Origin: Ulota crispa
Taxonomy: Eukaryota > Streptophyta > Bryopsida > Orthotrichales > Orthotrichaceae
Assembly (NCBI GenBank): GCA_963920765.1
Contig: OY987246.1
Coordinates: 25,243,167 to 25,307,166, forward strand
Reading direction: 5' to 3'
Length of the DNA: 64,000 nt
In this document: in pieces, positions 1 through 64,000 of the stretch
How the letters are laid out: each line of letters begins with the position of its first letter
Position numbering within the stretch: the stretch's first letter is position 1
Program-made: the position numbers and the translations under genes
Notes under the pieces: generated by a model
What the model was told of the DNA's origin: nothing
The model's input: the letters and a program-made list of their open reading frames with translations, nothing else
Database searches by the model: none

Positions 1-3000
1 GCTTTAGTTGATTTTTTTGTTGTTCAATCTTGTGGGTACTTTGCGTGTGGGTTCAGGCGGACTTATGTTGCTGCCACTTATCCATAGTCTTTGTCTTTGG
101 AGATATGGCCACGTCAGCAACTTAGCTCGCACGCTATTGACAGCTTCAACGTTGATGCATTGTTAGCCTAGACATTGGCAAAAGAACTGAAGATGCCACT
201 TTAGTAGACGGTTGAATTCATTGGCGCTTTGGCATTTTCCTTAGCCGGCTGGAGTTTATTGCCCAAATTGCACCCTTGCCTAGGATGACAATCTATGCAA
301 TTCATACTACTTCAAGCTTGTTGCAAGAAGAAAATTTGATCACCAAGGATGTGAGAGTGGGGCAGCGCTTGGACATAGTCATTCCATAACATTTTGTTTA
401 TATAACCGGCAAGTCGGCTCTTCGGAAGCCAGGCAAACAACTTGCCACTGACTTCCTGAAGGGTTTGTCTGCAAGTTTGCATTGCAGATGAAACTCAATG
501 CTCTAAATTCCAATGCAAATGATCTAAGAAAGAGAACATGGGACCTTGTCTCAAACGTGTAAATTTGTCGCCATGACAACAATGGATCTACATATACCAT
601 ACCCTGCATGGTCATCATCATGCATTTGAACAACCTCCCCGACTTATCCGACACAACACACCACGACACAAAAGAGATTGACATGGACCAGAAACCAAGC
701 TTAGCCAAGTGCTTGCCAAAATGCCCAAACCTCCGCCAGCGTGGACAGATACCAAAAACCGCTTCACCTCCGGGTGAAAAACTATGGAGTAATATACACA
801 CGTCGTATAGGCTAGGTAATACAATCGCTTGCCAAATTGTGCAACTTCATTGATTGAAAAAATCAAGTATCGTAGAACATCCCAAAACATTGTAATACAT
901 ACTCATCAAAAATTGAGCAAGAACTGCATCCATGAACCCATCAAAATACTCAATAAACACGGAGTATTGGCCAGAAAGGGACACCTTGTTGTTTAGGGGT
1001 TAAAGTTATCACTATTTTGTATCAACTTCAATAACTCTTGTACCAAATAACATTGGATTCTTGAACCCTAGTCAATCCTTTATAATTTGATTTTAATTTC
1101 AATCATTAAGCGTGCAAGTGTTGTATTCATGTAATTTGCCTCAATTTATTCTAGTACAATTTTTTGTGTCCACTTCACATTTGTAGTGCACAAAGAATAT
1201 TACTCATAAAACTATCCTATTTATTCCAACCATTTATTGTATCTTTTTCTATTTTTCAACTAAATTAAATTTTTTATAGTTAATATGTTTTTTTATGCTA
1301 TGACTTTTGCTAAGAACTGATTTTTCAATTAGAGTTAAATATGACTAATATGAGTATATAATAAAAAATGTATTTGACGTAGGTGCAAAAGTTAGCTTTG
1401 TACTCCTATATAGCATTGTACATTTTGATTACCTATGATCATTTCATGTAAAATTCTTCAAAACATGTTGATATTATGAATATGGTAGGATCAAATAGTG
1501 TACTTAGTGACATCACTCTTTACACAAGGTGGTCATTCTAGAACCTAAATTTAAATATTTCATAGATAGCATATTGACATTGACCAAATTGATAAGCTAT
1601 TTATGGTGTACCTAAATTTAAGTTCTAGAACAATCACCTTGTATAGAGACATTGTTGGTATTAAATGCTCCTACTTTACGTACAGATTCAAAATTACAAC
1701 AAATTGGAGCCCTACATGTTTAAAATGTATTGATTTTTTATGTAGTGTTGTACATACCCAAAATCATTTACTTCTTTCATTTCAATAGTTATATGCACAT
1801 TCCTCCTATAATATTTTTTCACCGTTTGGCTACAAGTCTACAACTATACAAGCAGTTTTTAAAATATAAAAATTATTCATGTGTAAAGATACACTAGTAC
1901 ATATGATCTTTTTAAGAAATCAAAAGTTAATTGATCATTCAAAATAAAATGCATGTTCAGTATTTAGCAACTACAAACATCAAAATTACAGTAAGAGAAT
2001 CATTTAATTTGGATAAATGCATCTTACATGGGGCCCTCAAATTGACTTAACACAAAAATGAATGCAGGTTTTGTTTTAATGTTTTCAATAACCGTAAATG
2101 CTCTTTTTACAATCGCTATGATTTTACATAGAGATTTTGAAACAATTATCAATTCACAATATCATATAGTTGATATTTTCTAATCTTACGGATTTTGTTT
2201 ATTTATTTAGATTTTAGACTATATAATCAAGCTTGTGAATTGTTATATCTACCCTGTAGACCTAAGTAACCATTTTACAAACTCGCTACGTGCGTGATAA
2301 ACATGAATGTTAAACAAACTTTAAATTCTTGAGCTAGTATGTAGTAAGTGTGCCATGCCATTTTACGCTACATAAAGATTTTATTTTAAAAGAAAAATAT
2401 TGCACAAAGTTTGCTTAGGTTAAGGTAAACAGTTTACAAACGAATTTCAACATGACAATAATATACATACAAAAAAATGCCTCAAGAACAAATTGAATTC
2501 TAATATACGTCAAAAAAAGGTTATAGCAGTACACACTCATTTACAATTGCATTGGATTTCAATAGTGTGAACATTGAACAACAAAAGTAAGTTATTGGCA
2601 CATGCACTCACAATGATTAGTTCTTCAAATTCAAGCTTTGGTTTATTCGAAACAATGGGGTTTTACTTTGGGCCACACATAATCTAATCAAATAATTTAG
2701 TTAGATGGTTAGCCAAAATTTAAAAAATTAAATAATCGATTCAGAATTCCTAAACGGCTAAACTCAGTTTTTAATGCATTTCCAAATCAAATTTGTTTGC
2801 AACGATATATTTTATTTTGCATTGCAATGTTGCATGCATGAACAAAAAATAGTACAAGCAATGATGTTGTACCTTGAAAGTTGCAATATTAGTTACACAA
2901 TTGTAACCTTTTTCTAAATACTAGCATCAATTTATAATTTCAATTAGTGCAGTATATATATTCACTTGTATACTTCAAACAAAGAATTGTTTGTTTTATC

Positions 3001-3011
3001 AAACCTAAACC

Positions 3012-3014
<3 letters not shown>
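1..3014. other. AT-rich spacer, no gene seen
   Basis: The first kilobase is somewhat less AT-rich than the rest, but the open frames on both strands (for example near 379-890) overlap each other and show no recognisable domain or low-complexity protein signature. The remaining sequence is strongly AT-rich. One isolated element end (CTTGTTGTTTAGGGG followed by TTAA) lies near 1000 and resembles the TTAA element termini found throughout the window, but I found no partner end. No RNA gene was recognised. Confidence 0.5.

Positions 3015-3080
<66 letters not shown>
3015..3080. repeat. (AT)n microsatellite, left copy
   Basis: Uninterrupted alternating AT of about 66 bp. It directly borders the 380-bp element at 3081-3460, whose other side carries a second (AT)n tract, so the two tracts probably represent one microsatellite split by an insertion. 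Confidence 0.95.
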
Positions 3081-3084
<4 letters not shown>

Positions 3085-3456
3085 AATTATTACAACGATA
3101 TCCTAAATCGTTAACGGAACACCTCATATAAGCATGAAATGTGATTTTTAATGCTGATTTTATATTGAATCAAAAGATTTGTTTCACCTTTATCATTCTA
3201 CGGCTATATTAAAAATAAAAATAAAAATGTTTAAATTTGAAACAAAAAATATAGGACTTTTGAATTACTTAAAGCAACAATACATCAAAAAATAGAATTA
3301 GTACAATAATAATTCAATAAAAATGTGTATTTGTAATGTTTTCTTCCAAGGAAGTGGTAATGCCATGATTGAATGAGTAATGGACTACTTGATCAAATCA
3401 AAAATAGCATCAAATGATCAAATTTCATGTTCATATGGGATGTCTCGCTAGCAATT

Positions 3457-3460
<4 letters not shown>
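3081..3460. mobile_element. Micron-like miniature element inside an (AT)n tract
   Basis: A 380-bp AT-rich segment begins AGGGAATTA and ends CTAGCAATTCCCT, so it has a short terminal inverted repeat AGGGAATT/AATTCCCT. It is flanked on both sides by long (AT)n tracts. Rice Micron elements are known to insert into (TA)n microsatellites, and this architecture fits. The same GGGAATT terminus occurs on the foldback at 25676-26084, suggesting a shared family. No coding capacity. Confidence 0.5.

Positions 3461-3512
<52 letters not shown>
3461..3512. repeat. (AT)n microsatellite, right copy
   Basis: About 52 bp of alternating AT. Translated as a reading frame it gives a meaningless Tyr-Ile repeat. 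It mirrors the tract at 3015-3080. Confidence 0.95.
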
Positions 3513-3514
<2 letters not shown>

Positions 3515-3689
3515 GCATTGATATGTGTAACACAACCTTTGAACTATTGTATCACACCCTTGTTGTTATGATGGAGATCTTTCCATCATGCAGATACTTG
3601 TTATTTATTTATGCTTGTGTTGATTTCAATAAAGCAATAGTTGTGGCAAAATGGGTGGTTGTGGTGAGGACCACGATTTGGTGATAATG

Positions 3690-3910
3690 CAACGGCCATA
3701 GATTTCAATACACTGCGTCGTCTTGTCACATGCACAGTTTAGGGAGATATGTAGCGGATTGGCTGGACCAATTTCCTGCCTTATTAGCTGCCAAGCCGTA
3801 GGCCGTCATCATCGCTCAACGAGTCCGATGAGATTCGAACCCGAACCGACAAGCGACCAGAGACAACCGCTTTTCCGATCAACCAAGTTTACAACTTGGT
3901 GACTGAAGAC
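3690..3910 (-). mobile_element. possible tRNA-derived SINE fragment
   Basis: A short GC-richer island in AT-rich sequence. On the minus strand it contains GGTTCGAATCTC, a good match to the tRNA/pol III B box, near 3828-3840. About 30-40 bp upstream is a weak A-box-like stretch (TTGATCGGAAAAGCGG, near 3870-3890). The spacing suits a tRNA-derived SINE head. I could not fold a complete tRNA cloverleaf, and found no second copy, poly-A tail or target duplication, so this is tentative. Confidence 0.3.
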
Positions 3911-5560
3911 AAGCATTTGATGCTATTATATGTCCGCAAAAGCATGTGGCCACTTTACGATGGTGTTTGCTTTTTTAATTTAATCATTTTTATATGTTTA
4001 TCTAGATGTTTGGAAAGGCTCATATAATTTGCTTTTGTTTAAATAAAAAATACTAAGGATTTAGAAGTGAATGAGAAAAGTGTGAAAGGAAAAAGGGTTT
4101 GGCATCTATAGTGGAATTAAAATAAAGAGGAGCATGAGCTGATGTGCCCCACCACCCTACCCTAGATAGGATCAAAATTATGAAGGAAAGATTCTTTAGG
4201 TGTTAGAAGTTAGTGGATGAGTGTTGGTCAGAAGAGGGGAGAAATTTCAAAACTTTGAGGAGAGAGAACTTTTGTGGATACATGATTTTGAATTAAAGCT
4301 TAGAGGAGTTGTTCCTTATATGATTACCTTTCCAAAATGAGTTTGCAAGTTTGATTTGAAATTGTGATGCAAAAGTTATAAGTATTTGAATTTTGAAGTC
4401 AAAAAGCCAAACTATGAAGAAAGGCTGAGACTTCGACAAGCTATAGCTTATGATCTGTATATCATTTTGCAACAAAATTTAAAGAAAGTGTTCATCTTAG
4501 TCTTTGTTTTCTAGAAAGTCCTTAGACTTCAGATTTGAAGTTTGGAAGAAAAAGTTATGGAGGTGTGAAAAATGGAGGTGGCTGCTCTTTTGTTTAGAGA
4601 AGGCCAAAACTTTAGAGAGCTATAACTTTCAAACAATATGAAATTTTCTTCTTTAAATTTTAGAAGTGATAATTTGTTGTTATAACTTTTCAAATTGTCT
4701 TCAATCATTCCATTTGAAATTTTATTGAAGAAGTTATAGTGTGTAGGAGTTAGGGGTTTGGGTGCTTTTTAAAGAAATTGAAACCCACACTTTAATTTAT
4801 TAGAACATTCGAACAAAGTTTTATTTTGAAATGAAAATTTTATAAATTATAGTCAGTAGTATCATCTTTTCAAGTTGATATCACGTTTCTATGGGTGATG
4901 TATATAACAAAAGTTATAGAGATTTATAGAGGCAGTGTTTAGTTTATAAAGAGGAAGAAGAGCCTCTACTTTGAACCAGCATAACTTTTGGACAGTAGCT
5001 TAGATTGAATTGAAATTTGAAAGATGTTAGAAAGTTAGAAGAGCTTTCCAAATTGCTATTACACTTAACATTCAAATCTTTGAGCCATCTATGACGCTAG
5101 ATAAAAGGTCGCAGCTTTTCTAGGACTTGTTATTTGTGATTTTCCTCATTGTTTTTATTAAAACATGAAGACTGAAGATCTAAATAGTGAAGATCAAGAC
5201 TGAAGACAATTTTAGTCAGCAACACACGATCGTAGCGAGACACTCTGCGTGTTCCCAAAGCGCGCTCCTCTCAACCCAACACTGGGATAAATTTTAGATT
5301 TCTACCGTCAAAAAATTAAATTTGAGAATTTTGAATTCAAATTTGAACTTAGAAACTATAATTTAGTGTAGAACCATAAGAAAAATTGCAATTCAACAAC
5401 TCATGCCAAACGTGTACATGTATACTACTATATTTATAAATCTAGAGAATCCATTTCAAAATAAATATTCAAAAAATAATAATTTTTTAAATTTTTTTTT
5501 TGAGCCACTTGACTGCTTGCAAAGCAAAGAAAACTACATATCATGCAATAACATTTGAAC
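3911..5560. other. AT-rich spacer with degraded repeat pieces
   Basis: No gene or intact element was recognised. From about 5288 to 5410 the sequence resembles one arm of the GGGAATTG foldback family (compare 25740-25870, including the stretch about fixing the phrase TTTCTACC and GAATTTTGAATTCA), so it is probably a truncated half element. Phrases resembling 'ATAACTTTT' recur but do not form a clear tandem array. Confidence 0.4.
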
Positions 5561-6662
5561 CATGAAATCAAATGCTATGAAAATTGTTGGGCCTTAACCC
5601 CTCATTGCCTAAAGCCCAAATAGGATTTAGAGCATCGTTGCTTTTCAAAGTGTTGTAAGTTTCAATGCTAGTGGAGTATGAAAATCTCAACCATATAATC
5701 TTGTAGTGTGCATGTTGCAGATGATGTAAATCATATTTGGGGTCATTTGACCACATAGATTGGAAGATTATAATGTTTTAGTGCTAATAAAAGATGCAAT
5801 AATTTTCCTAAAATTACATTTGGAGGTGAAATTTCAATTCTAAACCTACTCAAATTGAAAAAATTCAAAATGTAAAGTGATATACAAACACATTGGTGAA
5901 ACAAAATATCAATCAATATACTCACTTTGTTTGCAAAATTGATTTGAAAAGTAAAAAAAAAGTGAAAAAAATAGTAAAAAATCACATGTATGGCTAAACC
6001 TCCCTCCACTAAAATGCTTCTCATTCACTCATAACTTTCTTGGATTGATATAAAATTTTAACCGCAATAACTAGACTAGTATGCGCAACTATTCCAATAA
6101 CAAGTATTCAAGACAAAGTTTCTATGAAGAAGCTATAAGCCACCAAAATTCAATGTAGTGCAAAAATTTGTGGATTTTGAACTTCAAGTTGCTCTAAAAC
6201 ATTCAAGAAAACTTGTATTGACATGAGACTTTAAGGTGAACAAAACCCAACAAATTTTATTGAGAAAAACATTTGTTGAAAAAGATACAAGCCCCCAAAG
6301 TTACAACCATCACAATGCAATGTTGTAAACTCAAATTGCCCTTGTGAACTTTGAATGGCTTTCACAAATTGAATATGAATTAGACTAAACTCAAAATTCT
6401 ATAAAAGAAAATAGACTAGTATGCGCAACTTTGCCAACAAATTTTACTAAACTTGGACAATAAATGCAAAAGTTATAGCACTTCAAGTTGCAAAAATGGA
6501 TTGCTATAGGACAAAAAGTGTCCCCTTAGGTAATGAGGGGTTAAAGCTACTCCTTGTACACATCATGTATGAAAATTTCAAAGAAAAAAATGAGAAACCC
6601 ATTTGTAATGAACTGCCCAAAATTGCTCTATTGTCAAAAATGTTGCTTAGGGCTTTAGGGGA
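5505..6662. mobile_element. host element interrupted by the 5598-6540 insertion
   Basis: Sequence on both sides of the nested element aligns by eye with the right part of the element at 23523-24400. Shared phrases run from GCAAAGAAAGCAACA-like sequence through TTGTTGGGCC, then AGCTACTCCTTG, GAAAAACCCATTTGTA and CCAAAATTGCT. It ends CTTTAGGGG at about 6661, followed by ATTAA instead of clean TTAA. The left half is missing or diverged; before about 5500 different repeat sequence begins. Confidence 0.55.
5598..6540. mobile_element. TTAA-flanked piggyBac-like miniature element, nested
   Basis: A 943-bp element is flanked on each side by TTAA (5594-5597 and 6541-6544). Its terminal inverted repeats are CCCCTCATTGCCTAAAG at the left and, read inward from the right end, CCCCTCATTACCTAAGG. 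The flanks join to TTGTTGGGCC-TTAA-AGCTACTCC, and exactly this uninterrupted site occurs at about 24276-24295 in a related host element. That pair is direct evidence for insertion into one TTAA and its duplication. TTAA duplication with a CCC-initial terminus is the signature of the piggyBac superfamily. No transposase ORF is present, so the element would be non-autonomous. Confidence 0.8.
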
Positions 6663-6879
6663 TTAATGATATTAGAATGGTTTTAGTATGATTCTCCACT
6701 CCATGATGTTGGAAAAACTAGTAACAAGCATTCTCACATGCCATTCCTTACCACAAATCAATGTACAAAAAGTACCGGCTTTTAGTTACAAGCTAGCTGG
6801 TTGATTTTGAGAATTACAAAATTGAATTCAAAAGTTTAGGAAAAAAACCCGCTATTTAAGGGGGAAAACAATAGAATAT

Positions 6880-7733
6880 TCTTTATTTCCATAGGCTTAG
6901 CCAAGAGTATACTCTAGACCATGGGCATCTAATTTTTTCTTCATTTTGACATTTATTGAAGAAGTTATGCATGAATTTCTGAGAAAGGGCAAGGGAGGGC
7001 AGCCCAAAAAAATCAAAATTGCATTTCTTTACAAAAAAATATGAAATTGGTCCTTTAGATTTATACAAATGTGGGACTCTTTAAATCATTCAATTTTGAT
7101 TGATGAGATGAAATTATGAGAAGTTTTAGTTTGCGGGTAGGTATGGGACTCTCAAACCTCCATTCCTTTTGCTTCTTGTAAAATTTGTTGCTTTCCTTTT
7201 TTGAGCTCTTTGTGTATTATTTTTTTGACCCTTTTTTTTCCAAGTTGTAGTAGATTAACATTCCTTGGTTTTCACCATTTGGATCAAAATAATTTAGATT
7301 TCTGAATTTTATATAAATTCTCCAATTTTGCCTAGCATATATGCAAATTTCATGGCCTTACAACATTGCAGGATTTTACAAAGTATGATCCACACCTCTA
7401 GCCCATTTGAAAATTCTTCCACACATACTTGACTTGGTCTTCTACATGGGAAAATTAAACCTCAATTTTGCATTGAGCAATTTTTTGATAAAGGAGCCAA
7501 TAAAGGCTATAAAAAATTTTGGGCAGCAAAGAAAAAAACTTTTTTTCCACTTCAAATGTCAATATCTCACTCCTCTACTTCTACAATGAGCTGCAATTTT
7601 TCCCACAAATACCTCCCACAGTCTAGGGCAAGACTTTACAATGGAATTTTCAAAAAAATTGATTTTCCTACCTTTCTACTCATTCACCCAAAAGTGGCCG
7701 TTTTCAGTGATTTTCAAAGAATAAAGGGCTTGG
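6880..7733 (-). mobile_element. degraded TTAA-type element, about 0.9-kb family, reversed and truncated
   Basis: The right end reads CTTGGTCCTTTAGGGG followed by ATAA (about 7727-7737), the reverse of the CCCCTAAAGGACCAAG termini elsewhere. The interior resembles the element at 26976-27911, including GGGCATCTAA, GAAGAAGTTATGCA and a region that matches ATGAGAAGTTTTAGTTTGC. The left terminus is not recognisable. Small reading frames on both strands are not conserved in related copies. Confidence 0.5.
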
Positions 7734-7744
7734 TCCTTTAGGGG

Positions 7745-7904
7745 ATAACTTCCCGGACTGTGCCACAAATCACTATGTCACGGAACTTTCCAATCAATCC
7801 TCGAACAAAAAAGACCTTTAGTGAGGAAGGGTACATTTTAGAGAGTCAGGAGGCTAACCGCTTACAGCACAAGAGAACTAAAATGTCAGTGAGGTGTCAT
7901 GAAG
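7745..7904. other. unassigned spacer between two elements
   Basis: A short stretch with more balanced base composition than its neighbours, lying between the end of a TTAA-type element and the TA-flanked element at 7907. No ORF or motif was recognised. Confidence 0.4.
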
Positions 7905-7906
7905 TA

Positions 7907-8303
7907 AGGTAGGCGCACCCATAAGCATGGAAACAAGGGTTTTGGAGTAGGTAAAATAATTGACTAACTTTGAAAAAAAATACCGTAAGTTAGGAAATGG
8001 AAACCAAAAATATTGGCATTAATTTCAAGGTTTCAATTGCAAACATTTGTTCACAAAGATTTTTCAAAGTCCAAAATCACTGAAATTGTAAGAACCATGT
8101 GTAAGAGATGCTAATCACGAGGCTTGTTGGTTCTTGAATAGTGAGATGGGTACTCAAAACCTCATGCTAGTCACCCACAACCATCACTTTGTCACCCATA
8201 ACCATCACTCAGTCACCCACAACCATTTGTTTTTTTTATTGATTAGCCTTATCACTGTCAGGTGACAGGCATGGGGACGCAACGCTTATGGATGCTGCTA
8301 CCT
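7907..8303. mobile_element. TA-flanked miniature element, copy 1 (397 bp)
   Basis: Flanked by TA on both sides (7905-7906, 8304-8305). Termini are AGGTAGGCGCACCCATAAGC at the left and GCTTATGGATGCTGCTACCT at the right, an imperfect inverted repeat of about 20 bp. A near-identical copy of the same length lies at 47910-48306, and a 319-bp relative at 35181-35499. TA duplication suggests mobilisation by a Tc1/mariner-type transposase; the termini are not those of classical Stowaway. Non-coding. Confidence 0.75.
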
Positions 8304-8345
8304 TATATGTACTCAAAAGAGAAAGCCCACTCCTCATCTTTTTGG

Positions 8346-8629
8346 GCTCAGTCTACTGCACATACATCAATGTGGGGCCAGGGGGGAAAACCTCAGGTTT
8401 TTCATTTGCCAAAAAATGTGAGAGTTAACTATTGCCATGTAGTGACTAAATTAGGGAGTTTTGAATTCATTTTTGAATTCAGAGATACTTCATTATTTCA
8501 GAATGTGTAGGAGGATATAATTGAACACAACAAATACAAGGGACAAATTATTACCGTTACCCTTCTTTGTGAAAAAATCTGAGGTTTTCCACCCTGGCCC
8601 CACATCGACGTATGTGCAATAGACTGAGC
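8346..8629. mobile_element. foldback element with about 50-bp inverted arms
   Basis: The left arm begins GCTCAGTCTACTGCACATAC and the right arm ends GTATGTGCAATAGACTGAGC. The arms pair through GTGGGGCCAGGG and AAAACCTCAG with few mismatches. The interior is AT-rich and resembles the middle of the foldbacks at 9.4-10.7 kb and 25.7-26.1 kb (GAATTCA-rich stretch and a TTATTACCGTTACCC-like segment). No protein-coding signal. Confidence 0.65.
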
Positions 8630-9440
8630 TGTCTTGTGGCTCTTGGCAGTCCTAGAAAGAAAGATCTCCGACTCCGTGGCACTCTTTTTTTGGATTCTTC
8701 AAGAATGCCAATCTTTTCTTCTCATTGGATGAGTAGTCTACAGTCTACCACAGGATTTATGAGTAGGAAAGCTTACAGCCCTGCTAAAGGTCTATTTGCA
8801 CTTGGAGTTACAAGTGAAGAAAAAGTGGTGTATTTGCAATTTATTGCACGAGTGTTCTCATCAACAAGCACTCTGATCTCAAGCCTAGCTTGCATCCTTG
8901 CCAGCATGGTGGAAAGACCGGTGCTAGTTGCACAATACCCGTTAACTTTGCAGGAATTTCAGTAGAGCTTGCAGGTTTTTAGTACTTGTAATTGCTTGTC
9001 AAAATGAAGATTTTAGAGATTATTGAGCTCTTATCATCGGTCTTTTGTAATATGGGCTTCGGCCTGAGATACGAAACAGCGATTGCAAAATTATCAGCTA
9101 AAGTTTTGGTGTTGCTTCCTTTTCCTACCATAGTAAATGGCATGTGCAAGGCTTCTCTAAAAAACCATCTAAAGCTCTCAAGTATGTCTTTTGTTTCAGC
9201 AATTCTTGTTCAATATTCTCTCCTACACTTTTGCATGTAAAAATTAGAGTACAATGGGGTCTATTTTGTTTTTGTATTGAAGCTCCCTAAGGTTGTTTTC
9301 TTTCATTGTTTTATCTCTGCAATTCTGAAAGTTGTAGAATACACTTTCTTGCAATGTTTGAGCATTTGCATAGTGTGATTGTAAGCTCAATGTATAGTTT
9401 TGCTTTTTGTATAAGCATGTGTTTGAATTTAATCAAGGGA
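8630..9440. other. unassigned spacer
   Basis: Contains open frames on the plus strand (8612-8965 and 8992-9240), but neither has a recognisable domain. The segment near 8975-9025 weakly resembles sequence near 20815-20870 (AAATGAAGATTT phrases), so repeat-derived sequence is more likely than a gene. Confidence 0.35.
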
Positions 9441-9443
9441 AGA

Positions 9444-10671
9444 TATCAAAAATAGGCCTGGCAATTTGCCGTATTTCAAAAACATGCCTTACAATTGAAA
9501 AATATTGAAATAGGCCTCATGGCAAGGTCCAAGAAAGAGTCTTTTCAATTGATTTCCTTCAATTCCCAAACCGGTTTATCAAGGAACTTTTTTCATTTTT
9601 TTCTCTAGTTCATACTATAAATGTAAAACATTAGATTTTCAACCAATGTTTACAAATTGCAAACAATTTATTCTCATTTCAACCAGCTAGCTTTGAACTA
9701 ATTGTGTCCTAATTGACATGGCTGAATTGACTAAATGTGTCCAAAATGACAAAAAAACTATCAAATTGGACAATTTTTGTAGATTTAGCCATGTTGATTT
9801 GGACATATTTTTGTCATTTTTGACAGTTTTCCTAGTAGTGTAGCTTTGAACTAGCAGCCGTTTCTTCTAAGACCTTGGGCCTCATCATATATCAAAAGTA
9901 GGCCTTGCAACTAAGGTGACCAAAATTTTGTGCATGTTTATTTATGGAAATTGATATGAGTGCACCTGGGGTTTGATATGCACACTAGGAGAGAGGTATA
10001 CTTTAAATGTTTATCATTAGAAAGCTAAATTTGGAAAATTTGAATTCAATTTTGGATTCAAAGACCTTAATTTAGCCTAGAATCACAATGGAGGTTCCAA
10101 TTTATCTAAGCCCAATGGAAAAGCTTAGCTAAGGGGCAATTTATTACTTTTACCCCTGTTTGTAAAAAAAAATAAGCTTTTCCATTGGGCTTAGATAAAT
10201 TGGAACCTCAATTGTGATTCTAGACTAAATGAAGGTCTTTGAATCCAAAATTGAATTCAAATTTTCCAAATTTAGCTTTTTGATGATAAACATTTAAAGT
10301 TTACCCCTCCCCTAGTGTACATATCAAACCCTCGGTGTGCTCATATCAATTTCCATAAATAAACATTCACAAAATTTTAGTCACCTTAGTTGCAAGGCCT
10401 ACTTTTGATATATGATGAGACCCAAGGTCTCAAAAGAAACAACTACTAGTTCAAAGCTAGCTGGTTGAAATGAGAAAAAATTGTTTGCAACTTGTAAACA
10501 TTGGTTGAAAATCTAATTTTTTACATTTATATTATGAATTAGAGAAAATAATGAAAAAAGTTCCTTAATGACTCTTTCTTGGACCTTGCCATGAGGCCTA
10601 TTTTCAACATTTATCAATTGTGAGGCTTGATTTCAAAATACAGCCAATTGTCAAAGCCCATTTTCAATATT
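9444..10671. mobile_element. very large foldback element (about 1.2-kb palindrome)
   Basis: The left half and the reverse complement of the right half agree over almost their whole length. Paired landmarks include AATAGGCCTGGCAATTTG with the 10620-10670 region, GCCTCATGGCAAGGTCCAAG with CTTGGACCTTGCCATGAGGC (10582-10601), and GGAAATTGATATGAG with CTCATATCAATTTCC (around 9947 and 10343). The loop is centred near 10150. The central part (about 9948-10362) is related to the 25676-26084 foldback. The left arm alone carries a 140-bp insertion (9701-9840). No ORF of note. Confidence 0.75.
9701..9840. mobile_element. CACTA-type miniature element inside one foldback arm
   Basis: A 140-bp insert present in the left arm only; the right arm near 10448-10462 has the unoccupied sequence. 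It is bordered by a 13-bp direct repeat, TAGCTTTGAACTA, at 9688-9700 and 9841-9853. The right terminus TTTTCCTAGTAGTG matches a CACTA-type end; the left terminus is eroded. Its interior (GTGTCCTAATTGACATG and an inverted TGTCATTTTGACAG) matches the element at 59709-59843. Confidence 0.6.
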
Positions 10672-10675
10672 TTCA

Positions 10676-10850
10676 CTTTACTCAATTCTCCATTGTGTGT
10701 GTATTCTGTGTTCTTGTAGAGAATCCCAATCACAAAATTAAATAGGAATTGGATTGTGAATGTTCTTGAACCGTGAAGGATGAGAATGGGAAATACCGAG
10801 ATTTCACAATAGTTGACTACAGGACGCATGCCACTTCAAAATGACAAGCA
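10676..10850. other. transition into the DIS3L2 gene island
   Basis: AT-rich repeat sequence gives way to more balanced composition at about 10800. No gene start or transcript end was identified with certainty. Confidence 0.3.
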
Positions 10851-12855
10851 TGTGCGAACCCCTCTCCCCGCCATTAGCAAATTTGCCTTGCTGGCACTTT
10901 CATGAGCAATGAAATACTAAAGTACGAGCAAAGATGTGAACGCCCCGCACTTATGGCCTTCCCGAAAGATCTGGTTCCTTCCATAACGCCCCTCCTCTCT
11001 ATCCACCATTGTGCTGCTGCTACAGGGATCACTCTTATTTTTTAAAGGCGCTCCTTTGAAATGCCAAGTGAGAACCAACCTTAAACACTACATGATATTT
11101 ATAAAATGCAAGGATTCGAAATTCGCGTTTCAAGTAATACTACTTAGGATGCCAGACAGTCTTGGCATCCAGTTCAAGTTTCACTGTTCAATGTCCACCC
11201 ACATTACGTATGATCCAGAAGTACACAAAATTTCATTGTAAGCAGCGCAGCTTAGGAGCTTTATTACAAATTTAGACTTACATGATCTAGTGAGTGTTTT
11301 CAAAACCAGGGAACTAGACAAAACAGCCCCTTACAGCTCACAAAACAGCTGTCCACTCACCAATCATCTCTTTGATGACATCATCTGGAGCTTGCCATAC
11401 TTCGATAGCCACATCCTCGTGCACTTTGTACAGAACCACAATCAACTAGTAAGAGCTTCTCAAGTACAGCTGATTCGCGTTTACCTCAAAAGGTAATTCA
11501 GCTTGTCCACCAAAGCTTTCTCAGGAGTCGCAGCGGTGCCTTCCTGGACACCTCTGGGGAGCGCATGCTGTACTTCATCGGCTGTCACTAAGAAATATAC
11601 TACTGCAAATGGCTGCAGCAACCTCCTCCATGCATTTCCAAAAAGGTCCCAATAAAAGAAGGGTCTCTTTGTTCAGATGGACGAAGGTTGGAGAGAGAAC
11701 AAGGAAAGGGGGAGTAAAGAAAAGAGCTGAGGCTCTAAGAAAAGCGCTTCAAGAGGGAGGAGATAGTCAACAGAAGGACAGAATGTAACCCAAGGACAAG
11801 CCACAACAAAAAAAGGGCTGTGCCTTGTTTGATTCTCATACGAATCTACAGATGGGAAAAAATGACCTAGATACCGTGTCAAGGACCTGGGGGCTACGAA
11901 GGCCACCAAACCTTGTCAAAAACTAGACTACTAAGAGATCGACAGAAGAGGACCTAACAAGCAACCAACCATCCACGTCATCTACATGACAGTAGATTGA
12001 TAACCTCTGCTCAATATCTAGCGTAAGTAATCTGACACGCGAAACTTCTGCTGCGGAAGACAAAAACCCGACAGCATAAGGCACACTTATACAAATCCCC
12101 TGTGCTGCTGGTAGCATTTCAATCTACCGGAGTTCAAAAAAGAACAGTGACGTTTAGTGGACACAGCTAGGCATATGTCGTCAGCCCAGTTCAGCTCACA
12201 GCGGAAGGTGTTTTATCTCACAGGAAGATGGGAGTAAGTGACTAGACACAAAAATGCCAGTCAGGTCTCGGGCTTAGCAAGGAAGCCGGATTTAACCGTT
12301 GCTTCTGATGCTACCCACTCTTCTCTCAAAACTTCCTAAAATCAAGACGCCCGTATCAAAGAGAACTATGTACAGGTACGAAATCCTACCAGGACGTAAA
12401 AGGCTACTCCTTGAGACCAAAACATCGGGGTTTGAATCTTTACAGCAGTCGTGGAAGGAAAAATCTATACCAAACGAGATGACGTAATATGAATCCTTGC
12501 CTTTCGAACTTCACGGACTCTACTCTCAACTGAGAAGGCAGCTAATTCAAGAGAGGGTTCCTCTATGACAAAGGGAACTATACTGTTTCAGTTCATTGAC
12601 TCCTCACGATAGGTATGAGATACGTACAGAGGGATAATAAAAAGGAGGCAAATAGAAAACCTAAGAGGACATCGATTTCTGTAACGACAACCTGACCCCA
12701 GAACACGATCACTATAATACACATTCGGGTTCAGAAGCATTAGTTGAGAGGATTAACCGAGAAAATTATGAACGGAGCTTCTGAAAGAGATTCGGACATA
12801 TTGTGCTCCCAGACTCTCGCGGTAAAATCAACAGACAGTAGAATCCACCCTGAGT
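10850..12855 (-). other. 3' flank and probable 3' UTR of the DIS3L2 gene
   Basis: Composition stays gene-like below the stop codon at 12856, and no repeat family enters. No protein domain was found in the short frames of either strand (for example 11673-11909 and 11923-12117 minus), so untranslated 3' sequence is the simplest reading. On the minus strand TTTATT in the plus sequence near 11260 would read as AATAAA, a possible poly-A signal. The end of the transcript cannot be fixed from sequence alone. Confidence 0.35.
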
Positions 12856-15800
12856 TCAGGTGGCATAAGAGCTCACGTACAGCTTCACCGCAAGATCCAG
12901 AGGCCGATGATCGGCTCCACCTCCAATAGAATGTAAGGAGACGGGAACTGCCGAAAACAACCGAAGCGTCAGGGGCAAGACAGTGGGTTCAACATCGGCA
13001 TCACTTGCAAGTCCTTCCACATCAAAAGCTGGAGGACTCTCATACGGAAAATCTTTTCCAGCTAGCCTTTGCTCGACTTCTCGGATGATGTCTTCATAGG
13101 TTTCCTTTTCTGGGCTACTAACAAGACCATCAGCAGGGTTGACAACCATTGCTATATCAGCAACTGTTCTTTGCAGTCTTCCAAACCTGCCTGGTAAACG
13201 TTTCTGCGGAACACTTTTCTTTGCTGGAGAGATATCAAGGACTAGTGTTCCGGTTGCTTCAAACCACTCCGCATTGACACCCTCGATCTCATCATAGTAT
13301 ATGCGACGTTCCATCTGAATGATCCAAAGACTCGTCAGAAATAAAGATTTTAAGCATCGATAATTACTTCAGCCTAAAAACAATGCAACCCATACCCAAT
13401 ATAACCTCAAATCATCCAAATACAAATCTCAATAACAGGAAAGTTAGACTCTACTGGTTCAAAGATCTACATATCACAATAATCTCACTTTAAGCTGAAC
13501 GTTAGATCCTAAAGGGAATATATCAATGATGAAAAATCAACGAATTAACCGACATACCGCTATCTTACAGATGTATAATGTCATAAACTTTGGTCCCAAG
13601 GCAAGAACTCTTGAATCTGACAATAAGCCCTGCTAAAAATATCCAAAACAACAGTTAGTGCTGCACACTGCTATGGTGTCGATCCAAACAAATGCAGCAT
13701 TCCATTCTAAGAAAACAACAAGAAAAACAATTATTGAGCTTACCATAACTAATGGACAAACGTAACTAATATCACCCATATATTAGAAGATAATGCACTT
13801 ACCCCTTTCTTCTTCAGCATAACCCACAGATAGAGCTTATCACTCGCTTCCTTCACATTTCGGCTGGCCATCTTTCTTTCATTACAGTGGGCAGCGATAC
13901 CAACGAGATCAGAACTGACGGGCAGTTTATGCTTGCCGGCAGCTATTGCAAGCGCATTCTGCGCAATTGGAGAATCTGACGCGAATCTCTCTGACTTTGC
14001 ACTAGAAAAGTACTGCTTTAACCTTGAATTCCTCGCCATAAGAGGAACTACATTGTTCTTGTTTCCTTTGCGAGATAAAGAAATATCAGATGAACTGAGA
14101 ATGTCTTCAGCGTCAAGAGCCGCAGCTAGCATGCGATGAACTAAAACATCAGGGTACCTTCGGATAGGGGAGGTGAAATGAGTATAAAGTGGACACGCAA
14201 GTGCATAATGCCCCCAGTCTTCTTCCTTATCTCTCAATTCTCCGGTACAAAAGTACTTTGCCAGCTGCATCGGCTTTGTCGCGAACACCATAAGAATATT
14301 GTACAGTACTGGGTCATGACTAACGCGGTCTTGCATCTTCTCCAGTGAGAGGCGCAATCCACCTGAAGAGGATATATCCAAGTCGAACTCGTTCTTCTCA
14401 CAGAATTCCTCGAACTCCCGAAGCTTTCGCAAATTCGGTTCAGGGTGGCGCCTTAGCAAGGCACTATCTGGAAAAGCATTTGAAATAACTTTGGCAACCG
14501 TCATATTGGCCAAAAGCATGAACTCCTCAACAACAAAATTTGAATCTTTCGTTTTGTACAATGAGGTTTCATATGGTGTACCATCGTCATCCAAGGAGAA
14601 CACAATTTTCGAATTGTTGAGTTTCAGAGCACCCCCCTCAACTCGACTGTCCCTCCGTTTCTTAGCCATTTCGTGAAGTCCCAGCACATCGGTAACTACC
14701 TCTGACCAGGTATGGTTTCCATGAATCTGTGGTAATGGCTTGCCCGATTTTGAAAGGCCATCCCGAACTTCAGCGCCTTCCATATCCACGAAAACACCTT
14801 CGATCATATCTTGTGCATGCTCATAGGTGAGTTTGGCACATGAGTTAATGACCGTTCGCCCAATCCACTGGTCAAGAATCTCGCCTGATGCATTCAAATC
14901 CCAAACAACAGAGAAAGCAAGACGATCTACTCCGGGGTTGAGGGAACAAAGCTCTTCACAAAGAAGACGCGGAAGCATGGGCAAGACCCGCTGCTCAAGA
15001 TAGATGCTGGTGGATCTATGAGCCGCCTCTTTGTCTAATTCAGAGCCAGCAGAAATAAAATATGACACATCTGCGATATGCACACCAACCCTCGCTACCC
15101 CATTGCGAAGTTTCTCGATAGAAAGTGCATCGTCCAAATCCCGAGCAGTTGGAGGGTCGATTGAGAAAATTCGACAACGCCGTAGGTCGACCCGCTTTTT
15201 CATCTCTGCGACTGGTATCTTCCATGGAGTTTCCGGAAGACAGTCCAATGACGCTTGAGGAAAATCTGGAGGATGGGCACTGTTTTCAAATAAAATCGCC
15301 TTCAGCTGAGGTTCAATTTCTCCTCCTTGACCTAAGCTCTTGACCACAGTGGCTGAGGGGAGGTAGCTGTCCACCCGCCATGAAACAACTCTTGCAGCGA
15401 CAAGTTCTGTAGAAACTGTTGAATCCCCTTCCTTCAGGCGCTGATACAAGTCGGCCGACAGACAATTTGGGGGGACTAGCATTTTCGGACAACGACTATC
15501 AACGGGCACCAGCAGCATCGTCACCACATTCTTACGCTTGTGAGGAGAGCCATCTCGTAACCCTCTACCCCCTGATCTACCTCCACCCCGCTGCTGTTGA
15601 GGCAACTCAAGAAACCCTACAACAGACTCCCGCCGAGCAGATTTTTGAACAATAGCCATTACTTTAGCAGTCGGCCTCTTCCCTGGACAAGATGATATCA
15701 GAGATGTGAGTCTGGCTACAGCAGCCGCAATTTTCCCACTAGGATCTCCGCAGCTCAATTTACTACATGCGTTCGTCAATCTCTCCACCGAGCTATTCAA

Positions 15801-18800
15801 GGCTGTCACTGTTGATGCGTCACCAGTTACTTTGCTCGATGTGAGAACCTCCACTGAATTTTGCAACGTAACAGGACCTGTCGAATTCTCGCTTGAAGGT
15901 CGTTTCAGAATTTGGTACACGGTATTCCTGGCCACAGTAGTCTTCTGGTCAACAGAACGACCATTATCGTATGACCCGCTATTTGATTTATGAGAGTCTT
16001 CTTGGGTGGCCGAGACTTTCCTATTACAGTCCTTCGACATGAAGTTGGAATGCTGAGTTTCTGAAGTTCTTCCTTCCCTGCGAAACAGATCTTTTACATC
16101 CTCCGACAAGTTCTCTGTGTGCTCAGTTTCAACTCTCCACGCAGAAACCGCCTCGATGTGTTTATCTCTTTCTGATACAGAGAAATCTCCATCGCAAACG
16201 ATTGCAGGCTCAAGACTCGCTTGTTTAATGAAAGAACCCTTTAATCTCGGCCAAGCAGATGTTGGTTCAATCCTGACTGCTACGATATCCCCTTCCATCT
16301 AGAAATAAACATATCAGCAAAAAAACGTCAATAACAGATTGCAAGTTTTAACAGCATAACGCATTACAAGTCATAATCAGAAGCATGTATCAACAAAATA
16401 TTTCAAACCGAGTTCGCAAGAAACTAGTACAGAGGTGCATTAGTACGTACCGCTCGATTTTGCGCTGGTAAACCATCAATTAGTAGATCTAGGGGAAGAC
16501 CGTCTACTGTCACATAAGCCTGCAGATAGAGTTTAACAAAAAACTTTGACATATAACCTAAAGTAAAGACCTAATAATTCATCTTCAATGGCAAGCACAC
16601 TCAGTTCAAGATATTTTTCAACAGGCTTCGACAACTACAAAAATAGATCACAAAAACAAAATGCAAAAAACTTGCAGTTCCAACGAGAAACAACGTGATT
16701 TACCTCATGACGGTTGTGAGAATTGACTCGTAAGGTAGCTTTAAAACTCTGACCATCCTGTACAAGAAGACACTACATCGTAAAACAGCAACACAAAACA
16801 ACGACAGCACCGCAGATTTACAAATTTCGGTAAACAGAAAATAAAAAATAACCATCTCAAGAATAACTAAAGCTATTCCAGACATTGCAGCAGCTCACGC
16901 AGGAGCTAATTCAAGCTTACACAAAGAACAAACCTCTATCGCCTGATTGACTTCTTCAAGTGGCCAATGCTCTGTGAACAATTTCGATTGGACAGAACTT
17001 CGGGTAGTTCCCACCGCTGGCTGTGCTATAGAGAGAAGCTCCATAAACGATACCCCAGAAGATTCATTTGGAGGGCCGAGCAAGCTTGAGCCTTGCCCAG
17101 GCCACGAATGGGAGCACTCAGAGAGTCCCTCCCCCGTAGAGCTTATTGAGGTTGGATTATGTGCTGTGTCTTTACTCATTCCTGACGATAGAGCCTTCCA
17201 CTGCGTCTGCGAATCCTGAGATTGAGTCTTCCGGTTAGGCGATCTGGAAGGTGGAACCGGCAAAGATCTCTTTGTCCCTTTCTCCACAGCAGGTTGTTTT
17301 GTACCCATGCCGTGCACACCACCTTTCCTCGACTCTGTAATATCGTTTTGAACTTTCGGTGACTTTGTGAATGACACCTTCGACTTTGAGATTCCTATAG
17401 AATGACTCCCATTTCTGCTTTTGGACTCGGCACTGGACACCATAACCTCCTGCACAAGTCCATTACTGTGTCTGATTTCACTATTTAACGTCTCCGACTT
17501 AAGGTTTTCAAACCTGCTTCCATCCTGCCATGCACCGGTGCTACTTGCGTCGCTTCTTTCTTCTTGCTGTGTTGCCATGCGGAAGTTGAAATCCTCCGAA
17601 TAGGTGTCCTCAAACCTTGTAATCAGGTCTGACGAGCTGGTCGCTGGCGGAGTTGAGACCTCGCCTTCTGAGCTGTCGTTCCCGGCAGTATCCTCCTTGG
17701 GATACGCTTCGGAAGCGCTTGAGCTTTCCAGGCTAACTACTTCAAGGGCGGGACTAGAGACTGACGTCGACGACGCCAAAAGAGAAAAATCTTCTACATA
17801 TGTCACATTAGAATTGTTGGGAAACTCACTTCTTGAAGAAGGAGAGGAAGAAAGAACATGCTGTACAGAAGTCCCATCAGGTCTTGTACAAGGGTCTCCA
17901 GCTGCAGCAGCTGGTTTCGCACTAAATGCATCAAAAGAAAGCTTAGTTTTGAAGGAAGGATTAGGGATAGAACTAGGACTGGGGCTTGACAACAAGGATG
18001 CATAATTGTTAGTCCCACGCAGTGGAGCCTCCTTACGTATCTGCTCCGCTTGTATTTTACAACCTCCGTCCTTCAAATCTATGACAACAAACGCACATTC
18101 ATTACAACAACTTTCAGAAAATAATCAAGCAGATGTAGAATCCCACATGACTTCGTGAATAACTGAAAGCGCAGACTGAACCTCGCCAGAGGAGAAAACG
18201 AAAGAACCGAGACACATTTAACAGCTACAAGCCTGATATCGAGACTTCATAATCCGAAACAATAGCTTCCAAGTGTCAAGGGTAGATGCACTTTAAACAG
18301 CATACGAACTGAAAGAAGAAGAGGAAACCCTAGAGTGTACGGCATTGAACCGACCGTCCTATAGCCGTATTGAAATATAAGATACTGGAATTCAAGAGGC
18401 CACATAATAATTCGTGTGATAAGGATCAGGCGACCTAAATCGCAGAGGAGTGCAAAAGAACATACCATTTTGAGAGGAAGAAGAAAAATCATTCTCGGGC
18501 GAAAAACCACCATAACTATCCGGTCGTCTCGTTTTCCTACCCGGCCTTTTGCGGCCACTTCCAGTTATGTCTCGACCAGGCTCTAACACACCAACGATAG
18601 GCAGGACGGGCGACAGCGAGTGCGCAGGCAACACACCCGGGTTCTGCGGCGATGCCGGGGCGGCGTTGCCATAAGCCTTGACAACAACCCGCTCCTCACG
18701 ATGACGCTCAGACTCCAGCATGCGGAAACCCGGCTCCGACATGGAGCGTTGCACAGAAGGGGCGAAGGGCGATGCCGCCGACGAGGAGCATCGCACCTTA

Positions 18801-18943
18801 TCCTTGGTATGCGAAGGGTTGTTGTTGTTGTGGTGATGGTGGTGGTGAGAAGAGTAGCGAGGCTTGTCACCGCCACCCCCTCCACTGGATGCCTCCGGTT
18901 TCATATCTCCCACGACGACGACACTATCGAGGGGTGGCGACAA
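12856..18943 (-). CDS. SOV: DIS3-like exonuclease 2 (SUPPRESSOR OF VARICOSE type), seven exons
   Basis: A 3'-5' exoribonuclease of the RNase II/R family, lacking the PIN domain of DIS3. Family members act in the cytoplasm on uridylated or decapped RNA. Exons by GT-AG joins with matching phase: 18943-18466, 18078-16934, 16757-16704, 16519-16451, 16298-13803, 13629-13558, 13314-12856; about 1,590 residues. Order: low-complexity N-terminus (1 to about 540, with His and Asn runs near 32-43), cold-shock domains (from about 530, and around 800-900), RNB domain with IDPPTARDLDDA giving Asp963, 969, 971 and 972, then SPIRRYPD (about 1292-1299), and a C-terminal S1-like region ending LPLTLRLFSAVPVSLH. 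All four catalytic aspartates are present. An alternative start is Met14 (18904). The N-terminal extension is far longer than in Arabidopsis SOV as I recall it (about 1,050 residues). Confidence 0.92.
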
Positions 18944-19560
18944 ATACTAGGGGACGCTGCAAAGGCCAATCGGACTCCAGCGTGCCTGCCGCAGCACCGG
19001 CGCAGAGGGACTGGAACAAACTTCAAAGGTGGGTGCGGACCGTATTGCGGATGCGAGAGGCGATGGCGCCGGATGGTCGGGAAAGAGGCTGGAGGAAACC
19101 TGATGAGAGAGTCCCGACAGAAAGAAGCTAAAGCGCGCTGCCTGATCCGTGAGCGCAGTAGGTGAGAGCGAAGGGGGGGAGAGAGAAAGAGCGAGAGAGA
19201 GAGAGAGACTAACTTGAGGGAATTATGCGAGTGAGGGTCAGCAGAGGAGGCCACAAGTAGTCCCAGCAGAGCAGAGTGAAAAGCAGCAGAGCAGCAGCAG
19301 CAGCGAAGGGAACCGGGCGGTAGGGGTCCAGGGGAGGCCGATGACGATGGTGGGGCAGGCTGCCGCCGTGGCCCGTGGGCACCGGGGCAGGCAAGGAAAA
19401 TTCCACTGCTCAGACGGTGGCACGCTGCTATTGCTTCCGTGAACCCAACCCGTAAGCTCAAGCTTCGACGAGGAGCAGTGCGGGCAGCCGGGCAGTGGTC
19501 CCAGTGGTCCCACCTAGTCCGTCCGTCCGTCCGCCCGTCCGTCAGTCCCCCCCTGCGCCC
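18944..19560 (-). promoter_or_regulatory. 5' leader and promoter region of the DIS3L2 gene
   Basis: A GC- and CpG-rich block upstream of the start codon. At 19165-19210 the plus strand is purine-rich (GGGGGGGAGAGAG then GA repeats), so the transcript strand has a CT-rich patch, typical of plant 5' UTRs and core promoters. At 19515-19548 a GTCC tetranucleotide repeat follows. Long frames on both strands (for example 18901-19461 minus) reflect high GC; they do not join the coding exons in phase and carry no domain. No TATA box was seen. Confidence 0.5.
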
Positions 19561-19846
19561 AATGGTAAGTTTAGTTATTGGCTATAATTTTCTTCGGGCT
19601 CCAGTCTTCGCTGCCCCCCCGGATAGTCCGCCCCTGCCCAACTTTGCGTACGACGATACTCCTCACGATGACGATGCCCCCCGCTCCCTCGTGCTGCACC
19701 CGCCACTTTCCCTGCCGTTCCTTTCCCGTTCTCGTGACGTTCCCGGACCGTCCATTTCAGAGTGAAACCCAGACTGCGCCTCCGTTGGGACAAAGCCTTG
19801 GGCGAACTATTGTATCCAGAACTATCCAGAAGGCCGTGAGCCGTGA
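19561..19846. other. GC-rich far-upstream region of the DIS3L2 gene
   Basis: Continues the CpG-rich island. Overlapping frames on both strands are compositionally driven and show no domain. It ends at the GAGGGCATCTCC terminus of the next element. Confidence 0.35.
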
Positions 19847-20558
19847 GGGCATCTCCAGCAGGGTTTAATTTTTGTTTTTGCCAGGGTAGAGCGACCAGCA
19901 CCCCAGAATGCAGGGAGGTAAGGAAAATTTGGTTAAAATTGGAAAGAATGAATGATAAGCAAAAGTTCATCCAAACAAATACTTATATTAACTACTTTAA
20001 TTCAAAATCTAGCAAGTTGGGTTCTTGCTCAAAAAGGATCTGGTGATTTCATCCAATTTTTCATCAAAAATTTCTTAGTGTATTGATAGCTAGTGGGCTT
20101 TTGAGGTAAGGTTTTGGCAAATTTTTGCTAAGAAATTAAACATTGATCTCCAGAGTCCAAACTTGTAAGAGCATTGCCATGGCGCCAACGTGTCTGGGAA
20201 TAGAAAAGGGTTTTTTAAAGTGTAGTCACAAGAACGTTGCCTTTCCGTCTCCCCTCCTTTAAGAAGTGCCAAACTCCAATCCGCTCAATATTCCTCCGTA
20301 AAGCCTTGTCCAATCACTTTTACATCATCAATGACATCATGAAGGAGAATACTTCCTCCATTGTCAAAGTATAGAGTTGTTGCAGGAGCTCTTGTGTGGG
20401 ACGGAAACGAGCTTGAAAATGCCATGAACGGGAGCTTGTAGCATTGCCCAAGAAATCAAAACAAGGTTTGGTGTGGATGCAATGGAGCTCAAAATTTCTC
20501 ACTTCCCGCAACAATCACTTTTGAGTCTGTTGTTGCGTTTGTGGTGGCGATGCTCTAA
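19847..20558. mobile_element. GAGCATC-terminated miniature element, copy 1
   Basis: The left end reads GGGCATCTCCAGCAGGG and the right end GTGGCGATGCTCTAA, matching the inverted termini of elements at 28652-29177, 42169-42512 and 42511-42966. The element is about 710 bp with no coding capacity. The superfamily is uncertain: the flanking TTA/TAA trinucleotides could suggest PIF/Harbinger, but I could not confirm a direct target duplication. Confidence 0.45.
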
Positions 20559-20559
20559 G

Positions 20560-22890
20560 AACGTCACTCCATAGTCCATCCACGCCAGACAATTTGGTGT
20601 AGAATCCTGATGGCAGTCCACTAACTTAACGTCCATTTGCACTTGCACTTAAGAATTAACAAAAAGTGGTGGATTTGCTTAATCCACACTGCTTGTTCCC
20701 ACCAAGCATTGCGCATTTACCTCCAAGCCTAGTTGGCTTCCCAGGTGGAGGTGTGGAAAGAGCGATAGTAGATGCAAAGTGCTTGTTAATTCAGCCTAAT
20801 CTTCAGGAATACATGTAAGTTCTTAGCAATTGTAATTCCATGTTGAAATGAAGATTTCAAAAAAATCCTAGACCTTATTTGCCTTGTTTTCTAAAATGTG
20901 ATGTTGAGCTTAAGGTACATTTACACTTGGTCTTAGCGAGGGGGTTTCAGGGTGTTGTGCAAAGCATAATTTGACTTTTGTTCACACCATCAATATTTGG
21001 TATCCTTTGATCCTACATGGAAGGCGATGTGGCACTTTGTACGAGCATTGGCTAGCTCCAACTACTTCATTGCTATTGTGATTTCCGGTAGGTTTTAGGT
21101 AACTATTCAATCAGATGAAAACAAAGATTTTAGAATTCTAGTACCGTTTGTAGGTAATGGGGCTGAAACCCTTCATCTAACAAAGAGTGTGCACTGCTCA
21201 AGAGGTTCAAAACAACCCAAAATAAGAATGACGGCCTTGAATGAATGAAGGTAGACACAACATGGCCTCCTGTATAAACTTAAGTGGAAATTGTTGCAAA
21301 ATACTTTGCATTTTGAGTGTTGTGACTTGATTTTGTGTTGTCTTGGCCTATGTTAATTAGGTGCCACATCTTTTAGAACTTGATGTCCACTCCTTGCTAA
21401 ATATTTGCACTTGTTGCCTGTCTTTGTGTGTGGTCTAGTAGCAAGAGTTGGAACTTTTGTGTACAATTTTGATACAAGAGCTTGGAAAACTTACTGGAAG
21501 TTGCATCGTATGGCACATACCACAAACGGTGTGTTTTGACAATTGCTTCATTCCTTGCTATTACCGCACATTGTTGGCATCAAGATTGCACATACTCAAT
21601 TCATTAGTAGAAGCAACAACAAGGAGAATGTAGATGTTGCAATTAGTTCATGAGTGAGAGGTAGTACTTGATTTTTGTTCAATTTTTTTGTTAGTCTTCA
21701 TGTGTGATCTCTGACAAGGATGATTATGTACAACAATGGACTGTTCTGCTGAAGTGTTGTCCATTTCGAAGGAGAAGCCTGAGTAACATTGAATATGTTG
21801 CAAGTGGCAGATGTTGCACGGTTTAATGAGAGCTAACTCAAGTTTCTTTAAACATAGTCTTGTTTTTTCTAAAAATTTGTAAAATTGTAAACCTGAAACT
21901 AATACTGTGCGCAATGGTGTCAAGCTCAAGAAAATGAGCATGACTGTCCTCCACCAAAGATAACAGAGACTTGAAGCACTTAGTTTGACATGGATGTGCG
22001 CAAGCCACTCTTCTTTAGTGTAACAATGACAGGTAATAAGTGATAGGTAAGTGTGAATGGCTAGTGTTACATGGACAAACTTTAAAAAAAAAAACTACTC
22101 TAAAACCCTCTATACATAGACATATGTGAACAGCACACCCTTTACATATTTTCTAGAAAGCGCAACTCAAATTACGGTCCCACATCCTCAACATTGGGAA
22201 CTCTAAACACATTGTTTTGTTTTTATTTAGTGGTCTTATCCTTAAGACTTGGTCTTTTATGAAGCCAAGTGTGAACATACCTTTAGCTACAAAAGAGCGC
22301 AGACTCTAAACACTAAAATAAAACCCTCAATGTGAACGCCCTGCAATTAGAGTTACAAAAATCAAATGACCCTCAATATTGCATGATTGCGCTATAAACC
22401 CTCGCATTGTTGCTACAGTGTTCAGTTTTGTTTTTTTAAGGGACTCTTTCAAAATGCCAAGTGCAAATGGACCTTTAGTTTGCAACTTTGTATCCCATCT
22501 ACATCGCGTCCTCCTCATTCCTTCAAACTCTCTCAAACTTGTAATGCTCCAAAAAGTGAAAGTGAAAGTGAACTCTCATGTACAGTGACACACAAAACTC
22601 CAACCAATCTTAGCTCTCTTGCTGTGCATTAGGGAAATGCTATTTTGTGAGCATAAATCTATAAGTCATGAGTGTAGATTTTTGTCACAATAATAAATTC
22701 CACATATACTCATGTTCATAGGGCCCTATAATTATGCATTTAGAACTTTCATCCCTTGAAAAAGTTGTTGATTTATTAGTTTTTACGTTGGTTTTGAGCT
22801 CAAAATTGGTTCCCGCTCATAAAATTCTTGGCTCACCGCTCATTGTTTTCCGCTCACAAAATAACATTGTCCAATTTGGTGCAGTGTTGT
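20560..22890. other. AT-rich spacer, no gene seen
   Basis: Short frames on both strands overlap one another and show no domain. Phrases such as AAGTGCAAATGGACCTTTAG near 22455 and CACTTGCACTT near 20640 recur loosely through the window and suggest old miniature elements, but I could not define ends. Confidence 0.4.
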
Positions 22891-22892
22891 AA

Positions 22893-23043
22893 TTCGGTGC
22901 ACTTTTAGGAATGATTGAGGTTGTTCTTTCAAATATCTATTACTGTCATTGATGAGTTAGGTGGGCTTAGCAAATTAATTCATCAATGACAATAATAAAT
23001 ATTTGAAGAAACAATGTCAGCCGTTCCTAGAAGTGCACCAAAT
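22893..23043. repeat. 150-bp imperfect palindrome
   Basis: The left arm runs TTCGGTGCACTTTTAGGAA and the right arm TTCCTAGAAGTGCACCAAA. The arms, about 60 bp each, also pair through CAAATATCTATTACTGTCATTGATGA on one side and TCATCAATGACAATAATAAATATTTG on the other, around a 20-25 bp loop near 22960-22978. It is probably a small foldback element. No target duplication was recognised. Confidence 0.6.
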
Positions 23044-23522
23044 GAGAGCACACTACCTTAATATCAACACAGCCTTGAATGACTTGAATGGTTCATTCAG
23101 ATTTCTCTGTTTGGTGGGGCTACCAATCCAATTGACTTTCTTGCATATATTTCAAAAATTGGCTTCTTGCTTATTGTTTTGTTTGTCTCTTCGTATGTTT
23201 ACAACCATGGCACTTTTGTAAGTAACTATTACATTCCCTCTTTTTAAGAGGACTGACGACAATTTAAAAATTACAAAAAAAGGACCTTCAAATTTTCAAA
23301 CAATAGTAGCTCTACTTACTAAGTCTAACTTTTTATCAAACTCAATAGAAGAGTTTCTACATCCATTCTACGTGCATTCTACGTGGATTTACTAGAAATT
23401 TTGAACTTATTGATCCTGTCATTTTTAGTATGAAACTTGGTTTTATGCTAGGTAGCTTTCTGTATTGGCCTAAAGATTGATTGTAACAAACAAGCATTTA
23501 ATAAAAATTTCAAACCTTTTAA

Positions 23523-24400
23523 CCCCTGAAGGCCCAAGCAGCCTTTTTCGGTTTTCTAGTGATTTTGGGGAGGTCACTACAAATGGGTTTTGTATTTATT
23601 TGCTTTTTGATTTTCATGCATGAAGTATTCAAGGAGAAGCTTTAAGGCTCAACAATTTTCATGACTTTTGACTTCATGATTCAAAAATTAGTGCATGATC
23701 TGTTGTTTTCTTTGCTTGTAAGGGCAGCTCACAAACATCTTTAAATTTTATATTTCAAGTTTGGTTTTTTTTTTAATTGGTTCTTTAGATCTATATATAT
23801 GTGGGAAGCTTTGAATCATTCAATTTCCATTTAAGAGATGAGAGTTATGAGAAGTTTTAGTTTCCAAGTAGGTTTGGTTTTGAGAGACTCACTAGTAGAA
23901 AAACAGGTCCTAAACAACTAGGTCACAATAACTAAACCACAACTGCACTAACTATACAACAACTACAAAATGACTTGTGCAATTGTGGTTTAGTTATTGT
24001 GACCTAGTCGTTTAGGAGCTCATTTCTAATAGTGACTCTACACCTACCCGGAAACTAAAACTTCTCATAACTTTCATCTCTTTAATAGAAATTGAATGAT
24101 TAAAAGCTTCCCACCTAGATATAGATCTAAAGAACTAATTTTAAAAAAAGAAAATTTGAAATGTAATTTTTAAAGAAATTTTTGAGGTGCCCAGGCTGCC
24201 TTAACAAGCAAAGAAAGCAACAAATCATTCAATAACTTTTAAACAATGAAGTCAAAAATTATGAATATTGTTGGGCCTTAAAGCTACTCCTTGGGTACTT
24301 CATGTGTGAAAATGAAAATAATTAAAAATGAAAAACCCATTTGTAGTGATGTGCCCAAAATTGCTAGAATGCCAAAAAACATTGCTTGACCCTTGAGGGG
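23523..24400. mobile_element. TTAA-flanked foldback element, 878 bp
   Basis: TTAA lies on each side (23519-23522, 24401-24404). The termini are CCCCTGAAGGCCCAAGC and, inward from the right, CCCCTCAAGGGTCAAGC. The two halves are inverted copies of each other over most of their length (for example the AGATCTATATATATGTGGG arm near 23790 and CACCTAGATATAGATCT near 24113). It also provides the unoccupied TTAA site (about 24283-24286) matching the insertion at 5598-6540. A CACTA element is nested in its loop. Confidence 0.75.
23890..24034. mobile_element. CACTA-type miniature element, 145 bp, nested
   Basis: Begins CACTAGTAGAAA and ends TTTCTAATAGTG, the CACTA-type inverted terminus. It is flanked by the 3-bp direct repeat ACT (23887-23889 and 24035-24037), the length expected for CACTA elements. 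The interior is itself palindromic (GGTCACAATAACTAAACCACA and its complement). It sits in the middle of the 23523-24400 foldback. Confidence 0.8.
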
Positions 24401-24438
24401 TTAAGGCTGGTTATAAAAGATCTCCAATAACACTCTAA

Positions 24439-25083
24439 CCCCAAAATGACATTGAGGACAAAATGTGTCCTCAATCAATTTCTGAAATTAAATAAAACTT
24501 TATCAAATTATCATTTTTAGTATTTTATTTTTTTGAAAGATTCTTATTGAAGTTTAGTTTTGGTTTCAACAATATAATTTTGCTAATGATTGATCATGAT
24601 CTTTCTATTCAAGATTTTGTGCACAAGTGTCCATTGCAATCTTGACTTTATGTAGTGTTGAGGGCCCTTGGGAATGAGCCTCAATTACACTAGATCTTTG
24701 AGAAAAAATCACATTCAAAATTCATTCAAAAAAATTGTAGAGTAGATTTTGAGAAGCCATAAATTGATTGGGGTTATGCATGTTAGGCTCTTTAACATCA
24801 TATTTTTTTGGTGACCAACTTTTTAAATTTAACATGTAAAAAGAAGATTGAAAGACTTCAAATCACTTTTAGAGTTTTAACACCCTCATGATTAAACATT
24901 ATAATCCTTCAAACATAAAAGATATTGTTGTGTTTTCTTTTCTAATGTGATCCCTAATATGTCTAGTTTGATTATATATGATTACAATTCAAAAAGAATT
25001 AATAAAACTTATGAAAATGTTGACTTTTTGTTCAAATTACCGCAAATTCCTAAAAGCTCAAGATATTCCAAGTCATTTTGGGG
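24439..25083. mobile_element. TTAA-type element of the 0.65-kb family
   Basis: Left end CTAA-CCCCAAAATGACATTGAGG (the flank differs from TTAA by one base), right end AAGTCATTTTGGGG-TTAA (25084-25087). The interior matches 34006-34651 closely: GACAAAATGTGTCCT, CAAGATTTTGTGCAC and TTTATGTAGTGTTGAGGGCCC are shared. No ORF is conserved between the copies. Confidence 0.7.
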
Positions 25084-25675
25084 TTAAGAAGACCTAATAA
25101 AAAAAATTGGTTTATTTTTCAAAACTAATCGACTCCATGTTAAAACAACTTCAAGTTTTATAGTTCTTTTGTTTTTCTATAATTATCTATCCTATTTTGT
25201 GTAATTTTTTTGAAAATTTACAAATATCTATAAGCTTGTACTGCATTTTGTTTTATTTGAAAAGATGGGTCTTTTACATATGTACTACACAATAGTTGTT
25301 TAGATGATTATTCACTCCATCTATATATATAATAGATCCGGGTTAGTTTAATATAAACGGAGTTTATGGTTTGTCTGTCCGTCTTACTGGGTACGTGTCA
25401 CTCCACAAATGTTAGGTTTTTTTATAACATAAACAAGGTAAGTTAAGAGGGGTTGCATGATAAAGTTGCACATGGGCCATGGGGCATGCATGGGGCCATG
25501 GGGGATTGATAAAATTTAGTGGGGGTTCCATGATAAAATGTCTGTATGTATATATGGACTGGGGCATGCATGGGGTCATGGGGATAAAAATAATCATAAA
25601 AAGTCATTTGTCATACATTAAAAAATAATTAAAATAAGCCTCACTTGTCACACATTAACAAAAACGATTAAAAAA
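25084..25675. other. AT-rich spacer
   Basis: A GGGGCATGCATGGGG phrase occurs twice between 25480 and 25580, alongside CATGGGGCATGCATGG, a local G-rich repetitive stretch. No gene was seen. Confidence 0.4.
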
Positions 25676-26084
25676 GGGAATTGATTTGTGCACACCGGGG
25701 TTGATATTTGCACACCCCCTTGGGAGGTAAATTATAGATTTCTACCATCAAAAAGGTGACTTTGAGAATTTTGAATTCAGATTTGGACATAGAGACCATG
25801 ATTTAGTCTAGAACCATAAAAAAGTTGCAATTCAACAACACCCAATGAAAAAGCTTATCTTTTTTACAAACAAAAGTAAAAGTAACACTTTTTCCCCTAC
25901 CTAAGCTTTTTCACTGAGTGTTGTTTAGTTGCAACTTTTTTATGGTTCTAGAGTAAATCATGGTCTCTATCTCCAAATCTGAATTCAAAATTCTCAAATT
26001 CACCTTTTTAATGGTAGAAATCTACAATTTACCTCCCAAGGGAGTGTGCAAATATCAACCCCCGGTGTGCACATATCAATTCCC
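25676..26084. mobile_element. GGGAATTG foldback element, 409 bp
   Basis: A nearly complete palindrome. The left arm begins GGGAATTGATTTGTGCACAC, the right arm ends GTGTGCACATATCAATTCCC, and the arms of about 190 bp pair through CTCCCAAGG, TTTCTACCAT and GGTTCTAGA around a short loop near 25880. Relatives: the centre of 9444-10671, the half copy near 5288-5410, and possibly 3081-3460. The flanks are A-rich, so no target duplication can be read. Confidence 0.75.
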
Positions 26085-26975
26085 TTAAAAAAATGATTAG
26101 CCTCACCTATCACAAAAACCATTAAAATAAGCAAAAAATGATTAAAATAAGTGACAAGATGACGTGATTAAGCAAGCAAGAAACAATTAAAACAAACAAA
26201 ACAATAAGAATGATTAGAATAAACAATTAAACTAAACAACAAACAACCCATGATTAAAGTCTTCACCCTTAACTTATGTGTTTGAAGTGGGTTTGAAGGG
26301 TGCACGGGTCCACTAGTAAATTATGAGTTTTCAAGCACAAAAAATCCAAAAAAAATCCATTATTTTTGTGATTTTATGTAGATTTCTAAGCCTGTGATCC
26401 TATGTATCTTTTAAGCTACGAAGCTGATCTTTAAATTTGCAAAGACTTCTATAATATTCACTACTATAGGTTGAGAGTCAATTATTTTTTGAGAAAAAAC
26501 AAATTCAGCATTTACTTTTGTAATTAAAAAAGATTGGGCACTTTCAGAAAAAGTTATTATTATTTGGTATTCAACCAAATTTTCTAGTAGAATTGAGTTT
26601 TTTTCTAAGCATCTTTCACCTTCTAAAATTAACCCTTGGTATAAAATTTGCAATAGATTGAGCTCTCTTAGAATCAACTTTAAACTTCCATTGTTAGCTA
26701 AGCTTAACGTCTTTTATAATAGTTGGCATTTCAATTTTTTGATTTGTTTAACATTGGGCATTTTTGAAGAATAATTTAATGTGAAATAACTGGGCAAAAT
26801 TTTGAGGAATTACTTTATGCCAAATTTGCCCTCAACCTACAGTATAATGTATTTAGCAATTTTGCTCTTCACCAATCAAAACACACTCACAATACCAATC
26901 TCACATTCTTTGAACAAGGTCTTATACAAACCAAATTCAAAAATTTCAATATTACAAAAAAAAAGCTAAAATGTT
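26085..26975. other. AT-rich spacer
   Basis: Contains irregular repeats of AACAATTAAAA/AATGATTAAAA type near 26090-26250. The minus frame at 26411-26677 has no recognisable domain. No gene is called. Confidence 0.4.
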
Positions 26976-27911
26976 TTATGCCCAAAAGGACAATTATCCC
27001 TTGAAGGGACAAATGGGATTTTGGGCATGTGCATTTTGATAAGCTACTTTGTGTAATTTTTTGAAACTTTTATTGAAGGTAGGGAATTCATATATCTAAG
27101 TGGGCATCTAAATTTTTCTTCGTTTTGACACTCAACAAAGAAGTTATGCAAGAATTTATTGAAACTAGGGGAGGAGGGGCAATTTGATCTGCCCAAAAAA
27201 AATCTTTAAAAATTGTGTTTTTTACAAATAAACATTTGGAATTGGTTCTTTGGATTTTTTTTATATGTGTGAAGCTTTTAATTGTTCAATTTCAATCAAT
27301 GACATGAAAATTATGAAGAGTTTTTGTTTGCAAGCAGTTGTGGATTTTCTACTCTAAAATAAACTTTGAAGTCCTTTATTTTACTCAATTTTCAATAATT
27401 TGGAAAATGAAAGAAACCAAAGGAAGTAGATTGTTTATCACAACATTATAGCTATTGGGATTTGCATTTTTCATTTCAATGATTAAATTCTTAACAATTT
27501 AGTGTTTTGACTCATTCTCTACTTCTTTTTACTTACTATATTTTCCTATATATTGTATGATTCCAGTTGATTTAAAAATTCTCCCACATATACCTACCTT
27601 GATCTCCTAGATGGAAAAAATAAAAGCACAACTTTGAGTAGAGCAAAAAAATTTCATATAAGAGTGGTCAAAGGCTTCTGAAATTCACTAGCAGCAAGGA
27701 AAAAAACTTTTTCTCTTCACTTCAAATGTAAATATCTCCCTTTGCTTCATTTAGAATAACTTGAACTTTTTCCAATAAATACCTCTTCTAGTCTAAGACC
27801 TAGTCTAAGACAAAACCCTATAGTTGGATTTCCTAGTAACAAAACATAAAATCCCTTCTTAGAAATGGCAGTTTTCAATGATTTTGACAAAAAAAAGGCT
27901 TGGTCCTTTAG
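26976..27911 (-). mobile_element. TTAA-type element of the 0.9-kb family, reversed, degraded ends
   Basis: The right end CTTGGTCCTTTAGGG is followed by ATTA rather than clean TTAA. The left end TATGCCCAAAAGGACAATTATCCC matches the complement of the right end of 52477-53398 with several mutations. The interior shares CATTTTTCATTTCAATGATT and CATTCTCTACTTCTTTTTAC with the copies at 29559, 52477, 54998 and 59660, all read in the opposite sense. Confidence 0.6.
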
Positions 27912-28148
27912 GGATTATGGGATCATGTTTGAGGGGCAGGTCTTGGCACGTGGAATACCCAAACATGATTAGGATCTGGGAAGATTTGAAAAACATCCCT
28001 ATATTTTGCTATATTATGTAAAATCCCCTTGTGATCTCCACTATGGCAAAAATAGCATTGCAATGATGCATTGAGTTGTAAAGACATTCAAGGCAATGCT
28101 TCATGCCCAATTTTGCAAATGTTTTGTTCATCAAATTTTTTTTGTAAA

Positions 28149-28260
28149 TGAATATGCAAATATGCAAATATGCAAATATGCAAATATGCAAATATGCAAA
28201 TATGCAAATATGCAAATATGCAAATATGCAAATATGCAAATATGCAAATATGCAAATATG
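28149..28260. repeat. tandem array of an 8-bp unit (ATGCAAAT)
   Basis: About 14 perfect copies of ATGCAAAT. Read on the minus strand the array is open in every frame and gives spurious Tyr-Leu-His-Ile-Cys-type repeat frames (28009-28288), which are not genes. Confidence 0.95.
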
Positions 28261-28651
28261 TAGGAGTACTAGAAAGAGCATGTATCAAAATGAGAAAATG
28301 GTTTAAGAATGAAATACAAAAGTAGAAGGCAAGATGAATTCAAATCATGTAAAAATGGTTGCAAGATGGTTGTATACCTTTCGCCAACCGCAGAAAAATT
28401 GCACCACAGTATTATGAAATCCTTATAAGGGACATATTTGCAATTATGAAGATTATAATATTTTCAGAATATGACAAAATAGAGTGATGTTTTTAAAATT
28501 TCCCTTGGGATTTGACTGCATAACCACAAAAACTTTCTTACAAGTATTTTTTCTGAGTCATAGTGAGTACTTCGTTGTCCTACTCACATTGAAGGATATT
28601 TGGAGTGCAAAATACTCCACTAACCAAATGCTAGAAAAAAACACTCTCTCT
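28261..28651. other. AT-rich spacer
   Basis: No gene or defined repeat was recognised between the 8-bp array and the GAGCAT element. Confidence 0.4.
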
Positions 28652-29177
28652 TAGAGCATTTGCACCCACACATGTAGAGGGCTCCTTTGCACACAATACT
28701 TGGATTATAAATGCTTAGGGCCCCTTGAAATGTCCATTTGATACTTAACTTGATTGTATCAAGCAATGGCCCTTGAAATCACTATTCATTCTAATTTTAG
28801 TGAGCTCTACCTTCTTCTCCATTTGATGATTGGTCAAATAACTATTTATGGGGCCAAATGACTATAGTGCATGATACTTAGAACTAACAACTATTGTCCA
28901 AACAAGAAGTGCTAAAGCACAACACATATACTCATTAGCTCAAAATTAATTCCACCACCAAGCAAGACAAACCCTAAACTTCATCTTGGTGAACTCAAAT
29001 TTTTGATAACTTTTTTTTGACAAAGCCTTAGGTTGACCACTTGAATTGGGAATTGTTGATTATAAGTGTCATATCCCATAACTTATATAGCAAGGATGAG
29101 GACCAAGAAATTTGAGGGCTCTCCAAAAGCAGATGGAAACGCATGGAGGATTGCATATAAAGGTGCTGATGCTCTTA
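28652..29177. mobile_element. GAGCATC-terminated miniature element, copy 2
   Basis: Left end TAGAGCATTTGCACCCAC; read inward from the right, TAAGAGCATCAGCACC. This is a 15-17-bp inverted repeat. The element is about 526 bp, AT-rich and non-coding. Related termini occur at 19847, 42169 and 42511. Confidence 0.55.
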
Positions 29178-29451
29178 GCCTTTGTTTATTTGTTTTTGTT
29201 AGTTTCCTGTTGACTGTCGGTGCTCAGAGTTAGCAATAATGCATTACTCCGCCGGAATAGAAAGCATCGCCGTCCCTACAGTAATAATAATAGTCTTCTT
29301 CAACCCAAGGCTAAGGATCCCAATAATCACAAATGGAGAAAGAGCGGCTGGTAGTGACGGACTCACGGCCTCAGCCCTCAAGTAGCCTTAATTTTTAGGA
29401 AGGAAAATAATGTCTGCTGCTCTGGAAGAATGTTAACATCATGCGACTCTT

Positions 29452-30870
29452 TGAGAGCATTGACTGCCTCAATCAATGGCTGTCTTTTGGATGGAGAGCC
29501 CAAGCCCTGAGCCACTCAGAAGTCAGAACTCAGGGCATCCTCAATCCGGCTGCGTTAACCCCTAACGGACCAAGCCAAGTTTTCACCAAAAACTCTCCAA
29601 AACTGCCATTTTTAGAGCACCAATCAAATTTGAAAATAAAAACAATTTTATGCATATGTGACCATAGGATCTTGTAAAAGAATGGTTATAGAAAATATGG
29701 AAAAGATTTCAGAGTTTTTTACCACGTGGATTGGAAGTTGGAATGGTTTGAATATTCAAAAACATCTTGTGAAAACTGGGCGGCTACCCTTCAGAAGGTG
29801 AAATTCCTAAGGAAAAAAGGTCATGTGGGTGGTACTTCTCCAAATTCCTTATTCCACCTCAGTAAAATAAATGTGAAAAAAGTTTCAAATCATTTGGAGT
29901 TGTATAACATATGGAAAAAAATTAGTAAGTAAAAAGAAGTAGAGAATGATTCAAAACACTAAATTGTTAAGAATATAATTATGGAAATGAAAAATGCCAA
30001 TCCCAACGGTTGAAATGTTGTCATAACAATCTTCATCCTTTGGTTTTGTTCTTTTTCCAAAATGTTGAAAATTGAGTAAAATAAAGGACTTCAAAGTTTA
30101 TTTTGGAGTAGAGGATTCATAACTGCCCGCAAACAAAAAAATCCTCATAACTTTCATCTTGTTGATCCAAACAGAATGATTCAAAGCTTCCTACATTCAC
30201 ATGAATCTCCTAAACTAATTAAAAATTTTGATTTTGAAAAAAGTGATTTTAAAATTTGCCTAGGCTACCCGATGAACGTAAAAAACAACATATTAGACCA
30301 TAACTTTTTACTCATACTTCCAAATGTCATGAAATTTAGTGCATATGAAAGATAAACCTCATCCCCACATTTTATTAAAATTTCACCCTAAAATATGAAA
30401 AGCTCCAATCACATGAACATGCCCAAAATTACTATGTTTCTAAAAAAGGGGGTCTGGTCCTTTAGGGGTTAACACCCCTCCATTGGTATTGTAACGGTGA
30501 AGAATTGCAAACCTGCTCCAATGCATCCGGCAAGTGGCATGCGATTTTGGAGGGGACAGCAAAACTTAGTCCATGCCGGTTACATTCAACATTTTTGGAG
30601 AGGCCTTCAAACTCATCTCTATACTATTGTCAAAGCAATGATGACTACTTTACAAGCCGGAAATAGATTTGCAAGCCGGAAATAGAGATTGTGTCAGAAA
30701 TACCTGACAAAAGTATGATAGAAACGATGTTTAGAGTCTTGCTACTTGTGTGTGCGTTGGATTGGAGGAGCCGATATGCCGCCCGCTTCAGACAAGGCCA
30801 CGCAAGGAAGGTCGCTAATCGTTGTTAAGCGAGCCCGATGCTGGCTCTGGATTGACGATGCCCTTAGAAC
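29452..30870. mobile_element. possible GAGCATC element interrupted by a TTAA element
   Basis: GAGAGCATTGACTGCCTC at the left (about 29452) and GACGATGCCCTTAG at the right (about 30857-30870) could be paired termini of this class, with the 29559-30468 element inserted between them. The match is weak and the boundary is an inference. Confidence 0.3.
29559..30468. mobile_element. TTAA-flanked element, 0.9-kb family, 910 bp
   Basis: TTAA on both sides (29555-29558, 30469-30472). Left end CCCCTAACGGACCAAGCC; right end, read inward, CCCCTAAAGGACCAGACC. The interior is near-identical over long stretches to the 54998-56691 copy (after removal of its insert) and related to 52477-53398. Open frames at 29726-29932 and in the 54998 copy share a short peptide-like stretch (NWAATLQKVKFL) but are truncated differently, so I do not call a gene. 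Confidence 0.8.
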
Positions 30871-32942
30871 TCAAAAGAGGGCTCCTTCTAATGACCTTCA
30901 CACAACTCTCACGCATTTAAGACCTAGGAAAGAGGTGGATGTTGCTGTTGGCGTTGTTCTCATCCATTTCCATCCATTTCCATCCATTTCCATCTATGTT
31001 CCTAAAGCCACTCAAGAAAAAAAATTCAATATAGAAAGTACTTCCTAATAGATTACTTTAACTCCTAAATGCCCAAGGGTGTTTTTTTTGTTTTTGGAAG
31101 GCTACTTTGAAGTTTTTGAATTGTCCTTGTAGACCATTATTAAACATTAAAACAAAATTCTAACTGTAGGATCTTGAACTTCAAGGCCTTTAATGGTGCT
31201 ATCAAAAAAAATTCCAAAAAGACCATGTGGATTTTAAGATGTTTGTGACTAAATTTGGATGAATATGGAAATTTTGGTTTTCTTTTAGTTGCCCAAACTT
31301 CCAATGAAATAATGGCAACTTTTGTGTACAAACATGGGAAACAACCACTTACAATGATTTAGTGTTTGTTGTTGTTACTTCAAAACTAATGACCCCCTGT
31401 CCAAATACATGATCACAATTTCACAAATGAGCATGCAATGCAATTGTCAAAGAGCTACCACCTAATACAAAGAAAGTTTTTAGCTCCAATTATTAACCAA
31501 AAATCATGATGAATGGAATAGAATTCAATGGTGAATGAATTCTAGTTTGTATAACAAAAAATTCCATGTGAAATTAATCCATAAATAGAAATGGATTTTA
31601 CTAGATGATGGAATTTTAGTAAAATGGCCCTCATTGCCCAAGGGAGTGCCCAAGGGAAATCTTCACTTTATCCTCAACTTGATGCCCATCTTTTCAATGT
31701 AGCAACTTGTCATAGGCTCCATGACGCCATTCATGATAATATTCATGACACTATTCCTAACACAAAAGATATACTTGCAGTTAAGCTTCCTCTAAACACA
31801 ATTAGGATAAGATGTACAAGAAACTAAAATCAAATGCTAGAGCTAACTTCAACTAGCAACTTTCCCTATAATAAAAACCTTAAAACAATAAAATATGTGC
31901 CTTCAACAGGGTTTCAAAATTTCTTGAATTTTTGTGAACACCCCAATTGACTGCCTTGTGCATTTATGGGTTAAAATGGAGTCACCTTTTGGTTCAATCC
32001 ATAATTTGTCACAAACTGAGCTATTAGATTTGAAGAAATACACTTAAAGAAACTCTTTCAAGAACTTCATTTTGCATTCAAGGCTCTTGGTAAGAGTATT
32101 GATATTCATTATAAAAAGGACGGTTAAACATTTGTAAATGTATGTTAATCATTGTGAGTTGAAAAACCAATAACAATGTTTGCTTATTCTATCTGGACCC
32201 CATGACTTGCTTGAGCAAGCCATATTAACTTTTAAGTAGATCTTTGGAAAGCCTATACTTTCGTGCATATAAGGGATTAACATATTGAAAAGCATACCTT
32301 TCAAGCAAAATATAAGCAATTGAATTCATGGTTTTTCCTCTTAACCTCTAAAGGATGTTGATGTATTGTATACGCTCTTTTGTGTTGTATATGGATGGAA
32401 TATTTGGGTAGCACATAAATTTCAGTAGAGTTGTAAATTTTAAACCAAGTCACAAATATATCATTGGTGAATTAAGATTTTTTGGGGAATTTTGGTATTT
32501 GTCATATAGCCATTTCTTCAAATATTAAATGGTCCTTGTATGAATATAGACAACATATTTTAGGGGTTAAACTTATTAATGTACTAACCATATATTAGCA
32601 TTGAATGAAGGACATTTCAAAAACATTTTGAACAAATTTGTATCTATTATTTGGACAACATTTTGATTTATTTGCAAAATTGAAAAAAACAAGAATGATG
32701 TTTATGTCATGTTATCAAAATTGCAAAATGTTGGTTAGCAAACTAATTAGAGGAAATCTAGATTCATCAAGTAGTAAATGGAGAATGAATCATTACCAAC
32801 AAAGTTTTATTAGTGGATTCCAAAAGATTAAACCTTCGATTATTGAGAAATCCATAATACAGTATATAGTATATACAATACTCTAAATATCTGCTAACTT
32901 TTGTTAAACTTTTATTGATTTTTTTTCAAATAAATGTTTGAC
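30870..32942. other. AT-rich spacer with isolated TTAA-element ends
   Basis: A three-fold CATCCATTTC repeat lies at 30960-30992. A left-type end TTAA-CTCCTAAATGCCCAAG occurs at 31058 and a right-type end TTTTAGGGG-TTAA at about 32558-32570. They could bound one element of about 1.5 kb, but the interior matches no other family, so the pairing is uncertain. No gene was recognised. Confidence 0.35.
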
Positions 32943-32946
32943 TTAA

Positions 32947-33561
32947 CCCCTAAATGCCCGAGCTACCAGCTTTGGGTGTTTACAAAACTTCAAAGATGAA
33001 TAAAATTTTATCAAATCACTATTTTTAGTTTTTTTGAAGTCTATTTTCAACATCAAAAATCTAATTTTGAAAATGAAAGTTGATAATTTTTCTATTCAAG
33101 ACAAGGGTGTCCACTGCATTCTTGAGTTTTTTATTGTTGGAAGATCTTGAGAATGAGCCGCGAGTACATTAGAGCTTGGAGACAAATCCACATTAAAAAT
33201 CCATTTAAAAAGAATTAGAAGTAGGTGTTGAAAGTAGTAAGTTGATTACAATTAGACATGTAATGATCTTAAACCTTGTATTTTTTTGGCAACCTACTTT
33301 TTAGATTTGACAGGTGAAATGAAGATTGGAAAACTTCAAGTCACTTTTGCAGTTTTGACACCCTCAAGTTCAAACATTATAATCTTTCAAACTATATGTG
33401 ATATTATTGTGTTTTCTTTTTCCATGTAATATCTAACAAGTTTAGTTTGAGTTTATATGGTTACAATTGAAAAAAATTGATCAAATTTGTGAAAAATTTA
33501 GTTGATTTTGTGGTTTCATGAAAATTCCAAGAAGCTTAGAAAGGCCTTGGGCATTTAGGGG
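32947..33561. mobile_element. TTAA-flanked element, 0.65-kb family, 615 bp
   Basis: TTAA on both sides (32943-32946, 33562-33565). The left end CCCCTAAATGCCCGAGC and the right end GGGCATTTAGGGG form an inverted repeat. The interior is related to 24439-25083 and 34006-34651 (CTATTCAAGACAAGGGTGTCC and GAATGAGCC landmarks). Non-coding. Confidence 0.75.
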
Positions 33562-34005
33562 TTAACTGATGAACAACACTACCAAGATCTGTATTGTATT
33601 GAGTTTCATAGATACAAAATATCAAGAATTATAGACAAACCTTCAAAATGAAGCATAGAGAACTTATGGAGGTATAACTCAAGACCAAAATCAGGTAAAT
33701 CTAAATGAATGGTAAGGCAGTTTGCTTGTAACCCGACCATGTAAGGGAAAAATGACGTCTGTATTAGATTAGCAATCTGGAAATATTTTTGCTGGAAATT
33801 CAAAGAAGAAATACTTCTATGGCCATTTAGATTGAAATTTTTTGAAATGGTATGAATTAATAATAATTTATCAAAGCAAAAGGTGCATAGATATCTATTC
33901 TTGATCATAGGTGGTAGCATTCAAAATGCAAAAGCAACTTGTAAATGGAGCACAGTCCTAAAAGCAATCACTACAAAGCCAAGAATGCTCCAATAAGGCT
34001 CTTAA

Positions 34006-34651
34006 CCCCTAAAGGACCCTAAGGACAAAATGTGTCCTTGACCAATTTTTGAAGTTAAATAAAAACTTACAAAATTATTATTTTTAGCAATATACATTTT
34101 TGAAAAGTTCTTTTTGAAGTTTAGTTTTAGTTTCAACAATTCAATTTTGCATATGATTGATTATGATTTTTCTATTCAAGATTTTGTGCACGAGTGTTCA
34201 TTGCAATCTTGACTTTATGTAGTGTTGAGGGCCCTTGGGAATAACTCTCAAATACACTAGATCTTTGAGAAAATATCACATTCAAAATTCATTTAAAAAA
34301 ACATAGAGTAGGTTTTAAGAAGTCATGAATTGATTGGGGCTATGCTTGTTAAGCACTTTAACCTCATTTTTGTTTTGGAGACCAACTTTTTAAATTTGAC
34401 ATGTGAAAAGAAGTTGGAAAGACTTCAAATCACTTTTAGAGTTTTAACACCCTCATGATCAAACATTATAATCTTTCAATCCATAAGAGATATTGTTGTG
34501 TTTTCTTTTCTAATGTGGTCTCTAACATGTCTAGTTTGATTTCATACGATTGTAAGTCAAAAAGAACTGATACAACTTATCAAAATGTTGGATTTTGTTC
34601 AAATTAAAGCAAATTCCTAGAAGCTTGGGAAATTCCAAGGTCCTTTAGGGG
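34006..34651. mobile_element. TTAA-flanked element, 0.65-kb family, 646 bp
   Basis: TTAA on both sides (34002-34005, 34652-34655). Termini CCCCTAAAGGACCCTAAGG and CCAAGGTCCTTTAGGGG. The length is within one base of the 24439-25083 copy, and the two interiors are very similar, which suggests movement from a common non-autonomous source. Confidence 0.8.
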
Positions 34652-34655
34652 TTAA

Positions 34656-35180
34656 AGTGTGCAAGCACCCATTCCATATTCCAATGCTCAAATCATGATT
34701 GAGAACATGTTTACATTTATTTTAGTATGACATATATATATATATATATTTTATTGAAAGAAAAAACTCAACACAATTATGGCCAATAAGCACACTTAAT
34801 GATAGCTCATGTCACTCTCTTGAGGTTCTAAAACAATGCATGCACAAGTACAATTTCTAAATATAAAATAATGTGGCCCATTTAAGAACCTTTGTGCCTT
34901 GTTTTTGTGATCCTACATGGTCAATTCAAAATAACCAAACAATTTTAGAGCCGATTACCTTAGGTAATCGATTGCTTGTTATCAAAAATACTACCAAAAG
35001 TAATGCTAAATATTGACATAGAGCTTTAAAATGTATGTTCTTTAAAATTAGATTGTACTAAAATTTGGATCTCACATATAGTTTTAACAAGGAGGTTCAA
35101 TAATAGCTTATGTTGGGTCAAGAGGTTTAAAATGAAGAAACTCCTTCAACACACAACTTCTTTGAAGAAGTTTTGTGATA
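34656..35180. other. AT-rich spacer
   Basis: Contains a short (TA)n run at 34734-34750. No gene or defined element was seen. Confidence 0.4.
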
Positions 35181-35499
35181 AGGTAGAAGCACCCATAAAC
35201 ATTAGTGTTCCTATAACCGTCACTTTTGAAATCCTTGAAAATCTGTGGAAGTGAATAGATGTAAGGATAAGAATGTACAACATGTGAACATGAATTCTTA
35301 AAAGTGGTTATGGGTGCAATGGTAGTTTGCTCTTTAAAAAATCATAACTTATTCTCACGGTGTCCAAATAATACATTTGAAAGTGCAAATTCATTTTTTT
35401 TGTTCCTAATAAAATCCTATGATTTGCTAGTTTTTTTTTTTTAATTAATAATCATCATATTCAAAACCCTCACTTTGATGTTTATGGGTGCTTCTACCT
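35181..35499. mobile_element. TA-flanked miniature element, short relative (319 bp)
   Basis: TA on each side (35179-35180, 35500-35501). The termini AGGTAGAAGCACCCATAAAC and GTTTATGGGTGCTTCTACCT are a perfect 20-bp inverted repeat. They match the ends of the 397-bp elements at 7907 and 47910; the interior is shorter and diverged. Confidence 0.8.
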
Positions 35500-35501
35500 T
35501 A

Positions 35502-36380
35502 AGTTTTAAACTATCTCAAGGCTACTTGCTTGAATTCCTTCAAGAGGATATCTATACGGTTTTGCTATGTTTGTAGGACATGGTTAGAAAATACATTTTG
35601 CAAAATTGTGAAACATTACTTTTAAAATTTTAGTCATGTACTTTAAGGTATTGTTACAATACAAATGGTTTACTAGTTGAATTTTAGCATCTACTTGCGC
35701 TTGCATTATTCACTTGAATTTAGACTTGATGTAAGTTCAAACTTGTTTGACTAACAAGCAAAATTGGCTATAATTTTGTTCCATGAATTTTAGAGTTTGG
35801 ATTATACTTGTAGGATACTTCTTACAAACGCGTCTTGAAAATTCTCTTATAAGCATAAATAAATTGTGATTTGTTTTATTCAAACTAAAAAAACTCTTTC
35901 ACCTAATAAGTTTCTTGTTGGATTTGAAATGCAATTCTATCCAAATTTAAATGAGACACCATTCGGATTTAAATAAATTACATTATAATCAGAACAATCA
36001 CTACTTAAGAAGGGTGAATGACCCGTTCTTTCTTGTATCTTTCTTATATTTATATTTGCCTACTTGCTTTGGTGTTGGGTAACATACTTTATTGGTTCTA
36101 GATTAGATGGAGGCTAGCAAAGGCAGCCTCTCATACTGGAGCTGCTCATCTGAGAAGACCTTAAGTTCAATTCACACTGGTAATTAACGATTATGTAACA
36201 GCGGTACTTGAGATGTCTATTACCGAGAATGTTCACACCAGTAGGAGATTTAGTCCCTGATCCTATCTGTCGGCCCTTCTGGCAGGTCCGTAAGAGCGGT
36301 TATTGGGAAAAAATAATGATAAGGTAGCGTAGTTTTGGGATTAGGTGCGAAATTTACGTAGCACTGAATCTATGCTGAAA
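35502..36380. other. spacer with a possible SINE-like piece
   Basis: From about 36105 to 36330 composition becomes more balanced. AGTTCAATTCACACTGG near 36165 resembles a weak pol III B box. No complete tRNA or SINE could be built, and no gene is called. Confidence 0.25.
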
Positions 36381-37482
36381 CGAACATTTGAGATTTAATC
36401 GGGATTTTAAGTGCGGTTTTTCGTACGGATGGCTCGGGGGCTCAAATACGAAGGAGAGCTATCGCTTAACTTTTGGGGATGCTCGGGTTTGCTAACGTGT
36501 GGGTGCTGCAACGGCGACTGCGTTAAGCGTGCGTTGTCGCTGTGTATACAAAGGGCACAGCACTGGGGGTTGTCCGAACATTCAGAAATCAGTGAGCTCT
36601 TCAGGTATGAACTGTCTCTCACTTCTCAACCTTGTTTTCTCAGGTGTTTCCTGATGCTATGAGCTTTTAGATCAAAGCAGTTCCATGCGGTCAAAGGCCA
36701 GCATTATGGTCAGAGTTTGATGAACTTGAAGAGTAGTAGATCAGTGACGCAAAAAAATTTACTGATGCGATTGCTTTGGCTATGATCGAGTAGGATCAAA
36801 AAGGCAGGCAAGAATGGAGAACAACTTAAATTCCAGTTCTACAACTCCTCGATTCGCCCCTCTGCCCTACCGTTGCATCCTACTGGGATGACAATAACTG
36901 GTAAGTGCATTTCTCTAGCATTGTTACATTCGTCATGAATTTCAGGATTCCATGAGATGGTTGCTCACTACAAACTCATACAGACATTCACCGGCTTTCC
37001 TTCAAACCCATGAGAGGGTTGAAATGTACGTAGCTATAACTTGCTATCACAGTCGTTCCTTCCTTCATGGAAACTACAATGACATGCACATGGGGGCTTC
37101 CGTAAGGAGTGTGTTTCAATTCTTGACTTGAAACGCCGTTGAGGGACAACTGCTACTATCCCATTCGGATGTCCCTTCTTCCAAGTATATAACTTGCAAG
37201 ACAGAAACACACACTTTGATGCTTACATGAGAACCTTTGCTTAACAAAACTCATTGTTGAAGTCAGGTTTAGGAACTCATAGATTGCAGAAGCTCATCCT
37301 CCTAGAACCCTTTGTTACGCTTCTCATGTACTTTGAAGTAGATATGCTGCTTGATCAGGGTAGAGAGTTGGCCGCCAGCTTGACGAGTTCAGTCCTTTGT
37401 TGGAGAACTCACATCTCATTGCATTGCAGGTGCCTGAACTCTTCCACTTGGTGGCTTTGGGTTTAGTCGCCCTCCATCACAC

Positions 37483-38808
37483 ATGAGGGGCCCTTGCAGC
37501 AGTGTTAGTCCCGCATTGGTGGGACCTCAACAATCAGAAATGGCTCCTTCTACCACCAACCCAAGAACTGCAAGTATGGCGCCAGGCAGTACCGTCCGAC
37601 CTTCGTACCAGCCGCCCACTAGCAGCCTCAGATCCCCAACTGCACCTCGCATAGCTCCATGCAGCACCACACCCCTTGTGGACGTGCCGGCCTCCACAAG
37701 CCCTACACTTGCAAGTACAGCATCCCCACAAACTCTAAGCAATAGCAGCAAGCGAGCACGGAAGGATCGCGGCCCCAACTGGGTACAAATGGAGATACTT
37801 GCGCTGATTTTTGCGAAGCGAGACATTTTCATAGAGGAGTTGGATGCGGTAGACAGGCGGGACTTGATGGCTTCAGACCAGACAAAGTGGACTCGCGTAT
37901 CAGAGGAGGTCCAACAAGCGAATTGCTCACCTGTCCTACGCGACGGCCAGGCCTGCAAAGCAAAGTGGAACTCCATTATACCGGAGTACAAGAAAATATC
38001 TGACTACCTCAGTCAAACGGGGAGGAATGCCATCAATTATTGGACATTGTCTTCCAGCGAGCGTAAGGACGAAGGCCTCTCCAAACAGTTCTCTTGAGAC
38101 ATATTCTGCGCCATTGACGAATGGTTTGGACTGAGGCTGCAGATCCGCCCACTGCACGTACGAGACCTGCTTTCACCAAACGACGCAAACTTTGGAGCAC
38201 ATGCAGCAGTGGGAGAACGTGGAGAGGATGATACAAGGTACCAGGGATTTGATGACCCCATTGACCTTGCAGAGGTCGAGGTCGATGCTGATGCAGGGTC
38301 CCAACAGAGCTCGCCATCCCGATCTCCCCAGAGCTCAGCCTCGCTGCCCCGTGATTTCTTTGCAAGGACACCGCTAGGCAAGTCACGTTCTGTCCTTCCG
38401 CCTGGAGTTCCACCGCAAGTCCTTAGTTCCTCTGGAACTTCATCGTATTCACTTCGAAGGCAGTTGGGGAATACCAGGATAAAATGGAAGAATGTCTCGG
38501 GACATAGCTTGATGGCTGAGGCAACACAGTCGACTGGAGAGCTCTTGGCCAGACAATTGCAAGAAACAGCAGCTGCACAGAGGGAGATGGAGCGCACAAA
38601 GATTGATGCTCAATTCAAAATATTTGTTGAGAACATGACTTTTCAATGTGAAAGGGACCAGCGAATTCAAGCACAATCGAGGGAAGCCAATGCCCTGGCT
38701 AAATTGGCAATCGACAATCAAGCTTCTATTGTAGGATGCCTCTCCAAACTCTCAACGGTTTTGAACAACTGCTTGGGGAAGAGGGGCATCCTCAAAAGGC
38801 AGCAGTAG
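37483..38808 (+). pseudogene. Harbinger Myb/SANT-like ORF with an in-frame stop
   Basis: The reading frame runs 442 codons with one internal TGA at 38095-38097 (codon 205). Downstream sequence stays open in the same frame and resumes with DIFCAIDEWFG, as expected for this family. A Pro/Ser/Thr-rich N-terminus is followed by a trihelix/Myb-like domain starting about Trp100 (GPNWVQMEILALIFAKRD, then KAKWNSIIPEYKKISDY) and a C-terminal charged helix/coiled-coil region (ARQLQETAAAQREMERTKID). In this superfamily the protein binds element ends and partners with the transposase. The stop could derive from CGA by a C-to-T change at a CpG. No intron was needed. Confidence 0.75.
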
Positions 38809-39560
38809 AATACCAGCCTAGAAGTACAAACCACGCCTCTGCAAACTCCCGGGATGCCTGACCCGTTGCACCAAAGCACGTCCAACCTCGATTGCCTGTC
38901 ACTGCAGCAGGAGAACCGAGGGAATGGGTCTTCCGTAGGAGCGCGCTAGGCACAGACGGCATGGACTGCAACGACCGATCGGGTGGCCCCACCTGACATG
39001 CTGCAAACGGCAGCAATGACACCATGAGAGCTCAGCTCTGCTGAATGCCGTGTAGTGAGTACAGCACCATGATTGCACGGTCACTCGAAGGTGCTGCAAA
39101 GCACCCTTCCTGCAGGGATAGCATACTCCGGGAGCCCTGCGCATGGGGCACGTAGATTTAGGAACCAAAAAAAGAGATATAGCATTAAAAATAAAATAAA
39201 ATGAACCGATACTCACTGCTCTGGAACACAGTAGTATGAGAGGGGGCATTCGTAATGTGTGTGCAAGCAGGAAGCGTGATAGCTGAGTAACATTAGTGTA
39301 AGCATTTCCATAAATCTATTTGAACTTTAAGCGTGAGTTCTGATGTTGTTATTGCACTATGCTGAATTCTGTAATTCACATCGTTGACTTCGGTACACTT
39401 CTCTGATCACCAAGTTCTGTTTCAAGTGAATCTCACTACACTGAAAGAGTCAACATAGAAAGCCGGAATTATCTTCTGCTGTCCACATACTACCACCTAT
39501 GAAGACCGAATGGAACACTTTTAATTCAATTGAGAGATGTGAACATGCTCACCTGCAGAT
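38809..39560. other. interval between the converging Harbinger ORFs
   Basis: About 750 bp with no frame that continues either protein. It presumably holds the 3' ends of both former transcripts. No terminal repeat was recognised. Confidence 0.4.
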
Positions 39561-40924
39561 TTATGGCACTTGAAGCCTTTGGGAGGTCAAGCACTGGCTA
39601 AGAAGCAGCCTCTTCTCAGCAGCAGCTGCCGACCCCATTGTTTCAGGGAATGACTCGCCGTCTTTAGCATCGTTTGTGGCATCACCGTACCCTGCCCTGT
39701 CATGCACTAATTCTCCTTCCAAAGCTTCAGTTCCTATGACTCCTATCAAATTCTGAACATCCTGCTGAGGCTGACTTAATAACATGTTGTGCAACAGTGC
39801 ACAGCATAGGACCACATCCAGCAGGAAGGTTACATCTAAATCAAACTTGTTTAACAACTCCTGAAAAGTTTGCTTCAGAATACCAAAACCTGTTCTCTAT
39901 AACACAATGTCCCTTCCGCACTCTTTTGTTGAAGAGAGATTGCGCCATAGACAACTGAGTGGTACTGCGATGGGCGACCATGAGCCAAGGCAACAAGGGA
40001 TAACCTTGGTCACCAAAGAGGTAAAGAGAAAAACCTTCACACGCCGCTTGGTTGTTGAAAAAATTCCTACAGGTCGCCATGTCATACAAGGAAGACCTCC
40101 GCAGCACCCGCAAGTCGTTCGTTGAACCAAGCATCCCAAGGTAGAGGTCCAGAAAATGCTTATCGCTATCGACAACTGCTTAGCAATTTAAGATGTATCC
40201 ACCAGATTTAAAGTAATAATAATCTGCTGGGACATGGCGCGGCTTTGCAATAGAGATGTGTGTGCCATCAATGGCACCCACTACAGCCAGTAGTCCACAA
40301 AGGTTACTTCTCTTGTGTCAATCAAAGACGGTCACCTGTGGGCCAGCTTATTTGGTGACGCAAGGTTACATTGATGGCGTGAACAACATCTCTGAGTACT
40401 TCGCAAACGGTGCTCTTCCCTATTGCAAACAACTCAGAACAAACGTAAAAAGACTCCCTGTGCGTCAACTTGAATAACGTGCAAGCAACTCAGACAACTA
40501 CATGGATAGCTAGACGGTAGTTTGTGTCTTTCCTGCTCACTTGCGGGGCCAACATGTCAACAAGGGCAAACACCCTGCGCTGTGTCATTCTAAACGTCTC
40601 TAGCCACCTCGTATCGTCATACTAGCTCAAGACGAATACTGAAAACCAAGTAGTGGATCGGGGTTTAACCCAATATCCTAGGTTGTCGGGGAGCACAGCA
40701 TGAGAACAGGAAATCCAGAAAGCATTCAAGGTTGAATGAGTGGAAGCTAGGGGATCATGAGAAGCCTCTGAAAGAGTTTCCAAAATTTCATCAGCAAGAG
40801 CAGTGGTATCCTCTTCTACGACATCAAGCGAAGGCAAGAGGAAACCACGTTGTGCATTGAGGAGTTGCACAATCAACCAAAATCCTAGCGCCACAGCGGA
40901 CTCTTCATCGCTGCTCACATCCAT
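39561..40924 (-). pseudogene. Harbinger DDE transposase (HARBI1-like), broken
   Basis: A DDE nuclease whose pieces lie in order on the minus strand: N-terminus from 40924, a helix-turn-helix-like IGKSTVCEVLRDVVHAI, first Asp in VVGAIDGTHIS (40269-40267), second Asp in FGDQGYPLL (40011-40009), Glu in VIENRF, then LCCALLHNMLL. The catalytic triad survives in one frame. Breaks: TAG at 40624-40622, TGA at 40492-40490, a frameshift with stops near 40300-40330, TAA at 40182-40180, and an extra T in the run at 39884-39887. The stops are reachable by C-to-T changes. The protein cannot be made as it stands. Confidence 0.75.
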
Positions 40925-41786
40925 AATTGCGGATCACATTCACAGACCCTGCCAAAGCCAGCATGAATTTAGAACATTCACTGATTTTGCAGCCCAAACC
41001 CAGAACTACTGCCTTCCAAAAGGTTGTGATCCCAAAACCCTAGTTTTGTCGAAGACGCACTGAATAACATGGACCGCAGTCAGTCAACATCAATTATGGG
41101 AATTCCGAAGTGGAAATCTTCCACAACCGGTTCTATCTGCTATACTTAAAATTCCTCACACCTCCCTCCAAGCAATACTATACAAAGACTCAAACCCAAA
41201 TTTTGTAAAGGAACCCACGCAAAGGAACTGCGACGTACCTGCAGCGACAAAGCTTGTACTATTGCGACCGCTGGCAATTGCGTTTGCGCGCAAGCCCTGT
41301 TCCAAACACGGCAGCTACTGAAATTCAACGCGCAATCAAATTTCAATGAACAGATTCCGCGGGATTTGGTGCAATGATGAGGCCAGAAAGCTCCCACTTA
41401 ACCACCAGTGACCTGATTCATAAAGAACAAACCACAACCATGACAGACAGAAAAGTATTGACAAGAAGAAAATCACGGCGCCAGAGACAGCCTCGACAGT
41501 GACCACTTCAGAGAAACGTCAGTTTTAGTAAAAACAAGGTACTTTGTGCAAACCCCTGCCTTCAAAATCATTACTTTTGGCCAAAAAGCAAGTTTCCGAG
41601 GAACCCTACAAATACGTACATTTGCCGGTGCGAACATGCCAACAAATACACCCTCCTAAAAGTATAGCAACTGCTTTTTAAGTTACTCGACCCTGGCTCC
41701 ACGCTAAAACGAAAAAGTGACAGGTCGTATATTTTAAAACTGTCCATACAAAGGACCTGGTGCAAATTGAGCTTTAGTGTTTTTAA

Positions 41787-42128
41787 CCCCCAAACGTTGG
41801 CACGGACGAAAACGTCCGTTCCCTTCGAAAAAAACTCTCTCAGAAAAATACTGACTGTGATCTGAATTTTTTTAGAAGTGATCATAAAAGTGTAGTGCAT
41901 CATGAAAGGCAAAAAATTTCCTATTGAGATACATTCATTTTATTTTGTAATCCAAATTGTGATACATGGTGTTAGCTCCTGAGCTGCCCTTCTTGCAATT
42001 TTCATGAGGGCACCATGCACTATTGACTTTTTGAATTTTTTGAAGCAATACTACTAGTGTCCATGTGCAAAACACTATAGAATGCTACAGGCAAGGCAAG
42101 CCACAGTGACCCATCCGTCCTTTAAGGG
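41787..42128. mobile_element. TTAA-flanked element, 0.35-kb family, 342 bp
   Basis: TTAA on both sides (41783-41786, 42129-42132). Left end CCCCCAAACGTTGGC; right end, read inward, CCCTTAAAGGACGG. The interior shares TTCTTGCAATTTTCA, GCACCATGCA and AAAACACTATA with 57347-57715. Non-coding; a minus-strand frame crossing it has no domain. Confidence 0.7.
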
Positions 42129-42168
42129 TTAAATCTTATGGGCGTTGAGGTGACTAGAACTGACAATA

Positions 42169-42512
42169 TAAGAGCATCCCCATCCGCATGGCAAAACATC
42201 ATGTTAGGTATACTTTTGGATGAAAATGAGGCAATTAATGTTTGGACCAGCCAAAATGTTCTCTCCTGCATTGTAAAATTTGCATTTTGCAATGCACAAT
42301 AACTCCTTCAAATACTACTTTTTTTAGAACAAATAACATGTTGACTAAGCAATGATGAAGAATCTATCTACTTTTTCAAACAAGAAGGCTTGGTGTTGGT
42401 GGAACATTATTCTATCTCATTGGACAAGTGGGAGAGATTATTATTCAACACAAGAAACACAAACATTGTTTCCCTAGGATAACTTTCTAGAGATTGGGTG
42501 AAGATGCTCTTA
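42169..42512. mobile_element. GAGCATC-terminated miniature element, copy 3
   Basis: Left end TAAGAGCATCCCCATCC, right end GGTGAAGATGCTCTTA. The right end runs straight into the next element, sharing the TTA between them. Confidence 0.55.
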
Positions 42513-42966
42513 GAGCATCTCCTACCATCCATCAAATGAAGCCCATGGAAACTAGGTTTGGAGGGGACAGGAACATTAAGTAGCACAATAGGGCATGAAG
42601 TTCCCCTGCACCCTAGAAAGTTTTAGGACTTGCACTTGCAATACAATGAATTGCATTGGTACATCTGACGTTGAAGCATAAACAATGCTTGGCAGGGACT
42701 GTGAAGAGGTTGGAGAACCTCAAATTTGACGTGAAAGTGGCTAAACCTGAACGACCCCGCCCTTGCACATCAACAAGTACAGTGCTATTGGAGACTCAAA
42801 TTGCCGTTACAGGTGGAATGGAAAGGGCTCATTTGGTTGCCGTTACAGGTGAAACGCAAAGGGCTCATTTGGTTGCCGTTACAGGTGAAACGCAAAGGGC
42901 TCATTTGGTTGCCGTTACAGGTGAAACGCAAAGGGCTCATTTGGCGGGTGGCAAGAGATGCTCTAA
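42511..42966. mobile_element. GAGCATC-terminated miniature element, copy 4
   Basis: Left end TAGAGCATCTCCTACC, right end GGCAAGAGATGCTCTAA. It abuts copy 3 and carries the 36-bp tandem array at 42803-42946 near its right end. No coding capacity beyond the repeat-driven frames. Confidence 0.55.
42803..42946. repeat. four tandem copies of a 36-bp unit
   Basis: The unit begins GCCGTTACAGGTGAAACGCA and ends GGGCTCATTTGGTT. Copies 2 and 3 are identical, copy 4 differs only in its last bases, and copy 1 has a few substitutions. The unit length is a multiple of three, so the frames at 42656-43019 show a 12-residue repeat by default; I do not regard these as genes. Confidence 0.95.
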
Positions 42967-44858
42967 GGAGATGTACTAACCCAAAAGTTACCTCTTACTC
43001 GATCTATAAAAATGCATGATTTCGATAACAGTATCGTCAGATGATTGATCGAATTATTTGGCTGGAGTATTCTAATATAGTAGGGTTTTGTACTTGTTTC
43101 ACGAAGATCGCGTACTATAATGGAGAAAGCAACAAATCTCACACCACTCAGTAACCCACCACTTGAAGACGCTGCTCCTCAAGTATCTATGCTATACTTC
43201 TGTTCGTTTATACAGACACGCCTGGTGGCCCCTTTCTCTCCCGCAGTTGCATTCCATTCATCTCGTCTACATTGTATCATCACTCACCACGTAAGATCAC
43301 ACAAACCAATCCCAGGCCCATGCACGCTCAACTTCCGTTCCTCGAGAAAGTTTGCACAGAATCGACCAGCTAATTCGTGAATCATGCAACCAGATACATC
43401 ACATACCGGTACACAATTACTGGCATCATATTACCGCAGCCACATTTTTGACACTCTGATGACACCTACAAGTCCAGGGCAAAGAATACCCAGAATTTCC
43501 AGATTATCATATAAGCTCTCGAGAAGTGAATCAGGTTTTGGAACTGAATGTACCGGTAACGGCGATACTGTACAAGGACACCAGAATGTGATGGTAACTT
43601 GATCGCTCCGTCAAGCTTCTATCTACGCGAGTCAACATACGTTTGGTGAACACGTCCTTCAATACATCAAATTCGCTAGTCTTGTGAATCGGCCTGGAAT
43701 TTGTCTATCCGAGACCGAGTCAGTCAAGTCTTTACAGGGCTGCACAAAGCAACATGGTCATGTTCCACGTCTCTTCGAACCATTTCTTCCGCAGAAAACA
43801 TGCAGCATCACTCTCTAAGGATGCCGTTGATAGTCGCGTCAGCTCCCAACGCATTATCTCCTCTTGTAATCTACAATGGGCCTCTTTCCATGTGCTCGAA
43901 TACAGGATTTTGCACCTCTTGGACCTGATAAAAACAAGTAGCCCTGTTGATCAGAACATGTCCAAATGATCAGACCACCTTCAAGAGAATCTTTCGCAGA
44001 AGTGAACAGTCAGTAGTCAAGGATAACAAGGAAACTTTCTTGTTGAACTATATCATTTTGAGGCGACCCAAGATGTACAATACGCAGTACAGTACAATAC
44101 AGTACAGTACAGGAACATCGACTGCTCTGTAGATTGCGGTTTAGTCTATTCCAACGAAGTAATGCAGTTGGTTTACTGGGGAGAGCTTGTGATTCTAAAG
44201 GTTGCTCTCCATGGGGATGTATGTACCATCAAAAGCTATGCCAATACGCACTTCTGGAAATTTCAAAGTGTGATGAATAACAGTAAATCGGTAAGAACCT
44301 TTCCAGACACTGTTATTTCCACTGAAACACTCTGAGGGATACGTGCATGTGCTGCAACCTAGAAAATAATATCGACAGGAAGCAGAACAGCCATGAGTCA
44401 CCTGCTACAAATTGCTGCACATGGGAATAAAGGAATTCCACTGTCTCTCTTTCAATAAGCTGCGATCATCCCAGTATCGCAATCATCTCCAAATAAAGAG
44501 TTGACAGCTCCATTTTCCAACCTTTCTTCGGTGCCCACTCTCCTAACGAACACTCAAATAATACTGTAAAATCAGGTGGTCCACCAAGTCATCCACCGCC
44601 ACACACGGAAACCTAAACATCAAAGTTGGGTAACGCCCGGAAAAACGCTCGTCACAAGCGCCACAGCAGGTCCGCTTTCAATGCAACGGAAAGCCTCAAG
44701 TCAAGAAGGACCACTAACTTACTGACAGCCGGAGATGTTGTGTTGCTGTTAAAAGCGAACAAGAAATCTACGTTGATTCTGCTTGTGCTTGCAGTCAGAA
44801 AGAAAGAAAGAAAGAAAGCACTCCCATGAGAGAAGGACTCACCCAGGGGACACAGGAT
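42967..44858 (-). other. 3' flank of the DNAJC8 gene, possible 3' UTR
   Basis: Balanced composition continuing the gene island, with no recognised protein in either direction. It includes a short GTACA-type repeat (about 44083-44113) and a (GAAA)n run (44800-44818) just below the DNAJC8 stop codon. How much belongs to the transcript cannot be decided from sequence. Confidence 0.35.
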
Positions 44859-45641
44859 TCATCCTTTCTTCACAGGCCGTTGCACGTAAGACTTGTTAGG
44901 ATCCTCTGTTTTGAGCTTCGGGGGACGCAGTTCACCCCTCTTGGCTTTCTTGCCGCCTTTCTGGAAATCCCGCCAACTCGAAACCCTATTCTCTCGGGTT
45001 TCTTCCCACTTCTCCTCGTGCTCGCGCTTGTGTTTCCACATCTCCCGAGTCTCCTCTTCCTCTTTCTTCACGCGCCCTTCTTCTTCGGAGATGCGCATGG
45101 TCAGCTTTCTGCGTCTCCACTCCTGCTCTGTCAACATCTCCCTCACGCGCATCTTCCACGCCTGCCGGAAATCGTCCGACTGCTCGAACTGGTTCTCGAA
45201 TTTCCCCTCGTCGACCATCGACTTGATTTTGGAGGCATTGTCACGTTTCAACTTCTTCCTCCTCTCGGACCGCAATTCATCCCTAGCCGCGTTAATTTGC
45301 GAAACTATGTAATCCCGCTCGGACGGGTCGAGCAGCAATTGCTGCGCCTTGGCGAGGGCGGCAAAGGCTTCATTGGCGCGAGGATGTTTGCACTTGTCAG
45401 GATGGATGAGCAGTGACAATTTACGATATTGCCTTCGAACTTCGTCGAGGTCCGAGTCGAAGGGCAGATTTAGATGCTCAAAGGGATTAAGCTTGAAACA
45501 GCCTAAGACACGCAGAACCTCATTGTCGCGCACCACGTCACTGACTTCCGCAAAGAACTCCTTCAGGAGAGCGTCCTCGGAGGCGGCAACATCCACCATG
45601 GCTGCTGCTGCTGCTGCCAGAAGACTACGGGAGGGAGGCAA
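44859..45641 (-). CDS. J-domain protein of the DNAJC8/SPF31 type
   Basis: A complete, uninterrupted 260-residue protein. The J domain spans about 52-115 (NPFEHLNLP, then QYRKLSLLIHPDKCKHPRAN) with the HPD motif at 80-82 that stimulates Hsp70 ATPase. A long, highly charged helical region follows (about 120-220, with KKLKRDNASK and TEQEWRRRKLTMRISEEEGR), ending in the family-typical WRDFQKGGKKAKRGELRPPK and EDPNKSYVQRPVKKG. Animal DNAJC8 is nuclear and associated with the spliceosome; the same role is inferred here. The first Met is used, but Met15 (45599) removes only an Ala-rich stretch and is an equally likely start. No intron interrupts the coding sequence. Confidence 0.93.
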   Translation of the reverse strand: MPPSRSLLAAAAAAMVDVAASEDALLKEFFAEVSDVVRDNEVLRVLGCFKLNPFEHLNLPFDSDLDEVRRQYRKLSLLIHPDKCKHPRANEAFAALAKAQQLLLDPSERDYIVSQINAARDELRSERRKKLKRDNASKIKSMVDEGKFENQFEQSDDFRQAWKMRVREMLTEQEWRRRKLTMRISEEEGRVKKEEEETREMWKHKREHEEKWEETRENRVSSWRDFQKGGKKAKRGELRPPKLKTEDPNKSYVQRPVKKG

Positions 45642-46140
45642 GGTGAGGAGGGAGGGGATGGGAGGGCTGGATGGAGGCTAGAGAGAGAGAGAGGACTACA
45701 AGGAACACGAGACGGAGGACGAAAAGGCGAACATCGCGGGGACAGAGGGAGGACGCGACCACGGAGATGGTCGAGGAGCAACCCTAAATGAGACAAGACA
45801 GACACACAGACAGACACACAGACACACAGACACACAGACAGGGGGAGAAGGGGGGAGAAGGGGGGGGGGAGGCCGAAGGAAGGGCAGGGGCGACGATGGA
45901 GGCCCAAGGAGACACCTCGCAAACAGACACCCCCCACCCCTGCCCTGCCCTGCCCTGCCGCTGGCAGCCGCGGCGACGACAGTCTCACGCCACAGGCTCC
46001 ACCGTCCACGCCCGCCTGCACCGTGCCGACTGCAGTCTGGAGCCGCACTCATGACAATCGTCCACGGCACCAACAGCAACCCCTCCCAATTAGCTCCCGC
46101 TCTCACCCTTCACCCCTGCGCGCCCTGGTCGTTTTCATCA
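45642..46140 (-). promoter_or_regulatory. 5' leader and promoter region of the DNAJC8 gene
   Basis: GC-rich sequence upstream of the start. It has a pyrimidine patch on the transcript strand (GA repeats on the plus strand at 45680-45694), CAGACACA-type repeats at 45797-45840, and a run of G tracts at 45841-45870. Composition drops abruptly to AT-rich at about 46140, marking the island edge. No TATA box was seen. Frames across this region (45563-46106) are compositional. Confidence 0.5.
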
Positions 46141-47242
46141 CTATCATAGTTTTAGGAGATTCATAACTTTGATGCATCTTATCTCAATCAATGTGATGAT
46201 CTCGAAAGTGACCATTGAAACTAGTGGAACACCTACTTAGAAAATGGCATGCAAATTTTGAGGACAACTGACCGTGGGAGATGGGAGATTATAACATTTG
46301 ATTGAACAACATGTGATGATAAAATCTCATTTTTTGGTAGATAGTTACTATTTGATGATTTTTACAAAAATTTATAAGCCACGGATTCATCTTAAATTTT
46401 GTGAGTAGCAAGATTAGATGTGAATGCACACACTTGTAAATTCTTGAAGATTACCCTTCTTTTTGTGTCAAGTTTTAGGGCTTCAAATTGCTATTGCATG
46501 GAAAACAATGACCGGCACAATTGGCGAGGATTGCCATAATAAGGGTCTAGAACATACTAGAACCCTTGCCAACAACTTTCTAGCTACCACAGAGCTTACA
46601 CAAGGAAGCTTGCAAGGGATATTGACCAATTGTAGCTTGTAAAAGGCTGCTTGCCACCACGCCCCGTATGGTGTTTCACCCTATCAAATCTCTTGCAGTA
46701 TTTGTCCAACATTTGACTTTCCTTGCCATTACTCCATTGGTATGGACAACTTGAATGCCTTCATAATTGTAGTTTATAGCAAGATCAAAAAGTTAGATCC
46801 AGTGCCTCAAACAAGGCTTTGAAATCATGGGAGGCTAAGGCAATGGGGCGCTCATGGGTTAACTCTTAAATGACCATAGGGCATAATATATACATTGATG
46901 TACAATTAGCATTTGTTACTAATAAGAAGTTTTAACCCTTTAAAGACCATTGAACCATATTTTAGTTCAAAAGAGTGGTTTTTGGCTTGTAGAGTAAAAT
47001 TGTTCAATAATTTGGAAATTGGTCTTGGATAACGCTTGTGATCACAAGAATTTTGCATCCAACCAAAAAAACAACAATGGAAGTGGATATGTGAGTTGAT
47101 GTATAATGGTGTTTATACAACATGGCCTCAAAATATGTATCCATACTTGCTCAAATATGGATTTAAATAACAACACAATACATCAAACATCCAAGAAGAA
47201 TGCCATATTTCAATTGCGCAGTTCTAAATGTTTTCAAATTTC
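46141..47242. other. AT-rich spacer
   Basis: Isolated TTAA-element-like ends occur near 46859 (TTAA-CTCTTAAATGACC) and 46931 (TTAA-CCCTTTAAAGACC) without clear partners. No gene was recognised. Confidence 0.4.
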
Positions 47243-47246
47243 TTAA

Positions 47247-47886
47247 CCCCTCAATGCCTAAGGGGCTTAAATTCCGCCCCTCTGACTTTTATTCAGGGAT
47301 ACACACAATTTCTTCAATATTTTTTAGTGGTTATTGTTATATCTAAATTCTCATTGAAATCTAGTTTTAGCTTCAAGAATTTGATCTTGAAAATGAATTA
47401 ACATGATTTGTCTATTCAAGATTTTGTGCAAGGGTGTCCACTGAAAATCTTCACTTTCTAGTGTTGAAGGCTAGAAATGAGCCTCAAGTACACTAAAACT
47501 TGGAGGAAATATCACATTAAAAATTCAATTAAAAAAATTGTAAAATAGATTTTGAGAAGCCGTAAATTGATTGGGGTTATGCATATTAGACTTTACATAC
47601 TCATATTTTTTTGGTACCCTCAATTTTAGGTTTGAGATGCAAAATGAGGATTGAAAGACTTCAAATCACTTTTGCAGTTTTAACACCCTCATGATCAAAC
47701 ATTATAATCTTTCAATCCGTAAGTGATATTGTTGTGATTTGTTTTCCTGTGTGATCTATAACATGTCTACCTTGAATTTGTACGGTTGCGTTTCAAAGAA
47801 AATTAATAAGATTGATCAAAATGTTGGCATTTTGTTTACCTTCAAGAAAATTTTGAGATACTCCAAATTCCCGAGGCGTAGAGGGA
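47247..47886. mobile_element. TTAA-type element, 0.65-kb family, about 640 bp
   Basis: TTAA at 47243-47246 and, after a one-base change, 47887-47890. Left end CCCCTCAATGCCTAAGG; right end CGAGGCGTAGAGGGA. The interior closely follows 56696-57342 (CTATTCAAGATTTTGTG, GGGTGTCCA, TTGATTGGGGTTATGCATAT). Non-coding. Confidence 0.7.
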
Positions 47887-47909
47887 TTAAACTCCAAACC
47901 CTTCCGATA

Positions 47910-48306
47910 AGGTAGGCGCACCCATAAGCTTGGAAATAAGGGTTTTGGAGTAGGTAAAACAATTGACTAACTTTGAAAAAAATACCGTAAGTTAGGAAAT
48001 GGAAACCAAAAATATTAGCATCAATTTCAAGGTTCCAACTGCAAACATTTGTTCACAAAGATTTTTCAAAGTCCAAAATCACTGAAATTGTAAGAACCAT
48101 GTGTAAGAGATGCTAATCACAAGGCTTGTTGATTCTTAAATAGTGAGATGGGTACTCAAAACCTCATGCTAGTCACCCACAACCATCACTTCATCACCCA
48201 TAACCATCACTCAATCACCCACAACCATTTGATTTTTTTTATTGATTAGCCCTGTCATTATCAGGTGACGGGCATGGGGACGCAACGCTTATGGATGCTG
48301 CTACCT
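47910..48306. mobile_element. TA-flanked miniature element, copy 2 (397 bp)
   Basis: TA on each side (47908-47909, 48307-48308). Same length as the 7907-8303 copy and nearly identical along its whole length, differing by scattered substitutions. The left end AGGTAGGCGCACCCATAAGC is the same in both. It lies just beyond the right end of a TTAA element, as does copy 1. Confidence 0.8.
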
Positions 48307-48309
48307 TAT

Positions 48310-49544
48310 GTATAGTTCACATTGCAATTAACACTGGTTTGTTTTTTAGCTTTATTTTCTGTTGATGAAATCGCATTTTCCGTAAGTCATTAAATTTTCA
48401 AGTATTTTTGTAAAATGTCGTTGCTATCTTAATTCTGAAAGACAAAGTGATGAAAATTCATCTCTGATACAAAAATAGCTATAAAGTTTTGAAAACTATG
48501 CCATTTGCGTATATTATAGTATAGAACATTGTGACGGAAACCAAATTTTTGTATGATATTTTAATTCAAAAATTGGTGGCCCTTGGTTATAGGCCCAACT
48601 GCAACGTAATATTTAAATTTTGGAAATTTCCAACTTCTCAAATTGAAATAGAAATTAAACTTAGTAACTTTCATATCATTAGTTGAGCACCAAGTCAAAT
48701 ATATAATTCATATATCCAAAGTTCAAATTCAAAGCAAAGAGATTGAAGTTGGTAAGTGCATTAAAAAGGCATGTTTTGTAATTTGCGGATTTTATATCTT
48801 CTAGTGTCAAAATAATGTAGTGTTTCAACGAGGGGCTTTCCACTACCAAAAAATGCACACACTTAAAGGAATAATAACAATAAAAAATTTACATGAAAGT
48901 TATCTAATTTCAATAATAATAATAATAATAAACCTTGTTTGATCATCTGTACACCACGTTAAGGCCGTGGCAGTCTTCAACCCATTAAGATCAGTGGTTG
49001 ATTTTGGGGCTGGACAAGGCCTTTTCTAGTGTTTTCAAAAAATTCATACTAACAAAGAATACAAATGCGTATAGAAGATCCAACCGTACGGATGGCAATG
49101 TCATGCATGGTTTTTGGGTATGCATCATTTTTTAATGTTTGATTTCGTTTGCAAGTAGGTTTAAATGTGCATGTGTGCATTTTTGTACAAATATGACGAT
49201 CTCTACGGTGGTGTGTTGTATTTCTTTATGGATTATTCTTTCTTGTTGCTTAATGGACCCCATGGCAATTCTTTAGGGTGATGATGGGTTTAGGGAAAAC
49301 CTAAATTCTTGGGAACGAGTACAAGTACTTGATCTTTATCAATTATGACCATCTTTCTACTTTCATTCCTGTACTTTGACAGCCTGTACTTCTTGATTTT
49401 TTCCAGTGCTCTAACCATGTGGCAGCTCAGCTAAACTTAATTTTTGTTCCAAGCTATGGAGTTCCTAATTGCCTACACCCATCTTCTTTGTTGCATCCTC
49501 AAATTCCTTGACATGCTCTCTTGACCAACTAAAAATAGTCAAAA
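48310..49544. other. AT-rich spacer
   Basis: Short AAT repeat at about 48905-48932. No gene or bounded element was recognised. Confidence 0.4.
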
Positions 49545-49812
49545 CACTAAAAGAAACTCGTGTTTTTTATAACTGATTTTTTGAACATTCATTTGTTTTT
49601 ATGTTACAATTGATGTTAGTTCTAACATCAGGATATTAGTTCTAACAGGATGTTAGTTCTAACAGTATGTTAGTTCTAACATCAGGATGTTAGTTCTAAC
49701 ATCAGGATGTTAGTTCTAACATCAGGATGTTAGTTCTAACATCAATTGTCACATAAAAAACAAGTGAACGTTCAAAAAAAATTGTTATAAAAAACATGAG
49801 TTTCTTCTAGTG
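49545..49812. mobile_element. CACTA-type miniature element, 268 bp, intact ends
   Basis: Begins CACTAAAAGAAACTCGTG and ends CATGAGTTTCTTCTAGTG, an 18-bp inverted repeat with few mismatches. It is flanked by AAA on both sides (49542-49544, 49813-49815), the 3-bp duplication expected for CACTA elements. Subterminal arms (TTTTTTATAAC, GAACATTCA) also pair. The centre is a tandem array of a 20-bp unit. Confidence 0.85.
49611..49745. repeat. tandem 20-bp units, each palindromic
   Basis: Six to seven copies of GGATGTTAGTTCTAACATCA, some shortened. Within each unit GATGTTAG and CTAACATC are inverted copies, so every unit is a small hairpin. Repeated subterminal motifs are where CACTA transposases are known to bind, which could be the role here. 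Confidence 0.9.
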
Positions 49813-49815
49813 AAA

Positions 49816-51520
49816 TCAACCAAAAACTAGTTAGCCAAACCTTAATGGGTTAAAGGCTAGAGCCATTACGTGAATGTGAGTAATGATAAACAAATCAATG
49901 TTTACAGAAGAAACCAACTTAGGGTTTCATTCACAAGGTCCAAAATTGTGCTCTTTGAAGCATAGTACATCTTTGTGATTTCTCTCTATAAATTTTATAC
50001 AAAAATAATGACATAATTAGTAGAATTGTGTATTTCCTTCAAGAAATCTCAAGCAAATCCTTTGTCCTAGAAAAACTAGGACAATTTCATGTATAAACTG
50101 CCTAAAAAATACATGGGCTTTCAACCTTCATGCATTTTTATATTCAATCCCTTCAATGATAAGGTTAGCATTGTTGAATAGTCATTATATACCCATATTG
50201 TAAATGTTGAAAAATATCTAGTACGTTACTCGTGCCAATTAATTGAGGCAAAACTGTTTCAAATGACTATTGTGATGCAATACATATCATCAAAGTTAAA
50301 GAGATTTAATTAGATATGTAATTTGAAGTAGATGTATTACATTTTGTGATAATTGATATAAATATTTTATTTTGAAGTATTCTTAACAAAACCTCTAAAC
50401 CCTTTATTTAAGGGAATGTGATATATAATTGCATAAATCATATGGTGAAAAGATAAAATTACTAAAAGAAATCTACATGACATAGATAGTATTCAATATC
50501 CCCTCAATAAATTTCTCACCTTCATCTGTTTTTGTGGTGCTTCAAAATTTCAATTTGTCTATATTTTACAAGCTCCAATCACTAAAAATAAATAAATCAT
50601 TAGAGATTTTAAGTACCGAAGGATCCTTTCTAATCCTCGAAATGATTCAATTACAAATTTCAACCTTGGATGTAATGGCAATTATTGAAAAGAAATCCGT
50701 TCCAGTCCCATCATATTATCTCATTTAATGTATGATCTAATGACACAAATGTGATAAAAATATCCGAGTATGGATAAAAAGAAAGACTAGAATTACAAGA
50801 AATCATATAGAATAATTAACATGTACTTTTATGCAGATGCAAATTTTATACTAATTAAAACTTATGATTCCTAGTGCAATATCAATTTGAAAATCTATAA
50901 AACATATATCATGTTTTTTCTTTTGTTTGATTTTAAACATGCGTGCTGCACAAAATCAAGATTATATGTATAAGTATTGATACATTGATCTCAAGGCGAA
51001 AGGGCAATGTATCTTTTTACATGTTCAAAGAGCAATGAGTTTTGCTTTGTTAAAGGCTTAAATCCCAATGATTTTCTTGCATGTCACCAAGTGGTATGCT
51101 TCATTAGTTTATGAAAGCTAAATGTGTATAATCTTTAAGTAAGCTTACAACCAAAAAATTATGGTGACTAATATTGAACGAGTGTAGCATGTATAATGTT
51201 GCATGTTGTGGCTTGTATTTCAATAAGAAATGAAGTTGAGTTGGAGTTTCTTGCAAGCTCTTTAAGCCCTGAGCATCCCATAGGCTAGATTCTAGGCTCC
51301 CAAGATCAAACTTTGCAAGAAATGGAGTTCAAATCATGGGTGTACTGTTCTACTCTCATGCCACATAGTGGGCGATGGGGGTTTCATCACTTGTACAAGC
51401 ATGGATTATGCAAGTCAAGTATGACAATAGTATGCTAGAACTTCATTTCATGCGGTTTAGGGTTTAGGTGTGAAGATAGAGACCAGCATCTATGGCCGGT
51501 TTCATATCGTTAGGATTGTA
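49816..51520. other. AT-rich spacer
   Basis: Strongly AT-rich. The plus frame at 50534-50728 has no recognisable domain. No element ends were identified. Confidence 0.4.
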
Positions 51521-51650
51521 CAACCCTAAAACCATGGTCAAATTTACAAAAAGTTGACAAAGATTGTGACCTAATCTATGGTATATTGTATGTTAGGTCA
51601 CAATCGTTGTCAACTTTTTGTAGATTCAACCATGGTTTTCTTGTAGCGTG
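51521..51650. mobile_element. small palindromic element with a CACTA-like end
   Basis: The arms pair through ACCATGG, AAAAGTTGACAA and ATTGTGACCTAA, with the complements on the right, around a loop near 51580. The right end TTTTCTTGTAGCGTG resembles the TTTCTTGTAGTG terminus; the left end is degraded. About 130 bp, non-coding. Confidence 0.5.
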
Positions 51651-52472
51651 TTTTGGCATGCATGGCTTAGATTGGAGAAGGGTTTTGTAGCTATATTGTT
51701 GGGAGCCGTACCCTTGTGGAGGTCAAAGCCCTACCCGTACCCCGTCTATCGTCCACTATGCCGTGTGAGCCTTGCAACTTACGGCCTCTAAAAAAGCACC
51801 TTGTGGATGTCAAAATATTACCAAATTTGGAAGCGAGCAAGATACTTGTAAATTGCACCCCTTGCCTAAATTTCATCAAAAGAAGCCTCCCCTAAGACAT
51901 GAATTTTGGCAACCGTAGCCACCCACTCCCCCAAAATTGGCCAGTTGCCACATAGTCAACTATAGTTTAACTATTATAATCTCTGAAATGGTGCAGTCAA
52001 ATGTTTTGCAAATTTCTAGCCGGGTGCATCAAGCAGCCTTTTTGCTATTTTAGCAATGAATCCTCTCCAATTTAAGTTCCTAGCTTGAGGCATACAATGT
52101 TTTCTAGCATGGTCCCCTTGGCCTCATTTTCTTGATTTCAGTGTGGGCGCTCAGGGGTTAAAGTATAGAGACATCCATAATAAGAAGTTTACAATAGAAT
52201 GGAAACAAGAACCTTGGAAGGACAAGTGGAATGGATAAATAAAAAGGGGTCTACTCATAACACTAATAGAAAAATGATAAATACTCACTTTGAATATGAT
52301 TGTGTTCAATCTTTACACATACACAAGTGATTGCCAAACAATCCAACCCATCTTTTGGTTTCCTTGTCATTATGAACCAGTTGCAAGGAACAACATCGTT
52401 TAGAAGTACATGTTTGATATTTTATTTGTTAGGTGGATATTCACCTGCTACCAGAAATGCATGCATGGCCGA
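51651..52472. other. spacer, no gene seen
   Basis: One isolated right-type end (CTCAGGGG-TTAA) lies near 52151. The minus frame at 51691-51879 has no domain. Confidence 0.35.
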
Positions 52473-52476
52473 TTAA

Positions 52477-53398
52477 CCCCTAAAGGACTGAGCCTTTTTT
52501 TTCAGTGAAAATCACTCAAAATTGCCACTTTTGGGGTTAGTAAGAAGGTAATTTTTTTTGAAAATTTGAGAAATCCAACCGTAAGATCTTGTCCTATACT
52601 AGATTAGATACTTGTGGAAATAAAATCAGGTCATTCCGGATGGACATGAGTGAGATATTTACATCTAAAGTGAAAAGAAAAGTTTTTTTTTGCCGCAAAA
52701 TTTCAGAAGCCTTTGACCATTCTTACATGAAAATAATTGCTCTATGCAACTTCGCGCTTTATTTTTCCCATGTAGGAGATCAAGTTAGCTATGTGTGGAA
52801 GAATTTTCAAATGAATTGGAACTGCACAACACATAAGAAAAATCAGTAAGTAAAAAGAAGTAGAGAATGAGTCAAATCACTAAATTGTTAAGAATTTAAT
52901 TATCAAAATGAAAAATGCAAATCCTAGCGGTCATAATGTTGTGATAAACAATCTACATCCTTTGGTTTTGTTTTTTTTCCAAAATAATAAAAATTGAGTA
53001 AAATGAAGGACTTCAAAGTTTATTTTAGAGTAGAGATTCCATAACTGCCCACAAACAAAAACTCCTCATAACTTTCATGTCATTGATTGAAATTGAATGA
53101 TTCAAAGCTTCTCACATATAAAAAAATCTAAAGAACCAAATCCAAATTTTAATTTTAGTTTTTTTAAATTTAAAGAAGTTTTTGGGCTGTCCAAGGGGGC
53201 AATCCTCCCTTGCTTTTCAGATTTTCATGCATAACTTTTTCAATAATTGACGGAATGAGGAAAAAATTAAATGCCTGCACAAATCTTTGAATTCCCCACC
53301 TTCCATAAAAGTTTCAAAAAATCACACAAAGTAGTTTATCCAAAGGTACATGCCCAAACTCCCACCTGTCCCTCGAAGGGACAACGGTCCTTTAGGGG
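52477..53398. mobile_element. TTAA-flanked element, 0.9-kb family, 922 bp
   Basis: TTAA on both sides (52473-52476, 53399-53402). Termini CCCCTAAAGGACTGAGCC and ACGGTCCTTTAGGGG. The middle matches 29559-30468 and 54998-56691, and includes TTGTTAAGAATTTAATTATC, an uninterrupted version of the site occupied at 55414. Confidence 0.8.
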
Positions 53399-53402
53399 TT
53401 AA

Positions 53403-54993
53403 CGTGTTACCCTCTACTAACTATGATGGACCAATCACTTGAAGTTTGAGCCAACTTTCATCCATTGTTGCAATGAGTTTGCAAGCTTAGCATAGATGGG
53501 TGATTGCAAGAAACACTTGTACTATTTTTTGTCCCCTTGACCTCCTGCAAGTGCTTTTTGGCTTGTAACTTTTGCACATCAAGTTCTTTTGAGCTAAAAT
53601 TTCAGAGGAAGGTACATGTCATAATTACAGACCTTCCATAAATTTTGCAGTTTTTCCAAAAATTATTTTATTATTTTTGAACAGCCTCCAAATAGGTGTC
53701 TACCTTGGCCACTTTGGGGGTTTCTAGTACTATTTTGGGTCCAAAAAAGCTTTTCTAGGGCTATAAACCAAGAACATTGTTTATGGAGCATGCTTACACG
53801 CATTTGTAGAAGGGTTTTGCAAAATTATAAATTCCATGGCATCTACATTGTCTCAAAGTGGGCATCCTATCTCCCTCATTGGCAAAATACAAAGAAATTC
53901 CTTAGCAAAGCAATTGTACCATGTGAATGTGTTTAATGGGTTCTCAAATGGCCGATTTTTATTTTTATTTTTTGAATTATTTTACAATTTTCTAAAAAGC
54001 AAGAAAGAAATTGGCTTTTTGTTAGTGATTTTGTTTTGAGCATAACTTTTAGAATAAAAATTTTCTAGGTCTGAATTTTCACGAGTATGCTATTTTATGT
54101 GCTTTACAAATTTTCCATATTTTATTTTATTTAAAAAAATTATTCCAAAAGCTCATAGTACTACTTGGTACTACCAATACTAAGGGTGTTTGAGACAAAA
54201 CTGTGAAGTGTTTCTTGCAACTACCTAGATGGTGACTACAACAAGTCTCACTCACTACAATATGATTGCTTGCTTGTGACTATTCTCCATATTTTTTATG
54301 ATTTATTATATCAATTTGCTTCTTTTGTAATGGTTTTTTTTTACAAGAATTTCATAAATAAGGGCACAAAAACAAAAAATATATACAACAAATTGGGGCA
54401 CAATTTTAAATTAATTACAAATAGGGCATAATTTTAAAAACCCTTTACTATTTTCATTTATTTATTTAGGCTTGATTTGGAAAGGCCTCTAAATTTTTTG
54501 GAAATTAGCTAACATGATGTATCTATATCAACCAATGGAGACCAATGTCCAAACCTAAGTTTTACAAGAATCGACAAAAAAAAATTTGAAATTGTGCACC
54601 TGTTAATAATTATTTTGAAACTTTGCCCCTGTCAATGATATTTTTTTGTTTTTGTGCCCCTATTTGTAAATTCACGTTTATTTTAATGACTATATGTACT
54701 ACTATAATAGCATTAATTGATTTTTTAGCCAACCAAATCACATAATGTTTTTGATGCAGAACTTGGTATAGCAACTGTAACAATTTCCTTTTAAGAAATT
54801 ATCTACACTTACACGGTATAACTAAAATAGGGATTATCTTTCTGATTGTGCATTGTAAATTCAAAATTTGCACTTGATTCTACATGTCCGATTCTTGGAT
54901 TCAAAACCAAGATCAAAATCATGAAAATGCCTCAAATCTTGTTTAGATCAAGATTAAGGAGATTCCTTGAGTTATAATAATTGCAAGACAAGT
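53403..54993. other. AT-rich spacer
   Basis: No gene was recognised. Sequence near 54560-54670 (GAAATTGTGCACCTGTTAATA, TTGTGCCCCTATTTGTA) recurs near 57860-58260, where it forms an inverted pair, suggesting an unnamed repeat family. Confidence 0.4.
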
Positions 54994-54997
54994 TTAA

Positions 54998-56691
54998 CCC
55001 CTAATGCACCAAGCACGGTTTTCACCAAAAACTCTTCAAAACTGCCATTTTTAGAGTATCAACCAAATTTGAAAACAAAAACATTTTTATGCATATGTGA
55101 CCGTAGGATCTTGTAAAAGAATAGTTTTAGAAGATGTGGAAAAACATTCAGAGTTTTTCGTCGCATGGATTGGAAGTTAGAATGGTTTGAATATTCAAAA
55201 ACGTCTTGTGAAAAACTGGGCAGCTACTCTTCAGAAGGTGAAATTCTTAAAGAAAAAAAGCCATGTGGGTGGTGCTTTTCTAAATTCCTTACTCCACCTA
55301 AGTAAAGTACATGTCAAAAAGTTTCAAATCAGTTGGAGTTATACAACATATGGAAAAAATTTAGTAAGTAAAAAGAAGTAGAGAATGATTCAAAACACTA
55401 AATTGTTAAGAGTTTAACCCCTAAAGGACCAAAGAGCCCAATATGGCCAAAGGGGGTGCTTGGAGGTGTGAAAGTATATAAAAGAGAGGCATTTTTAGCT
55501 CAAATTTTGGTTTGCCACTCAAGTCCAAATGGAGTTGTTAGTTCAATAAAAAAAATTGATCAGCTTGTTATTCCTTGAAGCGCCTCCTTTGCTCTAGATT
55601 CTACATGGAATATGGAAAATATTCTATTTTTCAACAATTAGGAGAAGAATCTCTTTGGGCAAACAAAGAAAGTGACTTAGAGAGCAGATGTGATGGGTGT
55701 TCTCATGTCTCATATTGTACAAGGGAGAAGTTTGGTAATGTGGCACTTTTTTTTTCTTGATTTGGGCAAGGTTTTTATAAGTCTAAAGTAAAGAGCTAGT
55801 GGAATCTAGCTTCTTTGAGTGACCATATCTTTTGGAGTTTTTATCCATTTGTGGAGTTTTTTTTTTTTTTTTTTCATCAAGTATAGCAAGACACACTCTC
55901 ATAGAATCAACTATTAGGTAAATCTTTTTTTTGAGAAAATATTACAGGAAAGTCCAAAATCCATATTTTGAACTGTTGCCCAAATTGGAAAACATGAGAT
56001 TCTCAACGGTGGGGATTTTGCAAATTTACTTGGATTCAAAATCAAATTTGTTGGAAACATTTGATTTATAGTTGGGTATAGAATGACCAGTTTGGATTAT
56101 GTGATTACTTGTTCAACTTTCCAAAAACTTGAGAAATAAGATGAAGGTTTCATGTTGGAGGTATGCTAAGTTTTCTTAGCAAGACGCTTAGGGGTTAATT
56201 AAGGAAATGAAAAATGCCAATCCCAATGGTCATATTGTTGTCATAAACAATCTGCATCTTTTGGTTTTGTTCTTTTTCCAAAATGTTGAAAATTGAGTAA
56301 AATAAAAGACTTCAAAGTTTATTTTGGAGTAGAGAATCCATAACTACCTGCAAACAAAAAATCCTCATAACTTTCATCTCATTGATCCAAACAGAATGGT
56401 TCAAAGCTTCCTACATTCACGTATCTCCTAAACCCATTTAAAGATTTTGGGTTTGAAAAAATTAATTTTTAAAATCTGCCTAGGCTGTCCGCCGAACGTA
56501 AAAAAACAACATATTAGGCCATAACGTTTTATTCACAACCCCAAATGTCATGAAATTTAGTGCATATGAAAGATAACCCTTGTCACCACATTTTATTAAA
56601 ATTTTGGCCTAAAATATGAAAAGCTCCAATCATAGGTACCTGCCCAAAATTGCTATGTTTCTAAAAAAAAAGGGGTCTAGTCCTTTAGGGG
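54998..56691. mobile_element. TTAA-type element, 0.9-kb family, carrying a nested element
   Basis: The left flank is TTAA (54994-54997) with end CCCCTAATGCACCAAGCAC; the right end CTAGTCCTTTAGGGG is followed by TTAG (56692-56695). Removing the nested 777-bp element and one TTAA leaves 913 bp, very close to the 910 bp of 29559-30468, and the sequences agree throughout. Confidence 0.8.
55418..56194. mobile_element. nested TTAA-flanked element, 777 bp
   Basis: TTAA on both sides (55414-55417, 56195-56198). Left end CCCCTAAAGGACCAAAGAG; the right end GACGCTTAGGGG is shorter and less matched. Two related host copies show the site without the insert: TTGTTAAGAATTTAATTATC (about 52887-52906) and TTGTTAAGAATATAATTATG (about 29966-29985). 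The interior differs from the other families here. Plus-strand frames inside have no recognised domain. Confidence 0.75.
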
Positions 56692-56695
56692 TTAG

Positions 56696-57342
56696 CCCCT
56701 CACTGCTTAGGGGGACCAAAATTGTCCCTTGCTTGTTTGTAATTTGGGGTCTATAAATTTCCTTTAGTATTAATAACAAATGATTTTATTTATTTATAGT
56801 TCTTGTTGAGGTCTTGTTTTAGTATCAAAAGTCTGATTTTGAAAATGATCAAATATGATTTGTCTACTCAAGATTTTGTGAAAGGGTGTCCATTGCAAAT
56901 CTTCACTTTCTACTGTTGAGGGCTCTTGAATCTGAGCCTCAAGTACACTAGAACTTGGAGAAAATATTACATTAGAAATTGAATTAAGAAAATTGTACAA
57001 TAGATTTTGAGAAGCTATAAATTGATTGGGGTTATGCATATTAAACTTTACATACTCATATTTTTCAGGTACCCTCAATTTTAGATTTGAGATGTGAAAA
57101 GAGGATTGAAAGACTTCAAATCAATTTCACAATTTTAACATCCTCATGATCAAATCTTTTAATCTTTTAATCCATAAGTGATGTTGTTGTGTTTTCTTTT
57201 CCCATGTAATCTCTAACATGTCTAGCTTGAATTTATATGGTTACATTTTTAAAAAACTGACAAAATATATCAAAATATTGACATTTTGTTCACTTCAGAG
57301 CAGATTCTAAGATGCTCAAGATCTACCTTGGGCGGTGAGGGG
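56696..57342. mobile_element. TTAA-type element, 0.65-kb family, 647 bp
   Basis: The left flank TTAG is shared with the preceding element; the right flank TTAA (57343-57346) is shared with the next. Ends CCCCTCACTGCTTAGGG and TTGGGCGGTGAGGGG. The interior follows 47247-47886 and, more distantly, 24439-25083 and 34006-34651. Confidence 0.75.
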
Positions 57343-57346
57343 TTAA

Positions 57347-57715
57347 CCCTTAAACGCCGAGGAGGACAAAAAACACCCTTCAACTCTAAAAATGATCTGT
57401 GTGACAAAAAAAAGCCATTTTTCATTTGTTTTTTTTGCAAAAGTGATCATAAACACATGATCCATCTTGGAAGGAAAGAATTTACCTCATTAGATGCACT
57501 CATATTTTTAGATAACTCAAGTTGTGAGAAGATTCAACGACACGGTGTTAGGTCTCAAGCTACCCTTCTTGCAATTTTCAAGAAAGCACCATGCATTGTT
57601 GACTTTTGCAGCTTTTAGTAACAATATTACTGTTGAATATAGTTAGATTCATTGTAGAAAACACTATACAAGCCACAAGAAGGTAGGCCATGATTATCCG
57701 CTTGGTGCTTAAGGG
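57347..57715. mobile_element. TTAA-flanked element, 0.35-kb family, 369 bp
   Basis: TTAA on both sides (57343-57346, 57716-57719). Left end CCCTTAAACGCCGAGG; right end, read inward, CCCTTAAGCACCAAGC. Related to 41787-42128. The plus frame 57286-57618 crosses the boundary from the neighbouring element and is not a gene. Confidence 0.75.
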
Positions 57716-57719
57716 TTAA

Positions 57720-59655
57720 AGGAGGAGTTGTAATTTAAAATCTTCAAATCAAGCTTGTTTTGGTAACTAAGAGCAAAAACAATGATAGAGTTCAATTAGT
57801 ATTGATGAGAGTGAAGGACAACGTCCGTTGCCTCTCTATGTAAACTACTAGTTGATTAAATTAAGGGGAAATTACAAATAGGGGCGCAGTTTCAAAATAA
57901 TTACAAATAGGGGCACGATTTCAAAAAAAGTTGTAATTTTTTGTAATTTTTTTGGTTTGGACATTGGTTGACCTAGACACATCACATTAAAAGTTATCAA
58001 ACTTCCAAAAAAATCAAAAATCTTCAAAAATTACCATTTCTTATACTAAATTTTCTTTATTTAGGCTTGCTTTGGAGAGATTTTTTATTTTTTTGGAAGT
58101 TAGATAACATTTAATGTGATGTGTCTAAGTCAACCAATGTCCAAACCAAAAAATTGCAAAAAACTACAACTTCTTTTGAAATTGTGCCCCTATTTGTAAT
58201 TATTTTGAAACTGTGCCCTTATTTGTAATATTTTACGTTTTCATGCCCTATTTGTAATTTCCCCTTAAATTAATCTTCTCCAAACTCAAAAAGTATCTAT
58301 ACAATGAATTGAGTCTCAAGTTTTTGTGCATGCAAAAATTCATAACAATTTCCAATTTTTGCTCAACATATGCAACAATTGACTTAAAAGGTTTCGCTAC
58401 ACCAATATTGCAAGCACATGTTTGCATGAAATGGTCAATTTATGGGACTGACAACAAGATAGTTAGCAACCACAAAGTTTTACTTTTATTGCATTCTATA
58501 AAGCAAGTTCTTGATTAATATAATAACTATGTACAGAATTGGTAGTCTTGTCTTAATTACAAGTTAAACATACACCAAGTGATTACATGTAATCTTCTAT
58601 TCTAAATCCTATTCTTTTGTCGTGTATATGAGACCACTCTAACCTATATATTTCCAATATTAGTTGAATAATGAACATTCTAATTAGCTAATGCCTAACA
58701 GGATCAATAGCTCTTGAAGTACAATGGCTCATTGTAAAATGTATGGAAAAGATATTACGTACGCGTTAATACATATGGGTATTTCTATACAGTGGTGCTT
58801 GGATAAGGTCAATCCTTTAAGCTTTTTTCCTTATCCAAGCATTCATTATAAACAAATATTTCATTTACATTACTTTTTCTAATTTTGGTGATTACAATTT
58901 TGATGGTGCTTTCCCACCCATGCTTTTGGTACACTAACCAAACGCCTTTCTAATTGATGAGTCAAAATGGGCATTGATGAAAAGAAAACGTTGACCATAT
59001 GCAAGCACTTGACCTTAACCAAGCTCATAATACACGCTTTAGACAAAAGGGGAGTGGGGTTGTGATTTTATCCAATTGTTGTTGTTAACCAAGCACCATT
59101 GTGTACATATTATAAAGTCTCAACCCTCAAGTCTCAAGTGTTAATCTTTCACACAATATTCAAAATTCTACATTAACAACAAGAGTTTAAAATTTTCTAT
59201 TATAAAGCATTGAACACCAAGTGTTCCATATTTGTTCATCATTCAAATTTTGAAATTCAAAAAGGCAAACCTAGAATTCAAAATGGTGGGATGAAGAGGA
59301 AAAGGCATGAGAAAGGAGGGTAAAAAGACACCTAAAATTAAAAGAGACATTGCGCAAAGCTCATGCAAAGCATACTTGTAGACATAAAAAAATTTAAAAA
59401 AAACCAAATAAATAAATTACACAAATCTCTAAATATTTGAGCATGTTACTATGGCCAATACAATACAAGATATTTTCCTTATATTTGGAATGGATTCACA
59501 CCTTTAATACATTTTAGATCAACAAAGGAGTTGGAATGTAGGTCAATGCAATTTTAGTGAGCTATTTGAGATCCCAAACTAATCTCTTTGGTTAGTAGAA
59601 AATGCTAATTATACATCAGCTTATAACTCATACTCTACTTTATGTTGGTTTAGGG
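57720..59655. other. AT-rich spacer with an inverted repeat pair
   Basis: Between about 57865 and 58265 two arms are inverted copies (AAGGGGAAATTACAAATAGGG at the left, AATTTCCCCTTAA at the right, with TTGGTTTGGACATTGGTTGA and its complement), so this is probably a 400-bp foldback element. The rest shows no gene. Confidence 0.45.
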
Positions 59656-59659
59656 TCAT

Positions 59660-60722
59660 CCCTAAAGGACCAAGCCCCTTTTTTTTAGCAATATAGCAAT
59701 TTTGGGCACACTACAAGAAACTGTGTCCTAATTGACATGTCCAAATTGACTAAATGTGTCCAATTTGACAAAAAGACTGTCAAATTGGACAATTTTTGTA
59801 GACTTAGCCATGTTCTTGTCATTTTGGACAGTTTCCCCTATTGCTGCGGAGCTACTAGCGATTGGAGATTTTCATATTTTAGGTTGAAACTTTAATAGAA
59901 TGTGGGAACAAGGTTTATCTTATACATGCACTAAATTTCATGATATTTAGAAGTATGAATAAGAAAATTTGGCCTAATATGTTGTTTTTTTCACCTGGCG
60001 GGCAATCTGGGCAGATTTTAAAAGATTGCTTTTTTTGGAAACAAATACTTGAAAATGGTTTAGGAGATTTATATGAATGTGGAAAGCTTTTAATCATTCC
60101 ATTTTTATCAATGAGTTCAAAGTTGTGAGGAGTTTTGTAAGCGGGCACTTAAGGATTTTCTACTCAAAAATACATTTTGAAGTCCTTCATTTTACTCATA
60201 TTTCATTATTTGGGAAAAAAACAAAACCAAAGGATGTAAATTGTTTATTACAACATTACAACCATTGGGATTGGCATTTTTCTTTTTCATAATTACATTC
60301 TTAACAATTTATTGTCTTGAATCATTCTCTACTTTTATTAACTTACTATTTATTCCCATGTGTTTTACAATCCCAAATGATTCAAAGCTTTTTTGACATG
60401 TCCCCTACTTAGGCCAAATAAGGAATCTAGAGAAGCACCATCCACACAACCCTTTTTACTCAAGAATTTCACCTTCTAAAGGATAGCTGCCTAGTTTTTC
60501 ACAAGATCCAAAAAAACATTTTTGAATATTCAACTCGTTTGATTTTCCAATCCACAAGGTGAAAACTTTTGAAATTTTTTCTACATCTTTTGAAAATATT
60601 CTACTACAAGATCCTATGGTCACATATGCATAAAAATGTTTAAATTTTCAAATTTGATTAATGTTCTAAAAACGGCGATTTTGAAGAGTTTTTGATGAAA
60701 ACACTGCTTGATCCTTTAGGGG
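59660..60722 (-). mobile_element. TTAA-type element, 0.9-kb family, reversed
   Basis: The right end CTTGATCCTTTAGGGG is followed by TTAA (60723-60726); the left end CATCCCTAAAGGACCAAGCC has lost its TTAA. The interior is the reverse of 29559-30468 (for example TTGGGATTGGCATTTTTC and GAATCATTCTCTACTTTT). A CACTA-type element is inserted near its left end. Confidence 0.7.
59709..59843. mobile_element. CACTA-type miniature element, nested
   Basis: Begins CACTACAAGAAACTGTGTCC, the standard CACTA-type terminus, and ends GACAGTTTCCCCTATTG, a degraded version. The interior inverted repeats (CAAATTGGACA-type arms) match the insert at 9701-9840. The flanking 3-bp repeat is not clean. Confidence 0.65.
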
Positions 60723-60726
60723 TTAA

Positions 60727-62057
60727 TAAAATGTTTATAAGAAAATAGAACATGTATACACTTTCACTTGGAACTTTGAATGATGCATCATTTCATTGAT
60801 GAAGAGGCAAATTGAGCAACCACCTCTTCACCGCTTCATTCTTTGACCTTCTTCACAGATTCAATCACATTCTACAGCAATCCTATGCTTCTTCATCGCT
60901 TTTATCTTTTCTTAATACAAGTTCAATATTAAATTCAAAAAAATCAAAATATTTTCACAATTTATGTCTAGTTTGGCTTCAAATCGCTCATGGTTTAATT
61001 TTCAAACATGTGTATGAGAATAATAAAGATGAAATTTCATGAATTGTTTTGTTGTTTCGCCGAAAAATCTTTATAAGAAAAAAACTTATGGAGCAAGTAA
61101 TCTAGCATTGGATCATCTTTTTTTTCACATGTTGGCAAATCAAGCTTCATGTTGCCTATTGACGTGCTAAAATGACATGGCCCTATTCCGATATAAGATG
61201 CACGCAATACCATGCTCAAACTGGGCATTGATTTGTTGCTAGATATGACAATTGTTTTCAATTCTAAACAAAAACAAACTCAAGATGTTCTGTGTTTTTG
61301 GGATTCAAATTTTCACGTAATTGATTCAAAGTATAAAACAAAAAGTAATATTTTGAATATTTTTTTTGCAAAGGCTTTTCACCACTACATAAACCCGCCA
61401 TTCTTCCACAATCATAATAAATCGTCAAATAATAATGGGATTTTATTACCATTTTCAAACCTATAGATTATACATGAATAAAATTACTAGTGCTTAATCT
61501 CAAATCATCACGTAATAGGTTAATAAATACATACAAACATATACTAAGATATGTATGTTTTTGCAAAACTACATCATAAATATACTTTGAATTTCTGAAA
61601 ATCATTTTTTGCAAACAAAAAATAATATCATCCTTTATACTCTCTTAATGCACACGGTTTGATTTTGCTTTATTTATCAGCATATGATTTTCTTCTACAT
61701 GATATAGATATCATTATGTAATGATGGCTCCTTTTTATCATGAAAAAATCGACATTTTATTTATAGTTAGATGATTGAATCGTCTATACAATATAAGTGG
61801 CATTTTTGTTTATTACTAAACATCCTTAAATAGATGCAAAGACAAATTTAACACCTTTTTAGTGTACATATTGATTGGAAGCATATCTAACCTGAAAAAA
61901 CTGGTCTGCAAACCTGTTTAGGTAGGGAGCAATATTACAACTTGATCAAAAAATCCAACTACATTGAATGAAGGGAACTTTAGTATTATGGAGTCACTTG
62001 TAAAGGTCATATCACTTATAAAGTTCATGTTTTTAAAAGCCATGAAAGAAGGAGGAA
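60727..62057. other. AT-rich region upstream of the membrane-protein gene
   Basis: Short frames on both strands (60812-61466) overlap each other and contain no recognised domain. No element ends were seen. Confidence 0.4.
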
Positions 62058-62068
62058 TTATATAAGGG
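62058..62068 (+). promoter_or_regulatory. TATA box of the 62134 gene
   Basis: TTATATAAGGG lies about 70 bp upstream of the ATG. With the usual 30-bp spacing, transcription would start near 62090-62095, giving a leader of about 40 bp. It is a good match in an AT-rich background, so chance occurrence is possible. Confidence 0.45.
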
Positions 62069-62133
62069 TGATTGATTATCAACTAATAGACAAGAAACAT
62101 TTATTATTTTTCAAAGTTAATAAACTCAATTAA

Positions 62134-62712
62134 ATGGTGTCAATAACCACCATAACATATTGGTGTTACGTTACATCGGTATTGGTGCAAGTACAAGTAT
62201 CAGTAGGCTTCATAGTGTCGCCTCATTTACTAGTGCCTTGGGCTTCAGATACTTTTGCTCAATATTTCATTCGATTTACAGGAGTAAGTTTGTTGTCATT
62301 GACACAAGTTTTTTGGGGATTTCGCCATATTCCATTTCAATCTCAAGGCTTGGTGGGATCACAACTTGCGGCTTTTTCACAAAGTTGTGCGCGCTTATTT
62401 ACCAAGTTTCATTTATTAATGGCTGCATTATTGTATTGGGTTATGTTTCGAGTTAACATGACTATCCCCAATGGACAATGTCTTTTGGCAATGCACGTAT
62501 TGTGGGCTTGCATAATGATATATGCAATAGTGATGCATCAACAACTTGTTTGTGGCTACATCATTGATACAAGTTCCTTTTATGAGGCGGCTATCAGCCT
62601 CAAACTACTAGCACAAGGTGACGATGTTCAAGAACAACGCACTGTGCTACAAGTAATAAAGGGTGAAGACTCTAGCTCTAAAGGTGTCTTGCAAATGTTC
62701 CAAGGTATTTAG
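62134..62712 (+). CDS. predicted four-helix membrane protein, unknown function
   Basis: A 192-residue frame that I do not recognise. Four hydrophobic segments are predicted by eye at about 8-28 (TYWCYVTSVLVQVQVSVGFI), 45-63 (FIRFTGVSLLSLTQVFWGF), 91-107 (FHLLMAALLYWVMFRV) and 116-135 (CLLAMHVLWACIMIYAIV). A polar tail follows (about 150-192, with QGDDVQEQR and GEDSSSKG). The regular hydrophobic pattern, the TATA box upstream and the length against an AT-rich, stop-rich background argue for a real gene. The 3' end is uncertain: CAAG-GTATTTAG near 62700-62710 could be a splice donor, with an acceptor TTTCCTCAG near 62799, which would change only the last residues. Confidence 0.6.
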   Translation: MVSITTITYWCYVTSVLVQVQVSVGFIVSPHLLVPWASDTFAQYFIRFTGVSLLSLTQVFWGFRHIPFQSQGLVGSQLAAFSQSCARLFTKFHLLMAALLYWVMFRVNMTIPNGQCLLAMHVLWACIMIYAIVMHQQLVCGYIIDTSSFYEAAISLKLLAQGDDVQEQRTVLQVIKGEDSSSKGVLQMFQGI

Positions 62713-64000
62713 TTACTTACCCTTTATAATTGATTAATTCCTCTAGTCACCAAACTAAATATCAACTTGTTAGTTTCCTTTGCTACCTCATTTCCTCAGG
62801 ACGTTTGTGGTAACCAATTTATGTAATTACAATGATTCAATGTTTCATTTTTATTTTTAATTCTATGATTTGTTTGTTATATTGTAATTCTTACAACCTA
62901 ACTAATCCAAATGCATTTTTGTATTTTATTTTATAATGATTTATACTTTTGATGTTGCATTTTATATTTGATATATCTAATGGAATCTATGAAGTTTCAT
63001 TACCTTCAAGCCTCTCAAAAATTGGCACTACTCATTTAGGTTGTTTGAAATGGTTTTGTGCATTAGATGAAATCAAGACAGACTAAATGTGGCCAAAGAA
63101 AAAACTATGCAACATTAAAGAGTAAGGATGAAATGACGTTGGGTGCCAACAAACTCTAATTTTTGTTTTTATGAGATAAAAATTGTATTATAATTGCAAA
63201 TTTAGTTGTTTATAATGAAAGAAAGTTTCTCTTTTTGAAACCAAATACAAGCAAGTGGTTTTGCATTAAGGCTTTGCTCTTGCTACTTTCTAAATTACAA
63301 GTTGATTCATCAATATTTTTGAATTTGAAGTCAACTAGAATTACCCTATTTGTATTGTCATTCAAATTGAATGAACAAGTGTATTGAGCCTCTATGCAAG
63401 TAACAACAAAACTGTCATAGGAGGAACTGTTATTATTAGTGTTTTAAATTTTAAATTTGGTTTTATTTATGACAATTGTACTACACATCATGCACTTATG
63501 TATATTTCTTGCAAATAAGCTTGATGAAAAGCGTGCCAACTAATTTACTCTTGACTCTAAGAAAAGTATATTCTTTTAAATATAATCAGATGTAATAGCT
63601 ATTTTTTGCAAAAACTACATGTTTTAAGCTTTATAAAGCATTATGAAGGTACATGAATTTTGATTGTTTGCAAACCTTGTAATGTTCTTGGTTGAGATAT
63701 GATTCCCAAAATCTATGTGCCTTTGCAATTAAGCTATCATTTCATGACCAAACATAGTGTTCTTTCTACAGAGTTTTTATGAAGAATAAAATAATATGAA
63801 ATAATATGTCACATGTTGGTAAAACATTTGAAAAGATACTTTTTGTTGAATAGATTAAAAAGTCCCAAATTTTGTTAATTCAAACTATTATAAGATTTAA
63901 TAAATGTTAATATGAACCACGCTTGAATTTTAAAAATCAAATACACACAACTAACTATTGCTTAGAATAGTAAGTTAAGATATTTTTAAGTTCATTTACT
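62713..64000. other. AT-rich spacer to the window end
   Basis: No gene, RNA or bounded element was recognised. The beginning may hold the 3' UTR, or a short last exon, of the preceding gene. Confidence 0.4.

Follow-up and report, generated by a model that had tools for sequence, protein, structure and literature searches.

We identified, in a moss genome, a 943-bp element that almost certainly belongs to the piggyBac superfamily as a non-autonomous member (MITE). It lies in the window, the whole stretch of 64,000 nucleotides analyzed here. TTAA stands on both sides of the element, its copies have diverse flanks, unfilled sites carry a single TTAA, and the same genome carries decayed piggyBac transposase genes inside elements with like ends, one of which (T49) matches the MITE consensus over 36 bp. 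The element is an old MITE of a known superfamily; what is unexpected is its host and the number of related ends.

The window element and its unfilled relatives

The element and its two TTAAs span positions 5594-6544. Its ends, CCCCTCATTGCCTAA...TTAGGTAATGAGGGG, form an inverted repeat of 15 bp in which one position is mismatched, and the flanks are TTGTTGGGCC and AGCTACTCC. The terminal motif is CCCCT, one C beyond CCCT, and both motif and repeat length agree with the description of piggyBac MITEs in an excerpt of PMC2872659 (TIR of 12-19 bp with a CC[C/T]T terminal motif). An ORF scan returned no frames of at least 120 aa overlapping the element.

A relative of the flanking sequence elsewhere in the window, GTTGGGCC-TTAA-AGCTACTCC, has a single TTAA at 24278-24281 and no insert. 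The insert and one TTAA were deleted in silico and the joined flanks were then aligned to the window. They matched 24206-24404 (201 columns, 80.1% identity, E 1.6e-43) and, in reverse orientation, 23717-23519 (200 columns, 79.0%, E 2.3e-41); the junction was ungapped in both alignments. The initial annotation had placed a 943-bp element with ends beginning CCC between two TTAAs, and an unfilled site at about 24276-24295. Coordinates and flanks are as it described, the element begins CCCC and finishes GGGG, and the unfilled site is where it was expected.

The related host element at 23519-24404 is itself of the form TTAA-CCCC...GGGG-TTAA, so that one TTAA element has inserted within another. 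It represents a foldback family whose arms measure ~360 nt and whose ends read TTAA-CCCC. This host family is an extensive one, with 4,691 first-look candidates genome-wide, 40 of them scored. Other features of the window include gene pieces resembling an RNB/Dis3-like exonuclease (13749-16298), a DnaJ protein (44859-45677) and a Myb/SANT-like protein (37438-38097), and short tandem arrays at 42765-42944 and 49609-49742, with 36-bp and 17-20-bp units.

Table 1. Features of the window related to the MITE, its host element and similar TTAA-bounded ends.
Feature	Position	Strand	Remark
Host element, portion left of insert	5522..5593	.	Matches 24206-24281
Left TTAA target-site duplication	5594..5597	.	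Exact TTAA
Left terminal inverted repeat CCCCTCATTGCCTAA	5598..5612	+	First twelve columns 54-100% conserved in 37 aligned copies
943-bp non-coding MITE, almost certainly piggyBac-type	5598..6540	+	
Right terminal 36 bp including TTAA	6509..6544	-	Family-consensus counterpart matches T49 left end (86%)
Right terminal inverted repeat, inward CCCCTCATTACCTAA	6526..6540	-	
Right TTAA target-site duplication	6541..6544	.	Exact TTAA
Host element, portion right of insert, ending GGGGATTAA	6545..6666	.	
Related host element TTAA-CCCC...GGGG-TTAA with long inverted arms	23519..24404	.	Arm pair 23519-23728 / 24195-24404
Second unfilled target TTAA, left arm of related host element, reverse orientation	23642..23645	.	
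Unfilled target TTAA, right arm of related host element	24278..24281	.	
Candidate pair TTAA-CCCC...GGGG-TTAA, 918 bp	29555..30472	.	End similarity only
Candidate pair TTAA-CTCC...GGGTTAA, 917 bp	31058..31974	.	End similarity only
Candidate pair TTAA-CCCC...GGGG-TTAA, 623 bp	32943..33565	.	End similarity only
Candidate pair TTAA-CCCC...GGGG-TTAA, 654 bp	34002..34655	.	End similarity only
Candidate pair TTAA-CCCC...GGGG-TTAA, 930 bp	52473..53402	.	End similarity only
Two back-to-back TTAA-CCC ends	57339..57350	.	Common TTAA at 57343-57346

Copies of the family across the genome

The genome searched comprises 274.8 Mb in 157 contigs, ten of which are 15.8-41.4 Mb in length. With the 951-bp element and its TTAAs as query, at least 41 match rows were obtained (40 of 335 first-look candidates scored). 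Forty copies were taken with 600-bp flanks and 78 ends were examined, two ends being absent from the copies. Exact TTAA occurs at 70 of the 78, and the flanks are diverse. The other eight ends read TCAA, TTCA, TTAC, CTAA, CCTA, CTGA, TCGT and GATG, several of them extrapolated from alignments that end a few bases early. Full-length alignment was possible for 37 copies, the remaining three (truncated or split) being left out. The consensus is 980 bp long, and each of the 37 copies is 88.7-93.2% identical to it; the copies are old. Conservation in this alignment is 0.89-1.00 in the TTAA columns and at most 0.57 in the flank columns directly outside.

In 5 of 11 comparisons that span a junction, the unfilled partner has TTAA: the two window sites, L019 against L013, L046 against L013, and L023 against L032. 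The last is excluded from support, as the TTAA there belongs to the end of L032's own element rather than to an empty site. In the remaining six, the partner has changed letters at the site (TTAT, TCGT, TTGT, ATAA, ATGA). Given these altered partners and the uncounted L032, the window pair is the cleanest evidence, and the others match in position but are noisier. The collection of copies and the alignment of filled with unfilled sites, both proposed in the initial annotation, thus bear out its claim of insertion into TTAA with duplication, the evidence coming from the copies and from both unfilled sites in the window.

piggyBac transposases in the same genome

The TTAA letters of the insertion also fit duplication of an inner TA, so it is the link to a transposase that decides the superfamily. 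A profile search with DDE_Tnp_1_7 (PF13843), suggested at the outset together with a check for matching ends, was positive. It gave at least 120 match rows, all above cut-off (528 candidates, 116 scored), with a best E of 1.3e-73; they are spread across contigs C1-C11, a few genes being split over two rows. None of 14 control genomes had DDE_Tnp_1_7 matches. Nearly all rows contain stops; ten of the 120 listed are free of them.

Seven of 14 inspected transposase loci, from five lineages, sit between TTAA-CCC-type inverted ends. This is a selected count, because T49, T58 and T54 were extended for a visible right end and L067 was found via T49. Among the four loci chosen without prior hint of ends (U50, U53, U55 and U57), three have a TTAA-CCC pair. 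T49 (C3; 5,027 bp) and T58 (C10) align over 5,029 columns at 90.5% identity, and their homology runs out no more than one base from the TTAA at either end, which in T58 reads TTCA on the left. L067, on C8, is a third copy of this element, with TTAA at both ends. The remaining elements are T54 (C2; 5,102 bp, TTAA-CCCTTGACCGCCC / TTAA-CCCTTCACCGCCT), U50 (6,010 bp, TTAACTCCTAAGCGCCC / TTAACCCCTAAGCACCC), U53 (5,586 bp, TTAACCCTTTAGGGACC / TTAACCCTTTAATGACC) and U57 (6,343 bp, TTAACCCTTCAACGCCCC / TAAACCCCTCAACGCCCC). Both CCCCT and CCCTT occur among the ends of the transposase elements.

No TTAA-CCC pair was found in the longer flanks of U55, in the inspected flanks of L062, L063 and L064 (picked for open frames), or within the 1.5-kb flanks of L051, L052 and L056. 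In a shuffle control for end pairs, U53 was equaled once in 150, and the best pair of U55, not of TTAA-CCC type, beat all 150; the pair score alone is therefore not specific. The piggyBac frame of U55 (C4:7897811-7906423) lies between TTACTCCCTCTGTCC / TTACTCCCTATGTCC ends, which to our eyes resemble Stowaway/mariner TIRs. This arrangement may reflect nesting or chance.

The transposase frame of T54 (P0001; 361 aa) scores 218 bits against PF13843 and matches piggyBat (PDB 9c0f, E 2.4e-25) and piggyBac (PDB 6x67, E 6.4e-24). Its TCDE, VDN and GVDLVDQ motifs, which we take to hold the catalytic aspartates, align with both structures, so the DDD motif is present. Intact catalytic motifs were not found in several other copies. 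Identity to P0001 among the remaining transposase frames examined is 31-62%, so several piggyBac lineages coexist.

Three further observations concern these loci. L063 (C1:1178709-1183495) has stop-free DDE_Tnp_1_7 stretches of 164 and 309 aa separated by an intron-like gap of 270 nt; two aspartate motifs were seen, and the inspected flanks lack a TTAA-CCC pair. Judged from sequence, this is possibly a domesticated piggyBac-derived gene. The motif VNCLQE...QIAKLLGW is common to frames that precede the transposase in T54 (L060:1739-2599) and T49; a Pfam search with the T54 frame gave no match, and the frame may encode a putative second protein or an N-terminal domain. Pairs of transposase matches on opposite strands with equal or nearly equal scores (C2:36765124 / 36779670, C10:676128 / 785346, C7:18203169 / 18223004) suggest inverted duplications.

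Shared ends and the likely source of mobility

The right end of the MITE consensus matches the left end of T49 over 36 bp including TTAA (86%; BLAST E 2.6e-6); the local score is 39, whereas the highest among 200 shuffles was 18. The genome thus holds, in T49/T58/L067 (~5.0 kb), a relative that combines a DDE_Tnp_1_7 transposase with matching ends. The match of T58 to the MITE right end is weaker (24 against 19 in shuffles), and for T54 one of four comparisons exceeds the shuffles (23 against 22). The MITE left end matches both T49 ends over 12-17 bp only (16-21 with TTAA), so a simple deletion from T49 does not account for the MITE, whose body has no match to T49. The exact helper of the family was not found among the DDE_Tnp_1_7 loci inspected; the actual helper may belong to a related lineage.

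We infer that a DDD-type piggyBac transposase encoded elsewhere in the genome (DDE_Tnp_1_7) would have bound the CCCC... ends, excised the MITE and joined it to a TTAA, leaving TTAA on each side. The helper would come from the T49 lineage or from one closely related to it, movement was presumably cut-and-paste, and transposition has probably largely ceased. A variant of this explanation, in which the MITE was cross-mobilized by a piggyBac lineage other than T49, is a live possibility, though one we rate as somewhat doubtful. It would suit the coexistence of lineages with frames 31-62% identical to P0001, the similar ends of U57 and U50 and the lack of a T49 match in the MITE body, but it is T49 that the 36-bp terminal match points to.

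Readings outside the piggyBac superfamily fare far worse. Sola3 is another superfamily that duplicates TTAA. Membership of Kolobok (or Sola3), with another class of transposase, is very improbable. Kolobok does duplicate TTAA according to an excerpt of PMC9587614, which corrects the initial annotation's statement that only piggyBac-type transposases are well known for it; the same text gives its termini as 5'-RR/YY-3', whereas the window element has CCCC...GGGG. The transposases found inside elements with ends of this kind are of the DDE_Tnp_1_7 class, the class for which we searched.

Still less probable is a Tc1/mariner-type duplication of TA, with A as the terminal base of the element and T-TA-A always as the target. 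TA lies within TTAA, and T-TA-[ACCCC...GGGGT]-TA-A and TTAA-[CCCC...GGGG]-TTAA read identically, but an enzyme duplicating TA is not expected to require TTAA at 70 of 78 ends, and elements with such ends contain a piggyBac transposase. A Harbinger-type duplication of TTA or TAA was rejected, as it would leave unequal ends (ACCCC with GGGG, or CCCC with GGGGT).

Contamination of the assembly by animal or fungal DNA is the least credible reading: piggyBac is chiefly known from animals, fungi and protists (PMC12732532, in excerpt), but the transposase match rows (at least 120) extend across C1-C11, related ends number 27,337 genome-wide and the insertion lies within a host repeat whose family is also present in this genome. 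The piggyBac lineages may have an old horizontal origin.

Abundance, stacking and flank preference of the ends

Counting both strands, the window has 23 copies of TTAACCCC, whereas 30 Markov shuffles average 1.9; for TTAACCCCTAAA the count is 11, compared with 0 after shuffling. The exact pattern TTAACCCCTMAHBG has 27,337 occurrences genome-wide (28 for the reversed-pattern control), and TTAACCCCTCATYGCCNAAGGGGAC has 692 matches with at most two mismatches (control 0). The back-to-back junction AGGGGTTAACCCCT, in which two ends adjoin one TTAA, is found at 876 exact sites genome-wide (control 0). Insertions of the window family adjoin another such end at 14 of 38 sites, whereas 54 of 704 remaining TTAAs, drawn from the window and from the flanks of the copies, have one next to them (binomial p 4e-7, Fisher 1.3e-6). 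Tandem slippage was considered as the origin of the back-to-back elements and rejected, because abutting neighbors carry other ends (CCCCTAAAGG, CCCTTGAGC, CCTCTAAACG and others).

The 60 flanks without a neighboring end have 57, 63 and 55% GC at positions 1-3, against 31, 35 and 32% at other TTAA sites. In total, 105 of 180 flanking letters in the window family are G/C (binomial p 2e-12, positions taken as independent). Genome-wide, G/C stands beside TTAA at 12,419 of the 27,337 ends (45%), against 31-33% at local TTAA sites, and three G/C do so at 3,252 ends (11.9%), against 112/1,408 (8.0%). The GC-flank bias is thus strong in the window family and weaker genome-wide. A preference for G/C-rich flanks alone may steer insertions to TTAA-CCCC ends.

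The moss host and broader significance

The DNA-binding exon of LEAFY on C4 is identical at 104 of 106 residues to PDB 4bhk (FLORICAULA/LEAFY homolog 1), with 244.7 bits against 169.1 for Arabidopsis LEAFY (2vy1), and the neighboring exon agrees. We take the source of 4bhk to be Physcomitrella. On the strength of these exons, the genome is taken as that of a moss, which narrows its earlier description as plant-like. Apart from this clear LEAFY gene, SAM_LFY gives five weaker matches of 29-43 bits, on C1, C3, C10, C5 and C2.

A broader reading is that mosses harbor an ancient, diversified and native piggyBac radiation, in which MITEs make up a large share of the genome and are prone to stacking, insertions favoring GC-flanked TTAAs, including those of resident ends, so that a TTAA comes to be shared. 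We offer this tentatively, as plausible but a little short of probable. If it holds, mosses would be land plants with piggyBac as a leading class of DNA transposon, and a source of plant-derived piggyBac enzymes.

In excerpts of the literature, piggyBac is widespread in animals, fungi and protists and occasional in plants, as in red algae (PMC12732532), and is negligible in two plant repeat tables, with 1,230 elements (0.00%) in Ceratopteris and one of 75 bp in Stipa (PMC6890710, PMC8319324). These excerpts agree with the view of the initial annotation that such elements are rare or little described in land plants, but that view is qualified by another, in which PiggyBac is one of seven superfamilies into which angiosperm MITEs are sorted by their ends and TSD (PMC10004981). 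In the portion available of a Physcomitrella paper the insect piggyBac figures as an untested tool (PMC5505980), and in that of a Niphotrichum moss paper the sole related word is 'piggybacking'. We found no report of a native moss piggyBac in the open-access literature searched. A moss with 27,337 exact ends of TTAA-CCCCT type and at least 120 match rows for the transposase would alter the picture of piggyBac as occasional in plants, and suggests that such elements are misclassified by plant repeat pipelines that have no piggyBac class. It also puts plant-resident piggyBac lineages on offer for seamless-excision tools.

Comparison with known systems

The elements described here have in common with piggyBac of Trichoplusia ni and piggyBat of Myotis the TTAA duplication, CC[C/T]-type ends, the DDE_Tnp_1_7 domain and aligned DDD motifs; within the superfamily, the moss host sets them apart. 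The 5' motifs given for piggyBac in an excerpt of PMC10813416 are CCCTC, CCCTT, CCCAT and CACTA, and the ~2.5 kb given there for known piggyBac compares with 5.0-6.3 kb for the transposase elements here. Unlike known piggyBac, T54 has a frame without a Pfam match upstream of its transposase. Kolobok is alike in duplicating TTAA and unlike in its 5'-RR ends and transposase class (PMC9587614, in excerpt). The MITE also resembles the piggyBac-derived MITEs of corals (CMITEs), which in the excerpt of PMC2872659 are TTAA-flanked, have CC[C/T]T ends, occur as alleles with and without the insert and are linked to a piggyBac-like transposon. They are ~100 bp long, compared with 943-980 bp here, and their tandem arrays are ascribed in that text to replication slippage, whereas the abutting neighbors in this moss carry other ends.
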